Shown piece after piece: positions 1 to 64,000 of a stretch of DNA of 64,000 bases. Position 1 is the first letter of the stretch; each line of letters starts with the position of its first letter. The position numbers were made by a program, and so were the translations under genes. Below the pieces are notes generated by a model. It was not told where the DNA came from and made no database searches. It saw only the letters and a list, made by a program, of their open reading frames with translations. The stretch is from Georgenia sp. M64 (GTDB lineage Bacteria > Actinomycetota > Actinomycetes > Actinomycetales > Actinomycetaceae), in assembly GCF_038049925.1 (NCBI RefSeq), contig NZ_CP145809.1, forward strand, positions 1,860,001 through 1,924,000. The letters are read 5' to 3'.

Positions 1-374
1 AGGCGATCGCCGTCGACGGCCAGCGGCTCAGCTCGACGAGCGCGATCCGCGCGGCGGGGCAGACGATCCTCGTCAACCTCGCACCCGTGGCCTCGCCGTA
101 CACGGTGGAGGTCATCGGCGACCCGGTGGAGCTGCAGACCCGGCTCGCGCGCACCGTGGCCGGGGCCCACCTCGGTGTGCTCCGCTCGAGCTTCGGGATC
201 CGCTCGGAGATCACGGTCGCCGAGGAGCTCGTCCTCTCCGCGCCGACCCTGTCGGAGCTGAGGTACGCCGAGCCGTTCGGCGGTGAGGCCACCGCGGCCT
301 CCGAGGTCGGGGCACAATCACCGGGGGCGCCGACGCAGGGACGCCCGGGTCCCACCGATGGAGAGGGAGACTGA
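1..374 (+). CDS. DUF881 family protein, C-terminal part (5' end outside window)
   Basis: Open from base 3 with no start; the visible ~123 residues begin AIAVDGQRLSSTSAIRAAG and continue with a TILVN-LAPVASPYTVEVIGDP segment, the C-terminal signature of DUF881 (YlxW/YlxX-like) envelope proteins. These are usually single-pass membrane proteins with a periplasmic coiled coil; those parts lie upstream of the window. The tail is Gly/Pro-rich. The next gene (sbp) starts GTG immediately after the TGA, so both are probably co-translated. It matches the first DUF881 gene of the mycobacterial Rv1823-Rv1825 trio. Molecular function is unknown; a role near the division site is only suggested in the literature. 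Confidence 0.85.
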   Translation, partial: AIAVDGQRLSSTSAIRAAGQTILVNLAPVASPYTVEVIGDPVELQTRLARTVAGAHLGVLRSSFGIRSEITVAEELVLSAPTLSELRYAEPFGGEATAASEVGAQSPGAPTQGRPGPTDGEGD

Positions 375-707
375 GTGCTAGCGCTGATCGGACTGGTCGT
401 GGGGGTCGTGGCCGGGGTGCTCATGGACCCCACCGTGCCCCTGTGGCTCCAGCCCTACCTGCCCATCGCGCTCGTCGCCGCCCTCGACGCCCTCTTCGGG
501 GCGCTGCGCGCCGGCCTGGACGGCATCTTCAACGACCGGGTCTTCGTGGTCTCGTTCGTCTTCAACGTGCTCGTGGCCGGGTTCATCGTCTTCCTCGGCG
601 ACCAGCTCGGCGTCGGGGCGCAGCTGACGACCGCCGTCGTGGTGGTCCTCGGGATCCGGATCTTCTCCAACGCCGCGGCGATCCGCCGTCACGTCTTCAA
701 GGCATGA
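375..707 (+). CDS. sbp: Small basic family protein Sbp (DUF1290)
   Basis: A 110-residue integral membrane protein with about three hydrophobic segments (residues ~2-18, 25-45, 55-95) and a short basic tail (IRRHVFKA). Sequence and size match DUF1290 'small basic protein', found in Gram-positives next to division genes. GTG start directly follows the TGA of the preceding DUF881 gene, and its own stop overlaps the ATG of the next DUF881 gene. The DUF881-sbp-DUF881 sandwich is the conserved arrangement in actinobacteria. Function is unknown beyond probable membrane-envelope association. Confidence 0.9.
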   Translation: MLALIGLVVGVVAGVLMDPTVPLWLQPYLPIALVAALDALFGALRAGLDGIFNDRVFVVSFVFNVLVAGFIVFLGDQLGVGAQLTTAVVVVLGIRIFSNAAAIRRHVFKA

Positions 708-1540
708 GCACGACCAGGCACGGGGAGGACGGCCCGGACCGGACGGCCGCGGTCCGGGCGGGCTCCGTCGACGGCGCCGAGCCGGCGGCCGGCCGTGCCG
801 GTGACCAGGCCTCACCCACGCGGGCGGGGGAGCGCGGCGTCAGGGCGCTGCTGGTGCCCCGGTGGAGCGCGACGCACGTCGTCGGGGCCCTGCTGTGCGT
901 CGCGCTCGGCTTCGCGGTGGTCGCCCAGGTGAGCCAGACCCAGGACGACGTCCTCACGGGGATGCGTCAGGACGACCTCGTCCGGCTGCTCGACGACCTC
1001 AACCAGCGCAACGTCGAGCTCACCGACGAGCAGGAGGAGCTGCGCCAGGACCTCGCGGAGCTGCGCTCGAGCACGAGCTCGCGCCAGGCGGCCCAGGAGG
1101 CCGCCGAGGAGCAGGCCCGGGTGCAGGGTGTGCTGGCCGGCACCCTGCCGGTGCGCGGGCCCGGGGTGGTGCTGACGATCCGCGACCCCGAGGACGGCGT
1201 CCGCGCGCAGCACCTCGTGACGATCCTCGAGGAGATGCGCAACGCCGGCGTGGAGGCCGTGGAGCTCTCCGGGCAGCGGCTGACCGCCAGCAGCTGGATC
1301 CTCGACGGCGGGGACGGCATCGTCGTCGACGGCGTCGCCCTCGCGCAGCCCTGGACGTGGACGGCGATCGGGGACCCCGACGTCGTCTCGGTCGCCCTGG
1401 GGATCCCCGGTGGCGCGCTCGCCACGGTGCGGGCGGCGGGGGCGACCGTCGTGCTGCGCGAGGTCGAGGAGGTCGAGATCACCGCCGTGCGCACGCTCGA
1501 CGAGCCCGAGTTCGCCGAACCGGCCGCGCCGACGGGGTGA
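704..1540 (+). CDS. DUF881 family protein (YlxW-like)
   Basis: 278 aa with ATG at 704, overlapping the sbp stop by 4 bp. An N-terminal ~50-residue charged/disordered cytoplasmic part is followed by one membrane segment (HVVGALLCVALGFAVVAQV), a coiled coil rich in Glu/Gln/Arg (DDLVRLLDDLNQRNVELTDEQ), then the DUF881 globular domain with the conserved AGVEAVELSGQRLTASSW region. This is the second DUF881 gene of the trio, like Rv1825. In mycobacteria gcvH follows; here only 84 bp separate it from the FHA gene and no gcvH is present. Exact function unknown. Confidence 0.9.
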   Translation: MSTTRHGEDGPDRTAAVRAGSVDGAEPAAGRAGDQASPTRAGERGVRALLVPRWSATHVVGALLCVALGFAVVAQVSQTQDDVLTGMRQDDLVRLLDDLNQRNVELTDEQEELRQDLAELRSSTSSRQAAQEAAEEQARVQGVLAGTLPVRGPGVVLTIRDPEDGVRAQHLVTILEEMRNAGVEAVELSGQRLTASSWILDGGDGIVVDGVALAQPWTWTAIGDPDVVSVALGIPGGALATVRAAGATVVLREVEEVEITAVRTLDEPEFAEPAAPTG

Positions 1541-1624
1541 GCGGTGGTCACAGGCCGGTCACGGACCTCTAGAGTGGGGGAGGAGACAGCGGGCGAGCGC
1601 CCAGGACCACCAGGAGGCAGGTAC

Positions 1625-2104
1625 ATGACCAGCACCCCGGAGCAGCCCGGCCGTGAGCCCGCGGACCGCCCGGACGTGACGACGACCGCCCGGTTCGGAG
1701 CCGTGGGCCACGAGCCCGAGACCGAGCTGCTGAGCCGCGGGCTCAACCCCGACGACGCCGCGGCGGTCGAGGCGCTCCCGCCGGCCTCCGCGCTGCTCAT
1801 CGTCCAGCGGGGCCCGAACGCCGGCGCCCGGTTCCTCCTCGACGCCGAGCGCACCACGGCGGGGCGGCACCCGAGCTCGGACATCTTCCTCGACGACGTC
1901 ACCGTCTCGCGCAAGCACGCCGAGTTCATCGCCGTCGACGGCGGGTTCGTCGTGCGTGACGTCGGCAGCCTCAACGGCACGTACGTCAACCGCGAGCGGA
2001 TCGACACCGCGACCCTGCGGGCGGGCGACGAGGTCCAGATCGGCAAGTACCGACTCACCTACCACCCCAGCCCCCAGCGCGGCGACGGCGCAGACGCCCG
2101 GTGA
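1625..2104 (+). CDS. garA: FHA-domain regulator of GarA/OdhI type
   Basis: 159 aa; ATG at 1625 has a strong AGGAGG ribosome site ~7 nt upstream. An unstructured N-terminus (~60 aa) contains a TTT stretch (DVTTTARFG), corresponding to the Thr-Thr motif that PknB/PknG phosphorylate in GarA. The C-terminal FHA domain shows the phosphothreonine-binding motifs GRHPSSDIFLDD, SRKHAEF and GSLNGTYVN. In mycobacteria and corynebacteria this protein inhibits 2-oxoglutarate dehydrogenase and controls glutamate metabolism when unphosphorylated. Synteny (DUF881 before, MerR after) supports the call; the kinase sites are inferred. Confidence 0.9.
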   Translation: MTSTPEQPGREPADRPDVTTTARFGAVGHEPETELLSRGLNPDDAAAVEALPPASALLIVQRGPNAGARFLLDAERTTAGRHPSSDIFLDDVTVSRKHAEFIAVDGGFVVRDVGSLNGTYVNRERIDTATLRAGDEVQIGKYRLTYHPSPQRGDGADAR

Positions 2105-2880
2105 GCCCGGCCGCAGGACCCGCCGCGGCCGCCGGGCCGCGCCGGGAGGACCACCAGGGTGCGCCGGCGGGGGAGCAGACCTGGCCCCAGGGCGTCTCCC
2201 ACGAGGCGACGATGAGCATCGGGGCGGTGCTCGCCGTCCTGCAGCCCGAGTTCCCGGCGGTGACGGTCTCCAAGCTCCGCTTCCTCGAGGAGCAGGGGCT
2301 GGTGACCCCGCGGCGCACCGGGTCGGGGTACCGCAAGTACTCCCGTGCCGACGTCGAGCGGCTGCGCTACGCCCTGACGGCGCAGCGCGACTCCTACCTG
2401 CCGCTGCGGGTCATCCGGGACCAGCTCGCCGACCTCGACGCCGGGCGCAGCGCCGAGCACCCGTCCCACGCCCGGGTCGTCACCCGCGACGGCGAGCTCG
2501 TGGCCCCGCCGGCCGGGGCCCGGGTCGGTGCCGCGGAGATCTGCGAGCTCACCGGGGCGAGCGAGGCCGAGGTCGAGGAGATGGCCTCGGCGGGCCTCAT
2601 CATCGCCGACACCCGGGGCCGGTTCCCGGGACGCTCGGTCCAGGTGGTCCAGGCGGCCCTGTCCCTCGCGCGGCACGGCATCAGCCCCCGCCACCTGCGC
2701 TCGGTCCGCACCGCGGCCGAGCGCGAGGCCGACCTCATCGACCAGGTGGTCGCGCCCCTGCGTGCGCAGCGTTCCGGAGCGGCCCGCGAGCGGGGTGCGG
2801 CGCAGGCCGCCGAGCTCGCCGAGCTCTACGCCACCCTGCACGCCGAGCTCGTGCGCGCGGCGGTCGACCAGCTCGGCTGA
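2101..2880 (+). CDS. ftsR: MerR-family transcription regulator, FtsR type
   Basis: 259 aa, GTG at 2101 overlapping the garA stop by 4 bp. After a ~35-residue leader comes a MerR winged helix-turn-helix (MSIGAVLAVL...VSKLRFLEEQGLV, then RTGSGYRKYSRADVERLRYAL) and a second helical domain (GARVGAAEICELTGASEAEVEEM). Corresponds to Rv1828 / FtsR of Corynebacterium, an activator of ftsZ. The second domain lacks metal-binding cysteines, so it is a non-metal MerR protein. The start may lie slightly downstream because the first 30 residues are low complexity. Confidence 0.87.
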   Translation: MSPAAGPAAAAGPRREDHQGAPAGEQTWPQGVSHEATMSIGAVLAVLQPEFPAVTVSKLRFLEEQGLVTPRRTGSGYRKYSRADVERLRYALTAQRDSYLPLRVIRDQLADLDAGRSAEHPSHARVVTRDGELVAPPAGARVGAAEICELTGASEAEVEEMASAGLIIADTRGRFPGRSVQVVQAALSLARHGISPRHLRSVRTAAEREADLIDQVVAPLRAQRSGAARERGAAQAAELAELYATLHAELVRAAVDQLG

Positions 2881-2930
2881 GCGGGTCATTCGCTGCGCGC
2901 CGGGTCGCGGGCCGTCGTACCGTTGGCCGC

Positions 2931-3569
2931 ATGCGCGAGATGGTGGTGCTCGGCGTGCGGGTGAGCGTCCCGGGGAACGAGGTCGTCGTCGTCCTGGGCG
3001 AGCCCGGCGGGACCGTGGTGCTGCCCATCGTCATCGGTCCGCGTGAGGGCGCGGCCATCGCCTCGGCGCAGGCCGGACTGGTCCCGCCGCGGCCCCTGAC
3101 CCACGACCTCCTCGTCTCGATCCTGCAGACCCTGGGCGCCACGGTGGTGGAGGTGCGGGTGACGCGGGTGGTCGACGGCATCTTCCACGCCGAGCTCGTC
3201 CTCTCGGCGGGGCAGGTGGTCGACGCTCGTCCCTCGGACGCCATCGCCGTGGCCCTGCGGGTCCACTGCCCGGTGCTGTGCGAGGACGACCTCCTCGAGG
3301 TGGCGGGCGTGCCGGTCGCCGACGCCGGGCTGGAGACGGCCGAGGACCAGGGCGAGATGGCCAGCGAGATGGAGGAGTTCCGCGCCTTCCTCGCCGAGGT
3401 CGAGCCGGAGGACTTCGGCCGGCCGGCCGGTGAGGGCGGACCGGAGGGCGCTCCCGGGCCGGGCGACGCTCCGGGGGCGGGCGACGCTCCCGGGCCAGGG
3501 ACCACGGGAGACGACTCGGCCGGCCCCGACCCGGAGGCCGGACCGTCGCGCGGACCAGGAGCGGGATGA
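2931..3569 (+). CDS. Bifunctional nuclease (BFN/DUF151) domain protein
   Basis: 212 aa. Residues 1-140 match the BFN/DUF151 family (MREMVVLGVRVSVPGNEVVVVLGE..., RPLTHDLLVSILQTLGA, DARPSDAIAVALRV). The plant homologue was described as a DNase/RNase; bacterial function is unclear. A 70-residue Gly/Pro/Asp-rich tail (GEGGPEGAPGPGDAPGAGDAPG) follows, with a short repeated GDAPG pattern. ATG at 2931 is chosen because the family begins at MREM. Sits between the two MerR genes exactly as Rv1829 does in mycobacteria. Confidence 0.88.
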   Translation: MREMVVLGVRVSVPGNEVVVVLGEPGGTVVLPIVIGPREGAAIASAQAGLVPPRPLTHDLLVSILQTLGATVVEVRVTRVVDGIFHAELVLSAGQVVDARPSDAIAVALRVHCPVLCEDDLLEVAGVPVADAGLETAEDQGEMASEMEEFRAFLAEVEPEDFGRPAGEGGPEGAPGPGDAPGAGDAPGPGTTGDDSAGPDPEAGPSRGPGAG

Positions 3570-3762
3570 CCGCCCCGGGCACCAAAGCTCAACGTTTGGT
3601 CGAGAGTCAGACTCGCCCGGCCGACACGCCTGCCGCGGCGCGCGGCCAGCCTCGTTGACCAGTCCCCTCCCCGGTCATAGCGTGTGTCCATCGGCAAGTG
3701 AGGCACAGCGGTACCCTCGAGATGCGAGCGTCACCCGGGGCCGCGGACGAACGGAGATCCCT

Positions 3763-4344
3763 GTGAGCGGCACTGATGCGACAGCCGGCGCCGTCCCCGG
3801 CGTCCCCCAGCGCGCCCAGGGCATGCTCTTCGGGGACACCCTGCCCGACCTGGACCAGGACACGGGCTACCGCGGTCCGACCGCGTGCCGCGCTGCCGGC
3901 ATCACCTACCGCCAGCTCGACTACTGGGCCCGGACCGGGCTGGTCGAGCCGAGCATCCGTGGCGCCAAGGGTTCGGGCAGCCAGCGCCTGTACAGCTTCC
4001 GCGACATCCTCGTGCTCAAGGTCGTCAAGCGGCTGCTCGACACCGGGGTCTCCCTCCAGCAGATCCGGTCCGCCATCACCGCGCTCAAGGAGCGCGGGGT
4101 GGAGGACCTCGCGCAGATCACCCTCATGAGCGACGGCGCCTCGGTCTACGAGTGCACCTCCGCCGACGAGGTCATCGACCTCGTCCAGGGCGGGCAGGGC
4201 GTCTTCGGCATCGCGGTCGGCCGCGTGTGGCGGGAGGTCGAGGGTGACCTCGCCCAGCTGCCCACGGAGCGCGCCCACGACGATGAGGCCCCCGACGTCG
4301 AGGACGAGCTGGCCCGCCGCCGCGCTGCCCGCAACGCGGTCTGA
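3763..4344 (+). CDS. MerR-family transcription regulator (Rv1830-like)
   Basis: 193 aa, GTG at 3763. N-terminal MerR DNA-binding domain (GPTACRAAGITYRQLDYWARTGLVEPSIRGAKGSGSQRLYSFRDILVLKVVKRLLDTG in pieces) and a small C-terminal effector-like domain (GASVYECTSADEVIDLVQGGQGVFGIAVGRVWREVEG). Orthologue of the second MerR gene in the GarA cluster of actinobacteria. No cysteines suited to metal sensing. The ~190 bp leader upstream (3570-3762) suggests its own promoter, but none was recognised with confidence. Confidence 0.88.
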   Translation: MSGTDATAGAVPGVPQRAQGMLFGDTLPDLDQDTGYRGPTACRAAGITYRQLDYWARTGLVEPSIRGAKGSGSQRLYSFRDILVLKVVKRLLDTGVSLQQIRSAITALKERGVEDLAQITLMSDGASVYECTSADEVIDLVQGGQGVFGIAVGRVWREVEGDLAQLPTERAHDDEAPDVEDELARRRAARNAV

Positions 4345-4398
4345 GCGCTGCCGCGCCCCCCCGGGGCCGCCGGTCGGCCCTGCGGTAAGTTGTCCCGC

Positions 4399-5301
4399 GT
4401 GCCGCACCCCCGCAGCCTCCTGAGCCTCCTCGACCTCCAGCGCATCGACCTCGAACGTCTCTGGCTCGCCTCCGCGGGGTGGAAGGACCAGCGTTCACGG
4501 CGCCGCTCGCGGTTCGCCGACCGGCGGGTCGCCACGATCTTCGACGGCCCGGCCTTCCGGACGCGGCTCGCCTTCGACAGCGCCATCGACGCCGTCGGTG
4601 CCCACCGCGTGGACCTGCCGGTCGTGCTCGGCGAGCGCGAACCGATCCAGGACACCGCCGCCATCCTGTCCGGGGCGGTGGACGCCGTCGTCGTGCGCTC
4701 GGCGTCCCACGCCGCGCTCAGCGCGCTCGCCGAGGCGTGCGAGGTCCCGGTCGTGAACGCGATGAGCGATGCGGGGCACCCCGTGGAGGTCTTCTCCGAG
4801 GCGTTCAGCGTGCTCGAGCGACGCGGCCCCCTCGACGACGTCGTCCTGACGTTCGTCGGCGAGGCCACGAACATGCTGCGCTCGTGGGCCGAGCTGACGG
4901 TGCCCTTCGCCATCGAGGTCCGCCAGCTCTGCCCGCCCGGGCACAGCCTGGAGCAGGACCTGCGCGAGGACCTCGCCGCCCGCGGCCAGCGGGGGAGCGT
5001 CCGCGTCCTGCACGACGTCGAGGAGGCAGTCACCGGCGCCCACGTCGTCTACACCGACGCCTGGCCTGCGGCGGCACGCTCGGTCGGCCGGCGTCGGCTC
5101 TCGTTCGAGCCGTACCGCGTCACCACCGAGATGCTCGACATCGCCGGCCCGCAGGCCCTGCTCATGCACGCGATGCCCGTGCGGCGCGGGGACGAGGTCA
5201 CCGCGGAGGCCTTCGCCGACCCCCGCTCCATCACGCTCGCCGCCAAGCGCAACCTCTCCGCCACGCACGCGGCGATCGTCGAGCGGGCCCTGGAGGGCTG
5301 A
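4399..5301 (+). CDS. Ornithine/aspartate carbamoyltransferase-like protein with altered catalytic motifs
   Basis: 300 aa from GTG 4399 (TTG 4390 is an alternative). The fold of ornithine transcarbamylase is clear: FDGPAFRTRLAF, QDTAAILSGAVDAVVVRSASH, PVVNAMSDAGHPVE, YTDAW, LMHAMPVRRGDEVT. The usual family motifs differ: STRTR of the carbamoyl-phosphate loop is AFRTR, HPCQ/HPTQ is HPVE, and the HCLP substrate motif is HAMP without Cys. True OTCase is therefore unlikely; it may act on another amine or be a non-catalytic paralogue. It follows the MerR gene closely and lies far from arginine genes. The fold is certain, the substrate unknown. Confidence 0.75.
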   Translation: MPHPRSLLSLLDLQRIDLERLWLASAGWKDQRSRRRSRFADRRVATIFDGPAFRTRLAFDSAIDAVGAHRVDLPVVLGEREPIQDTAAILSGAVDAVVVRSASHAALSALAEACEVPVVNAMSDAGHPVEVFSEAFSVLERRGPLDDVVLTFVGEATNMLRSWAELTVPFAIEVRQLCPPGHSLEQDLREDLAARGQRGSVRVLHDVEEAVTGAHVVYTDAWPAAARSVGRRRLSFEPYRVTTEMLDIAGPQALLMHAMPVRRGDEVTAEAFADPRSITLAAKRNLSATHAAIVERALEG

Positions 5302-5309
5302 GCGCCCGA

Positions 5310-5327
5310 TGTCAGACCCCTCTGACA
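5310..5327 (+). other. Perfect 7-bp hairpin downstream of the transcarbamylase gene
   Basis: TGTCAGA - CCCC loop - TCTGACA, 8 nt after the transcarbamylase stop and 58 nt before the DUF2695 start. It has no T tract. Could be a weak terminator or an operator for a dimeric regulator; no decision possible from sequence. Confidence 0.4.
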
Positions 5328-5384
5328 GGCTTCGCACAGAGGTTCGAACTCTCGGTTCGGCCCCGCGAGCCAGGGGAGTGGGAC

Positions 5385-5768
5385 ATGACTGTCGACGACG
5401 GGATCGGCACGCTCGAGATCGAGCTGGCGGAGCTTGCGCAGGGCCTCACCGAGCCAGGTCCGGGGGAGTGCCTGCAGTGCTTCACCAACCGGATGCTCGT
5501 GGAGTTCGGGTGCGACTGCTCGCTGCGGTGGGCACGCCGCTGGCGTGAGGTCCGGGCGCCGCGGGCGTACCGGCTCCTCGAGCGTCTGGGGCGGCGCGGC
5601 GCCTACTGCGACTGCGAGATCTTCCTCAACGGCTGGGACGTCACGGTCGAGCCCGTCGTGGATCCCGCGACCGGTGACTCGCGGTGGCCCGAGGAGGTCG
5701 ACGGCTGCCGGGGCGTCCGCACGGGTTCGACCCGGCCGTGCAGCCTGTGGGCGGAACGTCGGCGGTGA
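5385..5768 (+). CDS. DUF2695 family cysteine-rich protein
   Basis: 127 aa, ATG 5385 preceded by GGGGAG. Three cysteine pairs are visible: ECLQCF (~26-29), FGCDCSLRW (~41-43) and YCDCEIFLNGW (~70-72), typical of DUF2695, a small family of unknown function probably binding metal. The family is common in actinobacteria as a lone gene. The C-terminus ends GSTRPCSLWAERRR. It is separated from the ECF sigma unit on the other strand by a convergent 74-bp gap. Confidence 0.72.
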   Translation: MTVDDGIGTLEIELAELAQGLTEPGPGECLQCFTNRMLVEFGCDCSLRWARRWREVRAPRAYRLLERLGRRGAYCDCEIFLNGWDVTVEPVVDPATGDSRWPEEVDGCRGVRTGSTRPCSLWAERRR

Positions 5769-5842
5769 GGGGTCCCGGGCGGTCGCCACAGGTGTGCGCG
5801 GCGGCCGCGGGCCGTCACCGCGGGCAACCGGCCGGCGGGGGC

Positions 5843-6988
5843 TCAGGCCCGCTCGAGGGCGCGGAGCCGCGCGGCCTGGCGGGTGAGGTGCTCGCGCTCG
5901 GCGAGACTGGGCGTCAGCCGAGCCGCCTCGGCGTAGAGCCGTGCCGCTCCCGCCAGGTCGCCGTCGTGCTCGTGGAGGTACGCACGGACGGCGGTGTGCC
6001 GGGGCAGGGCGGGGTCGAGTCCCTCGAGGGCCGCCAGTCCTGCTCGTGCGCCGTCGGCCTCACCGACCGCGACCGCCCGGTTGAGGCGGGCCACCGGGCT
6101 GGCGGTGAGTCGCACCAGCTCGTCGTACCACTGGACGATCTGCACCCAGTCCGTCTCCGCCACGGATGCTGCGTCGGCGTGGAGCGCGGCGATGGCGGCC
6201 TGTGCCTGGAACTCGCCCAGCCGGTCGCGGGCGAGCGCGGCCTGCAGCACGCCGACACCCTCGGCGATCATCGCGGTGTCCCAGCTGCTCCGGTCCTGCT
6301 CCCGCAGCGCGACGAGAGTGCCGTCGGGGCCGGTCCGTGCCGGCCGACGCGCGTGGTGGAGCAGCATGAGGGCGAGGAGGCCCGCCACCTCTTCGTCCTC
6401 GGTCATCGCGGCGAGCCGACGGGTGAGTCGGATGGCCTCGGCCTCGAGGTCGATGTCGCCCGAGTAGCCCTCGTTGAAGACGAGGTAGAGCACGCGCAGC
6501 ACGGTGCCGAGGTCGCCTGGCCGGTCGAACCGGACATCCGCGACCGTCCGTTTGGCTCTGCAGATCCGCTGAGCCATGGTCGCCTCGGGGACGAGGTAGG
6601 CCCGGGCGATCTGACGTGTCGTGAGGCCGCCGACGGCCCGGAGCGTGAGCGCCACGGCCGAGGTGGGGGAGAGGGAGGGGTGGGCGCAGAGGAAGTACAG
6701 CCAGAGCGTGTCGTCCGTCCCCGTGGCCGGTCCGGGCGCGGGCTCGGCGTCGACCCTGACCTCGCGGCGACGTCGGGAGGCCTCGGCGCGCACCTCGTCG
6801 AGGAGCTTGCGCCAGGCGACGGTGACGAGCCAGGCCTTCGGGTCCCGCGGCGGGGCGGCCGGCCACACCCGCAGGGCCTCGAGCAGAGCCTCCTGGACCG
6901 CGTCCTCGGCGGCCGCGAAGCTCGCTCCGCGGCCGCCGAGGATCCCGATGACGGCAGGTGTCAGGCTCCGCAGCAGGGCCTCGTCCAC
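5843..6988 (-). CDS. ECF sigma factor, group ECF42 (DUF6596 C-terminal extension)
   Basis: 381 aa. Sigma region 2 is seen at FAAAEDAVQEALLEALRVW and region 4 HTH at LTTRQIARAYLVPEATMAQRI; a ~200-residue TPR-like/DUF6596 extension follows (VLYLVFNEGYSGDIDLEAEAIRL, LNRAVAVGEADGARAGL). This architecture plus an adjacent DGPF/YCII gene defines ECF42. GTG start at 6988 with GGAG ~9 nt upstream. It lies in the same frame as the upstream YCII gene, separated only by that gene's TAG and 54 bp. No anti-sigma gene is present; ECF42 factors are thought to be controlled through the C-terminal extension. Confidence 0.88.
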   Translation of the reverse strand: MDEALLRSLTPAVIGILGGRGASFAAAEDAVQEALLEALRVWPAAPPRDPKAWLVTVAWRKLLDEVRAEASRRRREVRVDAEPAPGPATGTDDTLWLYFLCAHPSLSPTSAVALTLRAVGGLTTRQIARAYLVPEATMAQRICRAKRTVADVRFDRPGDLGTVLRVLYLVFNEGYSGDIDLEAEAIRLTRRLAAMTEDEEVAGLLALMLLHHARRPARTGPDGTLVALREQDRSSWDTAMIAEGVGVLQAALARDRLGEFQAQAAIAALHADAASVAETDWVQIVQWYDELVRLTASPVARLNRAVAVGEADGARAGLAALEGLDPALPRHTAVRAYLHEHDGDLAGAARLYAEAARLTPSLAEREHLTRQAARLRALERA

Positions 6989-7042
6989 CGACGGTGACTC
7001 CGTGACGGTCGGCGGCGCCGTGAGGAACGGGCGCAGCTCGAG

Positions 7043-7402
7043 CTACTCGTGGATCGGCCTGCCGCCGGCGCCCGGCGCCGCGGACAGCTCGCCGGCGAGC
7101 TCGAGAGCGCGCTCGTAGCTGTCGACGTCGATGACCATCCACCCGGCGATGAGGTCCTTCGTCTCCGCGAACGGGCCGTCGGTGACGGGTGGCCGCCCCT
7201 CGCCGTCGTAGCGGACGAAGGTGCCCTCGGGGGAGAGGGCCTGAGCGTCGACGAACTCTCCGGCGTCCTCGAGCCGGTCGGCGAAGTCGCGCATGTACTG
7301 CATGTGGGCCGAGATCTCCTCCGGTGTCCAGCGGTCCATCGGCACGTCGTTCACCGCCGCCGGGGCGCCGCGGTAGTGCTTGAGCAGCAGGTACTTGGCC
7401 AT
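7043..7402 (-). CDS. YCII-related DGPF-domain protein, ECF42 partner
   Basis: 119 aa, ATG 7402 with a good AGGAGA ribosome site. Contains the hallmark TDGPFAETKDLIAGWMVIDV motif near residue 75-93. These small dimeric ferredoxin-like proteins are almost always encoded next to ECF42 sigma genes and are believed to be their main targets. It is the first gene of the two-gene unit, transcribed from the promoter at 7452-7478. Enzymatic activity is unknown. Confidence 0.88.
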   Translation of the reverse strand: MAKYLLLKHYRGAPAAVNDVPMDRWTPEEISAHMQYMRDFADRLEDAGEFVDAQALSPEGTFVRYDGEGRPPVTDGPFAETKDLIAGWMVIDVDSYERALELAGELSAAPGAGGRPIHE

Positions 7403-7451
7403 GGTCTCTCCTCGGTTCGGTACGGCCCATTGTGGCCGTGCTCACCCCGGG

Positions 7452-7478
7452 GACGGAGCCGAGGATGCGTTCTCGACA
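7452..7478 (-). promoter_or_regulatory. Predicted ECF42-dependent promoter (autoregulatory)
   Basis: On the minus strand TGTCGA (7478-7473), 17 bp spacer, CGTC (7455-7452). TGTCGA in -35 with a CG-containing -10 is the promoter signature proposed for ECF42 factors. It lies ~50 bp upstream of the DGPF gene ATG, leaving a ~40-nt leader with a Shine-Dalgarno site, so the sigma factor probably drives its own unit. Experimental start site not known. Confidence 0.6.
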
Positions 7479-7647
7479 TCGCCCGGTGGGCGTTCCGGCT
7501 CGGGGCGGCGCCGGTGCGGCCCACGGGTATCGTGCGGCACGAGAACGGCTTCCGGGCAGGTGCGGGTTGCGTCCGCCCGGGAGGGACGGCTCCGCCGGGG
7601 TGGCACGGTGGCGGGCGCCGTCGACGGACAGAGCGCGGGGGTGCTGG

Positions 7648-8073
7648 ATGGCGAACGGACCCGACTTCTCAGGTGCCCAGGATCCCGGCCCGTTCTACCA
7701 CGGCACGAAGGCCGACCTGGAGCCGGGGGACGTGCTGGAGCCCGGCTACAGCTCCAACTACGGCGGTCGACGACGGTCGAGCTTCATCTACCTGACCGCG
7801 ACCCTCGATGCGGCCACCTGGGGAGCGGAGCTCGCGGTGGGCGAGGGGAGGGGCAGGATCTACCGTGTGGTGCCCACCGGCCCGATCGAGGACGACCCCA
7901 ACCTGACGGACAAGAGGTTCCCCGGGAACCCGACGCGGTCGTACCGCACCCGGCAGCCGCTGCGCGTGGTCGGCGAGGTCACGGACTGGGCCGGGCATGC
8001 GCCCGAGGTCCTCCAGCGCATGCGGGAGCACCTGGAGGAGCTGGAGCGGCTCGGGGTCGAGGCGATCGACTGA
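7648..8073 (+). CDS. arr: Rifamycin ADP-ribosyltransferase (Arr family)
   Basis: 141 aa from ATG 7648, the usual Arr length (~140). Motifs follow Arr-ms closely: GPFYHGTKADLEPGD with the NAD-binding His, SSNYGG, SSFIYLTATLDAATWGAELA with the key Tyr, and GPIEDDPNLTDKRFPGNPTRSYR with the catalytic Asp region. Arr transfers ADP-ribose from NAD+ to the C23 hydroxyl of rifampicin, inactivating it. Single gene in the accessory zone next to the dif-like site; no transfer genes nearby. Activity is predicted, not shown. Confidence 0.9.
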   Translation: MANGPDFSGAQDPGPFYHGTKADLEPGDVLEPGYSSNYGGRRRSSFIYLTATLDAATWGAELAVGEGRGRIYRVVPTGPIEDDPNLTDKRFPGNPTRSYRTRQPLRVVGEVTDWAGHAPEVLQRMREHLEELERLGVEAID

Positions 8074-8214
8074 GCGGCCCGACACGCCGAGCGTGGTCCG
8101 TGCTGGAGGGTGGGGTGATCCGTATCGTCGATGGCCGGTGCTCATGGGGGAGCGCCACACCGAGTAGGCGACGGGGCCGGGCGCAGACCGGCACCACGAC
8201 GGAGGCGGGCGGAC

Positions 8215-8400
8215 ATGACAACGACCACCACCGAACAGGCGGCGCTCACCTATGCCGAGGCCGCGTACCTGATGTGGCTGGAGTGGGAGGAGCGGCGCCA
8301 GCGCGACGGTGCGCCGCCGATGATGCCGTGGGACAGGATGTCGGAGCCCTTCCGACGACTGCTGGTCCTCGGGCGCTACGGCAACCGGGTGTCCGACTGA
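8215..8400 (+). CDS. Small hypothetical protein (61 aa)
   Basis: MTTTTTEQAALTYAEAAYL start, then MWLEWEERRQRDG; acidic/aromatic helix with no membrane segment and no recognised family. ATG 8215 has a GGAGGCGGGC sequence upstream, supporting translation. Sits between arr and the pterin dehydratase fusion. Could be a real small accessory protein; evidence is limited to the ribosome site and amino-acid composition. Confidence 0.45.
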   Translation: MTTTTTEQAALTYAEAAYLMWLEWEERRQRDGAPPMMPWDRMSEPFRRLLVLGRYGNRVSD

Positions 8401-8533
8401 CGTCAGGTCCGGGTCTCCGGTCGCCCCGGTCCGAGCTCGACACGCCGGTGCGTCGGCAGGCGCAGGCAAGAGCGGCAGGTCCGACCGCCCAACTGCCGGC
8501 GCTGCGGGCGGGTCAGGCATATTCTCCCCGTCC

Positions 8534-9241
8534 ATGGACATGCTGAGGGGCGACCAGATCGCCGAGGCCGGGCTGAGCGACTGGCGCAAGCTCGCGCAGG
8601 GCCTGCACGCCCGCTACCTGGTCGACGACTTCGGCACCAGCGCCCGGTTCGTCGCCGCGGTGAGCGAGGCGGGGGACGCGCTCGCACACCACCCGAGCGT
8701 CTCGATCGGCAGAGGCTACGTCGACCTCAGGCTGATCAGCGCCGACGCCGTCTACCGTGACGGCGAGGGCACCGAGCACCTCGTCGAGTGGGTGACCCAG
8801 CGAGACGTCGACCTCGCGCGCCGGATCACCGAGATCGCTGCCGACCAGAGGATCGCTGCCGACCCGGCCTCGGTCAGCCACATCGAGCTCGGCCTCGACA
8901 CGGCGCGCTCCGCGACCATCGCCCCGGTGTGGGCCGCCCTGCTGACCGGCAGCGCCGAGGCCCAGGGCCGCGGGTCTCCCAGCGACGAGATCCGCGACGC
9001 CACGGGACGGGTCCCGAACCTGTGGTTCGGGGACGCGGACGAGCACGAGACGCCACGGCAGCGGTTCCACCTCGAGGTCTATGTGGCGCCCGAGGTGGCC
9101 GAGCGACGGATCTCCGCCGCCGTCGCCGCGGGCGGGACCGTCGTCGACGACAGCAACGCGCCCTCGCTCACCGTGATCGCCGACCAGGACGGCAACACGG
9201 GAGTCGTGTGCGTCGACGTCTCGGCCGCGACGAGGGCCTGA
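8534..9241 (+). CDS. Pterin-4a-carbinolamine dehydratase / VOC domain fusion protein
   Basis: 235 aa. Residues ~1-100 resemble pterin-4a-carbinolamine dehydratase: DWRKLAQGLHARYLV, FVAAVSEAGDALAHHPSVSI with the HH pair, GYVDLRLIS, WVTQRDVDLARRI. Residues ~110-230 resemble a glyoxalase/VOC domain (HIELGLDTA, LWFGDADEHETPRQRFHLEVYV, IADQDGNTGVVCVDV). The fusion is recurrent in actinobacteria. No aromatic amino-acid hydroxylase is nearby, so a role in pterin recycling is uncertain. ATG 8534; ATG 8540 is equally possible. Confidence 0.75.
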   Translation: MDMLRGDQIAEAGLSDWRKLAQGLHARYLVDDFGTSARFVAAVSEAGDALAHHPSVSIGRGYVDLRLISADAVYRDGEGTEHLVEWVTQRDVDLARRITEIAADQRIAADPASVSHIELGLDTARSATIAPVWAALLTGSAEAQGRGSPSDEIRDATGRVPNLWFGDADEHETPRQRFHLEVYVAPEVAERRISAAVAAGGTVVDDSNAPSLTVIADQDGNTGVVCVDVSAATRA

Positions 9242-9265
9242 GGAGGCCACCGTCCCGTCGTCACC

Positions 9266-9298
9266 GACCGGGAAGTGGGTCGCTGACGGGGAAGTGGG
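9266..9298 (+). repeat. Two direct copies of GAC(C/G)GGGAAGTGGG
   Basis: Copies at 9266-9279 and 9285-9298, 19 bp apart, about 47 bp left of the dif-like site. Both point towards the site. They could be repeated orienting/loading motifs for the DNA translocase, or a plain duplication; not recognised. Confidence 0.5.
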
Positions 9299-9344
9299 GC
9301 GGTCTGCGGGCATCGGTGCATCTGAGACCCGGCACCAATCCGCT

Positions 9345-9372
9345 ATCTGACATAACGTCCATTATCGGATGT
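9345..9372. other. dif: dif-like XerC/XerD recombination site
   Basis: Read on the minus strand: XerC arm ACATCCGATAA, 6-bp centre TGGACG, XerD arm TTATGTCAGAT. Compared with E. coli dif, the XerD arm TTATGTTAAAT matches 9 of 11 and the inner ATAA/TTAT pair and the 11-6-11 layout are kept. It is an AT-rich island in GC-rich DNA inside a 196-bp intergenic gap. Gene direction flips here (mostly + to the left, mostly - to the right), as expected at the replication terminus. The alternative is an attachment site of an Xer-using mobile element. Confidence 0.78.
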
Positions 9373-9437
9373 CGGTGACCGAGCGACAGAGGGCACTGCT
9401 GGGGTCCGCACGAGGTTGGGTCGATAGCATCGGCCGG

Positions 9438-9872
9438 ATGACCGCACCGACGCTGTACATCCACCTCCCGGGCACCGCACGTGAGGCGCTGACCTTCTAC
9501 GGGGACGTCTTCGGCTGCGACGTCCGGCTCCACACCTTCGAGGAGTTCGGCAGGACCGACGGTCCGGCCGACGCCGTCGCGCACGGCTACCTCGCGGACG
9601 GGCCGGTCGTCCTCTTCGCCGCTGACGCCGCCGGCGACCAGCCCCCGCTGAGGTGTGACGGGATGATGCTGTCCCTGCTCGGGACCTCGTCCCCGTCGGT
9701 CCTGCGCAGCTGGTTCTCCAGGCTCGCGGCGGGCGGCCGGGTCGTGGACGACCTGCAGCCTCGGCCCTGGGGCGCGACGGACGGCCAGGTCGTCGACCGG
9801 TACGGTCTCCACTGGCTGGTCGGCTTCGAGGGCGACGACGACCGTCACGCGCAGGGCGAGCCCGATGAGTGA
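9438..9872 (+). CDS. VOC-family (PhnB/glyoxalase-like) protein
   Basis: 144 aa, ATG 9438. Opens TLYIHLPGTAREALTFYGDVFGCDVRLHTFEEFG, the PhnB-type vicinal-oxygen-chelate start, and ends DRYGLHWLVGFEGDD; HGYL and the final W/G region fit the usual fold. The common metal-ligand pattern is incomplete, as in many PhnB-like proteins, so substrate is unknown. It overlaps the next gene by 8 bp and is therefore probably co-translated with the mycothiol-type enzyme. Confidence 0.8.
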   Translation: MTAPTLYIHLPGTAREALTFYGDVFGCDVRLHTFEEFGRTDGPADAVAHGYLADGPVVLFAADAAGDQPPLRCDGMMLSLLGTSSPSVLRSWFSRLAAGGRVVDDLQPRPWGATDGQVVDRYGLHWLVGFEGDDDRHAQGEPDE

Positions 9873-10482
9873 CGTCTGGCCGGTCGTCCACGCCGAGCGC
9901 GCGGCGTTGATCAGCGACCTGCACCCGCTCTCGGCGCAGCAGTGGGCCACCCCGTCGCTGTGCCCGGGCTGGGACGTCCACGACGTCCTGGCGCACCTCG
10001 TCAACGACGCCCGGACGACCCGCCTGGGATTCGTGCGCGACCTGATCGCCGCCGGCCTCGACTTCGACAAGGTCAACGCCCGCGGTGTCGCCCGGGCGCG
10101 GTCCGAGGACCCCGGCTGCACGCTGGCGGATTTTCGGACGGTGAGCGGACGTACCACGAGTGCGCCGGCGCCGCCGGCCACCCGGCTCGTGGAGGCGTTC
10201 GTCCACGGGGAGGACATCCGCCGCCCGCTGGGCATCCGTCGCCACTACCCACCGGTCCACGTGGCCGACGCGCTGCGCTACCAGGCGAGAACCAGTGTCC
10301 GGGTCGGCGGCGGCAAGGAACGGGCCGAGCGGCTGCGGATGGTGGCCACCGATACGGACCTCCGCCTCGGCGCGGGCGACGAGGTGCACGGGACGGCCAT
10401 CGCCCTGCTCCTGGCGGTCTCCGGCCGGCCGGTGGGTCCGCACGAGCTCACCGGTCCAGGTGCTGACGCCCTGACGAGGTAG
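9865..10482 (+). CDS. Maleylpyruvate isomerase-family mycothiol-dependent protein (DinB-like)
   Basis: 205 aa. N-terminal MDMPI_N/DinB-like four-helix bundle with LCPGWDVHDVLAHLVNDAR and EAFVHGEDIRRPLGI carrying candidate metal-binding His residues; the C-terminal half holds LGAGDEVHGTAIALLLAVSGRP. Family members use mycothiol, the actinobacterial thiol, as cofactor for isomerase or transferase reactions. Substrate cannot be inferred. Co-translated with the preceding VOC gene. Confidence 0.82.
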   Translation: MSDVWPVVHAERAALISDLHPLSAQQWATPSLCPGWDVHDVLAHLVNDARTTRLGFVRDLIAAGLDFDKVNARGVARARSEDPGCTLADFRTVSGRTTSAPAPPATRLVEAFVHGEDIRRPLGIRRHYPPVHVADALRYQARTSVRVGGGKERAERLRMVATDTDLRLGAGDEVHGTAIALLLAVSGRPVGPHELTGPGADALTR

Positions 10483-10525
10483 CGCGTGGGTACGTGCGCG
10501 TGACATGCCTCGCCGGCTCACCGGC

Positions 10526-11188
10526 TCAGTGGTGCAGCGGCTCCGCGGCGGCGCCGTCCGTGGCCGGGTCCTCGAGGGGCGCGCCACCGAGGGCCTGCTC
10601 CTGCCAGTGCTCGGCCCGCCAGCGTCCCGGCCGGCCGGACAGGACGAGCGCACCGGTGTTCGACACCGCGTTCTGCGCCGCGAAGTCGACGGTGACGTTG
10701 TGGCAGCGCGCAGCGGCCCAGGCGCGGATCATGGCGCCGTGGCTGAAGAGGGCCGCGACCCCGACGCCCGTGCCGGCGACCTCCTCGACGACCTCGTCGA
10801 ACCGGCCCAGGACGGCGGCGGCGTCCTCGTCGGTCCCGGGCATGCGTGCGTGCGGTGCGCCGTCGGCCCACCCGAGGACGATCGACAGGTAGGTCTGGAC
10901 GGACTGCTCGTCGCCGGCCATCTCCAGGTCGCCCGCGGTGATCTCCCGCAGCCCGCGACGGACCTGGACGTCGAGCCCGAGCGCACGTGCCAGCGGGTCG
11001 GCCGTCTGCTGGGTCCGCACGAGCGTGGAGGCGTAGATGGCCTCGATGCCGATCGGTCCGAGCGTGTTCGGCAGTGCGAGCGCCTGCTGCCGGCCGAGGT
11101 CGGTGAGATCCGGGCCGGGCTCGGCGGTGTCGAGCAGGTGGTCGACGTTGGACGGTGTCTGCCCGTGCCGGACGAGAACGAGGCGCAT
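10526..11188 (-). CDS. Histidine phosphatase family (phosphoglycerate mutase-like) protein
   Basis: 220 aa from ATG 11188 (MRLVLVRHGQTPSN). Catalytic LVRHGQT with the phospho-accepting His near residue 8, second motif STLVRTQQTA and FSHGAM with the second His. Typical broad-specificity phosphatase/mutase; substrate unknown. Minus strand, convergent with the preceding + genes, monocistronic. Confidence 0.88.
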   Translation of the reverse strand: MRLVLVRHGQTPSNVDHLLDTAEPGPDLTDLGRQQALALPNTLGPIGIEAIYASTLVRTQQTADPLARALGLDVQVRRGLREITAGDLEMAGDEQSVQTYLSIVLGWADGAPHARMPGTDEDAAAVLGRFDEVVEEVAGTGVGVAALFSHGAMIRAWAAARCHNVTVDFAAQNAVSNTGALVLSGRPGRWRAEHWQEQALGGAPLEDPATDGAAAEPLHH

Positions 11189-11284
11189 GGTTCCGAGTAT
11201 CCCCCGTGGGTCACCTCCGGCGCGCCGCCACGGAGCTGACCAATCTCCCGAACCGCCGGGCACAGGCGCGCCGGCGACGGGCCG

Positions 11285-13681
<2,397 letters not shown>

Positions 13682-13715
13682 GGCTCTCCGTCCGGTCTGG
13701 GGGTCGTTCGGTCCG

Positions 13716-14126
13716 TCAGCGCCGCTCCTGGATGCGGATGAGGTTGCCCGAGGGGTCGCGGATCGCGCAGTCACGCACACCGTACGGCTGCTCGGTCGGC
13801 TCCTGGACGACCTCGACGTCGTCGGCCACGACCCGCCCGAAGGTGCCGTCGAGGTCGCGCGTGGCCAGGTTCACCCCGAAGAAGCTGCCCTTGGCCATCA
13901 GCTCGGAGATGGTGCGGCGCTCGTCGTCGGTCAGCCCCGGCGTCGCGGCGGGCGGGTGCAGGACGATCGAGGTGTCGGGCTGGCCCGCGGGACCGACGGT
14001 GATCCACCGCATCCCCTTGTACCCGACGTCGCCGCGGACCTCGAAGCCGAGGACGTCGCGGTAGAAGGCCAGAGAGGCGTCGGGGTCGGTGTGCGGGAGG
14101 AAGCTCTGGTGAATGGTGAGGTCCAT
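13716..14126 (-). CDS. VOC-family glyoxalase/bleomycin-resistance-like protein
   Basis: 136 aa, ATG 14126. MDLTIHQSFLPHTDPDASLAFYRDVLGFEVRGD start and a VRDCAIRDPSGNLIRIQE end are typical of a single-chain VOC protein with ligand residues His, Glu region and final Glu. Lies between the AraC gene and uvrA2, gaps 5 and 34 bp, so all three are likely one transcript. Substrate unknown; may bind or detoxify the same compound sensed by the regulator. Confidence 0.85.
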   Translation of the reverse strand: MDLTIHQSFLPHTDPDASLAFYRDVLGFEVRGDVGYKGMRWITVGPAGQPDTSIVLHPPAATPGLTDDERRTISELMAKGSFFGVNLATRDLDGTFGRVVADDVEVVQEPTEQPYGVRDCAIRDPSGNLIRIQERR

Positions 14127-14131
14127 GTCGC

Positions 14132-14614
14132 TCACCGTAGGCGCGGCCCGGCCGAGGACGCTTCTCGATTCCTGACCGGTCGGGTGACCGCCTTGGCGAC
14201 GCACGGCGCCATCCCGGTCGTCGCCGGGCCCGCCTCACGGCGGTAGACGCTGGGCGGCACCCCGACCAGCTCGGCGAACCGGGTGCTGAACGTCCCCAGG
14301 GAGGAGCAGCCCACGGCGAAGCAGACCTCCGTGACGCTGAGGTCGCCGCGGCGCAGCAGGGCCATCGCGCGCTCGATGCGCCGGGTCATGAGGTAGGCGT
14401 AGGGCGACTCGCCGTAGGCCCTGCGGAACTGCCGGCTCAGGTGCCCGGCGGACATGTTCGCGCCGCGGGCGAGCGCCTCGACGTCGAGGGGCTGCGCGTA
14501 CTCGCGGTCGATCCGGTCGCGGACCCGGCGGAGCAGGGCGAGGTCGCGCAGCTGCGCAGCGTCGCGCTGCTGCGCGAGCTCGCGTGACCGTGCGGCGTCA
14601 GCCCGGGTGCTCAC
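14132..14614 (-). CDS. AraC-family transcription regulator
   Basis: 160 aa, GTG 14614. Two helix-turn-helix motifs of AraC type: LDVEALARGANMSAGHLSRQFRRAYGESP and LSVTEVCFAVGCSSLGTFSTRFAELVGVPPS. Only a ~35-residue N-terminal coiled segment precedes the DNA-binding domain, so there is no separate ligand domain. First gene of the AraC-VOC-UvrA2 set, probably controlling it. Tail (GPATTGMAPCVAKAV) is variable. Confidence 0.87.
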   Translation of the reverse strand: MSTRADAARSRELAQQRDAAQLRDLALLRRVRDRIDREYAQPLDVEALARGANMSAGHLSRQFRRAYGESPYAYLMTRRIERAMALLRRGDLSVTEVCFAVGCSSLGTFSTRFAELVGVPPSVYRREAGPATTGMAPCVAKAVTRPVRNREASSAGPRLR

Positions 14615-14669
14615 CCGGACGATCGTGCCACGTCCTGGCGGGCCTCATCCAGGGGCGGCGCGGGCGTCG

Positions 14670-15395
14670 TCACGCCACGGTGCCGTCCGCGGTGGTGGGG
14701 ACCGCGATCCAGGTGGACCGGGCCCGACCCACCAGTCTCCCGTCCTCGCCGTAGAGGGTCGTGGCGGTGAACGACTTGCGGCCCTCGGTCGCGAGGAGCT
14801 GGCCCATGACGACGCAGCGCTCGCCCGGCCGGGTGGTGCCCGGGACCTCGGCGGTGATCCGCCCCAGCACCATGGGGCGGCCCTCGATCGGCGCCGCCCA
14901 GCCGCCGGGGCAGTCCAGGGCGGCCCACGCGAGCTCGGGCCGGCCGGCCAGGTCCGGCGCGACGGCCCACACGCAGGCGGTCCGGCCGTGGTCGATGCGC
15001 CCCGGTCGCAGGCCCATGGCGTCCTCCCCGCGCGCCGTCCCGCACACGAAGCACTCCGGGAAGGGGTGACGCCGGAGCCCCGCGTAGGTGCGTGAGGCCT
15101 CCGCGGCCTCCTCGGGGCCGACCGGGGGGACCGTGACGAGATCGGCAGCCGGGGCCCGCGTCGCCTCGGCCACGAGGTCGTCGCCCAGGCGGAGGGTCAC
15201 GCCGTGTGGGGTCACGCCGTCGTTGGCGGCGTCGGGCTCGACCACCATGGGGGTCTCGAGCGGCGGCGGGAGCCTCAACGTGACCGTGACGGCACCCACG
15301 CCGGCGCCGAGGTGGGCGGCGAGCACACCCGCGGTGTACCCGCCGTTGCCGGACGTCGTCGGGCCACGGAACCGGTGCGGCACGAGCAGTGTCAC
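14670..15395 (-). CDS. Hot-dog fold thioesterase-family protein
   Basis: 241 aa from GTG 15395 (GTG 15404 also possible). FRGPTTSGNGGYTAGVLAAHLG and PECFVCGTARGEDAMGLRPG with WAALDCPGGWA are typical of actinobacterial two-hot-dog thioesterase-like proteins. Likely acts on acyl-CoA-type thioesters; the substrate is unknown. Separated from the AraC gene by ~55 bp on the same strand and divergent from the PIN gene. Confidence 0.72.
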   Translation of the reverse strand: MTLLVPHRFRGPTTSGNGGYTAGVLAAHLGAGVGAVTVTLRLPPPLETPMVVEPDAANDGVTPHGVTLRLGDDLVAEATRAPAADLVTVPPVGPEEAAEASRTYAGLRRHPFPECFVCGTARGEDAMGLRPGRIDHGRTACVWAVAPDLAGRPELAWAALDCPGGWAAPIEGRPMVLGRITAEVPGTTRPGERCVVMGQLLATEGRKSFTATTLYGEDGRLVGRARSTWIAVPTTADGTVA

Positions 15396-15490
15396 GCTGT
15401 GCACGCTAGCGCCGTCGTGCTCGCGCCCGTGGCGCCACGCGGGGCGAGCGCACCGGTGCCCCCCGAACCACGGGATGTCTACGCTGCAGC

Positions 15491-15892
15491 ATGGCTCGCT
15501 ACGCGATCGACGCCCCGACCCTGCTGCACCTGGTGGACGCCGGTCGGCCCGTGCACCCCGGCCACCAGGTCGTCGCGCCCAGGTCGATCCACTCGGCGGC
15601 GCTGGAGCTGCTGCTGGGCGAGGTGCGGCGCGGCGCACGCACCGAGAAGGAGGCCCTGGAGCGCCACGAGCGGATGACGGAGCTGAGGATGCGGCTGCTC
15701 GGTGACCGGGTGTCGCGTCGTATGGCGTGGCAGATCGCGCGGGAGCACGGCTGGGACGGCCTCCGCGACGCCGAGTACCTCGCGATCGCCCGGCTCCAGG
15801 CGGACGCCCTGGTCACCGTCGATCCGGACCTGGCAGCCCGGGCCGCGACGATCACACCGGTGGCCCCGGTCCAGGCCCTGTTCACCGCGTGA
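15491..15892 (+). CDS. PIN-domain protein (VapC-like), no antitoxin visible
   Basis: 133 aa, ATG 15491. YAIDAPTLLHLVD holds the first Asp of a PIN nuclease; the acidic set continues with E (LELLLGEV), D/E (LRDAEYLAIARLQADALVTVDPDLA). The GRPVHPGHQVVAPRSIHSAALELLL segment is conserved across actinobacteria. No antitoxin gene (VapB) of 60-90 aa precedes or follows it, so it may be a solitary regulated RNase rather than a classic toxin pair. Monocistronic, + strand among - neighbours. Confidence 0.78.
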   Translation: MARYAIDAPTLLHLVDAGRPVHPGHQVVAPRSIHSAALELLLGEVRRGARTEKEALERHERMTELRMRLLGDRVSRRMAWQIAREHGWDGLRDAEYLAIARLQADALVTVDPDLAARAATITPVAPVQALFTA

Positions 15893-15913
15893 CCGTACCG
15901 CCGGCGCGGCCGC

Positions 15914-16300
15914 TCAGGAGGGCGGCGCGATGACGTCCCAGAGGTTGCCGTACAGGTCGCGCAGGATGACGACCCGGCCGTGCGGCTCGTCCCGCGGTGT
16001 CTCCGTCGCCTCGGCGCCCGCCTCGAGGGCGGAGGCCAGGGTGGCGTCGAAGTCCTCGACGTGGAGGAAGAACCCGACGCCGCCGCCGAGCTGGTCGCCG
16101 ACCCGGGCGAGCTGCTCCGGCGTGCGGGCCAGGGCCAGCCGGAGGCCCGCGCCGCGTGCCGGTGCACCGACCACCACCCACCGCTTGCCCCCGCCCTGCG
16201 CGGTGTCCTCCAGGAGGCTCAGCCCGAAGGCCCGGGTGTAGAAGGCGATCGCCTCGTCGTAGTCGCGCACCAGCACGGTCACCATCGGCACGTGCGTCAT
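15914..16300 (-). CDS. VOC-family protein
   Basis: 128 aa, ATG 16300. PMVTVLVRDYDEAIAFYTRAFGL at the start, GVGFFLHVEDFDATLASALEAGAE in the middle and VVILRDLYGNLWDVIAPP at the end define a glyoxalase-like fold. Overlaps the esterase gene stop by 4 bp and is thus the last gene of a bioY-esterase-VOC set. Substrate unknown. Confidence 0.85.
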   Translation of the reverse strand: MTHVPMVTVLVRDYDEAIAFYTRAFGLSLLEDTAQGGGKRWVVVGAPARGAGLRLALARTPEQLARVGDQLGGGVGFFLHVEDFDATLASALEAGAEATETPRDEPHGRVVILRDLYGNLWDVIAPPS

Positions 16301-17073
16301 GAGGTCGTGTCCTTCCTGTGCGCCAGCGGGAGCCAGGCGAGGACGTCCTGGATGCGGGCGTCCCAGTACGCCCAGTCGTGCCGACCCGGACCCGCGGACC
16401 ACGTCAGGGGGACGTCCGCGGCCCGTGCGGCGGCGACGAACCTCTCGTTGCCGGGGAGGAGCTCGTCCTCCGTCCCGCACACCGCCCACAGCCGCGGCAC
16501 CGTGGCGGTGTCGACGTCGGCGAGCCGGGCGACGAGGTCGTGGCGGGTCCCGGCGACCGGCCCCGGCCCGAACACGGGCTCGAGATCGGGACGGGCGGAC
16601 CGCAGGCCCGCGAGGTCGAGGACGCCCGAGAGGCTCGCGGCGGCGGCGAACCGCTCGGGCCGGTCCAGCGCCCAGCGGAACGCGCCGTAGCCGCCCATCG
16701 ACAGCCCGGCGACGAAGGTGTCCTCACGACGGTCCGAGACGCGGACGAACCGCTGGACCAGCGCGGGCAGCTCGTCCTGGACGAACTCGCCGTACCGGGA
16801 GCCGTGGTGCTCGTCGACGTAGAAGCTGCGGCCCACCTGGGGCATGACGACGGCGAGGCCGAGCTCGGTGGCGTAGCGCTCGATCGAGGTGCGCCGGACC
16901 CACGTGGTCGCGTCGTCGCTCATGCCGTGCAGGAGGTACAGGACCGGCGGCTCGGCATCGGTGGCCGTGCCGGTCAGGCCGATCTGGGCCGACGTCGGCT
17001 GGGGCAGGATGATCGACATCGACGTCCCCACCCCGAGGACGTCGGAGAAGAAGTCGCAGCGCAGGAGGGCCAA
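16297..17073 (-). CDS. Alpha/beta hydrolase, esterase D / tributyrin-esterase type
   Basis: 258 aa from TTG 17073, chosen because MALLRCDFFSDVLGVGTSMSIILPQ matches the N-terminus of tributyrin esterases; TTG is 5 nt after the bioY stop, suggesting coupled translation. Catalytic motif GLSMGGYGAF (nucleophile Ser), LYLLHGMSDD oxyanion region, and terminal GRHDWAYWDARI with the His. Cytosolic, no signal peptide. Related to S-formylglutathione hydrolases, but substrate is open. Confidence 0.85.
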   Translation of the reverse strand: MALLRCDFFSDVLGVGTSMSIILPQPTSAQIGLTGTATDAEPPVLYLLHGMSDDATTWVRRTSIERYATELGLAVVMPQVGRSFYVDEHHGSRYGEFVQDELPALVQRFVRVSDRREDTFVAGLSMGGYGAFRWALDRPERFAAAASLSGVLDLAGLRSARPDLEPVFGPGPVAGTRHDLVARLADVDTATVPRLWAVCGTEDELLPGNERFVAAARAADVPLTWSAGPGRHDWAYWDARIQDVLAWLPLAHRKDTTS

Positions 17074-17078
17074 GGCCG

Positions 17079-17648
17079 TTACCGCCCGGACGTCCCGAGC
17101 AGGCGCCAGGCGCCCGGCAGGAGCAGCGCGGCCGCAGCGGCCTTGACGACGTCACCCACGAGGAAGGGCAGGACGCCCAGCACGAGGGCGCGCTCGAGGG
17201 AGATGTCGGCGAAACCCATGAGCCACGGCACGCCGGCGGCGTAGACGAGGGCGGTCGCGGCGATCGCGGCGGCCACCATGCGGCCGGCGGAGCGGTCCGC
17301 CCCCCGCCGGGCGAGCGCTCCCGCGAGCAGCGCCGCAGGCAGGTAGCCCAGCGCGTAGCCGAAGGAGGCCGCGGCCCAGCCGGAGCCGCCCCCGGCGAGG
17401 ACCGGGGCGCCCGCCAGGGCGGCGAGCAGGAAGAGCGACATCGCGGCCCCGGCGCGCGCCGGTCCGAGCGCGGAGCCCACGAGGAGCACCGCGAAGGTCC
17501 CCAGGGTCAGCGGGACGGGCGTGAAGGGCAGCGGGACGGCGATCTGGCCGACGACGGCGACCAGGGCCGCCCCGCCGACGACCAGGGCGACGTCGCGGGC
17601 GCGGGAGGCAGGCAGGGCGTCGGCGAGGACGGCGGTGGTGGCGGACAT
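17079..17648 (-). CDS. bioY: BioY biotin transporter substrate-binding subunit
   Basis: 189 aa, ATG 17648. Six hydrophobic segments with the BioY signatures VPLPFTPVPLTLGTFAVLL and GYALGYLPAALLAG, and KAAAAALLLPGAWRLL. S component of an ECF transporter for biotin. No bioM/bioN ATPase or T component is adjacent, so it must use a shared ECF module or act alone as reported for some BioY. Followed by the esterase in a 5-nt linkage. Confidence 0.92.
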   Translation of the reverse strand: MSATTAVLADALPASRARDVALVVGGAALVAVVGQIAVPLPFTPVPLTLGTFAVLLVGSALGPARAGAAMSLFLLAALAGAPVLAGGGSGWAAASFGYALGYLPAALLAGALARRGADRSAGRMVAAAIAATALVYAAGVPWLMGFADISLERALVLGVLPFLVGDVVKAAAAALLLPGAWRLLGTSGR

Positions 17649-17807
17649 GCGTGACTCCCGGGGGCTGGACGGGCACGGGCGGGCCCTAGCATGCCCGAAC
17701 CGGGCGGTCCCCCGCTCCCCCGGTCCGTGCCGTCCCGCCCGCCGGCCGCTCGTGGGCGTTCGTGTGCCGGCGTGGGAGCCACCTCACACGGGCGGCACGG
17801 CTCTCCT

Positions 17808-17833
17808 GGAACACAACGGGGTGCGGCGGCGTT
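17808..17833 (+). promoter_or_regulatory. SigR/SigH-like promoter upstream of rbpA
   Basis: GGAAC (17808-17812), 18-bp spacer, GTT (17831-17833): the thiol-oxidative-stress sigma consensus GGAA(T/C)-N18-GTT. Located ~95 bp upstream of the rbpA ATG. In Streptomyces rbpA is a known SigR target, which supports the match. Confidence 0.62.
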
Positions 17834-17928
17834 GGACATGACAGACACAGCGGGCGGTGGGTCCTCAGACCGCCGCGACCCGGGCGGCAGGACGGTCCCC
17901 GGACGAGTGACGAGCGAGGGAGAATCAC

Positions 17929-18279
17929 ATGGCGGAACGCTCACTGCGCGGCATGAAGATCGGTGCCAACAGCATGGAGTCCGAGGAGGGTGTCGACTTC
18001 GCCCCCCGGATGATGGCCAGGTACACCTGCCCCGACGGTCACAGCTTCCAGCTGCCGTTCGCGGCGGACGCCGAGGTGCCCCCGGTGTGGGAGTGCCGCT
18101 GCGGCAAGGAGGCGCTCCTGCTGGACGCCACCAAGCCGGAGCCCAAGAAGCCGGTGAAGCCGCCGCGCACCCACTGGGACATGCTCCTCGAGCGGCGCTC
18201 GATCGGCGAGCTCGAGGTCCTTCTCGAGGAGCGTCTGGAGCTGCTGCGCAGCGGCCAGGCACGTCGCCGCAGCGCCTGA
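17929..18279 (+). CDS. rbpA: RNA polymerase-binding protein RbpA
   Basis: 116 aa, ATG 17929, ribosome site GAGGGAG. Opens MAERSLRGMKIGANSMESEEG and carries a zinc-ribbon-like core (YTCPDGHSFQLPF, WECRCGKEA) followed by a basic linker (KPEPKKPVKPPRTHWDMLLERRS) and sigma-interacting helix. RbpA binds RNA polymerase and principal sigma factor, stabilising the open complex; it also contributes to rifampicin tolerance. Own promoter of oxidative-stress type upstream and hairpin terminator downstream, so it is monocistronic. Confidence 0.96.
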   Translation: MAERSLRGMKIGANSMESEEGVDFAPRMMARYTCPDGHSFQLPFAADAEVPPVWECRCGKEALLLDATKPEPKKPVKPPRTHWDMLLERRSIGELEVLLEERLELLRSGQARRRSA

Positions 18280-18308
18280 CCACCGGCGCCGCACGACGGC
18301 GCACCACC

Positions 18309-18342
18309 GAGGGCCCGCCAGGTCAGCACCTGGCGGGCCCTC
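18309..18342. terminator. Bidirectional intrinsic-type hairpin between rbpA and ppm
   Basis: Perfect 15-bp stem: GAGGGCCCGCCAGGT (18309-18323), loop CAGC, ACCTGGCGGGCCCTC (18328-18342). It lies in the 85-bp convergent gap, serving both genes; no T tract, as usual in high-GC actinobacteria. Confidence 0.8.
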
Positions 18343-18364
18343 GCGCGTCGCCCGTGCCGAGGTC

Positions 18365-19126
18365 TCAGCGTGACCGGCGACCGACCAGTGCCACGACGGC
18401 GTCGCGCACCTGACCGGTCCGGTGGGCCACCCCCCACGCGGTGGTCCGCCACAGCGCCTCGAGGACGATGGCCCGGCTCATCTTCGAGCTCCCCTCGGCC
18501 CGCTCGACGAAGCTGATGGGGACCTCGACGATGTGCCCGCCCGCCCGCTGGAGCCGCCAGGTCATGTCCACCTGGAAGCAGTAGCCCTGCGACTCGATGT
18601 CCTGCAGCGGCAGCAGCCGCAGCGCGTCGGCGCGGTAGACCCGGAACCCGCCCGTCGCGTCGCGCGCCCCGAGCCCCAGGGCGAGCCGCACCCACAGGTT
18701 GCCGCCGCGCGAGAGCAGCTCGCGGTGCGCCGGCCAGTTGACCACCTCTCCCCCGGGCACCCACCGGGAGCCGAGGACGAGGTCCGGGGCGTCGTCGGCG
18801 TGGGCCCGGTCGAGCAGACGGCGCAGCTCCTCGGGCCGGTGCGAGCCGTCGGCGTCCATCTCGACGACGTGGTCGTAGCCACGCTCGAGCGCCCAGCCGA
18901 AGCCCGCGACGTACGCACGCCCCAGCCCCTCCTTGGCGGTGCGGTGGAGGACGTGTACGTGCGGGTCGTCCGCCGCGAGGGCGTCGGCGACCGTCCCGGT
19001 CCCATCGGGGCTGGCGTCGTCGACCACGAGGACGTCGGCCTCGGGCACCGAGACGCGGGTCCGGCTGACGGCCTTGGGGAGGGTGTCCCGCTCGTTGTAG
19101 GTGGGGACGATGACGAGTGTCCTCAC
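18365..19126 (-). CDS. ppm: Polyprenol monophosphomannose synthase
   Basis: 253 aa, GTG 19126 overlapping the lnt stop by 4 bp. GT2-family motifs: VIVPTYNERDTLP, DVLVVDDASPDGTG, GLGRAYVAGFGWAL, EMDADGSHRPEEL (DxD), SRWVPGGEVVNWPAHRELLSRGGN, ATGGFRVYRADAL. Makes polyprenyl-phosphate-mannose from GDP-mannose, the lipid donor for lipoglycan and protein mannosylation. In mycobacteria it is fused to Lnt (Ppm1); here two overlapping genes encode the parts separately. Confidence 0.93.
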   Translation of the reverse strand: MRTLVIVPTYNERDTLPKAVSRTRVSVPEADVLVVDDASPDGTGTVADALAADDPHVHVLHRTAKEGLGRAYVAGFGWALERGYDHVVEMDADGSHRPEELRRLLDRAHADDAPDLVLGSRWVPGGEVVNWPAHRELLSRGGNLWVRLALGLGARDATGGFRVYRADALRLLPLQDIESQGYCFQVDMTWRLQRAGGHIVEVPISFVERAEGSSKMSRAIVLEALWRTTAWGVAHRTGQVRDAVVALVGRRSR

Positions 19127-20871
19127 CGCGTCGACCTCGTTCCCGGCCGGCGGCCGGCCGCGGCCTTCTCCGCGGGCCGCGCCGGTCCCCGGCCGACGCC
19201 GGTCCTGCCCGTCGTGGCGCCGTTGCCGCGGCCTCTGCCGTTCGACCTACCGCCCCGGCCCGCCGCGTTGCCCCGGCCGGACCCGCCGGTGCGCCGCTGC
19301 TGCCGCGCCTCGTGGCGGAGGCGGACGGTGGTGGTTAGGCCGGCGAGCAGCGCGAGCGCCGCGACGATCTCGACCGCCGCCGCGGGCCAGCCGCCGAGCC
19401 GGGCCGCGAGCGTCGTCGTCGTGCGCAGCGGGAGCGCCTCGGTCATCTGCGCCGCCGTGAACAGCTCGGTGGTGTCCATGACCACGCCGTTGGGGCTGAT
19501 GATCCCGCTGACGCCGACGGTCGAGACCTGGACGACGGCGCGCCCGTGCTCCACCGCCCGGAACCGCGACATCGCCAGCTGCTGGGTGGACTCCTGCGTG
19601 TACCCGAAGGAGGCGTTGTTCGTCGGGATGACGAGGATCTCCGCCCCGGCCGTGACGGCGTCGCGGATGAGGTCGTCGTAGGCGACCTCGAAGCAGATCC
19701 CGACACCGACGGGGACCTCGCGGCCGAGCCGGTCCACCGGGACCGGGACGAGCCCCGTGCCGGTCCCGGCCGCCATGTCGACGGTGATGAGGTCCACGGC
19801 GGAGGTGAACCTCCGGAAGAAGTCGCGGTAGGGCATGTACTCCCCGAACGGGACGGGGTGCTGCTTGGTGTAGGTCGCGCCCGTCGGGCCGCCCGGCTCC
19901 CACAGGACCATCTCGTTGTAGCGGATCCGCAGGCCCTCCTGGTCGGGGTCGTCGACGTAGCGCTGGGTGCCGAGCAGGATCGGGGCGTCGACGGCGCGGG
20001 CCGCGGCGTCGACCGTCGAGGCGACGTCGGCGTCGGTGCGCGGGTCGATGTCGGACGCGCTCTCGGGCCAGAGCACGACGTCCAGGGTTCCCGGTGCGCT
20101 CTGCCCGAGCAGCGCCTCCGTGCCGGCGGCGTGGTTGGCCGCGACCTCGCGGGCCTGCGACGTCGCCTCGGCGCCCGCCGTGGGGACGTTGCCCTGGACC
20201 GCGCCCACCCGCAGGGTCCCCGCCTCGGCACGTGACGGCAGCGGGACGAGCCACGGACCGGCGAGGATCACGGCGGCGAGGACGATCGCCGCGCTGGCGG
20301 AGCCGACCCGCCACGTGCGAAGGTGCACCACCGCCAGGGCCAGGAGCGCGCCGACGACGACCACGAGCAGGCTCACGACGGTGGTGCCGCCCAGGGACGC
20401 CGCGCGCACGAGCGGGGCGTCGGTCTGGGAGAAGGCCAGGAGGCCCCACGGGAACCCGCCGAAGGGCCAGCTCGACCGCAGCTGCTCCACCGCGACCCAC
20501 AGCACCGCGACGGCCAGGACACGGGCCCACCCGTGCCGGGCCACCCACGGGATCCGCCGCACGAGCACCCAGCTCGCACCGAAGAGCCCGATGGCGCCCG
20601 CCTCGGCGACCGAGAGCGCCACCCACCCGATGGGCTCGCCCACCGCCTCGTTCGCCCACCACAGGTGCGGCAGGAAGAACCCCAGGCCGGCGACCGTGCC
20701 GACGACGAAGCCCCACGGTGCGGAGTCGCGGCGCAGGGCGAGCAGGAGCAGGGCGATCCCGACGTAGGCCATCGGCCACCACGACCGGTCCGGGAAGGCG
20801 GTGTCCAGGCTGAGGCCGCCGGCGGCGGCGAGGAGCAGGGTCCACCTGCGCCGGGGGAAGTCGGGGGCCAC
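19123..20871 (-). CDS. lnt: Apolipoprotein N-acyltransferase
   Basis: 582 aa, GTG 20871. About six N-terminal membrane segments (to ~210), then a nitrilase-type domain with the Glu-Lys-Cys triad: LWPESASD, YTKQHPVPFGEYMPYRDF, VGICFEVAYDDLI. A last membrane helix (~500-520) is followed by a ~60-residue Gly/Arg-rich tail (GGSGRGNAAGRGGRSNG). Acylates the N-terminal Cys of lipoproteins at the membrane. Co-translated with ppm, as expected from their physical complex. The RG-rich tail is unusual for the family. Confidence 0.93.
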   Translation of the reverse strand: MAPDFPRRRWTLLLAAAGGLSLDTAFPDRSWWPMAYVGIALLLLALRRDSAPWGFVVGTVAGLGFFLPHLWWANEAVGEPIGWVALSVAEAGAIGLFGASWVLVRRIPWVARHGWARVLAVAVLWVAVEQLRSSWPFGGFPWGLLAFSQTDAPLVRAASLGGTTVVSLLVVVVGALLALAVVHLRTWRVGSASAAIVLAAVILAGPWLVPLPSRAEAGTLRVGAVQGNVPTAGAEATSQAREVAANHAAGTEALLGQSAPGTLDVVLWPESASDIDPRTDADVASTVDAAARAVDAPILLGTQRYVDDPDQEGLRIRYNEMVLWEPGGPTGATYTKQHPVPFGEYMPYRDFFRRFTSAVDLITVDMAAGTGTGLVPVPVDRLGREVPVGVGICFEVAYDDLIRDAVTAGAEILVIPTNNASFGYTQESTQQLAMSRFRAVEHGRAVVQVSTVGVSGIISPNGVVMDTTELFTAAQMTEALPLRTTTTLAARLGGWPAAAVEIVAALALLAGLTTTVRLRHEARQQRRTGGSGRGNAAGRGGRSNGRGRGNGATTGRTGVGRGPARPAEKAAAGRRPGTRSTR

Positions 20872-21278
20872 CGGCCCAGTCTAGGTCCGCCGCCGCACCC
20901 GCTCGGTCGCCGGGGCCCGAGGGCTCCGGCGTCGGGGCACCGGGCCCCGGCGTCGGTGCACGGGGCCTCGGCGACGTGGGCTGCGTCGCGGCGCCAGGCC
21001 CGCGTGCCCTTCGGACCGTCGGGCCCCGCCGAGGCGGGGCCGGGCGTTTTCTACGGGGCACGCGGGCCTGGTCACTGCTTTCCTCACGAGCCGGTACGCA
21101 CAGCGGAGCCCGTCGTGGTGTGCCTGCTCGGCGGAGGGACAGGGCACGAACCTAGCGCCTGGGCGCGCACGGAGACAACCACGCGTCGGTGCAGGTGGGG
21201 GTCGACGGCGCAGGTCACGGCCGACGGGACGGACCGACTCCTCGGCGTGTCGGTGACCGTGCGTGTCGCGGACCGGGG
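20872..21278. other. 407-bp gap between helY and lnt; hairpin at 21022-21041
   Basis: No convincing gene. Contains a GGCCCCGCC...GGCGGGGCC inverted repeat (21022-21030 / 21033-21041), followed on the + strand by GGGCGTTTT, so it could end transcription in either direction. GC-rich low-complexity runs (GGGCCCCGGCGTCGG-type) occupy 20920-20980. Nothing else recognised. Confidence 0.5.
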
Positions 21279-24071
21279 TCAGACGCTCGACCAGGCGACG
21301 ACGCCCCGGCGGACCAGACCCATCGCCTCGTGCGCCCGCTGGGCCATCCGGGCCGACGGTGCGGCCGTGGCGAGCTGGTCGAGCACGTCCAGCACCTGCT
21401 TGCACCACCGGACGAAGTCGCCCGCGCCCAGCTCGGCCACCCGTAGGACGTCGGCGAGGGTCTCCCCCCGCGCCCACAGGTGCACCGCGCCGACGAGGCC
21501 GAGGTCCACCGGGTCGGTGACGCGCACGCCGTGCTCGCGCTCGAGCTCGGCCAGCCGGGCGCTGAGACCCACCGTGGCGTCCAGCGCCTGGCCCAGCATC
21601 CCGTTGCGCCCGCCGGGCAGCGGTCCGGGGCCACGCTGCTCCTCGGTGCGGGAGGAGTAGACCGTGGTGGAGACGACGGCGGCCAGCTCCGCCGACCCGA
21701 GGTGGTCCCAGGCGCCGGTCCGCAGGCACTCGGCCAGCAGGAGGTCCTTCTCCGCGTACAGGCGCGCCAGCCACCTGCCCTCCTCCGAGACCTCGAGGTT
21801 GCCGCCCTCGACCTCGCGGAGGTAGCCCAGCTCGGCGAGGATGGCGCCCACCTTGTCGAAGTCGGCGGCGATCGAGCCGGTCCGGCTCTCGATCCGCCCC
21901 AGGAGCTCCTCGTGCTCCTCCTTGGCCCGGGCCCACCGCTGCGACCAGCGGGCGTGGTCCTCGCGGTCGGCGCACCCGTGGCAGGGATGGGCACGCAGCT
22001 CCTCACGCAGGCGTGAGAGGGACTCGTCGCCGGTGGCCGGCGGGCGGTGCCGCCCGCGCGGCACGTCCGTCGGGGCGCGCCCCAGGGCGTTGCGCAACGA
22101 GGATGCGAGGTCACGGCGCTGCGCGGGGTTGCGGGGGTTGAAGTTCTTCGGCACCCGCACCCGGGCCACCACCTCCACCCCGTGCGGCACCTCCGTGGTG
22201 GACAGGGTGCGGACCTGCCGCTCGTCGGTGAGGAGGCGGAGCTCGGGCCCGGCGAAGGAGCCCTCGAGCGTCTCGAGCACCACGCCGTGCGAGAGCCGGC
22301 GCCCGCGCGCCCACGAGACGACGTCGCCGCGCCGCACCGCGGCCATCGACCGGCGCGCGTCGGAGCGCTGGGCGTGCGAGCGCTCCCGGGACAGGTCCGC
22401 CTCGCGGTTCTTGATGCGCCGGCGCAGGTCGGCGTACTCGGCGAAGTCGCCGAGGTGGCAGCTCATGGCCCGCTCGTACTCGGTCAGGGTCTGCGCGTGG
22501 CGGGCCGCCTGCCGGGCCAGGCCCACCACGCCGCGGTCGGCCTGGAACTGGGCGAAGGAGGTCTCCAGCACCTGGCGGGCCTGGTGGACCGACATCGTGC
22601 CCAGGAGGTTGACCGCCATGTTGTACGTGGGGTGGAACGCCGAGCGCAGCGGGTAGGTGCGGCGCGAGGCCAGGCCGGAGACGGCGACGGGGTCGATCTC
22701 GTCCGAGTACAGCACGACGGCGTGGCCCTCGACGTCGATGCCTCGGCGCCCCGCCCGACCGGTGAGCTGGGTGTACTCCCCCGGGGTCAGCTGGACGTGG
22801 GCGCTGCCGTTCCACTTCACGAGCGACTCGAGGACGACCGACCGGGCGGGCATGTTGATCCCCAGCGCGAGGGTCTCGGTGGCGTAGACGACCTTGACCA
22901 GGCCCGCGGCGAAGAGCTGCTCGACGGTCTCCTTGAACACCGGCAGCAGGCCCGCGTGGTGGGCGGCGACGCCCCGCTCGAGGGCGAGCGCCCATGCGTC
23001 GTAGCCGAGCACCGCGAGGTCCTCCGGCGGGACGGCGGCCGTGGCGGCCTCGACGGCCGCGCGGATCCGGGCGGCCTCCGCGGCCGAGGTCAGGCGCACC
23101 CCCGCGGCGAGGGTCTGACGCACCGCGGCCTCGCAGCCGGCGCGGGAGAAGATGAACACGATCGCCGGCAGCAGGCCGTCGCGGTCGAGGCGCTCGACGA
23201 CGACCGGCCGCGGGGCGGGCCGCACCCGCCCGGGCAGCGGGTCGCGGCCCCGCCGGGGACCCGAGCGACGCCCGGCGTCCGACCGGCGACCGGGGAGCGC
23301 ACGGGCGCTGCCGGTGCGCTGCGCCCGGCGGATGGCGTCGACGAGGTCGGGGTTGAGCGGGGGGTCGGCGCGCACGTCCGTCGGGTCGACGTGGGCGGAG
23401 TACAGGTCCAGCAGCCGGGGGCCCACCATCATGTGCTGCCACAGCGGCACCGGTCGCCGCTCGGAGACGACGACCGCGGTGTTGCCGCGCACCATCGTCA
23501 GCCAGTCGCCGAACTCCTCGGCGTTGGACACGGTCGCGGAGAGGGAGACCACCTGGACGGACGGGTCGAGGTGGATGATGACCTCCTCCCACACCGGTCC
23601 TCGGAAGCGGTCGGCGAGGTAGTGCACCTCGTCCATGACGACGAACCCGAGGCCGTCGAGGGTGGCCGAGCCGGCGTAGAGCATGTTCCGCAGGACCTCG
23701 GTGGTCATCACCACCACCGGCGCGGAGCCGTTGATGGTCGTGTCGCCGGTGAGGAGGCCGACGCGGTCGCGGCCGTGCGCGGCGACGAGGTCGAGGTACT
23801 TCTGGTTGCTCAGGGCCTTGATCGGCGTCGTGTAGAACGCCTTGCGCCCGGTGGCGAGGGAGAGGTGGACGGCGAACTCCCCCACGACCGTCTTGCCGGC
23901 ACCTGTCGGGGCGGCGACGAGGACGCCGTGCCCGGACTCCAGCGCCTCGCACGCCCGCACCTGGAAGTCGTCGAGCTCGAAGGCGAGGCCGCGACGGAAC
24001 CGCCCCAGCTCGCTGCGCTCGGCCTGCTGGCGGCGCTTCGCCGCGGCGTACCGCTCCGCCGGTGAGGTCAT
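21279..24071 (-). CDS. helY: Ski2-like DEAD/DEAH-box RNA helicase (HelY)
   Basis: 930 aa, ATG 24071. Motif I APTGAGKTVVGEF (~53), Ia TTPIKALSNQKY, motif II MDEVHYLADRFRG, motif III SLSATVSN, motif IV FIFSRAGCE, V/VI YATETLALGINMPARS and QLTGRAGRRGID. A ~35-residue Arg/Pro-rich insert (~265-305) and a C-terminal DSHCT-like region (GGNLEVSEEGRWLARLYAEKDLL) are present. Homologue of mycobacterial HelY; thought to act in RNA turnover. Separate from neighbours by ~10 bp from dgk upstream region. Confidence 0.92.
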   Translation of the reverse strand: MTSPAERYAAAKRRQQAERSELGRFRRGLAFELDDFQVRACEALESGHGVLVAAPTGAGKTVVGEFAVHLSLATGRKAFYTTPIKALSNQKYLDLVAAHGRDRVGLLTGDTTINGSAPVVVMTTEVLRNMLYAGSATLDGLGFVVMDEVHYLADRFRGPVWEEVIIHLDPSVQVVSLSATVSNAEEFGDWLTMVRGNTAVVVSERRPVPLWQHMMVGPRLLDLYSAHVDPTDVRADPPLNPDLVDAIRRAQRTGSARALPGRRSDAGRRSGPRRGRDPLPGRVRPAPRPVVVERLDRDGLLPAIVFIFSRAGCEAAVRQTLAAGVRLTSAAEAARIRAAVEAATAAVPPEDLAVLGYDAWALALERGVAAHHAGLLPVFKETVEQLFAAGLVKVVYATETLALGINMPARSVVLESLVKWNGSAHVQLTPGEYTQLTGRAGRRGIDVEGHAVVLYSDEIDPVAVSGLASRRTYPLRSAFHPTYNMAVNLLGTMSVHQARQVLETSFAQFQADRGVVGLARQAARHAQTLTEYERAMSCHLGDFAEYADLRRRIKNREADLSRERSHAQRSDARRSMAAVRRGDVVSWARGRRLSHGVVLETLEGSFAGPELRLLTDERQVRTLSTTEVPHGVEVVARVRVPKNFNPRNPAQRRDLASSLRNALGRAPTDVPRGRHRPPATGDESLSRLREELRAHPCHGCADREDHARWSQRWARAKEEHEELLGRIESRTGSIAADFDKVGAILAELGYLREVEGGNLEVSEEGRWLARLYAEKDLLLAECLRTGAWDHLGSAELAAVVSTTVYSSRTEEQRGPGPLPGGRNGMLGQALDATVGLSARLAELEREHGVRVTDPVDLGLVGAVHLWARGETLADVLRVAELGAGDFVRWCKQVLDVLDQLATAAPSARMAQRAHEAMGLVRRGVVAWSSV

Positions 24072-24080
24072 ACCGGAACA

Positions 24081-25055
24081 CTACGTCCGGTCGGTGCCGC
24101 CGGCTTCCCGGCGCACGAGCACGCCGATGGCGCCGGGGTGCACGTCGCACTGCAGCGGGAGCGCCTCGAGCCGCTCGCCGTCGGCGAAGGCCACCGGCGG
24201 GGTGGCGCCGGCGCCCTCGAGCGGCTCGATGACCACCGACCGGGCGCGGCGCACCTCGACGGCGGGGTGGCGCACGTGCGTCCCCGGGTAGATGCGGGGG
24301 AACAGCCGCAGCAGGCCCGCGCGGCTCAGGCCCCGAGCGAGGACCACCTCGAGCAGCCCGTCGTCGGGCTCGGCCGACGGGGCGATGCGCATCCCCCCGC
24401 CGAAGGACGGCGTGTTGGCCACGACCACGAGGGTGCCCTCGCCCTGCCACACCTCCCCGTCGAGGGTGACCTTGTAGCCGAAGGGCCGGAACGAGCCGAG
24501 CTCGGCCAGGAGGGCCCGCACGTAGCGGCCGCCCCCCGCGGGCCAGGACATCGCGTTCGCGCGCTCGTTGACGGCGGCGTCGAGCCCGCACGACAGCGAC
24601 GCCATGTACCAGTGCGCCGTGGGGCCCCCGGGGCGGGAGACGGCGACGGCGTCCAGGCGGCGCACGCCGGCGCCGGCGGTCCCGGCCAGCGCGTCACGCA
24701 CCACCGCCACGGAGGCGTCGACGTCGCCGACGGGCAGGCCCAGGTCCCGGGCGACGTCGTTGCCCGAGCCGACCGCCACGACGCCCAGCGGGACCGCGGT
24801 GCCGGCCAGGGCGCCCACGCCCAGGTGGACCATGCCGTCCCCGCCGACGACGACGAGGGCGTCCAGGCCCCGGGAGAGCCCCGCGCGCGAGTTCGCCACG
24901 GCACGCTCGACGTCGGCCCCGGAGAGGTCGACCGGCTCCAGGCCGGCGGCGGCCAGCGCCCCGGCGACCCGGCTGTGGACACGCGTGCCGCGGCCCTTGC
25001 CGGCCGTGGGGTTGACGACGAGGCCGACCCGCCCGGTGGGCGGTGGCGGTGTCAC
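24081..25055 (-). CDS. Diacylglycerol kinase family lipid kinase
   Basis: 324 aa, GTG 25055 overlapping the tatC stop by 4 bp. DAGK catalytic motifs: GLVVNPTAGKGRG, DALVVVGGDGMVHLGVGAL, VAVGSGNDVARDLG, and C-terminal VAFADGERLEALPLQCDVHPGAI. Phosphorylates diacylglycerol or a related lipid in the inner leaflet. Runs directly into helY (9-bp gap), giving tatA-tatC-dgk-helY as one unit. Could also be a sphingosine-kinase-like enzyme; lipid identity unknown. Confidence 0.9.
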   Translation of the reverse strand: MTPPPPTGRVGLVVNPTAGKGRGTRVHSRVAGALAAAGLEPVDLSGADVERAVANSRAGLSRGLDALVVVGGDGMVHLGVGALAGTAVPLGVVAVGSGNDVARDLGLPVGDVDASVAVVRDALAGTAGAGVRRLDAVAVSRPGGPTAHWYMASLSCGLDAAVNERANAMSWPAGGGRYVRALLAELGSFRPFGYKVTLDGEVWQGEGTLVVVANTPSFGGGMRIAPSAEPDDGLLEVVLARGLSRAGLLRLFPRIYPGTHVRHPAVEVRRARSVVIEPLEGAGATPPVAFADGERLEALPLQCDVHPGAIGVLVRREAGGTDRT

Positions 25056-25861
25056 AGCCCCGCCGCGGCGTCGGCCGCGTCCTGGGCGGCCCGGCGGCGG
25101 GCGACCCGGCGGTCCCGCAGGAACGAGATCCCGACGGCGGCGAAGTACAGCCCGCACAGGGGTAGCGCCATCGCGATCATCGACCACGCGTCGGGCAGGG
25201 GGTTGGCGAAGGCGGTGAAGACGAAGGAGCCGAGGACCGCCCAGCGCCACGCCTTGAGGTAGGCGGCGCCGGAGACCACGCCGAGGAAGTTCAGGCCGAC
25301 CATGACCAGCGGCAGGAGGAACGCGACGCCGAAGGCGAGGATCACCCGCATGAAGAACGTGAAGTAGGTGCGCGCGTCGAGGATGTTCACCGCGAGGTCG
25401 GGGGTGAACGAGGTGAGCATCTCCACCGCGTGCGGGAGGATGTACCACGCCAGCCAGCCGCCCGAGACGAACAGCAGGGCGCCGGCGGTGACGAAGGAGA
25501 TGGAGTAGAGCCGCTCCTTGCGGGTCAGGCCCGGGGTGATGAACATCCACATCTGCCCGATCCACCACGGGCTGGCGATGAACAGCCCGAGGAACAGCGA
25601 GACCTGGATCTTCAGGTCGAACGCGGAGCCGACCGTGCCGAAGTTGAGGTCCGCCTGCTGCCCGCGGTCGTTGATGACCTCCAGCGGGGAGACCATCATC
25701 GCCACGATGGGCTCGTACAGGATCCAGCCGACGACGGCGCCGACGACGACGCCCAGGCCCGCCCAGAGGATGCGTCTGCGCAGCTCGCGCAGGTGGTCAC
25801 CCAGGGGCATCCGCCCTTCGGGGTCCTTCTTGCGCGGGCGCGCGGTGGTCTCCGCGCCCAC
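25052..25861 (-). CDS. tatC: Twin-arginine translocase subunit TatC
   Basis: 269 aa, GTG 25861. MPLGDHLRELRRRILWA (family start with conserved Glu), FGTVGSAFDLKIQVSLFLGLFIASPWWIGQMWMFITPGLTRKE in sections and six membrane segments. Forms the receptor complex for twin-arginine signal peptides. Three bp after tatA; downstream dgk overlaps. Tail basic/Ala-rich. Confidence 0.96.
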   Translation of the reverse strand: MGAETTARPRKKDPEGRMPLGDHLRELRRRILWAGLGVVVGAVVGWILYEPIVAMMVSPLEVINDRGQQADLNFGTVGSAFDLKIQVSLFLGLFIASPWWIGQMWMFITPGLTRKERLYSISFVTAGALLFVSGGWLAWYILPHAVEMLTSFTPDLAVNILDARTYFTFFMRVILAFGVAFLLPLVMVGLNFLGVVSGAAYLKAWRWAVLGSFVFTAFANPLPDAWSMIAMALPLCGLYFAAVGISFLRDRRVARRRAAQDAADAAAGL

Positions 25862-25864
25862 CCG

Positions 25865-26278
25865 TCAGGGCTGCTGCGGGCTCTGGCCCTGCGGCGGGTA
25901 GGGCTGCTGAGGGGCCTGCTGCGGCGGGTAGGGCACCTGCTGGGGCGGGTAGGGCTCCTGCGCCGCCTGCTGGGGGTCCTGGACCGGCGGGTAGGGCGCG
26001 GTGGCGCCGGGCGGCGGGTAGGGCGCACCCGCCGGCGGGGCGCTCTGCGGGTAGGTCGGGTAGGTGGTCTGGGGCGGCTGGCCGCCCGTGGCGGTGTAGG
26101 AGGACGGCGCGGCCGAGGAGTCGTCGTCGTCGCGCAGCTCCTTGACCTCCTTCTTGAACACCTTGAGCGACTTGCCGATGCTCCCCGCGATCTCCGGCAG
26201 CTTCGAGGCGCCGAAGATGAGGAGGATCACCAGGAGCAGGATGATGATGTGCGAGGGCTGGAGGCCGTTGCGGAGCAT
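25865..26278 (-). CDS. tatA: Sec-independent translocase subunit TatA with long PYPPQ-repeat tail
   Basis: 137 aa, ATG 26278. N-terminal membrane helix and amphipathic helix (HIIILLLVILLIFGASKLPEIA, then GSIGKSLKVFKKEVKEL) are canonical TatA. Residues ~55-137 are a disordered Pro/Gln/Tyr tail with at least five PYPP units. Usual TatA is 60-90 aa. At DNA level GGCGGGTAGGGC recurs several times (25890-26035, + strand reading). Tail function unknown; may be variable in copy number. Confidence 0.92.
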   Translation of the reverse strand: MLRNGLQPSHIIILLLVILLIFGASKLPEIAGSIGKSLKVFKKEVKELRDDDDSSAAPSSYTATGGQPPQTTYPTYPQSAPPAGAPYPPPGATAPYPPVQDPQQAAQEPYPPQQVPYPPQQAPQQPYPPQGQSPQQP

Positions 26279-26439
26279 CTGGGCACCTTCGGTCGTCGTC
26301 GGGTTGCTCCCAGGATACTCACGGCGCGTCGGCGCCGAGCCGGACCTCTCGCCCATTCCCCCCCGGGGCAGGGCCTCGCCGCCCGCCCCCGCCGTCGGGG
26401 CGCACGTAGGATGCCCGGCGGAGACAGCCAGGAGGAGCG

Positions 26440-27378
26440 ATGAGCACCCAGGAGACCCCCGCCCTGCCGTGGCGGCCGGGGACCACGCAGGTCCTGGGGC
26501 ACCGCGGGGCCCGCGGCCTGACCCCCGAGAACACGCTCGTGGGGTTCCTCCACGCCCACCGGGTGGGGGCCACCGCGATGGAGCTCGACGTCCAGCTGAG
26601 CGCCGACGGCGAGGTCGTCGTGTGGCACGACCCGGTGCTGACCGCCGACAAGGCGGTCGACACCGCGCCGGCGACCCGCGAGGACCCGTTGTTCCCCTAC
26701 GTCGGCTCCCGCCTGCGCGAGCTCACCTACGGCCAGCTCGCGTCGGTGGACGTCGGCCGGCGCACGCTCGCGGCGTTCCCCGAGCAACGGCCCCGGCCGG
26801 GGGCGCGCGTCCCCCTCCTCGGCGAGGTCCTCCAGGCTCTGGCCGAGGTGGACCCCCAGGTGTGGACCCTGGTCGAGATGAAGACCGACCCCACCGACCC
26901 CGGCGCCGACCCCGACGCGCTCGTGCGCGCCGTCGTCGAGGTGGTCCGGGCGTGCGGGGCCGGGGCCCGGGTGGTCCTGCAGTCCTTCGACTGGCACGCC
27001 GTCGACCTCGCGGGTCGGACGGCGCCAGACCTGCCGCGCGCCGCGCTCGCCGTGCCCGGCCTGACCTTCGCCCGAGGCAGCGCCTGGCTCGGTCCGGTGC
27101 GGTACGAGGACCACGGCGGTGACCTCGCCGCCGCCGCGTCCGCCCTGGGAGTCCAGGCGGTCGCGCCCGCCTATGCGTCGCGGGCCCACGCGGGCGACGA
27201 CGGCTTCCGGATCGTCGCCGACCGGGCGTTCGTCGACCACGCCCACGACCTCGGCCTCGCCGTCCTGCCCTGGACCGTCAACGGCGAGGACGACCTCAGG
27301 CAGGTCCTGGCCGCCGGCGCCGACGGGGTCATCTCCGACCGCCCGGACCGGGCCGCCGCGCTCGTGGCTTCCGGCTAG
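26440..27378 (+). CDS. Glycerophosphodiester phosphodiesterase
   Basis: 312 aa, ATG 26440 with AGGAGG ribosome site. GDPD motifs: [40 protein letters not shown] with the metal-binding Glu/Asp and His, LVEMKTD, and terminal [33 protein letters not shown]. No signal peptide, so probably cytosolic. Hydrolyses glycerophosphodiesters to glycerol-3-phosphate. Its 3' end overlaps the ribH stop region by 4 bp (convergent). Confidence 0.92.
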
Positions 27379-27845
27379 ACGTCGAGGTCCGCGCAGGCGC
27401 GGACGGTCGCGAGGGCCGCCTGCGCCGCCTCCGCGCCCTTGTCCTCGCGTGAGCCGGGCAGACCGGCTCGCGCGAGGGCCTGAGCCTCGTCGTCGGTGGT
27501 GAGCACGCCGAAACCGACCGGCACCCCGGTGCGCACCGAGACCTCCGTCAGGCCGACGGTGGCGCCCTGGCAGACGTAGTCGAAGTGGGGCGTCTCGCCG
27601 CGGATCACGACGCCGAGGGCCACGACGGCGTCCGCGCCGGCGGCGGCGGCCCGTGACGCCGCGACCGGCAGCTCGAAGGAGCCGGGCACCCGCACGAGCG
27701 TCGTCGTGGCCCCCGCCTCCCCCAGCGCCCGCAGCGCACCGGCGACGAGGCCGTCCATGACGGCCGTGTGCCAGCTGGCGGCCACCACGGTGACCCGTAG
27801 CCCCCGGCCGTCGGCGGTGATCATCGGTGCTCCTGCTCCGCTCAT
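27375..27845 (-). CDS. ribH: 6,7-dimethyl-8-ribityllumazine synthase
   Basis: 156 aa, ATG 27845 overlapping ribB stop by 4 bp. Family landmarks: [51 protein letters not shown] (catalytic His), [22 protein letters not shown]. Condenses ribityl-aminopyrimidine with dihydroxybutanone phosphate, the penultimate riboflavin step. Last gene of the ribD-ribE-ribB-ribH operon. Confidence 0.95.
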
Positions 27846-28648
27846 GCGTGGGTCTCCTCGTCGGTGTCGCGGTCGTCGGTGTGGCGGGTGCCGGTCCTGC
27901 GGGCATGGGTGTGGTGGTCGTCCGGGTGGTCGCGCCCGGGCACGTGGCGGGCGCGGGAGGTCGCTGCGGCGCACGACCCGGACACGTGGGCGACGACGTC
28001 GGCGATCGTCAGCAGGACCAGGTCGTCCCGTTCGGCCAGGACGGCGGCCTGGCGCCGCCGCGTCATGGTGCCGTCGTCCTCGACGAGCTCGGCGATCGCC
28101 CCCACCGGTGCGACGCCCGCGAGCCGGCACAGGTCGACGGCCGCCTCGGTGTGCCCGGGGCGGGCCAGGACGCCGCCGGGGACGGCCCGCAGCGGGAGCA
28201 CGTGGCCGGGGCGGATGAGGTCCCCGGGCCCGGCGCCGGCGTCGGCGAGGGTGCGCAGGGTCGTCGCGCGGTCGGCGGCGGAGATGCCGGTGCCCACGCC
28301 GCGCGCGGCGTCGACGCTCACCGTGTAGGCCGTGCCGCGCGGGTCCTGGGACCGGGCGACCATGAGCGGCAGGTCGAGGTCGTCCGCCCGCTCGGCCGGC
28401 AGCGGGGCGCAGAGGTAGCCGGAGGTGTGCCGCACCGTCCGGCCCACCCAGTGCTCGGTCGCGTGGGCGGCGGCCAGGACGACGTCGACCTCGTCCTCGC
28501 GGTCCTCCCCGTCCGCCACGAGGACGGGCCGGCCGGCGCGGAGCGCGGCCAGGGCCCGGGTGACGAGGTCGTCGGTGTGGTGCTCGGCGGGGAGGCCGGA
28601 GGCCACGGGGTGCGTGGCCGTGCTCCCGGCGGCCGCCGGGGCGGTCAC
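27842..28648 (-). CDS. ribB: 3,4-dihydroxy-2-butanone 4-phosphate synthase, no GTP cyclohydrolase II domain
   Basis: 268 aa, GTG 28648. DHBPS core (residues ~25-220): [93 protein letters not shown]. Family EGD at the metal site reads EVD here. Beyond it there is only a ~45-residue His/Asp/Thr/Arg-rich tail ([13 protein letters not shown]); the RibA domain fused in most actinobacteria is missing. Overlaps ribE and ribH by 4 bp each. A GTP cyclohydrolase II must be encoded elsewhere. Confidence 0.92.
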
Positions 28649-29244
28649 GAGCCACCCCCGACGGCGAGCAGCCGCTCGACGTACTTGGCCAGCACGTCGA
28701 CCTCGAGGTTGACCGGGTCCCCCACGGCCAGGGTGCCGAGCGTGGTCGCACCGAGGGTGGTGGGGATGAGGGCGACACCGAAGGAGTCCTCCCGGGCAGC
28801 CGTGACCGTGAGCGAGACCCCCTCGACGGTGATCGACCCCTTCTCGGCGACGTAGCGCGCCAGCGCCGCGGGGACCGAGACGTCGACCTCGTCCCACCGC
28901 GGGCCGGGACGGCGGGCGAGGACCGTCCCCACGCCGTCCACGTGGCCCTGCACGAGGTGCCCGCCGAGACGGCCGTCCGCGGCGAGCGCCCGCTCGAGGT
29001 TCACGCCGCGGCCGGGCGTGAGCGACCCGAGGGTGGTGCGCCGCAGGGTCTCCGGCATGACGTCGGCGGTGAAGCCGTCCGCGTCCAGGGCCGTGACCGT
29101 CAGGCACACCCCCGCGACGGCGACGGAGTCACCCTCACGCAGCCCGTCCAGGACGGTCGCGGCGGTGAGCGACAGCACGGCCGCGCCGTCTGCGTCGGAG
29201 CGCCCGCGCACGGTCCCGACCTCGTCGATGAGTCCGGTGAACAT
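28645..29244 (-). CDS. ribE: Riboflavin synthase, alpha subunit
   Basis: 199 aa, ATG 29244 ([10 protein letters not shown]) overlapping ribD's stop. Two internally repeated lumazine-binding barrels: residues 1-97 ([21 protein letters not shown]) and ~98-199 ([26 protein letters not shown]). Dismutates two ribityllumazine molecules to riboflavin. Tight spacing to ribD and ribB shows a single translated operon. Confidence 0.95.
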
Positions 29245-30338
29245 CAGCACTTCCTCTCCGGTCGGCGGGCGACGACGAGGACGTCCTCGCCCAGGCGGTG
29301 GGTCTCATGGGTGTGCCAGCGCTGCGCCTGCGCCAGCGTGGCGATGTCGAGGTCGGGCACCGCGGGCGTGCCGGCGCCGAGCAGCACGGGCGCGAGGTAG
29401 GCGTGCAGCTCGTCCACCAGCCCCGCCCGCAGGGCGGCGCCGAGGAGGGTCGGGCCGCCCTCGAGGAGGACCCGTCGGGCCCCCTCGCTCCCGAGCTCGT
29501 CGAGGACGGCGGCGAGGTCGTGGGTGGCGGCGTGGCGCCATGCGCCGGGTCCCCGGCGCACCGCGGCGTCCGGGGGGACGGCGCGCCGGCCGACGACCAC
29601 GCGCACCGGTTGGCGCTCGTGGTGCGAGCCGTCCGCGCGGCGGGCGGTGAGGGCGGGGTCGTCCGACAGCACCGTCCCGGTGCCGGCGACGATCGCGTCG
29701 ACCGCGGAGCGGACCGTGTGGGCGTGGGCCCGGGCGGCGGCGCCCGTGATCCACTGGGAGGTGCCGTCGGCGGCGGCCACACGTCCGTCGAGGGTCGTGG
29801 CGATCTTGCCCGTGACCCACGACCGACCGAGGGTCCACGGCGCCGCCCACGGCTCGAGGAGACGGTCGGCCCGGTCGCGGAGGTGCGGCGCGGCGCCGGC
29901 ACCGGCGCCGGTGCGCACCTCGACGCCGTGGCGGGCCAACCAGGTGGCACCGCCGGCCGCGACGGGGTTGGGGTCCGCGCACGCGTACACGACCCGGGCG
30001 ACCCCCGCGTCGCGCAGGGCCACCGAGCAGGGCGGCGTGCGCCCGCTGTGGTGGCACGGCTCGAGGGTGACGACCGCCGTCGCGCCCCTCAGCCGGACCG
30101 GGTCGGCCGAGGCCAGGGCTGCTGCCTCGGCGTGCCGGGTGCCCGCGCCGCGGTGCCACCCCTCGCCCACGACGGTGCCCGTGGTGTCGATCAGCACGCA
30201 CCCGACCTGGGGGTTGGGTCCGTGCGCGGGGCCGCGGGCGGCCAGGACGAGGGCGCGCTCCAGCGCCCGGTCGACGGCGCGGCGGTCGGGCGCCCGGTCG
30301 ATGGCGCGGTCGACGGCGTCGGCGGTGAGGTCCTGCAC
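29244..30338 (-). CDS. ribD: Bifunctional riboflavin deaminase/reductase RibD
   Basis: 364 aa, GTG 30338, chosen for its AAGGAG ribosome site. Deaminase domain with zinc motif TRHAEAAAL (His) and TLEPCHHSGRTPPC (two Cys); reductase domain with SWVTGKIATTLDGRVAAADGTSQWITG and RRVLLEGGPTLLGAALRAGLVDELHAYLAP. First gene of the rib operon, transcribed through the FMN riboswitch at 30419-30548. Confidence 0.95.
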   Translation of the reverse strand: MQDLTADAVDRAIDRAPDRRAVDRALERALVLAARGPAHGPNPQVGCVLIDTTGTVVGEGWHRGAGTRHAEAAALASADPVRLRGATAVVTLEPCHHSGRTPPCSVALRDAGVARVVYACADPNPVAAGGATWLARHGVEVRTGAGAGAAPHLRDRADRLLEPWAAPWTLGRSWVTGKIATTLDGRVAAADGTSQWITGAAARAHAHTVRSAVDAIVAGTGTVLSDDPALTARRADGSHHERQPVRVVVGRRAVPPDAAVRRGPGAWRHAATHDLAAVLDELGSEGARRVLLEGGPTLLGAALRAGLVDELHAYLAPVLLGAGTPAVPDLDIATLAQAQRWHTHETHRLGEDVLVVARRPERKC

Positions 30339-30418
30339 CGGTCTCCTTCCACGACGTGGACCGGAGATGTGCGGACGCGAACGCAACGCCGCCGGGCGCG
30401 GGGCGCGCACGGCGACGT

Positions 30419-30548
30419 CACGTGCTGCCTCCCATCCGGACTTTCACCGTCGGTCCCGGAGTTCCACCAGGTCAACCGCCCACCAGGAGGTGGTCGGGTC
30501 GCGGACTGTCACCGCCGGCTCGGAATTTCACCGACCCCGGAGCACGTG
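30419..30548 (-). promoter_or_regulatory. FMN riboswitch (RFN element) of the riboflavin operon
   Basis: Minus-strand RNA contains the conserved blocks GGGGTCGGTGAAATTCC, GGCGGTGACAGTCCGCGA, GGTTGACCTGGTGGAACTCC and GACGGTGAAAGTCCGGATGG in order. P1 pairs CACGTGCT (30548-30541) with AGCACGTG (30426-30419). It lies ~80 bp upstream of ribD. The expression platform up to the GTG is GC-rich and probably controls ribosome access. Confidence 0.95.
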
Positions 30549-30619
30549 CTGCTCGCGGAGGATCCTTGCACGGACGAGTGGCCCGGCCAAAACGGCAGGT
30601 GGGAGATGGCGGCTGCGGC

Positions 30620-30644
30620 CTCGGCCTGTTCCCTACAGGCCGAG
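30620..30644 (-). terminator. Hairpin downstream of the 105-aa membrane protein gene
   Basis: CTCGGCCTGT (30620-30629), loop TCCCT, ACAGGCCGAG (30635-30644): perfect 10-bp stem between the end of the pafBC unit and the riboswitch. Probably insulates the rib operon from upstream read-through. Confidence 0.65.
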
Positions 30645-30683
30645 CCGGTGGGGTGCAGGCTCAGCCGGTGGGGTGCAGGCTCA
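30644..30683 (-). repeat. Two tandem 20-bp copies spanning the stop codon of the 105-aa gene
   Basis: GCCGGTGGGGTGCAGGCTCA (as read on +) at 30644-30663 and again at 30664-30683, identical. The right copy contains the TGA of the adjacent minus-strand gene. Confidence 0.8.
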
Positions 30684-30998
30684 GCCGACGAGGCCCAGGC
30701 CCCGCCAGCGGGCGGTGGCCCGCTCCAGCCGGGCACGGCGGCGGGCGGCGCGGGCCGCCCTGACACGCCGGTGGGTGGCGCGGGCGCGGTCCAGGGCAGC
30801 CGGGTCCCCCGTCACCCCCGGGACGTGCGGGGCAGTTGCCGGCGGTTCACCGGCGTCCGCGAGCCGGGCGCCGAGCTGGCCGGCCGCAGAGACCTCGGCC
30901 CCCAGCGCCTTGACCCGGCGCCACAGCCACAGTCCTGTCAGTGCCAGCGCGGCGAGGGCGCCGAGGACGAGCAGCGCCCACACGAGCCACCAGATCAT
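30681..30998 (-). CDS. Hypothetical membrane-anchored protein
   Basis: 105 aa, ATG 30998 overlapping the pafC stop by 4 bp. One N-terminal membrane segment (MIWWLVWALLVLGALAALAL) then an Ala/Arg-rich helical cytoplasmic part (RARATHRRVRAARAARRRARL). No domain recognised. Co-translated with pafC, therefore real in all likelihood; conserved 'hypothetical protein' downstream of pafBC in related bacteria. Confidence 0.72.
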   Translation of the reverse strand: MIWWLVWALLVLGALAALALTGLWLWRRVKALGAEVSAAGQLGARLADAGEPPATAPHVPGVTGDPAALDRARATHRRVRAARAARRRARLERATARWRGLGLVG

Positions 30999-31963
30999 GG
31001 TGCCGAGGATAGGCGCTCGTACGCGTCCAGCGCGGCGCGGGCCCGCCCCGCCACCTCGCCGGCGACGTCGGCCGGCTCGACGGCCAGGACGGACTCGCCG
31101 AGCGAGAGCAGGAGGTTCGCCGTCCAGGCCGGGTCCACCGCCCGCAGCCGCACGCGCAAGGTGCCGTCGTCGAGGTCGGTGACCTCCTCGACCGGGGTGT
31201 GCTCGGCCACCCACCGCGCCTGGGAGGGCAGGTGCAGGACCACCTCGCGCCCGCCGACGTCCCAGGCGGGCACCTCGGCCGTCATCTCCGGGTGCGGGGC
31301 GGCGGCGTCGTCGAGGATCCGGGCGTCGAGGATCCGGTCGAGGCGGAAGGTGCGGGAGGCCCCGGCGCGGTGGCACCAGGCGCGCAGCGACCACGACGCC
31401 CCGTCGGTGCGCAGCTCCACGGGGTCGACGTCGCGCTCGGTGACGACGTCGGCGGCCGAGACGTACCGCAGGCGCACCCGCCGGCCCCGCGCCAGCGCGT
31501 CGCGCAGGGTCTCGGCCGTCCCGGCCGGCGCCCGCGCCCCGCCGGTGACCTCGACCGGGGCGTCCGCGACGCGGCCGGCTGCGGCGAGGAGCTTCTCCGT
31601 GGCGGAGGCGAGCGCGGTCTGCGCCGCGCCGAGCCCGTCCGGCACCAGCTCGGCCAGCGCCCGCAGGCCGACCAGGAGGGACATGGCCTCGGAGGTGCTC
31701 AGCCGCAGCGGGCGGTCCATCCCGCGCGCCTGGGTGAGGACGATCTCGCCGTGGTCGAGGGCGTCGGCCGAGAAGTCGATGAGGTCGTCCGGGAGGTAGC
31801 CGGGGGTGCCGGTGACCCACAGGAGGTTGACGTCGGCGAGGACCTGGGCCTCGGTGGTGCCGAAGTGGGCGGCGACGGACGGCACGGGGGCGCCGGGGTT
31901 GTCGCGCAGGTACGTCATGAGGGAGAGCAGGCGGGTGAGCCGCTCGGCGGTGGGTTCAGCCAC
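30995..31963 (-). CDS. pafC: WYL-domain regulator PafC
   Basis: 322 aa, GTG 31963 with AGGAGG ribosome site located inside the end of pafB. N-terminal winged HTH (RLTRLLSLMTYLRDNPGAPVPSVAAHFG) and WYL-like ligand domain (RRVRLRYVSAADVVTERDVDPVEL, WSLRAWCHRAGASRTFRLDRI), WCX C-terminus. With PafB forms the heterodimer that activates LexA-independent DNA-damage genes at sigma-70-type promoters. GTG overlaps pafB by 8 nt. Confidence 0.93.
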   Translation of the reverse strand: MAEPTAERLTRLLSLMTYLRDNPGAPVPSVAAHFGTTEAQVLADVNLLWVTGTPGYLPDDLIDFSADALDHGEIVLTQARGMDRPLRLSTSEAMSLLVGLRALAELVPDGLGAAQTALASATEKLLAAAGRVADAPVEVTGGARAPAGTAETLRDALARGRRVRLRYVSAADVVTERDVDPVELRTDGASWSLRAWCHRAGASRTFRLDRILDARILDDAAAPHPEMTAEVPAWDVGGREVVLHLPSQARWVAEHTPVEEVTDLDDGTLRVRLRAVDPAWTANLLLSLGESVLAVEPADVAGEVAGRARAALDAYERLSSAP

Positions 31964-32948
31964 GAGGTGCCTCCTGGTCGAGGCGTGCGACCGCGCGCAG
32001 ACGGCGCAGGACAGCCTCGCGCAGCTCCGGCGGGTCGAGGACGAGCACCGCCTCGGCGTACGTGGCGAGCTCCTCGGCGAGGTCCTCGAGGTCGGCGAAG
32101 GGCACGACGACGACGTCCCGGTCGGTGAGCGGGCCGGTGGGCGAGGGCGGCGGCCCGGACCGGCCGCGGGCGCGCAGCGCGGCCCCGCGCTCGGGGAGCA
32201 CGGCCAGGCGGGCGGTGCCGGCGCGCGGGGTGCTGCGCTCGAGGAGGGCGGCGACGTCGACGTCGGCGGGGACCGCGAAGGAGCCGGGCGCACCCGTGGA
32301 CCGGACCCGGCCCTGGATGCGCGAGAGGCGGAACGCGCGTGGCGCGGCGCGGTCGACGTCCCGGCCGACGAGGTACCAGCCCCGGTTGCGGCTGAGGATC
32401 CGCCAGGGCTCGACGGTGCGGCGCGCGACGGCGCCGGTGCTCGCCGCGCGGTAGGTGAACGTGACCGGCTGACGGGCGTCGATCGCGGCGAGGAGGGGCG
32501 CGAAGGCCTCCTCGGGCCCCCGGACCCGCAGCGCCAGGCCGGCGTGGGCGACCGGGTCCGCGGCCGGGGCGACGGCGCGCAGCTTGGTCATGCCGCGGTG
32601 GGCCGGGGACCGCAGCGAGGCGTCCTGCCACAGCTCGGCCGCGAGGGAGAGCACCCCGATCTCCGCGGCCGTGAAGGACACCGGCGGGAGGGTGTAGCCC
32701 GCGGCGTCGATGCGGTAGCCGATGTCGTCCTCGTGGAGAGGGTCGTGCGCGACGACGAGCGGGACGCCCATCTCCCGCAGCAGGTCCTTGTCGCGCTCGA
32801 ACATCCGCTCGAAGGCCTCCGCGGAGGCGGCGTCGGCGTAGCCGTGCACCTGGGTACGGATCTGCCGCTTGGTCATCCACCGCTGGGTGTGCGAGAGCGC
32901 GATGACGAGGTCGAGCAGGCGCTCGGCCGCCTCCACACGCTGGGCCAC
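31956..32948 (-). CDS. pafB: WYL-domain regulator PafB
   Basis: 330 aa, GTG 32948. HTH region MAQRVEAAERLLDLVIALSHTQRWMTKRQIR, WYL domain (AIDARQPVTFTYRAASTGAVARRTVEPWRIL, NRGWYLVGRDVDRAAPRAFRLSRIQG). Partner of PafC. Named for its origin next to the Pup ligase gene; here the proteasome genes are not in the window, and LigC lies upstream instead. Confidence 0.93.
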   Translation of the reverse strand: MAQRVEAAERLLDLVIALSHTQRWMTKRQIRTQVHGYADAASAEAFERMFERDKDLLREMGVPLVVAHDPLHEDDIGYRIDAAGYTLPPVSFTAAEIGVLSLAAELWQDASLRSPAHRGMTKLRAVAPAADPVAHAGLALRVRGPEEAFAPLLAAIDARQPVTFTYRAASTGAVARRTVEPWRILSRNRGWYLVGRDVDRAAPRAFRLSRIQGRVRSTGAPGSFAVPADVDVAALLERSTPRAGTARLAVLPERGAALRARGRSGPPPSPTGPLTDRDVVVVPFADLEDLAEELATYAEAVLVLDPPELREAVLRRLRAVARLDQEAPRG

Positions 32949-33015
32949 CCCTGCACGCTACCGGCCCGGCGGCCGGTGGCCCGCACCGGTGGGCGCCCGC
33001 GCGCCGCGTGGCGGG

Positions 33016-34089
33016 TCAGGCGGGCGTCGGGCCGCCGAGGATGTCCGCGAGCCGGTAGCCGGCCGGCTCCTCGAGCTGGTCGTAGGTGCACGAGGCCGGG
33101 TCCCGGTCGGGCCGCCAGCGGCGGAACTGGGCGGTGTGGCGGAACCGGTCGCCCTCCATGTGGTCGTAGGCCACCTCGACGACGAGCTCGGGCCGCAGCG
33201 GCACGAACGACAGGTCCTTGGTGGCGTTCCACCGGCTGACGGCGCCGGGCATGCGCCGGTCCGTGTGCGCGGACTGGTCCGCCCAGGAGCCCCACGGGTG
33301 CTCGGCGAGGTCGACCTCGCGGTAGGGCGCGAGCTCGTCGAGCAGGCTCTTGCGCCGGGCCATGGGGAAGGACGCCGCCACACCGACGTGCTGGAGCCGC
33401 CCGTCGTCGGTGTACAGCCCCAGGAGCAACGAGCCGACGACGTCGCCGCTCTTGTGCCACCGGAACCCGGCGACGACGCAGTCGGCCGTGCGCAGGTGCT
33501 TGATCTTGAACATCGTCCGCTTGTTGGGCTCGTACGGCCGCTCGGGCGGCTTGACGACGACGCCGTCGAGCCCGGCACCCTCGAACCGGGTGAACCACTC
33601 CTGGGCCTGGGTGAGGTCCGCCGTCGCCGGGGTGACGAACACCGGCGCCGCGGCGTGGGCGAGGGCGCCGACGAGACGCTCGCGGCGCTCCCGGAAGGGC
33701 CGGCGCATGAGGTCCTCGTCGTCCACGGCGAGGAGGTCGAACGCGACGAAGGACGCTGGGGTCTGCTCGGCCAGCAGGCGCACCCGGCTGTCCGCCGGGT
33801 GGATGCGCTGCTGGAGCGCGTCGAAGTCGAGCCGGTCGTCCGCCACGACGACGATCTCGCCGTCGATGACGCACCGCTCGGGCGTGTTCGCCCGGATGGC
33901 CTCGACCAGCTCGGGGAAGTACCGGGTCATCGGCTTCTCGTTCCGGCTGCCGAGCACGACCTCGTCGCCGTCGCGGAAGACGATCGTGCGGAAGCCGTCC
34001 CACTTGGGCTCGGCGTGGCCGAGGTCGGGGATCTCCGGCACGGACTTGGCCAGCATCGGGGCGACGGGCGGCATGACAGGCAGGTCCAT
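33016..34089 (-). CDS. ligC: ATP-dependent DNA ligase, LigC type
   Basis: 357 aa, ATG 34089. Adenylation motif KWDGFR (Lys29), SRNEKPMTRYFPEL (III), VIDGEIVV (IIIa), LDGVVVKPPERPY (IV), TMFKIKHLRTADCVV (V), and an OB domain with RPELVVEVAYDHMEG. Small stand-alone ligase without LigD nuclease or polymerase domains. In mycobacteria LigC works with Prim-PolC in excision repair; a polymerase gene is found 1 kb away here. Confidence 0.93.
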   Translation of the reverse strand: MDLPVMPPVAPMLAKSVPEIPDLGHAEPKWDGFRTIVFRDGDEVVLGSRNEKPMTRYFPELVEAIRANTPERCVIDGEIVVVADDRLDFDALQQRIHPADSRVRLLAEQTPASFVAFDLLAVDDEDLMRRPFRERRERLVGALAHAAAPVFVTPATADLTQAQEWFTRFEGAGLDGVVVKPPERPYEPNKRTMFKIKHLRTADCVVAGFRWHKSGDVVGSLLLGLYTDDGRLQHVGVAASFPMARRKSLLDELAPYREVDLAEHPWGSWADQSAHTDRRMPGAVSRWNATKDLSFVPLRPELVVEVAYDHMEGDRFRHTAQFRRWRPDRDPASCTYDQLEEPAGYRLADILGGPTPA

Positions 34090-34138
34090 GGTGTGATCCT
34101 GCCCGCTCGGGGCGTGATGCGCCCCCGGCACCACCTCG

Positions 34139-34200
34139 CGCCGCGGACTCCGGCGATCTCGAGCGCCGCGGACTCCGGCCCCAAGCGCCGCGGACTCCGG
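34139..34200. repeat. Three copies of CGCCGCGGACTCCGG upstream of ligC
   Basis: Identical 15-mers at spacing 25 and 22 bp, two followed by CGATCTCG. Could be repeated protein-binding sites or slippage products. Confidence 0.7.
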
Positions 34201-34242
34201 CGATCTCGGCGGCGCGGCGCCGCCCGGTGGCAGGAACAGGTC

Positions 34243-34275
34243 GGCCCCGCGCCGGTGGCGAAACCGGGCGGGGCC
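34243..34275 (-). terminator. Hairpin terminator of the septum-formation lipoprotein gene
   Basis: GGCCCCGC + CCGGT, loop GGCGAA, ACCGG + GCGGGGCC: 13 bp with one bulged G. Sits ~160 bp after the stop of the minus-strand lipoprotein gene. Confidence 0.65.
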
Positions 34276-34436
34276 TGGCGCTCACCTGTGGAAGAGGATC
34301 GCGTTGCGCACCAGCCTACCGCGCGCCGCCGGGCCGGCGCCCAGGCGGGCTCCCGGCGCCGTCGGGGCGCCGTCGGCGAGCCCCGTCGGGGCGCCGGTCG
34401 AGTTCCCGTGGCGGTGGTCCGCGTGCACCGGCCGGG

Positions 34437-34919
34437 TCAGCGCGCGGCGCCCTTCAAGGTGCCGGTGACCGGTCCTGCGGGGTCGACCAGGAGGCAGACG
34501 ACCTCGCGGTCGTCGAACCCGTTCCACGACTCCTCGGTCGGGAAGTACGTTCCGAAGTCGAGGGTGGAGTCCTCGTAGGCCGCGCCGACGAACTCCGCGA
34601 AGGCGCCGTAGCAGCCCTCGTCCGCCGAGCCCATCACCGCCTCGTCGCCCGGGAACTCGCCGTCGGCGAGGTCGAACACCGCGTACACCTCGGAGTCGTG
34701 GGACTCGGCGCAGGGCACCACCTCGACCTGCGAGACCTCGACGACCTCCTCGGAGGCCTCGGCGCCGCCCTCGCTCACGCAGTCGCCGAGCGCCACGGAG
34801 AACGCGTCCACCGTGCCCGCGGTGGCGACGGCGCCGGTGTCGTCACGCACCGCGGTCGGGCCACAGCCGGTGAGGGTGAGGAGCAGGAGGGGAAGGACGA
34901 TCGACGCAGGACGCTTCAT
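34437..34919 (-). CDS. Septum-formation family lipoprotein
   Basis: 160 aa, ATG 34919 (GTG 34922 possible). Signal peptide with lipobox (IVLPLLLLTLTGC, Cys ~19), then a Septum_form-type domain: GDCVSEGG, VEVVPCAESHDSEVYAVFDLADGEFPG, CYGAFAEFVG, SWNGFDDREVVCLLVD. Extracytoplasmic, with paired Cys. Lies between ligC and the polymerase gene. Role unclear; the name comes from a family annotation. Confidence 0.85.
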   Translation of the reverse strand: MKRPASIVLPLLLLTLTGCGPTAVRDDTGAVATAGTVDAFSVALGDCVSEGGAEASEEVVEVSQVEVVPCAESHDSEVYAVFDLADGEFPGDEAVMGSADEGCYGAFAEFVGAAYEDSTLDFGTYFPTEESWNGFDDREVVCLLVDPAGPVTGTLKGAAR

Positions 34920-35089
34920 CACGGTCGGGGCTCTCTGGGATACACGGCAGCAGGGACGGTCGTCCCCCTCGTTCCGGCGTGGCCGAGCCTAGGGGCAGCG
35001 CGACGACGGCAACGCCGGATCACGCGCGCACCTTGCGTGTGAGGTCCGTCACATCACGGCCGCGGACGCCACGCGGCGCGCGAGTCGCC

Positions 35090-36133
35090 TCAGTGGCGCT
35101 CGCGCGAGGGCTGGACCCGCTTGGGCTCCCCCGGCATCTTGGGGTACTCCGGCGGGTAGGGCATGTCCCCCAGCTCCGCCTCGTCCCGGGCGTACCACTC
35201 GAGCAGCGGCGTGAGGTCGTGGGCGACGTCGTCGATGCCCGCGTGGAGGTCGCCCCGTTCGGCGAAGCGGGCGGGCATGCTCAGGACCGTGAGGTCGCGC
35301 GGGTCGACGTCGGCCAGCTCGTCCCACGTCACCGGGGCGGAGACCGGCGCGTGCGCGAGCGGCCGGATGCTGTACGCGCTGGCGATCGTGCGGTCGCGGG
35401 CGTTCTGGTTGTAGTCGACGAAGATCGTCTCGCCGCGCTCCTCCTTCCACCACCTCGTGGTGACCTTCCCGGGCATGCGGCGCTCGAGCTCGCGGCCGAG
35501 GGCGATGGCCGCGTGACGCACGTCGGTGAAGGTCCACCGGGGGGCGATGCGCACGTAGATGTGCACGCCCCGGTTGCCGGAGGTCTTCGGGTAGCCCGTG
35601 ATCCCCAGCTCCTCGAGCAGCTCCCGGGCGACGCCCGCGACGGCGACCGCGTCGGAGAAGTGGGTGCCGGGCTGGGGGTCGAGGTCGATCCGCAGCTCGT
35701 CGGGGTGGTCGACGTCGGAGCGCCGCACCGGCCACGGGTGGAAGGTGATCGTGCCCAGGTTCACGGCCCAGGCCACCGCGGCGAGCTCGGTGGGGCACAG
35801 CTCGTCGGCCGTGCGTCCGCTGGGGAAGGTGATCGTCGCCGTCTCGATCCAGTCCGGAACACCCTTGGTGGGGACCCGCTTCTGGAAGAAGGCGTCACCG
35901 TGCGGGTCCGCGCGCGTGGCCATCTTGACGTCGTCGCGGACGCCGTGCGGCCACCGCTCGAGGGTGACGGGCCGCTCGCCGAGGGCCCGCATGATCCCCT
36001 CCCCGACGCTCAGGTAGTACTCGACGAGCTGGAGCTTGGTGATGCCCGGTCCGGCGAAGTACACGCGGTCGGGGTTGGTCACGCGGACGGCGCGGCCGTC
36101 GACGTCGAGCTCGATCGCCGGGGTGGCTGCCAT
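35090..36133 (-). CDS. LigD-type polymerase/primase domain protein (Prim-PolC-like)
   Basis: 347 aa, ATG 36133. Archaeo-eukaryotic primase fold of the LigD polymerase: NPDRVYFAGPGITKLQLVEYY, KRVPTKGVPDWI, ELRIDLDPQPG (metal-binding DxD, ~150), TSGNRGVHIYVRI, FVDYNQNARDRTIASAYSIR (third Asp). Stand-alone, no ligase or phosphoesterase domain. Pairs functionally with LigC (nearby, same strand) for ribonucleotide-gap filling or end joining. No ku gene in the window. Confidence 0.92.
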   Translation of the reverse strand: MAATPAIELDVDGRAVRVTNPDRVYFAGPGITKLQLVEYYLSVGEGIMRALGERPVTLERWPHGVRDDVKMATRADPHGDAFFQKRVPTKGVPDWIETATITFPSGRTADELCPTELAAVAWAVNLGTITFHPWPVRRSDVDHPDELRIDLDPQPGTHFSDAVAVAGVARELLEELGITGYPKTSGNRGVHIYVRIAPRWTFTDVRHAAIALGRELERRMPGKVTTRWWKEERGETIFVDYNQNARDRTIASAYSIRPLAHAPVSAPVTWDELADVDPRDLTVLSMPARFAERGDLHAGIDDVAHDLTPLLEWYARDEAELGDMPYPPEYPKMPGEPKRVQPSRERH

Positions 36134-36189
36134 GTCGGCACGCTACCGCGCGGTCACCTCGGCGGCCCGCCGGTAGCGTGGCCGCCGTG

Positions 36190-37440
36190 ATGATCTGGCG
36201 TGAGGGCGTGGTGCGGCGGCTCGGCAGGGCGTGGCCGGGCGCGGCCGAGCTGGAGGTGGAGGTCACCGACGGAGCGTCCGCGGCGGCGGGCGACCCGGTC
36301 GCGGCCACCGGTGTGCCGGCCACCGGTGTGCCGGCCACCGGTGTGCCGGCCGCCGGTGTGCCGGTCACCGCCGGGCCGGCAGGGCCGGTGCCGGCCGGCA
36401 CGACCGTGCGGGCGCTCGCCTACCCGTCGCTCGTCGGCGAACCGGCACCGGGCGACCGCGTCCTGCTCTCGGCCGCGGCGCTGGCCCGCGGGCTGGGCAC
36501 CGGCGGCTACGCCATGGTCGTCGCGCTGCCCGACCGGCTCCCCGCCGACCCGGCGCCGGGCCCAGGTCACCTCGTCAAGGCGCGGTACACCCCGCTGCAG
36601 ACCCTCGTCCTCGGCGCCGACGAGCAGGAGTCCGAGCACCACGAGGTCCTGCGCGACGCCGACGACCTGGCCGGCCTGCCGGTCGTCGTGGCCGACCTGC
36701 ACTCCGCGCTCCCGGCCGTGGTGGCCGGCGTCCGCGCCGCCTGGAGCGGCACGACCGCCCCGCGGGTCGTGTACGTCATGACGGACGGCGGGGCGTTGCC
36801 CGCGTGGTTCTCGCGCGCCCTCGCGGGGCTGCGGGAGGCGGGCTGGCTCGCCGGCTCGGTGACGGTCGGGCAGGCGTTCGGCGGAGACCTCGAGGCCGTC
36901 AGCCTCCACTCGGGCCTGCTCGCCGCCCGGCTCGTGCTGGCGGCCGACGTCGTCGTCGTCGCCCAGGGGCCGGGCAATCTCGGCACCGGGACCCGGTGGG
37001 GGTTCTCCGGGACCGTGTGCGGCGACGCCGTCAACGCCGTCGTCGCCCTCGGGGGGCAGGCGGTGGCGTCGCTGCGCGTCTCGGGCGCCGACCCGCGTGA
37101 GCGGCACCTCGGTGTCTCCCACCACTCGCTGACCGCGTACGGACGCGTCGCCCTCGCCCCGGCCGACGTCGTCGTCCCCCGGTTCGACGACGCCCTGGCC
37201 GCCGCGCTGCCCGGCCGGCTGGCCGAACGCATCGACGACCAGGTGGCCGGTCTCGTCGCGCCCGTGGGCATCCACCGGCTCGTCGAGGTGCCCACCGACG
37301 GGCTGCTCGAGGCGCTCGCGGGCTCTCCCGTGGCGCTCTCGACGATGGGACGCGGCCTCGACGCCGATCCCGCGGCGTTCGTCGCCGCCGCCGTCGCCGG
37401 GGTCCACGCGGCGCGGGTGGCTGGGCGTCCCGTGCGGTGA
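36190..37440 (+). CDS. DUF3866 family protein
   Basis: 416 aa from ATG 36190 (GTG 36187 also possible). Conserved core: GHLVKARYTPLQTLVLGADEQES, SALPAVVAGVRAAW, YVMTDGGALPAWFSR, SVTVGQAFGGDLEAVSLHSGL, VAQGPGNLGTGTRWGFSGT, GVSHHSLTAYGR. Function unknown, conserved in actinobacteria. Residues ~39-58 are four ATGVP units encoded by 15-bp repeats (36304-36363). Its last 8 codons belong to a 44-bp tandem repeat that continues past the stop. Confidence 0.88.
   Translation: MIWREGVVRRLGRAWPGAAELEVEVTDGASAAAGDPVAATGVPATGVPATGVPAAGVPVTAGPAGPVPAGTTVRALAYPSLVGEPAPGDRVLLSAAALARGLGTGGYAMVVALPDRLPADPAPGPGHLVKARYTPLQTLVLGADEQESEHHEVLRDADDLAGLPVVVADLHSALPAVVAGVRAAWSGTTAPRVVYVMTDGGALPAWFSRALAGLREAGWLAGSVTVGQAFGGDLEAVSLHSGLLAARLVLAADVVVVAQGPGNLGTGTRWGFSGTVCGDAVNAVVALGGQAVASLRVSGADPRERHLGVSHHSLTAYGRVALAPADVVVPRFDDALAAALPGRLAERIDDQVAGLVAPVGIHRLVEVPTDGLLEALAGSPVALSTMGRGLDADPAAFVAAAVAGVHAARVAGRPVR
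36304..36363 (+). repeat. Four in-frame 15-bp repeats inside the DUF3866 gene
   Basis: Unit GCCACCGGTGTGCCG three times, then GCCGCCGGTGTGCCG. Encodes (A-T/A-G-V-P)x4 in a probable loop; copy number may vary. Confidence 0.9.
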
Positions 37441-37598
37441 GTCAGCGGCCTCCGGTGGGGGTGGCTGGGCGTCCCGTGCGGTGAGTCAGCGGCCTCCGGT
37501 GGGGGTGGCTGGGCGTCCCGTGCGGTGAGTCAGCGGCCTCCGGGGCGGGTGGCTGGGCGTCCCGCGCGGTGAGTCAGCGGCCTCCGGTGCGGGTCAGC
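37415..37598 (+). repeat. 44-bp tandem repeat starting in the 3' end of the DUF3866 gene
   Basis: Units at 37441-37484, 37485-37528, 37529-37572, partial before (37415-37440, coding) and after (37573-~37598). Unit begins GTCAGCGGCCTCCGGTGGGG and ends GTCCCGTGCGGTGA. The coding copy ends in the gene's TGA. Not a CRISPR: no spacers. Confidence 0.9.
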
Positions 37599-37603
37599 GG
37601 GTT

Positions 37604-37662
37604 CGGAGATCCTGGCTCACCCCGGGAGTTCCTGACTGACCGCGAAGGTCCTGACTCACCGC
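37604..37662 (-). repeat. Three degenerate 20-bp copies, core GGTGAGTCAGGA
   Basis: Minus-strand copies GGGGTGAGCCAGGATCTCCG (37623-37604), GCGGTCAGTCAGGAACTCCC (37643-37624), GCGGTGAGTCAGGACCTTCG (37662-37643). The core GCGGTGAGTCAG also occurs in opposite orientation in each 44-bp unit. Confidence 0.75.
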
Positions 37663-37718
37663 AAAGGGCGCGACGAGCGCGACGGGCGGAGCCGGCGGGC
37701 GGCGGACGTGCCGCCTGC

Positions 37719-38165
37719 TCAGTCGCGTGGCTCGTGCAGCGCGATGAGCGTGGCGAGGCGCCGGGCCTCGGCGTGGCCGTGCTCGCCGTCGGCCCGCTGG
37801 ATCGCCATGACGGCGAGGGTCGAGCCGTCGGTGAGGTCGAGCTGGGCCCACGGGGTGCCGTCGCCGAAGCCGAGGGAGACGATCTCCGCCCACCCCACGT
37901 CGCGGGAGTGGATGAGGTTGCGCACGTGCAGGCCGTCCTCGTCCGGGCGCGCCGAGACCCCGCCCTGCCGGCTCAGGAACCAGCAGATCAGCACGGCCAG
38001 CGCCGCTGTCCCGGCGGCGTCCGCCGGGCCGTAGTCGACGCCCGCCGCCGGCAGCATGACGATGACCGCCAGGGCGCCGAGCACGGTCAGGGCGCCCAGC
38101 ACCCACGAGACGCCCCGCGCGGCCCGGGGCCGGAACGGCCGGTGGAGCTCGGCGCGGTCCGCCAT
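37719..38165 (-). CDS. PH-domain-like two-pass membrane protein
   Basis: 148 aa, ATG 38165 overlapping the hisG stop by 1 nt. Two membrane helices (GVSWVLGALTVLGALAVIVML and AAGTAALAVLICWFLS) then a bacterial PH-like domain (GVSARPDEDGLHVRNLIHSRDVGWAEIVSLGFGDG). Common downstream of hisG in Micrococcales. Role unknown. Confidence 0.78.
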   Translation of the reverse strand: MADRAELHRPFRPRAARGVSWVLGALTVLGALAVIVMLPAAGVDYGPADAAGTAALAVLICWFLSRQGGVSARPDEDGLHVRNLIHSRDVGWAEIVSLGFGDGTPWAQLDLTDGSTLAVMAIQRADGEHGHAEARRLATLIALHEPRD

Positions 38166-39013
38166 CAGATCCGGCAGGCGTGGATGGAGGTGGTGAGGAT
38201 GGCGCGGGCGCCGACGTCGTAGAGGGAGTCCATGACCCTGTTGGTGTCCTCGCGGCGGACCATCGCCCGCACCGCCACCCACTCGCCGTTGTGCAGCGGC
38301 GAGACGGTCGGGGACTCCAGACCCGGGGTGATCGCGACCGCGGCCTCGACGTCGGTGACCCGCACGTCGTAGTCCATGAGCACGTACTGGCGGGCGACGA
38401 GCACGCCCTGGAGCCGGCGGTCCAGGACGCTGAGCCCGGCGGGCTCCTCGGCACCACCGTCGTGACGGATGAGGACCGCCTCCGAGCGCAGGATCGGCTC
38501 ACCGAAGGTGGCCAGCCCCGCCGCACGCAGGGTGGAGCCGGTCTCGACGACGTCCGCGACGAGGTCGGCGATGCCCAGCTGGACCGAGGACTCCACCGCG
38601 CCGTCGAGGTGGACGACCTCCGCGTCGACGCCGTGGGCGGCGAGGTAGTCACCCACGAGGACGTCGTAGCTGGTGGCGACCCGCTTGCCGGCGACCTGCT
38701 CGAGGGAGGTGATCTCCCCGGCGGGTGCGGCGAAGCGGAACGTGGACCGGGCGAAGCCGAGGGGACGGTGCTCGATCGCCGCGGCACCGGAGTCGAGCAG
38801 GAGGTCGCGGCCGGTGATCCCGACGTCGACGGTGCCCGAGCCGACGTACACGGCGATGTCGCGGGGGCGCAGGAAGAAGAACTCGACGTCGTTGCCCGGG
38901 TCGGCCAGGACGAGCTCGCGCGAGTCGCGGCGCTGGCGGTAACCCGCCTCGCTGAGGATCTCGGCGGCGGGGGCGGACAGGGAGCCCTTGTTGGGCACGG
39001 CGATGCGCAGCAC
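38165..39013 (-). CDS. hisG: ATP phosphoribosyltransferase, long form
   Basis: 282 aa, GTG 39013. [71 protein letters not shown] and a C-terminal regulatory domain ([18 protein letters not shown]) present in histidine-sensitive long HisG. First step of histidine synthesis. Follows hisE by 33 bp; other his genes are absent. Confidence 0.95.
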
Positions 39014-39046
39014 TGTTGCTCCGTAGGTTGGTTGTGGTCGGCCGGC

Positions 39047-39310
39047 TCAGAGGTGGCGGTAGACGTCCTGCAGGGTCAGGCCCCGCGCGATCATCATCAC
39101 CTGGAGGTGGTACAGGAGCTGGCTGATCTCCTCGGCCGCGGCCTCGGCACCCTCGTGCTCGGCGGCCATCCACACCTCGGCAGCCTCCTCGACGACCTTC
39201 TTGCCGATGGTGTGGATCCCGGCGTCGAGCTCGGCCACGGTCCCCGAGCCCTCTGGACGGGTGGCAGCCTTGTGCTCGAGCTCGGCGAAGAGCTCCTCGA
39301 ACGACTTCAC
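39047..39310 (-). CDS. hisE: Phosphoribosyl-ATP diphosphatase
   Basis: 87 aa, GTG 39310. [44 protein letters not shown] (EExxE metal motif), [17 protein letters not shown]. Monofunctional HisE, second histidine step; paired with hisG as in other actinobacteria. Ten bp separate it from the ribY-like gene upstream, so the transporter and his genes may be partly co-transcribed. Confidence 0.94.
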
Positions 39311-39320
39311 GGACGCCAGC

Positions 39321-40355
39321 CTAGTTGCTCGCGGCGGGCAGGAACCGGTCGGTCCACGCCTGGGCCGGGTCGACCTCGGCCTCGAGCAGGCCCGCGTCGG
39401 TCAGCAGGGTGACCATCTCCTCCCACACGCCGGCCTCGTGGGCGCCCGGCTCGCCGGCGCCCTCGTAGAGCGGGACGGTGGCCTCGAGCGTGGCCAGGGC
39501 CGCCTGGCGCTGCTCGGCCCGGTCGAGGTCGGGGACGTGGGCGGCGGAGATCTCCACGGCGGCCTCGGGGTCCGCGGCGACGTCGGCGACCCCGCGCAGG
39601 CTCGCCTCGACGAACGCGGCGACCTCCTCGCCCCGTTCATCCGCCGTCGCCTCGAGGGTGCCCAGCGAGATGCCGACGAGGGGGACCTCGCCCTCGGCGA
39701 TCTCGATGGTGCGCACGGGCGTGCCCGCCTCGGCGAAACGCACGGCGTCGTTGTTGACGAAGCCCATGACGGCGTCGACGTGCCCGCCGGTCAGGGCGGC
39801 CTGCTGGGTGAAGCCGATGTGCTCGACCGTGACGTCGTCCTCGGTCAGCCCGGCGTCCTGGAGGAGCGCGACGAGGCCGAAGTAGGTCTCCCCGAACGGT
39901 CCCGGGATGCCGACGGTGCGGCCGGCGAGGTCGGCGGCGGAGCGGATGTCGGAGTCGTCCGGGACGATGAGCGCGACGGGGTACTGCTGGTACAGGGTCG
40001 CGACGGACACCAGCGGCACCCCCTGGGAGCGCGCCTGGAGCATCTCGTCCCCGCCGGCGACGACGACGTCCTCCTCCCCGCCGCTGATCGCGGTGAACAG
40101 GCCCTCGCTCTGGCCGTGGTGGCGCAGGGTGACGTCCAGGCCTGCCTCCTCGTAGTACCCCTTCTCGGCCGCGACGTAGAAGGGCGCGAACTGGATGTCG
40201 GGGACGTAGGTGAGCCCGAGGGTCAGGGGGGCGGGCTCGGTGGCGGTCGTGGCGGGGTCGGTCGCGGCCGGAGCCGTGTCCGGCTCGGCCGCGCACGCGG
40301 CGAGGGTCAGGGCGGTGGCGGTGGCGGCCAGGAGGGCGAGCGGGCGGCGGGACAT
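39321..40355 (-). CDS. ribY: NMT1/THI5-like ABC substrate-binding lipoprotein (RibY type)
   Basis: 344 aa, ATG 40355. Signal peptide and lipobox ALTLAACA (Cys ~21); then [77 protein letters not shown]. The NMT1/THI5 fold binds pyrimidine-type or flavin ligands. Because the upstream permease is under an FMN riboswitch, riboflavin (or a flavin precursor) is the likely cargo, as in RibXY. Ligand identity is inferred from regulation. Confidence 0.82.
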
Positions 40356-40484
40356 GGGGCTCCTCGGGTGCGGCGGTCCGGTGCGCGGACGCCGGGCGGT
40401 GTGCTGGTCGGGTGGGTGTCGGTTCGTGGGGTCTTGGGCTGGTGGCCGGGGGTGTGTGGTTCCGGCGGGTGGCGGTTCGGTGGG

Positions 40485-41474
40485 TCAGTCGGCCGTGCGG
40501 CGCTCGAGCGCGCCGAGGAGGCCGTAGATGGTCATGGCCAGGGCGCACAGGACGATGAGGGCGGAGAAGATGCCGGTGGTGTCGGCGGCGAGTCCGCGGG
40601 CGGACAGCAGCATCCCCAGGCCGTGCCCGCCCATGACGAACTCCCCCACGACCGCGCCGGTCACCGACAGGGTGAAGCCGTTGCGCACGCCGGTGAGGAT
40701 CGACGGCCAGGCCAGGGGCAGCTCGACGTGGCGCAGGAGCGACCACGAGCCCGCGCCGTCCAGTCGCGCGGCGGCGACGACGTCGGGGTCGAGGGTGCGC
40801 AGGCCGAGGACGGTGGCGAGGAGGATCGGGAAGAACACCAGCAGCGCGCACAGCACGACGATCGGCAGGAGACCGTAGCCCAGCCACAGGACGAGGAGCG
40901 GGGCCAGCGCCACCGCGGGGATCGCCTGGGAGGCGGCGATGTACGGCTCGAGCGCCGCCGAGGCGTGCCGGCTGCGGAAGACGAGGTAACCCAGCGGCAG
41001 CGCGACCGCCGCCCCCAGCGCGCTGCCGAGGACGGCCTCGACGAGGGTGGGCAGGACGTACCGCGCCAGCCCGCCGGTGGTGAGGTCCTCCGCCAGGCGC
41101 TCGGCGACGGCCGTGGGGGCGGGCAGGAAGACGGCGGGGACCAGCCCCGTGCGCGCGACGGTCTCCCACACGACGACGAGCACCGCGCCGAGGACGAGCG
41201 CCGGCAGGACCCGGCGGCTTCCGGCGGCCCGCCGGCCGGCGCGGGCGGTGGCCGGTCCCGGGCTCGCCGGTGCGGTGCCGGCGGAGGCAGGAGCGACCGT
41301 GACCGCGCCCGTGGCGGACATGCCGGACCTGCCGGCTGAGGTGGCGCGGGGGCGCGAGAGCGCGGACGGCACGGCGACGGGCGACCGGTCGTGCGCCGGT
41401 CCGCCGGCCTGCAGGTTCGGCCGCGGGTCCTGCGACGGCGTCGCGGCGGCGGGTGCGCCGAGGTCGGTGCTCAC
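40485..41474 (-). CDS. ribX: ABC transporter permease (RibX type)
   Basis: 329 aa, GTG 41474 with GGGAGG ribosome site. ~85-residue Pro/Ala-rich cytoplasmic leader, then six membrane segments with the SsuC/TauC EAA loop (AARLDGAGSWSLLRHVELPLAWPSILTGVRNGF). Follows the FMN riboswitch at 41568-41692 and precedes ribY by 129 bp. No ATPase in this operon; the divergent operon contains one. Confidence 0.83.
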   Translation of the reverse strand: MSTDLGAPAAATPSQDPRPNLQAGGPAHDRSPVAVPSALSRPRATSAGRSGMSATGAVTVAPASAGTAPASPGPATARAGRRAAGSRRVLPALVLGAVLVVVWETVARTGLVPAVFLPAPTAVAERLAEDLTTGGLARYVLPTLVEAVLGSALGAAVALPLGYLVFRSRHASAALEPYIAASQAIPAVALAPLLVLWLGYGLLPIVVLCALLVFFPILLATVLGLRTLDPDVVAAARLDGAGSWSLLRHVELPLAWPSILTGVRNGFTLSVTGAVVGEFVMGGHGLGMLLSARGLAADTTGIFSALIVLCALAMTIYGLLGALERRTAD

Positions 41475-41536
41475 GAAGTCCTCCCGGTCCTGGACGTGGA
41501 CCGGGGCCGGACGGGTGACGGCGTGTGCCGTCGCCA

Positions 41537-41558
41537 GCCCTCGGCGTGCGCCGAGGGC
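41537..41558 (-). promoter_or_regulatory. Hairpin in the ribX leader, possible expression platform
   Basis: Perfect 9-bp stem with GTGC loop, lying just 3' of the FMN riboswitch on the minus-strand RNA. No T tract; may act as terminator or as part of ribosome-site control. Confidence 0.55.
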
Positions 41559-41567
41559 GCACGCCGC

Positions 41568-41692
41568 GTGCATCCTCCCATCCGGACTTTCACCGTCGGT
41601 CCTGGAGTTCCACCAGGTCAACCGGGCACCCGAGGGTGCACGGCTCGCGGACTGTCACCGCCGGTTCGGACTCTCACCGACCCCGGAGCACG
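41568..41692 (-). promoter_or_regulatory. Second FMN riboswitch, upstream of ribX
   Basis: Same conserved blocks as the ribD element on the minus strand: GGGGTCGGTGAGAGTCC, GGCGGTGACAGTCCGCGA, GGTTGACCTGGTGGAACTCC, GACGGTGAAAGTCCGGATGG; P1 pairs CGTGC with GCACG. Places ribX-ribY under FMN repression. Confidence 0.94.
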
Positions 41693-41750
41693 TAGCTTGC
41701 GCCTCGATGGTATCCCTTCCGCCCGGGTCGCGGGGTGCCGGGGCCGTGAG

Positions 41751-41798
41751 ACGCCGCGCACGTGGGACGCCGCGCACGTGGGACGCCGCGCACCTGAG
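41751..41798. repeat. 16-bp tandem repeat with CACGTG palindromes
   Basis: ACGCCGCGCACGTGGG at 41751-41766 and 41767-41782, then ACGCCGCGCACCTGAG at 41783-41798 and a partial ACGCGGCG. About 95-140 bp before the + strand SBP gene; may be operators. Confidence 0.75.
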
Positions 41799-41891
41799 AC
41801 GCGGCGGACCGGGGTCCCGCCCGGACGCGCCGTCGGGCATGCTGGGCGCGGTGCGGGCTCCTGCGCACCTGCACCGACCGGAGGACACCTC

Positions 41892-42884
41892 ATGCGACCA
41901 CTCCCCCTCGCGCCGGCGGCCGCGACGGTCGCGCTGGCGCTCGCGGCCTGTGCCGGCGGGGGCCAGGACGGTGCTCCGGCCACCACGGCCACCACGGCCA
42001 CCGACGGCGACCCGGCCGCCGAGCTCACGGCGATCACCGTGGGGGTGCTGCCGATCGTCGACACCGCCCCCATCTGGCTGGGGGTCGAGGAGGGGATCTT
42101 CGCCGAGCACGGCCTCGACGTCGAGCTCGCCGTCGCGCAGGGCGGTGCCGCCGTGGTGCCGGCGGTCGTGGCCGGGGAGTACCAGTTCGGGTTCTCCAAC
42201 GTCACCTCCCTCCTGCTCGCCGAGTCCCGGGGTCTGCCCCTGCGGCTCGTCGCGCCCGGCAGCTTCACCACGGGCGACCCGGACGCCGACATCGCGGCGG
42301 TGGTGACCCAGCCGGGAAGCGGCATCACCTCCCCCGCCGACCTCGCCGGGCGGACCGTCGCCGTGAACACCCTGGGCAACATCGGTGAGTCCACGGTCCG
42401 CAAGGTCGTCGAGGACGCCGGCGGCGACCCGGCGGCCGTGCGGTTCGTCGAGCTGGGTTTCCCCGACATGCCTGCCGCCGTCGCCGGTGATCAGGTCGAC
42501 GCCGCCTGGGTGAACGAGCCGTTCCTCACCATCACCAGGGACCAGGGCGCGCAGGTCGTGAGCCACACCTTCGCGGCGGTCGATCCCGAGATGCTCATCG
42601 CCGCCTACTTCACCTCCGCGGAGTACGCCGCGTCCGACCCCGGGACGGTCGAGGCGTTCACCGCCGCGATGACCGAGGCGTCCGCCCGTGCGGCGGCGGA
42701 CCCCGCCGCGGCGCGGGAGATCCTCGGCACCTACACCGAGATCGGCGACGACGTCGTCGCGCGCATGGTGGTGCCCCGCTACGCCGGGGAGGTCCCCGAG
42801 GACTCGGTCCGGCTCCTCGCAGACCTCGCGCTGCGCTACGGCCTCGTCGAGGACGAGATCGACGTCAGCGCGCTGCTGCGGTGA
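41892..42884 (+). CDS. NMT1/THI5-like ABC substrate-binding lipoprotein
   Basis: 330 aa, ATG 41892. Lipobox LALAACAGG (Cys ~20); ITVGVLPIVDTAPIWLGVEEGIFAEHGLDVEL, GEYQFGFSNVTSLLLAESRG, VAVNTLGNIGESTVRKVVEDAGGD, AAWVNEPFLTI. SsuA/NMT1 family (nitrate, sulfonate, thiamine precursor, flavin-like ligands). Overlaps the next permease gene by 4 bp. It is different from ribY (low similarity), so the ligand may differ. Confidence 0.85.
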   Translation: MRPLPLAPAAATVALALAACAGGGQDGAPATTATTATDGDPAAELTAITVGVLPIVDTAPIWLGVEEGIFAEHGLDVELAVAQGGAAVVPAVVAGEYQFGFSNVTSLLLAESRGLPLRLVAPGSFTTGDPDADIAAVVTQPGSGITSPADLAGRTVAVNTLGNIGESTVRKVVEDAGGDPAAVRFVELGFPDMPAAVAGDQVDAAWVNEPFLTITRDQGAQVVSHTFAAVDPEMLIAAYFTSAEYAASDPGTVEAFTAAMTEASARAAADPAAAREILGTYTEIGDDVVARMVVPRYAGEVPEDSVRLLADLALRYGLVEDEIDVSALLR

Positions 42885-43666
42885 GGCCACTCGGGCCCGT
42901 GCACCGGACGGCGCTGGGACTGACGGGGGTGCTCGTCGTCGTCGCCCTGCTCGAGATCCTCCCCCGGACCGGCGCGGTGGACCCGCGGTTCCTGCCTCCC
43001 TCCACCGAGATCGCCGCCGCGCTCGCGGACCGGGCGGCGACGCCGGCGTTCTGGACCGCACTGGGGCAGACCCTCACCACGTGGTCGCTGGGCCTGGCGG
43101 TCGCCACGCTCGCCGGGGTCGTGCTCGGTGCGGTGATCGGCTCGGCCGGGTGGGTGCGCGCGGCCACGTCGTCGACGATCGAGTTCCTGCGTCCGATCCC
43201 GTCGGTGGCCCTCATCCCCCTGGTCGTCCTCCTCCACGGCACCGGCGTGGCCGCGACGTTGCTCCTCGTGGTCTACGCCGCCTTCTGGCCGGTGCTGCTG
43301 CAGATTCTCGCCGGCGTCGCCGACGTCGACCCCCTCACGCGCGAGACGGCCCGCGTGTACCGGTACCGGCGGCTCACGGTGGCCACCCACGTGGTGGGGC
43401 CGAGCGCCCTGCCGTACGTCGTCACCGGGTTCCGCCTGGCCGCCTCCGTGGCCCTGGTCCTCACCCTCACCGGGGAGCTGGTGGTCGGCACACCGGGCCT
43501 CGGCCGGCTGCTCGCCGTCGCCCAGCAGTCCGGCGCCGTGGCGCCGATGTACGCCCTCGTGGTCGTCACCGGCCTGCTGGGTGTGGCGGTCAACCTCGGG
43601 GTGCGCGCACTCGAGCGGAAGGTCCTGCGGTGGCACCCGTCGGTCCGTCGGGAGGTGGCGGCGTGA
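42881..43666 (+). CDS. ABC transporter permease (SsuC/TauC-like), first
   Basis: 261 aa, GTG 42881. Membrane segments begin at LGLTGVLVVVALLEIL; periplasmic PPSTEIAAAL, EAA-type loop ETARVYRYRRLTVATHVVGPSALPYVVTGFRLA. Middle gene of the SBP-permease-permease-ATPase operon, overlapping both neighbours by 4 bp. Two different permeases imply a heterodimeric channel. Confidence 0.85.
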   Translation: MRPLGPVHRTALGLTGVLVVVALLEILPRTGAVDPRFLPPSTEIAAALADRAATPAFWTALGQTLTTWSLGLAVATLAGVVLGAVIGSAGWVRAATSSTIEFLRPIPSVALIPLVVLLHGTGVAATLLLVVYAAFWPVLLQILAGVADVDPLTRETARVYRYRRLTVATHVVGPSALPYVVTGFRLAASVALVLTLTGELVVGTPGLGRLLAVAQQSGAVAPMYALVVVTGLLGVAVNLGVRALERKVLRWHPSVRREVAA

Positions 43667-44553
43667 CCGGGGGGCGAGGTGCCGGCACCGTGGTTGGCCG
43701 GACCGAGGGGGGTGGCACGCTGCGTGGCCGGGCCGGGGACGGCCGCACGGTGAGAGGCCGGGCGCGGCATGTCGCTGCCGGCGTCCTGCGGCGGGTGGGG
43801 GCCGCCGTCGCCCTGCCCGCCGTCCTCCTCACCGCGTGGTGGTTCGCCTCGGCGGGGAGCGAGTCGTTCTACGTCCCGCCGCTGGCGGTGATCGTCGACG
43901 CGTTCGCCCCCACGTGGTTCGAGGGCAGGCTCGTCACCGATGCCCTCCCGAGCCTCGCCCGGCTCATGGTCGGCTACGCGGCGGCGCTGGTCGTCGGGAT
44001 CGCCGGCGGCGTTGCGATCGGGTCCTCCCCCGTGCTCCGGGCCCTGACCGAGCCGGTCCTGGAGTTCTTCCGGGCGATCCCCCCGCCGGTGATGATCCCC
44101 GTGGCGATGCTCTTCCTGGGCATCTTCACCCCCATGAAGGTGTTCGTCATCGCCACCGGGGCGCTGTGGCCGATCCTGCTCAACACGGTCGAGGGCGTGC
44201 GCGGTGTCGACGAGGTCCTCCGCGACACCGCCACGGTGTACCGGCTCCGTCGGCGCACGGCGCTGCGCACCCTCGTGCTACGGGCCGCGTCGCCGCAGAT
44301 CATGATCGGCGCTCGGCAGGGGCTCTCGCTCGCCATCATCCTCATGGTCATCAGCGAGATGTTCGCCGCCAGCAACGGCCTGGGGTTCGCCGTCGTGCAG
44401 TTCCAGCGCTCGTTCGCCGTCCCCCAGATGTGGACCGGCATCATCGTGCTCGGCGTGCTCGGCGTGGTGCTGTCCGCGCTGCTGCGGGTGGTCGAGCGGC
44501 GTGTGCTGGCCTGGCACCGGGGGCTGCGGCGGACCGGCCGGGAGAGCCGCTGA
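43663..44553 (+). CDS. ABC transporter permease (SsuC/TauC-like), second
   Basis: 296 aa, GTG 43663. First ~45 residues are a Gly/Arg-rich leader (GGRGAGTVVGRTEGGGTLRGRAG) with a loose GR-repeat pattern, then six membrane segments; EAA loop DTATVYRLRRRTALRTLVLRAASPQIMIGARQGL and SEMFAASNGLGFAVVQFQ. An alternative start inside the leader is possible. Partner of the preceding permease. Confidence 0.85.
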   Translation: MTGGRGAGTVVGRTEGGGTLRGRAGDGRTVRGRARHVAAGVLRRVGAAVALPAVLLTAWWFASAGSESFYVPPLAVIVDAFAPTWFEGRLVTDALPSLARLMVGYAAALVVGIAGGVAIGSSPVLRALTEPVLEFFRAIPPPVMIPVAMLFLGIFTPMKVFVIATGALWPILLNTVEGVRGVDEVLRDTATVYRLRRRTALRTLVLRAASPQIMIGARQGLSLAIILMVISEMFAASNGLGFAVVQFQRSFAVPQMWTGIIVLGVLGVVLSALLRVVERRVLAWHRGLRRTGRESR

Positions 44554-44596
44554 TGCCCGCGCGGCCGCCGGCGCCCGCTGAGCGAGGAGGGAACCG

Positions 44597-45418
44597 ATGA
44601 CCGCCGTGCCCGACCGCCGGCCCCCCGCCGGTGCGCCGATGCTGCGGGTCGAGGCCCTGCACAAGGTCTACGGGACCGGGGACGGCGGGGTGGAGGCCAT
44701 CCGTGACCTCAGCTTCGAGGTCCGTGCCGGCGAGATGGTCTGTGTGGTCGGGCCCTCCGGCGCCGGCAAGACCACGCTCCTGCGGTGCCTCTCGGGCCTG
44801 CTCGAGCCGACGTCGGGTGAGGTGGTCCTCGAGGGGCGGCGCGTGCAGGGGCCACCGCCGGGGATGGCCATGGTCTTCCAGGACTACGCACGCTCGTTGT
44901 TCCCGTGGCTCACCGTCGAGCGCAACGTCGAGCTGCCGCTGCGGGAGAAGGGGGTGGGCCGGGCCGAACGGCGGCGACTGGTCGGCCAGTCGCTGGCGGC
45001 CGTGGGTCTCGCCGATGTGCCCACGGCCTACCCCTGGCAGCTGAGCGGCGGCATGCAGCAGCGGGTGGCCATCGCGCGGGCGGTGGCCTACGAGCCCCAC
45101 ATCCTGCTCATGGACGAGCCGTTCGCCGCCGTCGACGCCCAGACCCGCGCCGACCTGGAGGACCTCGTCCGCGAGCTCTGGCACCGTCTCGGCATCACCC
45201 TGGTCCTCGTCACCCACGACATCGACGAGGCCGTCTACCTCGGCCAGCGGGTGCTCGTCCTGTCCGGGCGGCCCACCGTCGTGCTGGCCGACGTGGCCGT
45301 CGACCTGCCGGACCGGCGCGACCAGCGCACCACCCGCAGCTCGGAGGAGTTCGCACGGCTCCGCGCCCGCGTCTACGACCTCGTCCAGCAGGCCCGCCGG
45401 CGTCCCCTGGACCCGTAG
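44597..45418 (+). CDS. ABC transporter ATP-binding protein (SsuB/TauB-like)
   Basis: 273 aa, ATG 44597 with GAGGAGG ribosome site. Walker A VVGPSGAGKTTLLRCLSG, Q-loop FQDYARSLFPWLTV, signature LSGGMQQRVAIARAVAYEP, Walker B ILLMDEPFAAVDAQTR, H-loop VTHDIDEAVYL. Energises the adjacent permeases and could also serve RibX, which lacks its own ATPase. Ends before the terminator at 45512. Confidence 0.92.
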   Translation: MTAVPDRRPPAGAPMLRVEALHKVYGTGDGGVEAIRDLSFEVRAGEMVCVVGPSGAGKTTLLRCLSGLLEPTSGEVVLEGRRVQGPPPGMAMVFQDYARSLFPWLTVERNVELPLREKGVGRAERRRLVGQSLAAVGLADVPTAYPWQLSGGMQQRVAIARAVAYEPHILLMDEPFAAVDAQTRADLEDLVRELWHRLGITLVLVTHDIDEAVYLGQRVLVLSGRPTVVLADVAVDLPDRRDQRTTRSSEEFARLRARVYDLVQQARRRPLDP

Positions 45419-45511
45419 GCGCGTCCGCCTCCGCACGGGTCACCGGGCGGCGGTCGCGGTCCGTGAACCACGGTGGCCCTGCCGACTGAGGGCGCTGGGT
45501 CCACCCACGCA

Positions 45512-45543
45512 CGAGGGCCGCCGCCTCGCGGCGGCGGCCCTCG
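45512..45543. terminator. Perfect 14-bp hairpin between ABC operon and putP
   Basis: CGAGGGCCGCCGCC (45512-45525), loop TCGC, GGCGGCGGCCCTCG (45530-45543). In the 138-bp convergent gap, terminating both units. Confidence 0.82.
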
Positions 45544-45556
45544 GTGCTGAGCTCGG

Positions 45557-47104
45557 TCAGGCGGTCGTACGCCCCGCGGCGCGGGCGTCGGCGGCGTCCG
45601 AACGGGCTGCCGCGGCGTCCGACTCGTCGTCGTCGAGCAGCTGCAGGGCAGCGTCGAACTCGTCGGTGACCTCCTGGTCGTGCCGGTGCACGACCAGGCT
45701 CACCACCACGGCGACGAGGAGGTTGAGCACGAAGCCGGGGACGATCTCGTAGAGGTCGAGGATGCCGCCCTCGAGGTTGCCCCACACCGCAACGGTGACC
45801 GCACCGACGACCATGCCGGCCAGCGCACCCGAGGCGGTGAGCCGGCGCCAGTACAGGGCCAGGAGGATCGTCGGGCCGAACGCGGCGCCGAAGCCGGCCC
45901 ACGCGAAGGCCACCAGGCCGAGGATGGTGTCGTTCTGGGTCCAGGCCATGGCCGCGGCCACGAGCGAGACCAGCAGGACGCCGAGGCGACCCAGGATGAC
46001 GAACTGCCGGTCCGAGCCGTCCTTGCGCACCGCGGTGCGGTAGAGGTCCTCGACCAGCGCGGAGGAGCTGACGAGCAGCTGCGAGGAGATGGTGCTCATG
46101 ATCGCGGCGAGGACCGCGGCGAGGAGGAACCCGGCGACCAGCGGGTGGAACAGGACCTGGCCCATGGTGATGAACACGGTCTCGGGGTCGCCGAGGTCGG
46201 CGCCCGGGTTCTGCTGGAAGTAGGCCACGCCGACCAGGGCGGTGGCGAGGGCCCCGAGGACGGACAGGATCATCCAGCCCAGCCCGATGCGGCGGCCGGC
46301 CTTGGCCTCGGCGGAGCTCCGGATCGCCATGAAGCGCACGATGATGTGGGGCTGACCGAAGTAGCCCAGGCCCCAGGCGAGCGCCGAGACGACGCCGAGG
46401 ACGGTGGCGCCGCTGGTCAGGCTCAGCAGACCGGGGTCGACGTCGCGGATGGACGCGGCGGCGCCGGTGGGCCCGCCGACGACGGTCAGGCCGACGAGCG
46501 GCACCGCGAGCAGGGCGAGGAACATCATGACGCCCTGGACGAAGTCGGTGTAGCTGACGGCGAGGAACCCGCCGAAGAGCGTGTACGCCACCGTGACGGC
46601 GGCGACGAGGAGCATGCCGGTGCGGTAGTCCCAGCCGAACGAGCTCTCGAAGAACACCCCGCCCGCGACCATGCCGGAGGAGACGTAGAACGTGAAGAAC
46701 GCCAGGATGATGACGCCGGAGGCGATGCGCAGGGCGCGGGACGTGTCCTTGAGGCGGCTCTCGAGGAAGCTCGGGATCGTGATCGAGTTGCTCGAGACCT
46801 GCGTGTACGTCCGCAGCCGGGGCGCGACGAACTTCCAGTTCAGCCACGCGCCGACGGTGAGCCCGACGGCGATCCATGCCTCGACGAGGCCGGCGGCGTA
46901 GATGGCGCCGGGCAGACCCATGAGGAGCCAGCCGGACATGTCCGACGCTCCGGCGCTCAGAGCGGCCACGCCGGGGCCGAGACCTCGTCCGGCGAGCATG
47001 TAGTCACCGAGGTCGGTGGTCTTGCGGAAGGACCACCAGCCGATGAACAACATCGCTGCCAGGTAGATGATCATGGCCAGGGCTTGGTACGCCTGATCGC
47101 TCAC
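45557..47104 (-). CDS. putP: Sodium/proline symporter PutP
   Basis: 515 aa, GTG 47104. SSS family with ~13 membrane helices; YMLAGRGLGPGVAALSAGASDMSGWLLMGLPGA, GFLAVSYTDFVQGVMMFLAL, AWGLGYFGQPHIIVRFMAIRSS, STISSQLLVSSSALVEDLY. Imports L-proline with Na+. A 45-residue acidic/Ala-rich C-tail. Single gene with the repeat array 200 bp upstream. Confidence 0.93.
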   Translation of the reverse strand: MSDQAYQALAMIIYLAAMLFIGWWSFRKTTDLGDYMLAGRGLGPGVAALSAGASDMSGWLLMGLPGAIYAAGLVEAWIAVGLTVGAWLNWKFVAPRLRTYTQVSSNSITIPSFLESRLKDTSRALRIASGVIILAFFTFYVSSGMVAGGVFFESSFGWDYRTGMLLVAAVTVAYTLFGGFLAVSYTDFVQGVMMFLALLAVPLVGLTVVGGPTGAAASIRDVDPGLLSLTSGATVLGVVSALAWGLGYFGQPHIIVRFMAIRSSAEAKAGRRIGLGWMILSVLGALATALVGVAYFQQNPGADLGDPETVFITMGQVLFHPLVAGFLLAAVLAAIMSTISSQLLVSSSALVEDLYRTAVRKDGSDRQFVILGRLGVLLVSLVAAAMAWTQNDTILGLVAFAWAGFGAAFGPTILLALYWRRLTASGALAGMVVGAVTVAVWGNLEGGILDLYEIVPGFVLNLLVAVVVSLVVHRHDQEVTDEFDAALQLLDDDESDAAAARSDAADARAAGRTTA

Positions 47105-47411
47105 GCCGCTCCTTAGGTTGGGGTTCGGGGCGCGGCGACGTTACCGCGGCTCAGCGGCGCGATCCAGCGGTTTGCCCCTGCTACGAGGGGCTTTGTGAGG
47201 GGTCTCTCAGTGCTCGCGGAGGTGGTTGCAGCAGGTCAGGAGAGGACCACGGCGCACCGGTCGAGGGTGGGTCCGACACGTTCTCCGTGGGTGTTGACGT
47301 GCGTCACCGGGCAGCTTCGACGTGCCGTCACCGGGCAGCTTCGACGTGCCGTCACCGGGCAGCTTCGACGTGCCGTCACCGGGCCGGTTCGACGTGCTGT
47401 CCCGACGTCCC
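47105..47411. other. 307-bp gap between putP and rpe with a 24-bp tandem repeat
   Basis: Contains the repeat at 47297-47400. No gene: repeats keep all frames open (24 is a multiple of 3) but there is no ribosome site. putP promoter expected here. Confidence 0.6.
47297..47400. repeat. 24-bp tandem repeat, ~4 copies
   Basis: ACGTGCCGTCACCGGGCAGCTTCG-type unit split as ACGTGCCGTCACC + GGGCAGCTTCG: copies at 47297-47319 (23 bp), 47320-47343, 47344-47367, 47368-47391 (GGCCGGTTCG variant), partial to ~47400. Confidence 0.88.
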
Positions 47412-48080
47412 TCACCGGTGGTGGTGCGCCCCGGCGGCGAGATCGCGCAGGGCCTCGACCTCGGCGGCCGCGTCCTCGGCGCGGTAGACGGCGCTGCCGG
47501 CCACGAAGACGTTCGCTCCGGCGTCGGCGGCCCGCTCGATCGTCTCACGGGAGATCCCGCCGTCGACCTGCACCCACACGTCGAGACCGGCCTCGGTCAC
47601 GGCCCTGCGGGTCCGGGCGATCTTCGGCAGCGTCGCATCGATGAAGCTCTGCCCGCCGAAGCCCGGCTCGACGGTCATCACGAGGATCATGTCGAACTCG
47701 GGCAGGAGGTCCAGGTACGGCTCGACGGCGGTCGCCGGGCGCAGCGCGAGGCCGGCCCGCGCACCCAGGGCGCGCAGGTCCCGGGCGAGCTTGACGGGCG
47801 CCGCCGCGGCCTCCGCGTGGAAGGTCACCGACGCGCACCCTGCCTCGGCGTAGGCGGGGGCCCACCGGTCGGGGTCGTCGATCATGAGGTGCGCGTCGAC
47901 CGGGACGGGGCTGACCTCGAGGATCTTCTCCACCACCGGCAGCCCGAGGCTGAGGTTGGGCACGAAGTGGTTGTCCATGACGTCGACGTGGGCGAAGTCG
48001 GCGCCCGCGATCTTCGCGAGCTCCCCGCGGAGGTCGGAGAAGTCCGAGTTGAGGATGCTGGGCGAGATGACGATGCTCAC
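47412..48080 (-). CDS. rpe: Ribulose-phosphate 3-epimerase
   Basis: 222 aa, GTG 48080. [96 protein letters not shown]; metal-binding His/Asp pairs intact. Interconverts ribulose- and xylulose-5-phosphate in the pentose phosphate pathway. Last gene of the conserved minus-strand cluster from carB. Confidence 0.95.
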
Positions 48081-48091
48081 GGTGCCCGAGC

Positions 48092-49735
48092 CTATCGGCG
48101 GCGCAGCAGCGCGAGAAACATCGCGTCGGTGCCGTGCAGGTCGGGCCAGAGCTGGGCGTAGGGGCCGGTCAGGCCCGGCAGCGGCTCCCGGGTGACGTCG
48201 TGGAGGACGGCGACGGCGTCGAGGACCTCGACGTCGTCGCGGCGGCGCAGGACGTCCTCGACGACCGCACGGGTCTCGGCCAGGTGGGGCGAGCACGTCA
48301 CGTACGCGACCACTCCCCCCGGCCGGACCGAGTCGAGCGCCGACGTGAGCAGGTCACGCTGGAGCGGCGAGAGGGCGGTGAGGTCCCCGGGCGTGCGCCG
48401 CCAGCGCGACTCCGGCCGGCGGCGCAGCGCACCGAGGCCCGTGCAGGGGGCGTCGACCATGACGCGGTCGTAGCTCGCCGGGGACAGCTCCCCGAGCTCG
48501 CGGCCGTCGCCGACCCGCACCTCGACCGTGCCGGGCGGGACCGCCGCGACCGACCCGCGCACCAGGCCGGCGCGGTGCGGCGCGACCTCGTTCGCCAGGA
48601 GGCGGGCGCCACGCTGGTGGGCCAGGGCACCGAGGAGAGCCGCCTTGCCGCCGGGCCCGGCGCACAGGTCGAGCCACCGCCGGTCGGGGGCGGCGCCCTC
48701 ACGGTCCGGACCCAGCGGGGCCGCGGCCAGCGCCAGGGCGACGAGCTGGGAGCCCTCGTCCTGGACGCCCGCGGCGGCCCGGCGGACCGAGGGCAGCAGG
48801 GCCGGGTCGCCGCCGCCCGGCACGAGAGCCACGGGCGACCAGCGGCCCGGCCGGACCCCGGACTCCCCCGCACGGGCAGCCTCGCCCGCCAGCGCGTCGG
48901 TCGTCACCAGGCCCGGGCGGGCGACGAGGGCCACCCGCGGGGCGGTGTTGTCCGCGGCGAGCAGACCCGGCAGGTCGGCCGCGGTGCGCCCGTGGGCGAC
49001 CAGGGCCTGCCGCAGGGCGCGGGTGATCCACTCCGGGTGGGACTCGGTGCGCGACAGGACGGCGAGGTCGTCACCGGGGCGCGCGGGCTCGGTGGTGCCG
49101 TGCTCCCCAGCCCCGTCCGTGCGGTCGGCGCGGTCGGAGCGGTCGGGCTGGCCGACGGGCGCGGCGAGGACGCCGAGCCACTCCTCGAGACCGCGCCGGG
49201 ACACCGCTCGCAGCACGGCGTTGACCAGCCCGGCCGGGGCGGGACCCACGGTCGCGCGGGTGAGCGTGACGGTCTCGGAGACGGCGGCGTGGACGGGTAC
49301 GCGCATGCCGAGGATCTGGTGGGCGCCCAGGCGCAGGAGGTCGAGGACAGGGGCGTCGAGCGCGGCGAGCGGACGGCCGTTCGTGCAGTGCTCGAGCACG
49401 GCGTCGTAGCGGCCGCGCAGCCGCAGGGTGCCGTAGGCGAGCTCCGTGGCGAAGGCGGCGTCGCGGCCGGTGAGGCCCCGCTCGCGCAGGAGCACCGGCA
49501 GGACGAGGTTCGCGTAGGCGTCGGACTCCCGGACCTCGCGCAGGACCTCGTACGCCACCGCCCGTGCGGGGTCGGGCCTGCCCGGCCGCCGTGGACCCGG
49601 CGCGTCGCTCCGGCGGGCCGCTCCGTCACGGGCGTCACGGCGTCTCCCGGCCTGGCGGCCCGGCGGACGGCCGCGCCCGGCGTCCCCGGCCGACCGACCC
49701 GCTCCGCCGTCGCGCCCCGTCCGGTCGGGGCTCAC
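48092..49735 (-). CDS. rsmB: 16S rRNA m5C967 methyltransferase RsmB
   Basis: 547 aa, GTG 49735 overlapping fmt by 4 bp. An extended ~65-residue basic, Gly/Arg-rich leader precedes a NusB-like domain ([32 protein letters not shown]) and a Rossmann methyltransferase with [38 protein letters not shown] and [14 protein letters not shown] (both catalytic Cys). A ~25-residue Asp/Arg-rich insert is near residue 205. Longer than E. coli RsmB (429 aa). Confidence 0.93.
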
Positions 49736-50670
49736 GAGGACTGCCCGAGGATCGTCCCGGGCGCCGGGCGCGCGCCGCGCGCCCACGCCTCCGCCGCCAT
49801 CCAGCCCTTGCCCGCGGGGGCGACGTCGCCCAGCGCCACCGCGACCGAGCCCGTGCCGACGAGCACCTCGTGCTTGCTCGTTCGCATCTCTCCCGGGCGC
49901 AGGTCGTCGACGTCGGGCCGGGGCCGGACCGGGCCGAGCTTGAGCCGCGACCCGTCCGGGAGAGTCGTCCACGCGCCCGGCGCGGGCGTGCACCCGCGCA
50001 CGAGACGGTCCACGGCGAGGGCGGGATCGACCCAGCGGACCCGGGCGTCGGCCGCCTCGAGCTTGGCGGCGTGGCTCAGACCGTCCGTGCCCTGCGGCTG
50101 GGGCCGGGCGGAGCCGTCGGCGATGGCGTCGAGGGTGGCGACCAGCAGACCGGCGCCGGAGACGGCGAGGCGGGCGAGGAGGTCCCCGGCGGTGTCGCGG
50201 GGGCGGACGTCCTCGGTGAGCGTGCCGTAGACCGGGCCGGTGTCCAGGCCCTGCTCGATCCGGAAGGTGCTCGCGCCGGTGACCTCGTCGCCGGCGATGA
50301 GGGCTCGCTGCACGGGCGCGGCACCGCGCCAGGCGGGCAGCAGGGAGAAGTGCAGGTTCACCCAGCCGTGGGCCGGGACGTCGAGGAGGTGCGCCGGGAT
50401 GATGTTGCCGTAGGCGACCACCGGTGCGGCGTCGACGCCGAGGTCCGCCAGCTGCTCGGCGACCCCGTCCTCACGCAGGGTGCGCGGGGTGAGCACCGGG
50501 ATGCCCTCCTCGCGGGCGAGCGCCGCGACGGGGCTGGCCGCCATCCCCCGCCCGCGGCCGCGCGGGGCATCGGGACGGGTGAGGACGGCGACGACGTCGT
50601 GGGCCGAGCCGATGAGGGCACGCAGGGAGGGAAGGGCCACCTCGGGGGTGCCGGCGAACAGCAGGCGCAT
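49732..50670 (-). CDS. fmt: Methionyl-tRNA formyltransferase
   Basis: 312 aa, ATG 50670. [55 protein letters not shown] (catalytic Asn/His), [11 protein letters not shown]-type region, and C-terminal domain with [13 protein letters not shown]. Formylates initiator Met-tRNA. Between priA and rsmB in the usual order. Confidence 0.96.
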
Positions 50671-50692
50671 GGTCGGCAAGTCTAGGTGCCGG

Positions 50693-52744
50693 TCACCACA
50701 GGTCCGGGGGGTCCACCTGGACCCGGACCGAGCCCTCCTCCTTCCGGGCGCTGCGCACGGCCGAGGCCTGGGCGAGCCGCCGGCCCAGACCCGCCCCGTG
50801 CCGGCGCCCCACCCGCACGACCGCCCGGACGCCGTCGTCGGCCGGGACCGGTCCCAGGATCTCCAGCCCGGGCAGCCCCTCCCCGGTGCGGAGGTGGTCG
50901 AGGAACGAGCGCACCGCCGCCGCCGGGCCCTCGACGATCGCGAGCCGGACGGCCGGGGGGAAGGACAGCTCGGTCCGCTCGGCGAGCTCGCGTGCGGCGA
51001 AGCCGGCGGGGTCCCAGCGCACGAGCGCCTGCGCCGGGACCGGCGCGGGCCGACCCAGGAGCATGACGCGTCCGCCGTCCGCCGCGGCGCGGACGAGCGC
51101 GGCTGCCCCGGTCCACCGCCGCAGCGCCTCGGCCGAGGCCCAGAGCTCCGGTCGGGAGGTCAGGACCGCACCGTCGAGCAGGAGGGCGCCGGTGTAGCCG
51201 CCGCGGGCCACCGGCTCCGCGCCCGGGGTCGCGACCACGAGCCGGGGACGGTCGTCCACGGTCTCGACCACCCCGTGGGCCGCGGAGGTGCCCGAGACGA
51301 CGACCGGCACCGAGGGGAAGGCCCGTCCGAGCTCCTCGGCTGTCCGGCCCGAGCCGACCCGTACCGCGCGCAGCGCCGTGTGCGCGCAGGTGCCGCACGA
51401 CCAGTCGACCGCGGGCCGGCCGCACCACGAGCAGGCGGGCACGGCGCCGGCGCGGTCGAGCCGGAGCGGTCCGTGGCAGGCGCGGCACCGCGCCGGCTCG
51501 TGGCACCGGGCGCACGCGACGACCGGCAGGTACCCCGAGCGTGGCACCTGGACGAGGACGGGCCCGGTCTCGAGCGCGGTGCGGGCGAGCTGCCACGCGG
51601 CGTGCGGGATGCGGGCCGCGGCGGCGGGGCCCTCCCGGGCCAGGTCGACGTCGGTGGGAGCCTCGACCCGCGGTGCGGCACGGCGCACGACCGCGCGGGG
51701 CGGCTGGACCGGGTGCGCCCAGCCGGTCTCGACGAGGAGCTGGGCCTCCACCGTGCGCGTGTGCCCGCCCAGCAGGAGCGCGGCGCCCTCCTGCTCGGCA
51801 CGCAGGACCAGGACCTGCCGGGCGTGCGGGTAGGGCGCGCGAGGCTCGGCGAGGCGGTCGTCGCCGTCGTCGAAGCAGGCGACGAGACCGAGGCGCCGCA
51901 CCGGGGCGAACGCTGCGGCGCGGGTGCCCACGACCACCCGCGCCTCGCCGCGCAGCACCCGGAGGAAGCTGCGGTAGCGCCGGGCCGGGCCGTCCTCGGC
52001 GACGAGGCGCACGACCGGCTCCGCGGCGAGCTCGGCGGTGAGCGCGGCGGTGACCGCCTCCACCTGGCGCGAGGTGGGCACGACGACGAGGACGCCTCGG
52101 CCTGAGCCGAGCGTGGCGCGCGCGGCGAGGGCGAGCGCGCTCTCCCAGCCGGCGGGCGGGGTCGCTGCTGCGGGGGCGGCCGTCCACACCGCGCGGGGGC
52201 TGGCGCCGTCGGCGAGGTGCCGCAGGAACGCCGGGCCGCCGGTGAGGTCGGTCCACGGGCCGGGTTCCGGCGCGTCGACCACGGCGTCGGCCGGCGGCAC
52301 CGCCTTCTCGAGGACCGAGCGCTCGGTCGTCGCGTGCCGGGGCGGCACGGCCAGGCGGACGACGTCGACGAGGGTGCCGGCGTACCGGTCCGCGACGGCG
52401 CGGCACAGGCGCAGGACCGCGGGCGTGAGCACCGGCACCGGCGAGACGGCGCGGCGCAGCGGGCTCAGGACCGAGCCGTGGTCGGTGTCGGAGCGTCGCT
52501 CGAGGACGTAGCCGGGTCGGTCCTGGCCGGCGAAGCGCACGTGCACGCGCGTCCCCGGCAGCGCGTCCTGCGCCATGGCCGGCGGGACCAGGTAGTCGAA
52601 GGGGTGGTCGAGGTGGGCGAGCGGGACGTCGACGACGACGCGGGCGACCGGGTCGGTGACGTCGCCGCCGTCGACCCGCACCGGTGCGGCCGCGGGCAGG
52701 TCGAGGAGTGCCTCCTGCCGTCCCGCCGTCGTCATGGGTGCCAT
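50693..52744 (-). CDS. priA: PriA-like replication restart protein, degenerate helicase
   Basis: 683 aa, ATG 52744 (ATG 52735 alternative). N-terminal DNA-binding domain ([41 protein letters not shown]) and zinc cysteines ([26 protein letters not shown]) are kept. The Walker A position reads [15 protein letters not shown] with no GKT, and the DEAH box reads CFDDGDD, so ATPase activity is probably lost, as in other actinobacterial PriA. Likely a structural restart factor. Confidence 0.9.
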
Positions 52745-52846
52745 CTCATCACGGCCCGGGGACAGGGACGCTCACAGCACACGGACGCCGCCTGGTCGCG
52801 GCACCCGGACCTGCCGTGACGTTCCGGGCCGGGCTCGGCCGGACCC

Positions 52847-54055
52847 TCAGGCCACGAACTCCTGCAGCGCCTCGGCGCGGTCGGTCCGCTCCCAGGTGAA
52901 CTCGGGGAGCTCGCGGCCGAAGTGGCCGTAGGCGGAGGTGTGGCGGTAGATGGGCCGCAGCAGGTCCAGGTCGCGGACGATCGCGGCCGGGCGCAGGTCG
53001 AAGACCTCGTGCACGGCGTCGACGATCTTGTGCACCGGAACGCTCTCGGTGCCGAACGTCTCGACGAACAGGCCGACCGGGTGGGCCTTGCCGATCGCGT
53101 ACGCCACCTGCACCTCGCACCGGCGCGCGAGCCCGGCGGCGACGACGTTCTTGGCCACCCACCGCATCGCGTACGAGCCGGACCGGTCGACCTTCGAGGG
53201 GTCCTTCCCCGAGAACGCCCCGCCGCCGTGGCGGGCCATGCCGCCGTAGGTGTCGACGATGATCTTGCGCCCGGTCAGGCCGGCGTCGCCCATGGGTCCG
53301 CCGACGACGAACTTGCCGGTCGGGTTGACCAGCAGGTCGTGCCGGGCGATGTCGAGGTCGAGGTCGAGCTGGGCGAGCACCGGGGTGACGACCTCCTCGG
53401 CGACGGCCGAGCGCAGCCACCGCTGGGTGACGTCCTCGTCGTGCTGGGTCGAGACGACGAGGGTCTGCAGGTCGACGGCGCGGTCGCCCTCGTAGCCGAT
53501 GGTCACCTGGGTCTTGCCGTCGGGGCGCAGGCCCGGGAGGATCCCCTCGCGCCGCACGGCGGCCAGGCGCTCGGCGAGGCGGTGCGCGAGGTGGATGGGC
53601 AGCGGCATGAGCTGGGCGGTGTCGTCGCAGGCGTAGCCGAACATCAGGCCCTGGTCGCCCGCGCCCTGCAGGTCGAGCGGGTCGTGGTCGCTCGCGTCGT
53701 CCCGGATCTCCAGCGACTTGCTCACGCCCGCGGAGATGTCCGGGGACTGCTGGCCGATCGAGACCGAGACGCCGCAGGAGTCGCCGTCGAAGCCGACCGC
53801 GGAGGAGGTGTAGCCGATGCGGTTGACCTCGTCGCGCACGATCTGGGGGATCTCGACGTACGCCTCGGTGGTCACCTCCCCCACCACGTGCACCAGACCC
53901 GTGGTCACGACGGTCTCGACGGCCACCCGGGCGTCGGGGTCCTGCTCGAGGAGGGCGTCGAGGATGGAGTCGGAGATGCGGTCGCAGACCTTGTCGGGGT
54001 GTCCCTCGGTCACCGACTCGGAGGTGAACTGGCGCAGGCGGGGGGCTGAGGTCAC
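52847..54055 (-). CDS. metK: S-adenosylmethionine synthetase
   Basis: 402 aa, GTG 54055 overlapping coaBC by 4 bp. [80 protein letters not shown] sections, [28 protein letters not shown]. Makes SAM from Met and ATP. All three domains complete. Confidence 0.97.
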
Positions 54056-55335
54056 CGGACGATCGTAGTCGCCGCCGTGAGACGGGCCGCGACGGCGTCC
54101 AGCAGGGCGTCGGCGACGTCGTCCTTGGTGCCCTCGGCGCGGGTGACGACCTGGCCGCCGGCGTCCAGGACCGTCACGGCGTTCGGGACGTCGCCGAACC
54201 CGGACGCGGTGCCGACCGCGTTGACGGCCATGAGGTCCGCCCCCTTGCGGCGGGCCTTGGCCCGGCCGTGCTCGAGGACGTCCGCGTCGTCGTCGCCGGT
54301 CTCGGCGGCGAAGCCCACGACGACCTGGCCCGGGCGAAGCCTCTCGGCGGCGAGCTCGGCGAGGATGTCCGGGTTCTCCACGAGGGTGATCGGGGCGGGC
54401 GCGCTGCCGTGGGTCTTCTTGATCTTGTGGGTCGCGCTCGTGGTCGGGCGGAAGTCCGCGACGGCCGCGGCCATGACGACGACGTCGGCCGACCGGGCGG
54501 CGTCGCGCACCGCCTCGCGCAGCTCGGCGGTGGTCTCGACGGGCACGACGGTCAGGGCGCCGAGCGGGGCGGTGAGGGCGGCGTCGACATTGGCGGCGAC
54601 GAGGGTGACCCTGGCGCCGCGGCGTGCCGCGGCGGCGGCCAGGGCGATCCCCTGTCGTCCGGAGGAGCGGTTCCCGAGGAAACGCACCGGGTCCAGGGGT
54701 TCGCGGGTGCCGCCGGCGGAGACCACGACCTCGAGGCCGGCGAGGTCCGCCGTCGGGCTCGGCCGGCCCACGAGGGCCAGGGCGGCGGCCGCGATCGCCT
54801 CGGGCTCGGGCAGGCGTCCGGCCCCGGTGTCGGTTCCGGTGAGGCGGCCGACCTCGGGGTCGAGGACGTGCGTGCCGCGTGCTCGCAGGGTGGCCACGTT
54901 GGCCTGCGTGGCGGGGTGGAGCCACATCTCGGTGTGCATCGCGGGAGCGAGCAGCACCGGGCAGGTGACGGTGAGCAGGGTCGCGGTGAGCAGGTCGTCC
55001 GCCATGCCGGTGGCGGCGCGTGCCAGCAGGTCCGCCGTTGCCGGGGCCACGACGACGAGGTCGGCGCTGCGGCCCAGGGCCACGTGGTCGACGTGCTCGG
55101 CGTCGTCGAAGACGGAGGTGCGCACCGGCTCGCCCGAGAGGGCCTCCCACGTGGGGCGGCCCACCATCTGCAGCGCCGCCTCGGTGGGGACGACCCGGAC
55201 GCGGTGGCCCGCCTCGCGGAAGCGGCGAAGGAGGTAGGCGGCCTTGTAGGCGGCGATCCCGCCGGTCACCCCGAGGACGATGCGCAGCGCGCCGCCACCC
55301 GGGGTGCCGGGGGCGGCGCGCACGTCGTCGGTCAT
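54052..55335 (-). CDS. coaBC: Bifunctional phosphopantothenoylcysteine decarboxylase / phosphopantothenate-cysteine ligase
   Basis: 427 aa, ATG 55335. CoaC flavoprotein half: [74 protein letters not shown]. CoaB half from ~200: [54 protein letters not shown]. Two steps of CoA synthesis. Between rpoZ (10-bp gap) and metK. Confidence 0.96.
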
Positions 55336-55345
55336 GACCGGTCGG

Positions 55346-55609
55346 TCACTCCTCGATGGGGGTGAGGGTGAGCATGCCCTCGTTGATCTCGCGCATCGCG
55401 ATGGAGAGCGGCTTGTCCTCCTGCGCGGCGGGCACGAGCGGGCCGACGAACTCCAGGAGGCCCTCCTGCAGCTGGGCGTTGTAGGTGTTGATCTGACGGG
55501 CGCGCTTGGCCGCGTAGATCACCAGGGCGTACTTGGAGTCGACCTTCTCGAGCAGCTCGTCGATGGGCGGGTCGGTGATGCCCTCGGGGGCGGCGACGGT
55601 TCCGTACAT
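55346..55609 (-). CDS. rpoZ: RNA polymerase omega subunit
   Basis: 87 aa, ATG 55609. [35 protein letters not shown] holds the omega signature; tail [19 protein letters not shown]. Helps assemble beta'. Follows gmk by 67 bp, canonical order. Confidence 0.96.
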
Positions 55610-55676
55610 GCGTGACCTTCTCTTCCAGCCGGGGGTGCGCTGCCGCTGGGCGCGCGCACGCATACAGCCGCCCAGT

Positions 55677-56279
55677 CTACCTGGCGGCCAGGCCCATCAG
55701 TGCCAGCACCTCGTCCGTGGCGCGCGTCACGTCGTCGTTGACGACGACGTGGTCGAACTCGGCGACGGCGGCGAGCTCCTCCCGGGCGGTGGCCAGACGG
55801 CGCGCCCGCTCCTCCTCGCTCTCGGTGCCGCGTCCGACGAGCCTGCGCACGAGCTCGTCGAAGTCCGGCGGCGCCAGGAACACGAACCGGGCCTCCGGCA
55901 TCGCCGCGCGGACCTGCCGCGCGCCCTGGAGGTCGACCTCGACGAACACGGGCCGGCCGGCCGACAGCTGTTCCTCGACCGGCAGGCGGGGGGTGCCGTA
56001 CCGGTTGCGGCCGTGCACGACCGCCCACTCGAGCATCTGCCCGGAGGTCACCAGCTCGTCGAAGCGCTTGGGGCTGATGAAGTGGTAGTGGACGCCGTCG
56101 ACCTCGCCCGGACGTGGCGGTCGCGTCGTGGCCGAGACGGAGATCCACAGGTCGGGGTGGCGACGGCGCATCTCGGCCATCACCGTTCCCTTGCCCACCG
56201 CGGTGGGACCGGACAGGACGGTCAGGCGCGCGGCGTCCGGCCGGGTCACGGGCAGGCTTGTCGGGAGGGCGTCGGTCAT
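55677..56279 (-). CDS. gmk: Guanylate kinase
   Basis: 200 aa, ATG 56279, preferred over ATG 56288 because AGGA is 8 nt upstream. P-loop [78 protein letters not shown] to GDP. Leader contains degenerate CCCG-type repeats (56338-56512). Confidence 0.96.
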
Positions 56280-56622
56280 GGCGGACATCCTGCCATCGGC
56301 GGCTGACAGGGTCTCGCGGCCAGGGGCTGTCACGGTTCGCCTGGCCCGCCCGGACCCGCCCGACCGCCCTGACCCGCCCGGACCCGCCCGGCGGCCCGGA
56401 CCCGCCCTGACCCGCCCTGACCCGCCCGGACTCGCCCGGCCGCCCTGACCTGCCCGGACTCGCCCTGACCTGCCCGGCTGCCCTGACCTGCCCGGCCCGC
56501 CGGTCCGCGCGTCGCGGCGCAACCCGGTGTTGACCGACTGGGATGGTCAGATGCAGATCGTGCAGCCCGTCGCGGTGGAACGTCGACCGGCGCGGGCGCC
56601 GCAGCGGCCCGCGCGCGCGAGC
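56280..56622. other. 343-bp gap between mihF and gmk with GC-rich degenerate repeats
   Basis: 56338-56512 is made of short units such as GACCCGCCCG, CCCTGACCTGCC and GGACTCGCCC. Normally mihF-gmk spacing is short. No gene or clear hairpin was recognised. Confidence 0.6.
56338..56512. repeat. Low-complexity CCTGACC(C/T)GCCCGG-type repeat
   Basis: About 15 imperfect copies of a ~10-12 bp unit. Probable slippage expansion. Confidence 0.75.
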
Positions 56623-56964
56623 TCAGCCGAAGCGGTCGACGAGCGCGGCGCTCTGGTGCGGACCAAGGCCTCGGACACGCCGCGCCTCGGAGATGCCGAT
56701 CTCGGCCATGAGGTTCCGGGCGGTGGCCTTCCCCACGCCGGGCATGGATTCGAGGAGCGAGACGACCTTGAGCTTGCCGAGCGCGTCGTCCGTCTGGGCG
56801 GCCTCGAGGACCTCGGAGAGCTTGACCTGGGAGTACTTCAGCTTGTTCTTGACCTCGGCGCGTGTGGCTCGGGCGGCAGCCGCCTTCCGCAGGGCGTCGG
56901 CTCGCTGTTCCGGGGTCAGCGGGGGCAGTGCCACGGCGGTCACCTCGTCGGGTCGCAGGGACAT
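56623..56964 (-). CDS. mihF: Integration host factor, actinobacterial type
   Basis: 113 aa, ATG 56964; GTG at residue 11 (VALPPLTPEQ) is an alternative start and matches most homologues. LPPLTPEQRADALRKAAAARATRAEVKNKLK, helix-two-turn-helix SLLESMPGVGKATARNLMAEIGI. Nucleoid-associated DNA-bending protein essential in mycobacteria, unrelated to proteobacterial IHF. Confidence 0.94.
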   Translation of the reverse strand: MSLRPDEVTAVALPPLTPEQRADALRKAAAARATRAEVKNKLKYSQVKLSEVLEAAQTDDALGKLKVVSLLESMPGVGKATARNLMAEIGISEARRVRGLGPHQSAALVDRFG

Positions 56965-56994
56965 AGCACGGACGTCATCAGCGACGTTGTGCTG

Positions 56995-57023
56995 AACGTA
57001 GCGACTCCCCCGGGGTCCGGCAA
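56995..57023 (-). promoter_or_regulatory. Predicted sigma-70-type promoter of mihF
   Basis: Minus strand TTGCCG (57023-57018), 17-bp spacer, TACGTT (57000-56995), ~30 bp before the ATG. Confidence 0.5.
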
Positions 57024-57249
57024 CGGCTGAGGTTTGCGGTCCTGGGCATCTGAATTCCTGGGTCCTCCGTGGTGTGCCGCTACGACGGTCAGGTGGTGAT
57101 CACGGCTGCTGTGCTCCACCGGTGCATCTCTCCTCATGGTTGCGTGCCTCGGGTTGTCCACACCCGTTGCGCCGATGTCGGTGGGCCGGTCTAGCGTCTC
57201 GTACAGACGTTCCACTCGGTCGGTCGGCCGGTGAGAGGGGGTGGTCCTG

Positions 57250-58998
57250 GTGGCGGAGGCCGTGGTGCCGGCGCAGGGATCGCCCGTGTCGTCGGCCGGG
57301 GCGGGTTCACCCGCGGTGTCGGCGGGAGGGTCGGCGGGGTCGGCAGGCTCCGGGTCGTCTGCGGGCTCCGGAACGCCGATGCTGTCGCTGGGACCGTCTG
57401 AGAGCTGTTCGCCGTCGGGCCTGGTCGCGGAGGTGCGGTCGGCGGTCGCGGGTCTGCGCGCCGGGGCTGCGGGGTCGGGCGCGGCGGGGTGGTCTGATGA
57501 TGAGCGGGTGGCGGTGATCGAGGGGCTGGACGCGGCGCTGCGGGAGCTGACGCTCTACCGGGGTGAGGTTCTCCTCGCGCACTGGCAGGGCGGGTCGTGG
57601 TCGACCGGGCGGGACCGGGACTTCCCGGACTGGCGGGCCCGGGTCACCGGCGCCGGGCGGGGGGCGGCGCTGGGTGAGCTGCAGGTCGCGGAGGGGCTGG
57701 AACTGATGCCCGAGGTCGCCGCGGCGGTGGCCGGCGGTGAGCTGACGCTGGAGCACGCGAGGGTGTTGGCGCGGGTGCGGGCGGGCGGGTCGCGCGAGGT
57801 CAAGGAGTCGTTGACCGGTGCGGTGGTGGCGGATCTGGTCGAGCGGGGCAAGTCGTTGTCGGCGCCGGAGCTGGCCCGGGAGGCGCGCAAGGTCGCGGCG
57901 CGGATCGATGCGCAGGCGGCGCAGGAGAGCTACACGGCGGTGTGGCGGCGCCGCAAGGTCACCACCGCGAGGGTCGCGGGTGGGGGTCGGCGCGGTGAGT
58001 GGTTCCTCGACGATGTCGGGGCGGTGATTGTCGAGACGGCGCTCGACGCGGTGGTCGGGACCCCGGCGAAGGACGACACGCGCTCGCGTGAGCAGCGGTG
58101 GGCTGACGCGCTGGTGATGATGGCCGGGCGGGTCCTGCAGGTGGGGAACGACCTGACCGGGGCGCAGGTCCGCCCGCACCTGGCGCTGCTCGTCCAGGAC
58201 CGCACGTGGGCGGCGCTGCGCCTCTGGCGCCGGCAGCACGCGAGCGCCGACCCCGCCGCCGGCGCTGACGGAAGCCGCGAATGTGACGGCGCTGACGGAA
58301 GCCGCGGAGACGACGGCACGGGCGCCTCGGACACGCCGGCCGGGGCTGTGTTCGGGCTCACCGGCGGGGCGCGGCCTGAGGTCGGCTGCACATTCGTCTC
58401 CGGCCGACCCGGCCCGCGCGCCAGCGGCCCGGGCGCTGCCGGCCCGGGCGCTGCCGGCCCGGGCGCCGCTGTGGCCGGCTTGCCGGACGTCGATCCTGGC
58501 GAGCTCGAGGACGGCACGGTGATCCCGTTGGGTGAGCTGGAGCGGTTGATGTGTGACTGCGAGGTCACCCGGATGGTCGTGGACGCGACGGGAGTGCCGT
58601 TGGACGTGGGACAGACCCAGCGCACCTACGCCAAGGAGCTGCGTCGGGCGGTGACGACGCGGGATCGGCACTGTCAGTGGCCGGGGTGTGCGATCCGGGC
58701 GTCCTGGTGCGAGGTGCATCACCTGTGGTGGTACTCCCGGGGTGGGCCGACCTCGGTCGAGCTGGGGCTGACGGTGTGCAGCTTCCACCATCACCGCATC
58801 CACGACGAGCACGTCAGCGTGACGATCCTGGCTGACGGGTACGACTTCCAGCACCGTGACGGGCGTCCCATCGGCACGACCCGACGCCCCGCGAGGACCG
58901 CTGGGCGACGGCGGGACGGCGGCGACGGCCTCACCCCGCCGCGCTGCACCGCGGACGGGCTGAAGCGGCCCTCCTCGCGTCCTGGCCGCCGACCCTGA
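57250..58998 (+). CDS. DUF222/HNH endonuclease (13E12 repeat family)
   Basis: 582 aa from GTG 57250, preferred over GTG 57241 because GAGGGGG then lies ~7 nt upstream. ~50-residue Ser/Gly-rich leader, DUF222 domain (residues ~70-280), a variable Gly/Asp/Pro linker (~330-400) with DGSR and GPGAA repeats, then HNH (TTRDRHCQWPGCAIRASWCEVHHLWWYSRGG, CSFHHHRIHDEHV). Family is repeated many times in actinobacterial genomes and suspected to be mobile. It interrupts the pyrF-mihF order in opposite direction. Confidence 0.9.
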   Translation: MAEAVVPAQGSPVSSAGAGSPAVSAGGSAGSAGSGSSAGSGTPMLSLGPSESCSPSGLVAEVRSAVAGLRAGAAGSGAAGWSDDERVAVIEGLDAALRELTLYRGEVLLAHWQGGSWSTGRDRDFPDWRARVTGAGRGAALGELQVAEGLELMPEVAAAVAGGELTLEHARVLARVRAGGSREVKESLTGAVVADLVERGKSLSAPELAREARKVAARIDAQAAQESYTAVWRRRKVTTARVAGGGRRGEWFLDDVGAVIVETALDAVVGTPAKDDTRSREQRWADALVMMAGRVLQVGNDLTGAQVRPHLALLVQDRTWAALRLWRRQHASADPAAGADGSRECDGADGSRGDDGTGASDTPAGAVFGLTGGARPEVGCTFVSGRPGPRASGPGAAGPGAAGPGAAVAGLPDVDPGELEDGTVIPLGELERLMCDCEVTRMVVDATGVPLDVGQTQRTYAKELRRAVTTRDRHCQWPGCAIRASWCEVHHLWWYSRGGPTSVELGLTVCSFHHHRIHDEHVSVTILADGYDFQHRDGRPIGTTRRPARTAGRRRDGGDGLTPPRCTADGLKRPSSRPGRRP

Positions 58999-59821
58999 CC
59001 AACGCCCCGCCCCCAGCGGCGCAGCGGCATTCCCTCGACTTGTCCGGAACGGACCCGGACGCCGGCGCCGGTGAGGGTGGTTGTGGCTCGCCGCCCGGAG
59101 CGACCGGCCCCCCAGGTCAGGGGCACCCCGTTGACGGAAACACCCGCGGGTCCCCGCCGGGGACGGCGGCATGGTCCCGCCCGGACACGCCCGGGTCACC
59201 CAGCGTCGCACCGGACGCTCCGGGCCGAACCACGGCCGCACCGAACCCAGCGGCGGGAGCCGGGACGGTGCCGGACACGCCGGACCGAACGCGGGCCCTG
59301 CCTACGGGCCCGCCCCAGACCGGGCGACCGGGCAGCGGACCTCCGGGCAGGCCCGACGGACCGCCGAGACCCGGAACGACCACGCCCGCAGACCATCCGG
59401 CCGGGCGAGAGCCGCGCGAGCGGAGTGGGCGAACCTCGGCGCGGGCCCACCACGCTCAGCCAGACCTGTGGGACACCGGGCCCTGGGACGGCAACACCAT
59501 GCTCGACCCCCGCTACACCAAGACCGCCGACCCGCCCTTCTGACCACGACGGCCAGGACACCAGCCGCGCCGGACGCGCGATCCACCGGACAAGCGCAGG
59601 TGCGCACGTGCGAAGCGGGCGCGGGACGTACCGGCCACGAGTGCCGGGGCGGATCGCGCGCGAGCCGAACGGTGAGCTCCCGAGACCTGCCGCATCGAGC
59701 GGCTCCACAGTGACGACGAGTGTGACCGCTCTCCGTTCTGGACCGAGCGTGAGCGGCACACGGTGACGAACGGGGGTGCCGTTCTCCGTCGTCGACCACG
59801 CGCCGCCGGTCTCGCGGCGGC
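58999..59821. other. 823-bp region between the HNH gene and pyrF without a supported gene
   Basis: Several overlapping open frames exist in all directions, all Pro/Gly/Arg/Thr-rich with no family resemblance; one + frame (59040-59543) ends MLDPRYTKTADPPF, which may be a relic of a DUF222-protein tail. Probably scar DNA of the HNH insertion. Confidence 0.5.
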
Positions 59822-60820
59822 TCAGGCCTGAAGCGCCTCGCGCACCTGATCCACCGCCGCGGCAAGCGCCGAACGCAGCGAACCGGCCTCCGGACCAGCC
59901 GCCAGGACCGCGCGCGACGTCGAGGCGAGAACCTGGCGGCGCGCCGGACCGAACACCTCCGCGAGCTCTCGCGCTCCGGCGCCCTGGGCACCGACGCCGG
60001 GGGCCAGGATGGCCCCGCCCATGCGGGTGAGGTCGACGCCCAGGTCAGCGACTGCCGAACCGGTGGTCGCACCCACCACCAGGCCCACCGAGCCCAGCTG
60101 CGCGGGCGCGGCGGTCGAGGCGACCACGGTGGCTGCCGGGTCACCGGCGGCGGCAGCAGCCGCGGCGGTCGAGGCGACCTCGGTGGCTGCCGGGTCAGCG
60201 GCAGCGGAATCAGCCGCGTTCTCGGCCGCCGCGTTCTCGGCCGCCGCGCTCTCGGCGATCCGCGCGGCCACGGCGACACCACCGTCGAGCGCGTGCTGGA
60301 TCGAGGCGCCCTCGGGGTTGGACGTCAGCGCCAGGACGAAGATGCCGCGGCCGGTCTCCCGGGCGAGATCCAGCGCCGGGCGCAGCGAGCCGAACCCCAG
60401 ATAGGGCGAGAGAGTGACGGCGTCCGCGGCCAGGGGCGAGCCGTCGCGCAGATAAGCGTCGGCGTAGCCGGCCATCGTCGATCCGATGTCGCCTCGTTTG
60501 ACGTCGAGGACGGTGAGGGTGCCGGACGCCGCGGCGGCCGCCAGGACCTCCTCCAGGACGGCGACGCCCGCCGAGCCGTGGCGCTCGAAGAACGCCGACT
60601 GCGGCTTGAGAGCAGCCACGCGGCCACCGAGCGCCTCGACCACTCCGAGCGAGAAGCGGCGAAGCCCCTCCACGTCGTCATCGAGTCCCCAGGCGCGAAG
60701 GAGCCCGGGATGCGGGTCGATGCCGACGCAGAGCGGACCCTGAGCGGCCATCGCCGCGGCGAGCCGGGCTCCGAACGGCACCAGGACCCGGCGCGGCACG
60801 GCGGGTACGGACGGCGCCAT
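59822..60820 (-). CDS. pyrF: Orotidine 5'-phosphate decarboxylase with Ala-rich insert
   Basis: 332 aa, ATG 60820 overlapping carB stop by 1 nt. Group 2 OMPDC: CVGIDPHPGLLRAWGL, LKPQSAFFERHG, VLDVKRGDIGSTMAGYADAYL (catalytic Lys/Asp), LTSNPEGASIQHA, ILAPGVGAQG. Residues ~190-240 are an Ala-rich insert (AENAAAENAADSAAADPAATEVAS) with DNA-level duplications. Usual length is ~280 aa. Last step of UMP synthesis. Confidence 0.94.
   Translation of the reverse strand: MAPSVPAVPRRVLVPFGARLAAAMAAQGPLCVGIDPHPGLLRAWGLDDDVEGLRRFSLGVVEALGGRVAALKPQSAFFERHGSAGVAVLEEVLAAAAASGTLTVLDVKRGDIGSTMAGYADAYLRDGSPLAADAVTLSPYLGFGSLRPALDLARETGRGIFVLALTSNPEGASIQHALDGGVAVAARIAESAAAENAAAENAADSAAADPAATEVASTAAAAAAAGDPAATVVASTAAPAQLGSVGLVVGATTGSAVADLGVDLTRMGGAILAPGVGAQGAGARELAEVFGPARRQVLASTSRAVLAAGPEAGSLRSALAAAVDQVREALQA
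60108..60255 (-). repeat. Duplicated segments encoding the Ala-rich insert of PyrF
   Basis: GCGGCGGTCGAGGCGACC followed by (A/T)CGGTGGCTGCCGGGTCA occurs at 60108-60142 and 60162-60197; a 15-bp GCGTTCTCGGCCGCC unit occurs about three times at 60215-60255 (last one varied). Confidence 0.8.
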
Positions 60821-63800
60821 CAGCGCGTCCCGGCGGCGGAGGACCCGGCCGGGGACGACGTGGCTGAGCCCGCCGAGGCTGACGTGACCGCGGCTGCCGC
60901 CCCGACGAGCGCCGCTGACGCGGACGAGGAAGCCTCACGGCGGACGAGACGAGCGGCGTCGTGGTCCTGGAGGCTGCGCACCCGGAACGGTCCGGCCGTC
61001 AGGGCCTCCACGGCGAGCACGGCGGCGCCGAACTCCTGGACGGTGGTGATGATCGGCTTGTCCGCCGCGGTCGTCGCCGCCCGGATCTCGTAGCCGTCGG
61101 CACGCGCACCCTGACCGCTGGGTGTGTTGATGACCATGTCGACGTCTCCGTCGGAGATGAGGTCGATGATCGTCGGCTCACCCTCGGGGCCGCGGCCCTG
61201 GGACGCCTTGCGCACCACGGTGGCGTGGATGCCGTAGCGGCGCAGCACCCCGGCCGTGCCCTCGGTCGCGAGGATCTCGAAGCCCAGCTCGACGAGCCGG
61301 TTGACCGGGAAGATGATCGATCGCTTGTCCCTGTCCGCGACCGAGACGAACACCCGCCCCGTCGTCGGCAGACCGCCGTACGCCGCGGACTGGGACTTGG
61401 CGAACGCACGCGGGAAGTCCACGTCGAAGCCCATGACCTCGCCCGTCGAGCGCATCTCGGGCCCGAGGAGGGTGTCCACGATCGTCCCGCGGGCGGTGGC
61501 GAACCGCTTGAACGGCAGCACGGCCTCCTTGACCGCCATGGGCGAGTCGAGGTCGAGCACCCCGCCGTCGTCGACGGGCAGGATCCCCCGCTCGCGCAGG
61601 GAGGCGATGCTCTCCCCCGCCATGACCAGCGAGGCGGCCTTGGCCAGCGGGACGCCGGTGGCCTTGGCGACGAAGGGCACCGTCCGCGACGCCCGCGGGT
61701 TCGCCTCGATGACGTAGAGGACGTCGGAGACGAGCGCGAACTGGATATTGATGAGGCCGTGCACGCCCACGCCCTCCGCGATCGCCTCGGTGGAGCGGCG
61801 GATCCGGGCGATCTCCGTCTGGGAGAGCGTCACGGGGGGCAGGACGCACGCGGAGTCGCCCGAGTGGATGCCCGCCTCCTCGATGTGCTCCATGACCCCG
61901 CCGAGGTAGAGCTCGGTGCCGTCGTAGAGCGCGTCGACGTCGATCTCGATGGCGTCGTCGAGGAAACGGTCGATGAGCAGGGGTGCCACCCGCCGGGTGG
62001 CGTCACCGGCCTCGACGGCCGAGCGCGCGATGTAGTCGCGCAGCCCGGGCTCGTCGTAGACGATCTCCATCCCGCGACCGCCCAGGACGTAGCTCGGGCG
62101 CACGAGGACGGGGAAGCCGATGGCCGCGGCGACCTCGAGGGCCTGCTCGGGCGAGGTCGCGGTCCCGAACGCCGGCGCCGGCAGGCCGGCCCGTCCCAGC
62201 ACCGCGCCGAACGCCCCGCGGTCCTCGGCGAGGTCGATCGACTCCGGCGAGGTGCCCATGATGGGCACGCCCGCGTCGGCCAGCCGCTGGGCCAGCGACA
62301 GCGGGGTCTGACCGCCCAGCTGGACCACGACGCCGGCCACGGGACCGGCGGCGAGCTCGGCGTGGTAGATCTCGAGGACGTCCTCGAACGTCAGCGGCTC
62401 GAAGTAGAGCCGGTCGGAGATGTCGTAGTCCGTCGAGACCGTCTCGGGGTTGCAGTTGACCATGACGGTCTCGTACTTCTCCGCCAGCGCCAGGGCGGCG
62501 TGGACGCAGGAGTAGTCGAACTCGATGCCCTGGCCGATCCGGTTCGGCCCCGAGCCGAGGATGATCACGGCCTCGCGCTCGCGCGGGGCGACCTCGGTCT
62601 CGAGGTCGTACGCCGAGTAGTGGTAGGGCGTGCGGGCGGCGAACTCGGCGGCGCAGGTGTCGACCGTCTTGTACACCGGGCGCAGGCCGTAGGCGTGGCG
62701 CACCTCGCGGACCGCCTCCTCCCCCAGCCCGCGCAGCCGGCCGATCTGCAGGTCGGAGAAGCCGTTGCGCTTGGCCAGGCGCAGCACCCGCTCGGTGAGG
62801 GCCGGCGCGGTGCGGACCGCCTCGGCGACCTCCTCGATGAGGACGAGCTGGTCGAGGAACCACGGGTCGATCGCCGTCGCCTCGAACACCTCCTCGACGG
62901 TGGCGCCGCCGCGCAGCGCCTGCTGGACGTCGACCAGGCGTGTCTCGGTGGGGGTGCGCACCGACTCCAGGAGGGCCGCCGTCGCCTCGGCGTCGGGGGC
63001 CGGGCCGTCCCAGTGGAAGCTCGTGCCGCTCTTGTCGATCGAGCGCTGGGCCTTCTGCAGCGCCTCGGTGAAGTTGCGGCCCATCGCCATCGCCTCCCCC
63101 ACCGACTTCATGGTGGTGGTGAGGGTGGGGTCGGCGGCGGGGAACTTCTCGAACGCGAACCGCGGCACCTTGACGACGACGTAGTCGAGCGTGGGCTCGA
63201 AGCTCGCCGGGGTGGAGCCGGTGATGTCGTTGGGGATCTCGTCGAGGGTGTAACCCACGGCGAGGCGGGCGGCGATCTTGGCGATGGGGAACCCGGTCGC
63301 CTTCGACGCCAGCGCCGAGGAGCGCGAGACGCGCGGGTTCATCTCGATGACGACGACGCGCCCCGTCGCGGGGTCGACCGCGAACTGGACGTTGCAGCCG
63401 CCGGTGTCGACGCCCACCTCGCGGATGATGGCGATGCCGACGTCGCGCAGCTTCTGGTACTCGCGGTCGGTGAGCGTCAGGGCCGGCGCGACGGTGATCG
63501 AGTCGCCGGTGTGCACGCCGACGGGGTCGACGTTCTCGATCGAGCACACGACGACGACGTTGTCCGCCTTGTCGCGCATGAGCTCGAGCTCGAACTCCTT
63601 CCAGCCGAGGATGGACTCCTCGAGCAGCACCTCGGTGGTGGGCGAGTAGTGCAGGCCCGCGCCGGCGATCCGGGTGAGGTCCTCGGGGGTGTACGCCATG
63701 CCGGAGCCCAGGCCGCCCATGGTGAAGGAGGGCCGCACGACGAGCGGGTAGCCCAGCTCCTCGGCGGCGGCGTGGCACTCCTCGAGGCTGTGGGTGATGA

Positions 63801-64000
63801 CCGACCGGGCGCTCTCCGCCCCGCACCGCTCGACGACGCCCTTGAAGGCCTCCCGGTCCTCGGCGAGGTTGATCGCGTCGATGGAGGCGCCGATGAGCTC
63901 CACGCCGAACTCCTCCAGGACACCGGCCTCGTGCAGGGCGATGGCCGTGTTGAGGGCCGTCTGCCCGCCCAGGGTGGGCAGGAGGGCGTCGGGGCGCTCC
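60820..64000 (-). CDS. carB: Carbamoyl-phosphate synthase large subunit (5' end outside window)
   Basis: Frame is open to the window edge: [19 protein letters not shown] before the internal ATG 63903, so the true start is outside. Two ATP-grasp halves ([37 protein letters not shown]), oligomerisation domain, MGS-type C-terminal allosteric domain ([32 protein letters not shown] in pieces). ~1060 of ~1100 residues visible. The tail after ~1000 is Ala/Ser-rich. Makes carbamoyl phosphate for pyrimidine and arginine; co-translated with pyrF. Confidence 0.96.

Follow-up and report, generated by a model that had tools for sequence, protein, structure and literature searches.

A single-copy dif site and the polar heptamer GGGGGAG in the terminus region of the Georgenia sp. 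M64 chromosome

A 28-bp sequence in the window (the whole stretch of DNA that was analysed; 64,000 nt, positions 1,860,001–1,924,000 of the 4,183,773-bp single-contig genome, G000:C1) is almost certainly the chromosomal dif site, toward which FtsK is most likely guided by the heptamer GGGGGAG in this lineage. The initial annotation had proposed a dif site here, and the interpretation is supported by the single copy, the conservation, the position opposite dnaA, the genes for XerD, an XerC-type recombinase and an FtsK gamma domain, and the flip of a polar motif at the site.

The dif site, its conservation and the Xer/FtsK machinery

The sequence and the location that had been given for the site were correct (Table 1). 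Its division into two Xer half-sites of 11 bp flanking a 6-bp centre, the architecture expected of dif, was also confirmed, whereas the order that had been listed (XerD arm, centre, XerC arm) was not, and a pattern so ordered matched nothing. The minus strand reads ACATCCGATAA-TGGACG-TTATGTCAGAT, with the XerC arm first, then the centre and the XerD arm, and is a canonical dif of the actinobacterial type. No dif match was found in 100 shuffles of the window. The site is located between a gene ending at 9241 and a gene with its likeliest start at 9438. An in-frame ATG of the latter gene is present at 9369–9371, inside dif, and automatic annotation may begin the gene there; a start at ATG 9438 is considered more likely.

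Table 1 Features of the window and their positions (position 1 is the first letter of the window).
Feature	Position	Strand	Basis or remark
dif site, 28 bp, 11-6-11	9345–9372	-	Sequence, copy number, shuffle control, conservation
XerC half-site, ACATCCGATAA	9362–9372	-	Arm assigned by the E. coli and Frankia order
Central region, TGGACG	9356–9361	-	Mostly TGNACA in relatives
XerD half-site, TTATGTCAGAT	9345–9355	-	Aligned loci
Left-hand neighbouring gene	8534–9241	+	N-terminal part resembles 4a-hydroxytetrahydrobiopterin dehydratase models, weakly (40.3 bits, cut-off 80)
Right-hand neighbouring gene	9438–9872	+	Matches VOC protein YjdN weakly (26.2 bits against a cut-off of 122)
Left flank, 8 GGGGGAG on +, 0 on -	1–9344	+	All point to dif
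Right flank, 25 GGGGGAG on - (12 + 8 + 5, three segments), 0 on +	9373–64,000	-	All point to dif

Compared by eye with the dif of E. coli, which was confirmed in the comparison record, the site has the same architecture; the XerD arm agrees at 9/11 positions, as had been claimed, and the XerC arm at only 5/11. The dif of Frankia alni, which is a prediction (Kono et al., 2011; PMC3025954), has the same 11-6-11 arrangement and the same CCGATAA and TTATGTCA cores, with 20 of 28 positions identical by eye; the differences are in the outer bases of each arm and at two positions of the centre. The dif-like sites in four Bifidobacterium records (L096–L099) have both 11-bp arms identical to those of the present site, and the three central bases, which were free in the search pattern, may differ.

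As expected of dif, the site is present as a single copy per chromosome. The 28-mer occurs once in the whole genome at 0–3 mismatches, a degenerate core has one match genome-wide at up to 3 mismatches, and the backward-pattern control gave 0 for both. Several copies, or a better dif elsewhere, had been named as evidence that would speak against the site, and neither was found genome-wide at ≤3 mismatches. The core is present in 9/9 genomes of the genus at ≤1 mismatch; eight carry a single copy, and in G003 there are two, of which one is on a 75-kb contig. At ≤2 mismatches, extra weak core matches appear in three of these nine genomes (two in all in G004, two in G002, and four in G003), and the M64 genome keeps one match. 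In the family, the core was found in 195/200 genomes and 36/36 genera (≤2 mismatches), and in 186/188 among the good genomes. Copy number is uninformative in this family search, since additional weak matches occur in many of the genomes and the control pattern also matches in some. At the phylum level, a tight pattern with one mismatch matches 75/148 genomes including that of M64, and some of these matches look like chance. Six genomes of 7.1–9.9 Mb, all from one genus, had no match to the tight pattern with one mismatch; as a guess, they would fit Streptomyces-like linear chromosomes.

The alignment comprised 40 loci: the site itself, nine loci of the genus including the plasmid copy, and the 30 family loci returned. 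The inner cores are kept in all 40 loci and the outer bases vary. CCGATAA is present in 40/40, where CGATAA was demanded by the search patterns and the leading C was free; TTATGTCA, largely demanded by the patterns, is present in 39/40 and TTATGACA in one. Because the loci were found with a pattern containing these cores, the kept cores say little beyond the pattern match. The dif of G198 (L136–L137) departs from the consensus, with TTATGACA.

XerC, XerD and FtsK-gamma, the proteins expected with a dif site, are encoded in the genome, XerC under a strict cut-off. XerD scored 345.5 bits (cut-off 329.6) and the gamma domain of FtsK, which aligns with solved FtsK gamma domains, 83.7 bits (cut-off 30.6). 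The XerC-type recombinase matched TIGR02224 best, with 307.5 bits, below the strict cut-off of 335.15, and was above the cut-off of the broader NF001399 (283.7 vs 279 bits). The solved gamma domain 2j5p, which we take to be that of E. coli FtsK, has a glycine-asparagine pair near its end (...GHNGNREVL), and the pair is not kept in the protein found here (L065, ...EGSKAREVL). A review lists a QR-GN motif as involved in the interaction with XerD. Five weak tyrosine-recombinase matches (39.9–67.8 bits) are clustered within 51 kb at ~1.559–1.611 Mb of G000:C1, and the GC content falls to 0.643 at 1.60–1.62 Mb; the ~1.559–1.611 Mb region is perhaps an island of integrated elements. Five DnaA-family matches of equal score with the same 304-aa frame (G000:C1 positions 1711367, 1740974, 2145336, 2812593, and 3747781) are probably copies of the IstB-type helper of one insertion sequence.

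Position on the chromosome, gene context and strand asymmetry

The dnaA gene is at base 611 and dif at 1,869,345, so that 44.7% of the chromosome length separates dif from dnaA. The site is thus in the region opposite oriC, where dif is expected. The two arms are unequal (44.7:55.3), which was counted against the dif reading, and dif is ~0.22 Mb off the antipode of dnaA near 2.09 Mb. In 6/6 relatives in which dnaA was located, dif is at 45–54% (G001, 45.0%; G008, 51.3%; G003, 49.4%; G151, 53.7%; G165, 51.7%; G045, 46.5%; calculated from positions and lengths). The initial suggestion that the replication terminus may lie here holds in the usual sense, that is, an ordinary dif is located in the terminus region, while an exact meeting of the forks at dif is unsupported.

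For the gene context of dif, 23 genes of the window were searched by tblastn in 12 relatives, covering 40 kb on each side of dif in three relatives and 20 kb in nine; the labels garA, rbpA and mannosyltransferase were read from the proteins, with no family search. The FHA protein labelled garA is located 8–21 kb from dif in 6/12 relatives, which bears out the remark on garA in the initial annotation, where its region was said to lie far from oriC in Mycobacterium and Corynebacterium. Genes labelled rbpA and dolichol/polyprenol-phosphate mannosyltransferase are 5–14 kb from dif in 11/12 relatives, on the side of dif opposite garA wherever both were seen. Several genes less than 2 kb from dif are common only to G001 among the 12 relatives. 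A rifampin ADP-ribosyltransferase (Arr) gene (window 7432–8073, plus strand; 207.8 bits, cut-off 130) is situated 1.3 kb from dif, and was found near dif in only one of the 12 relatives (G001).

GC skew and gene orientation were analysed in the window and in a genome sample of 44 segments (864 kb, ~21% of the genome, denser around dif), in which 540 genes were called by a crude GC-frame caller. The skew in the window is mostly positive on both sides of dif. A sign change near 9.35 kb is absent from both the window and the 44 segments, and its absence is formally what had been named as a refutation of the site. Over the segments, the sign of the skew mostly opposes the prevailing gene direction. 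The third-position skew, read on the strand of each gene, is −0.187 for plus genes and −0.186 for minus genes on the left arm and −0.181 and −0.191, respectively, on the right arm, and the skew of uncalled DNA is 0.008 and 0.000. Since these values are nearly equal across strands and arms, and there is almost no skew in uncalled DNA, the sampled ~21% of the genome shows no replicational GC skew once the gene strand is accounted for. The missing sign change at 9.35 kb therefore says nothing against dif. GC skew was rejected as a terminus marker here because it has no replicational component.

The gene orientation in the window is 8 plus and 2 minus to the left of dif and 9 plus and 30 minus to the right. 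The strand switch in the initial annotation (12/14 on the plus strand to the left, 41/52 on the minus strand to the right) was thus found as a local trend, but its exact counts were not reproduced and it did not hold as a genome-wide terminus marker. In the sampled ~21% of the genome, the best single switch of gene orientation is at 1.435 Mb, with 1.17–1.55 Mb within 2 lnL (lnL −359.1 at 1.435 Mb and −367.4 at dif; −373.5 without a switch). Genome-wide gene orientation was rejected as a marker on account of this optimum at ~1.43 Mb, and the local switch alone would not place dif.

Polarity of GGGGGAG in the chromosome, in relatives and on a plasmid

Polar words (7-mers and 8-mers) were sought by comparing the strands of both arms split at dif. 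The most polar words of both lengths are built on GGGGGAG, which occurs 255 times on the leading and 22 times on the lagging strand in the 864 kb sampled; the ratio is 156:5 for CGGGGGAG in the same sample. GGGGGAG was chosen with dif as the split, and the count in the M64 genome is accordingly partly circular. The sharpness of the flip at dif is not circular, the switch point being free over all sampled sites. The free best switch of GGGGGAG orientation falls between 1,868,147 and 1,871,324, a 3.2-kb interval containing dif, with 22/277 sites against it. Polar sequences converging on the site, which are expected around dif, are thus present.

GGGGGAG has the leading-strand bias flipping at dif, the independence of gene direction and the higher density toward dif that are expected of a KOPS-like word. 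The leading:lagging counts are 108:12 for co-directional genes and 78:4 for head-on ones, with 69:6 in uncalled DNA. The density of leading-strand sites per 100 kb is 47.1 within 50 kb of dif, followed by 33.1, 27.9, 33.1, 24.2, and finally 17.8 beyond 1.2 Mb, a rise toward dif that is not smooth. The one-base variants AGGGGAG (30:15) and GGGGGAC (111:54) are polar by only 2:1 in this genome.

The polarity was further analysed in 15 genomes of the family from five genera including Georgenia (20–40 kb on each side of dif) and, outside the family, in 10 genomes taken from the 75 that had matched in the phylum (20 kb on each side), all chosen for long contigs. The toward:away counts of GGGGGAG near dif are 358:10 over 16 family genomes, that of M64 included, and 117:3 over the 10 non-family genomes. 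The best flip interval holds dif in 24/25 genomes with sites (M64, 15 of the family, and 9 others), of which G233 and G264 have four sites each and wide flip intervals. The sole genome whose flip misses dif, by 3.6–4.9 kb, is G198 (L136–L137). No sites were found in G211, and three genomes that belong to a single genus within the same class had only 4–6. Outside the class of Georgenia, only two genomes had sites, G228 (14:0) and G342 (13:2). In four Bifidobacterium loci of 8 kb, a hand count gave 13 sites toward dif and 0 away.

A test of 4,651 7-mers in the 15 relatives placed GGGGGAG first, with 315:9, and it tops the list in three of the 10 non-family genomes taken singly. Among the 21 words that differ from it by one base, AGGGGAG (69:7) and GGGGGAC (98:21) are clearly polar in the 15 relatives, GGGAGAG (81:35), GGGGTAG (39:19) and GGGGGAT (31:16) are biased by ~2:1, and the others show little or no bias.

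The KOPS of E. coli, GGGNAGGG, is recognised by FtsK-gamma and is likewise G-rich, polar, dif-converging and denser near dif; the candidate word here is GGGGGAG, which does not match this proteobacterial consensus and on its sequence features is classed as KOPS-like only. The toward:away counts of GGGNAGGG near dif are 10:14 in the M64 genome, 119:89 over 16 family genomes and 41:19 over the ten others. It was rejected as the local polar motif, being not polar in the M64 genome and at most weakly so in relatives. In the positive control, the same method gave 9:0 for GGGNAGGG and 1:1 for GGGGGAG at the E. coli dif. The SRS of B. subtilis, GAGAAGGG, was also rejected as a polar motif (26 toward and 17 away over 16 genomes, with few sites). 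AIMS are, similarly, strand-biased words whose number and bias grow toward the terminus (Hendrickson et al., 2018; PMC5993296), and the accessible text of that paper names no actinobacterial motif that we could find. We found no published actinobacterial KOPS or AIMS motif, nor GGGGGAG in connection with FtsK or the terminus, in the open literature searched, and an earlier description is possible.

The 75-kb contig of G003 (G003:C1, L112–L115; 75,161 bp, GC 0.669) carries a dif of its own at 22,263, adjoined by a phage-integrase-family gene. On this contig, 20/22 GGGGGAG sites are concordant with one flip at dif and a second between ~55,443 and 57,869. With dif fixed, 5/20,000 orientation shuffles reach that concordance, and dif is also the best first switch with both switches free. 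ParA- and ParB-type genes are located at the second flip (56,393–58,475), and TraG/TraD-type and relaxase genes are also present. The contig is probably circular because a TraG-type frame continues through its joined ends (212 codons). We classify it as a conjugative plasmid with a dif/GGGGGAG layout like that of the chromosome. In enterobacteria, according to a published study (PMC11724359), plasmids above 250 kb as a rule have XerCD sites under FtsK control, and 41% of those above 75 kb show significant KOPS clustering. Judged by these figures, a 75-kb plasmid with dif and a polar motif is one of the smaller cases, though not without precedent.

Alternative explanations and implications

The position of dif leaves room for a reading compatible with the assignment, in which the dif is real and the forks usually meet elsewhere, e.g. 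nearer 2.09 Mb opposite dnaA. We consider the chances of this to be about even. The site is ~0.22 Mb off the antipode, there is no replication skew here to fix the meeting point, and Kono et al. (2011; PMC3025954) and PMC13342612 warn that dif and the fork meeting point need not coincide. The motif polarity flips at dif within 3.2 kb, but FtsK rather than the forks may set this polarity, and the flip is thus not decisive. A different question is whether the polarity of GGGGGAG reflects leading-strand mutation or codon bias and not an FtsK-orienting signal. The selection of the word with dif as the split in its own genome fits such a bias, as does the polarity of GGGGGA and GGGGAG, although overlapping words must be polar too. 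Several observations make this explanation unlikely: the polarity is retained in head-on genes, co-directional genes and uncalled DNA alike, it reappears in the 15 relatives that were unused in picking the word while most of the 21 one-base variants are not polar, replicational GC skew is lacking, and the density per 100 kb climbs, if not smoothly, from 17.8 far from dif to 47.1 close to it.

Xer-using mobile elements exist, and the site might instead be the attachment site of such an element (IMEX type), or a remnant of one, and not the dif of the chromosome. The further dif of G003, on a plasmid contig beside a phage-integrase-family gene, would be in line with this. However, with one copy only there is no junction pair, and the two dif-like junctions that define an IMEX are not found; the core is present in nearly all family genomes, chromosomal genes found near dif here are also near it in relatives, and no integrase was seen among the 23 window genes compared. 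This explanation is extremely improbable, and it was rejected based on the single copy genome-wide and the neighbour genes kept in relatives.

With the 28-bp sequence as dif, its function can be outlined by analogy with known Xer/FtsK biology. XerC and XerD would bind one half-site each. Once a dimer of sister chromosomes has formed, FtsK at the septum would load on polar sequences and pump DNA toward dif, where its gamma domain would activate XerD; the crossover would then start and the dimer would be resolved. GGGGGAG, located mainly on the leading strand of both arms, would orient FtsK toward dif and is most likely the word read by FtsK in this lineage. We think it reasonably likely that GGGGGAG, with the weaker forms GGGGGAC and AGGGGAG, is the FtsK-orienting KOPS variant of Actinomycetota or at least of its own class, marking the chromosomes and also the 75-kb conjugative plasmid with dif opposite parAB.

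The dif itself is one more well-behaved member of an ordinary, well-known kind. The polarity of GGGGGAG serves as a ruler that places dif within a few kb and defines both arms in a high-GC genome without usable GC skew. If FtsK reads GGGGGAG, a guide motif for terminus segregation in the phylum would be directly testable, and plasmids could be screened for chromosome-like maintenance.
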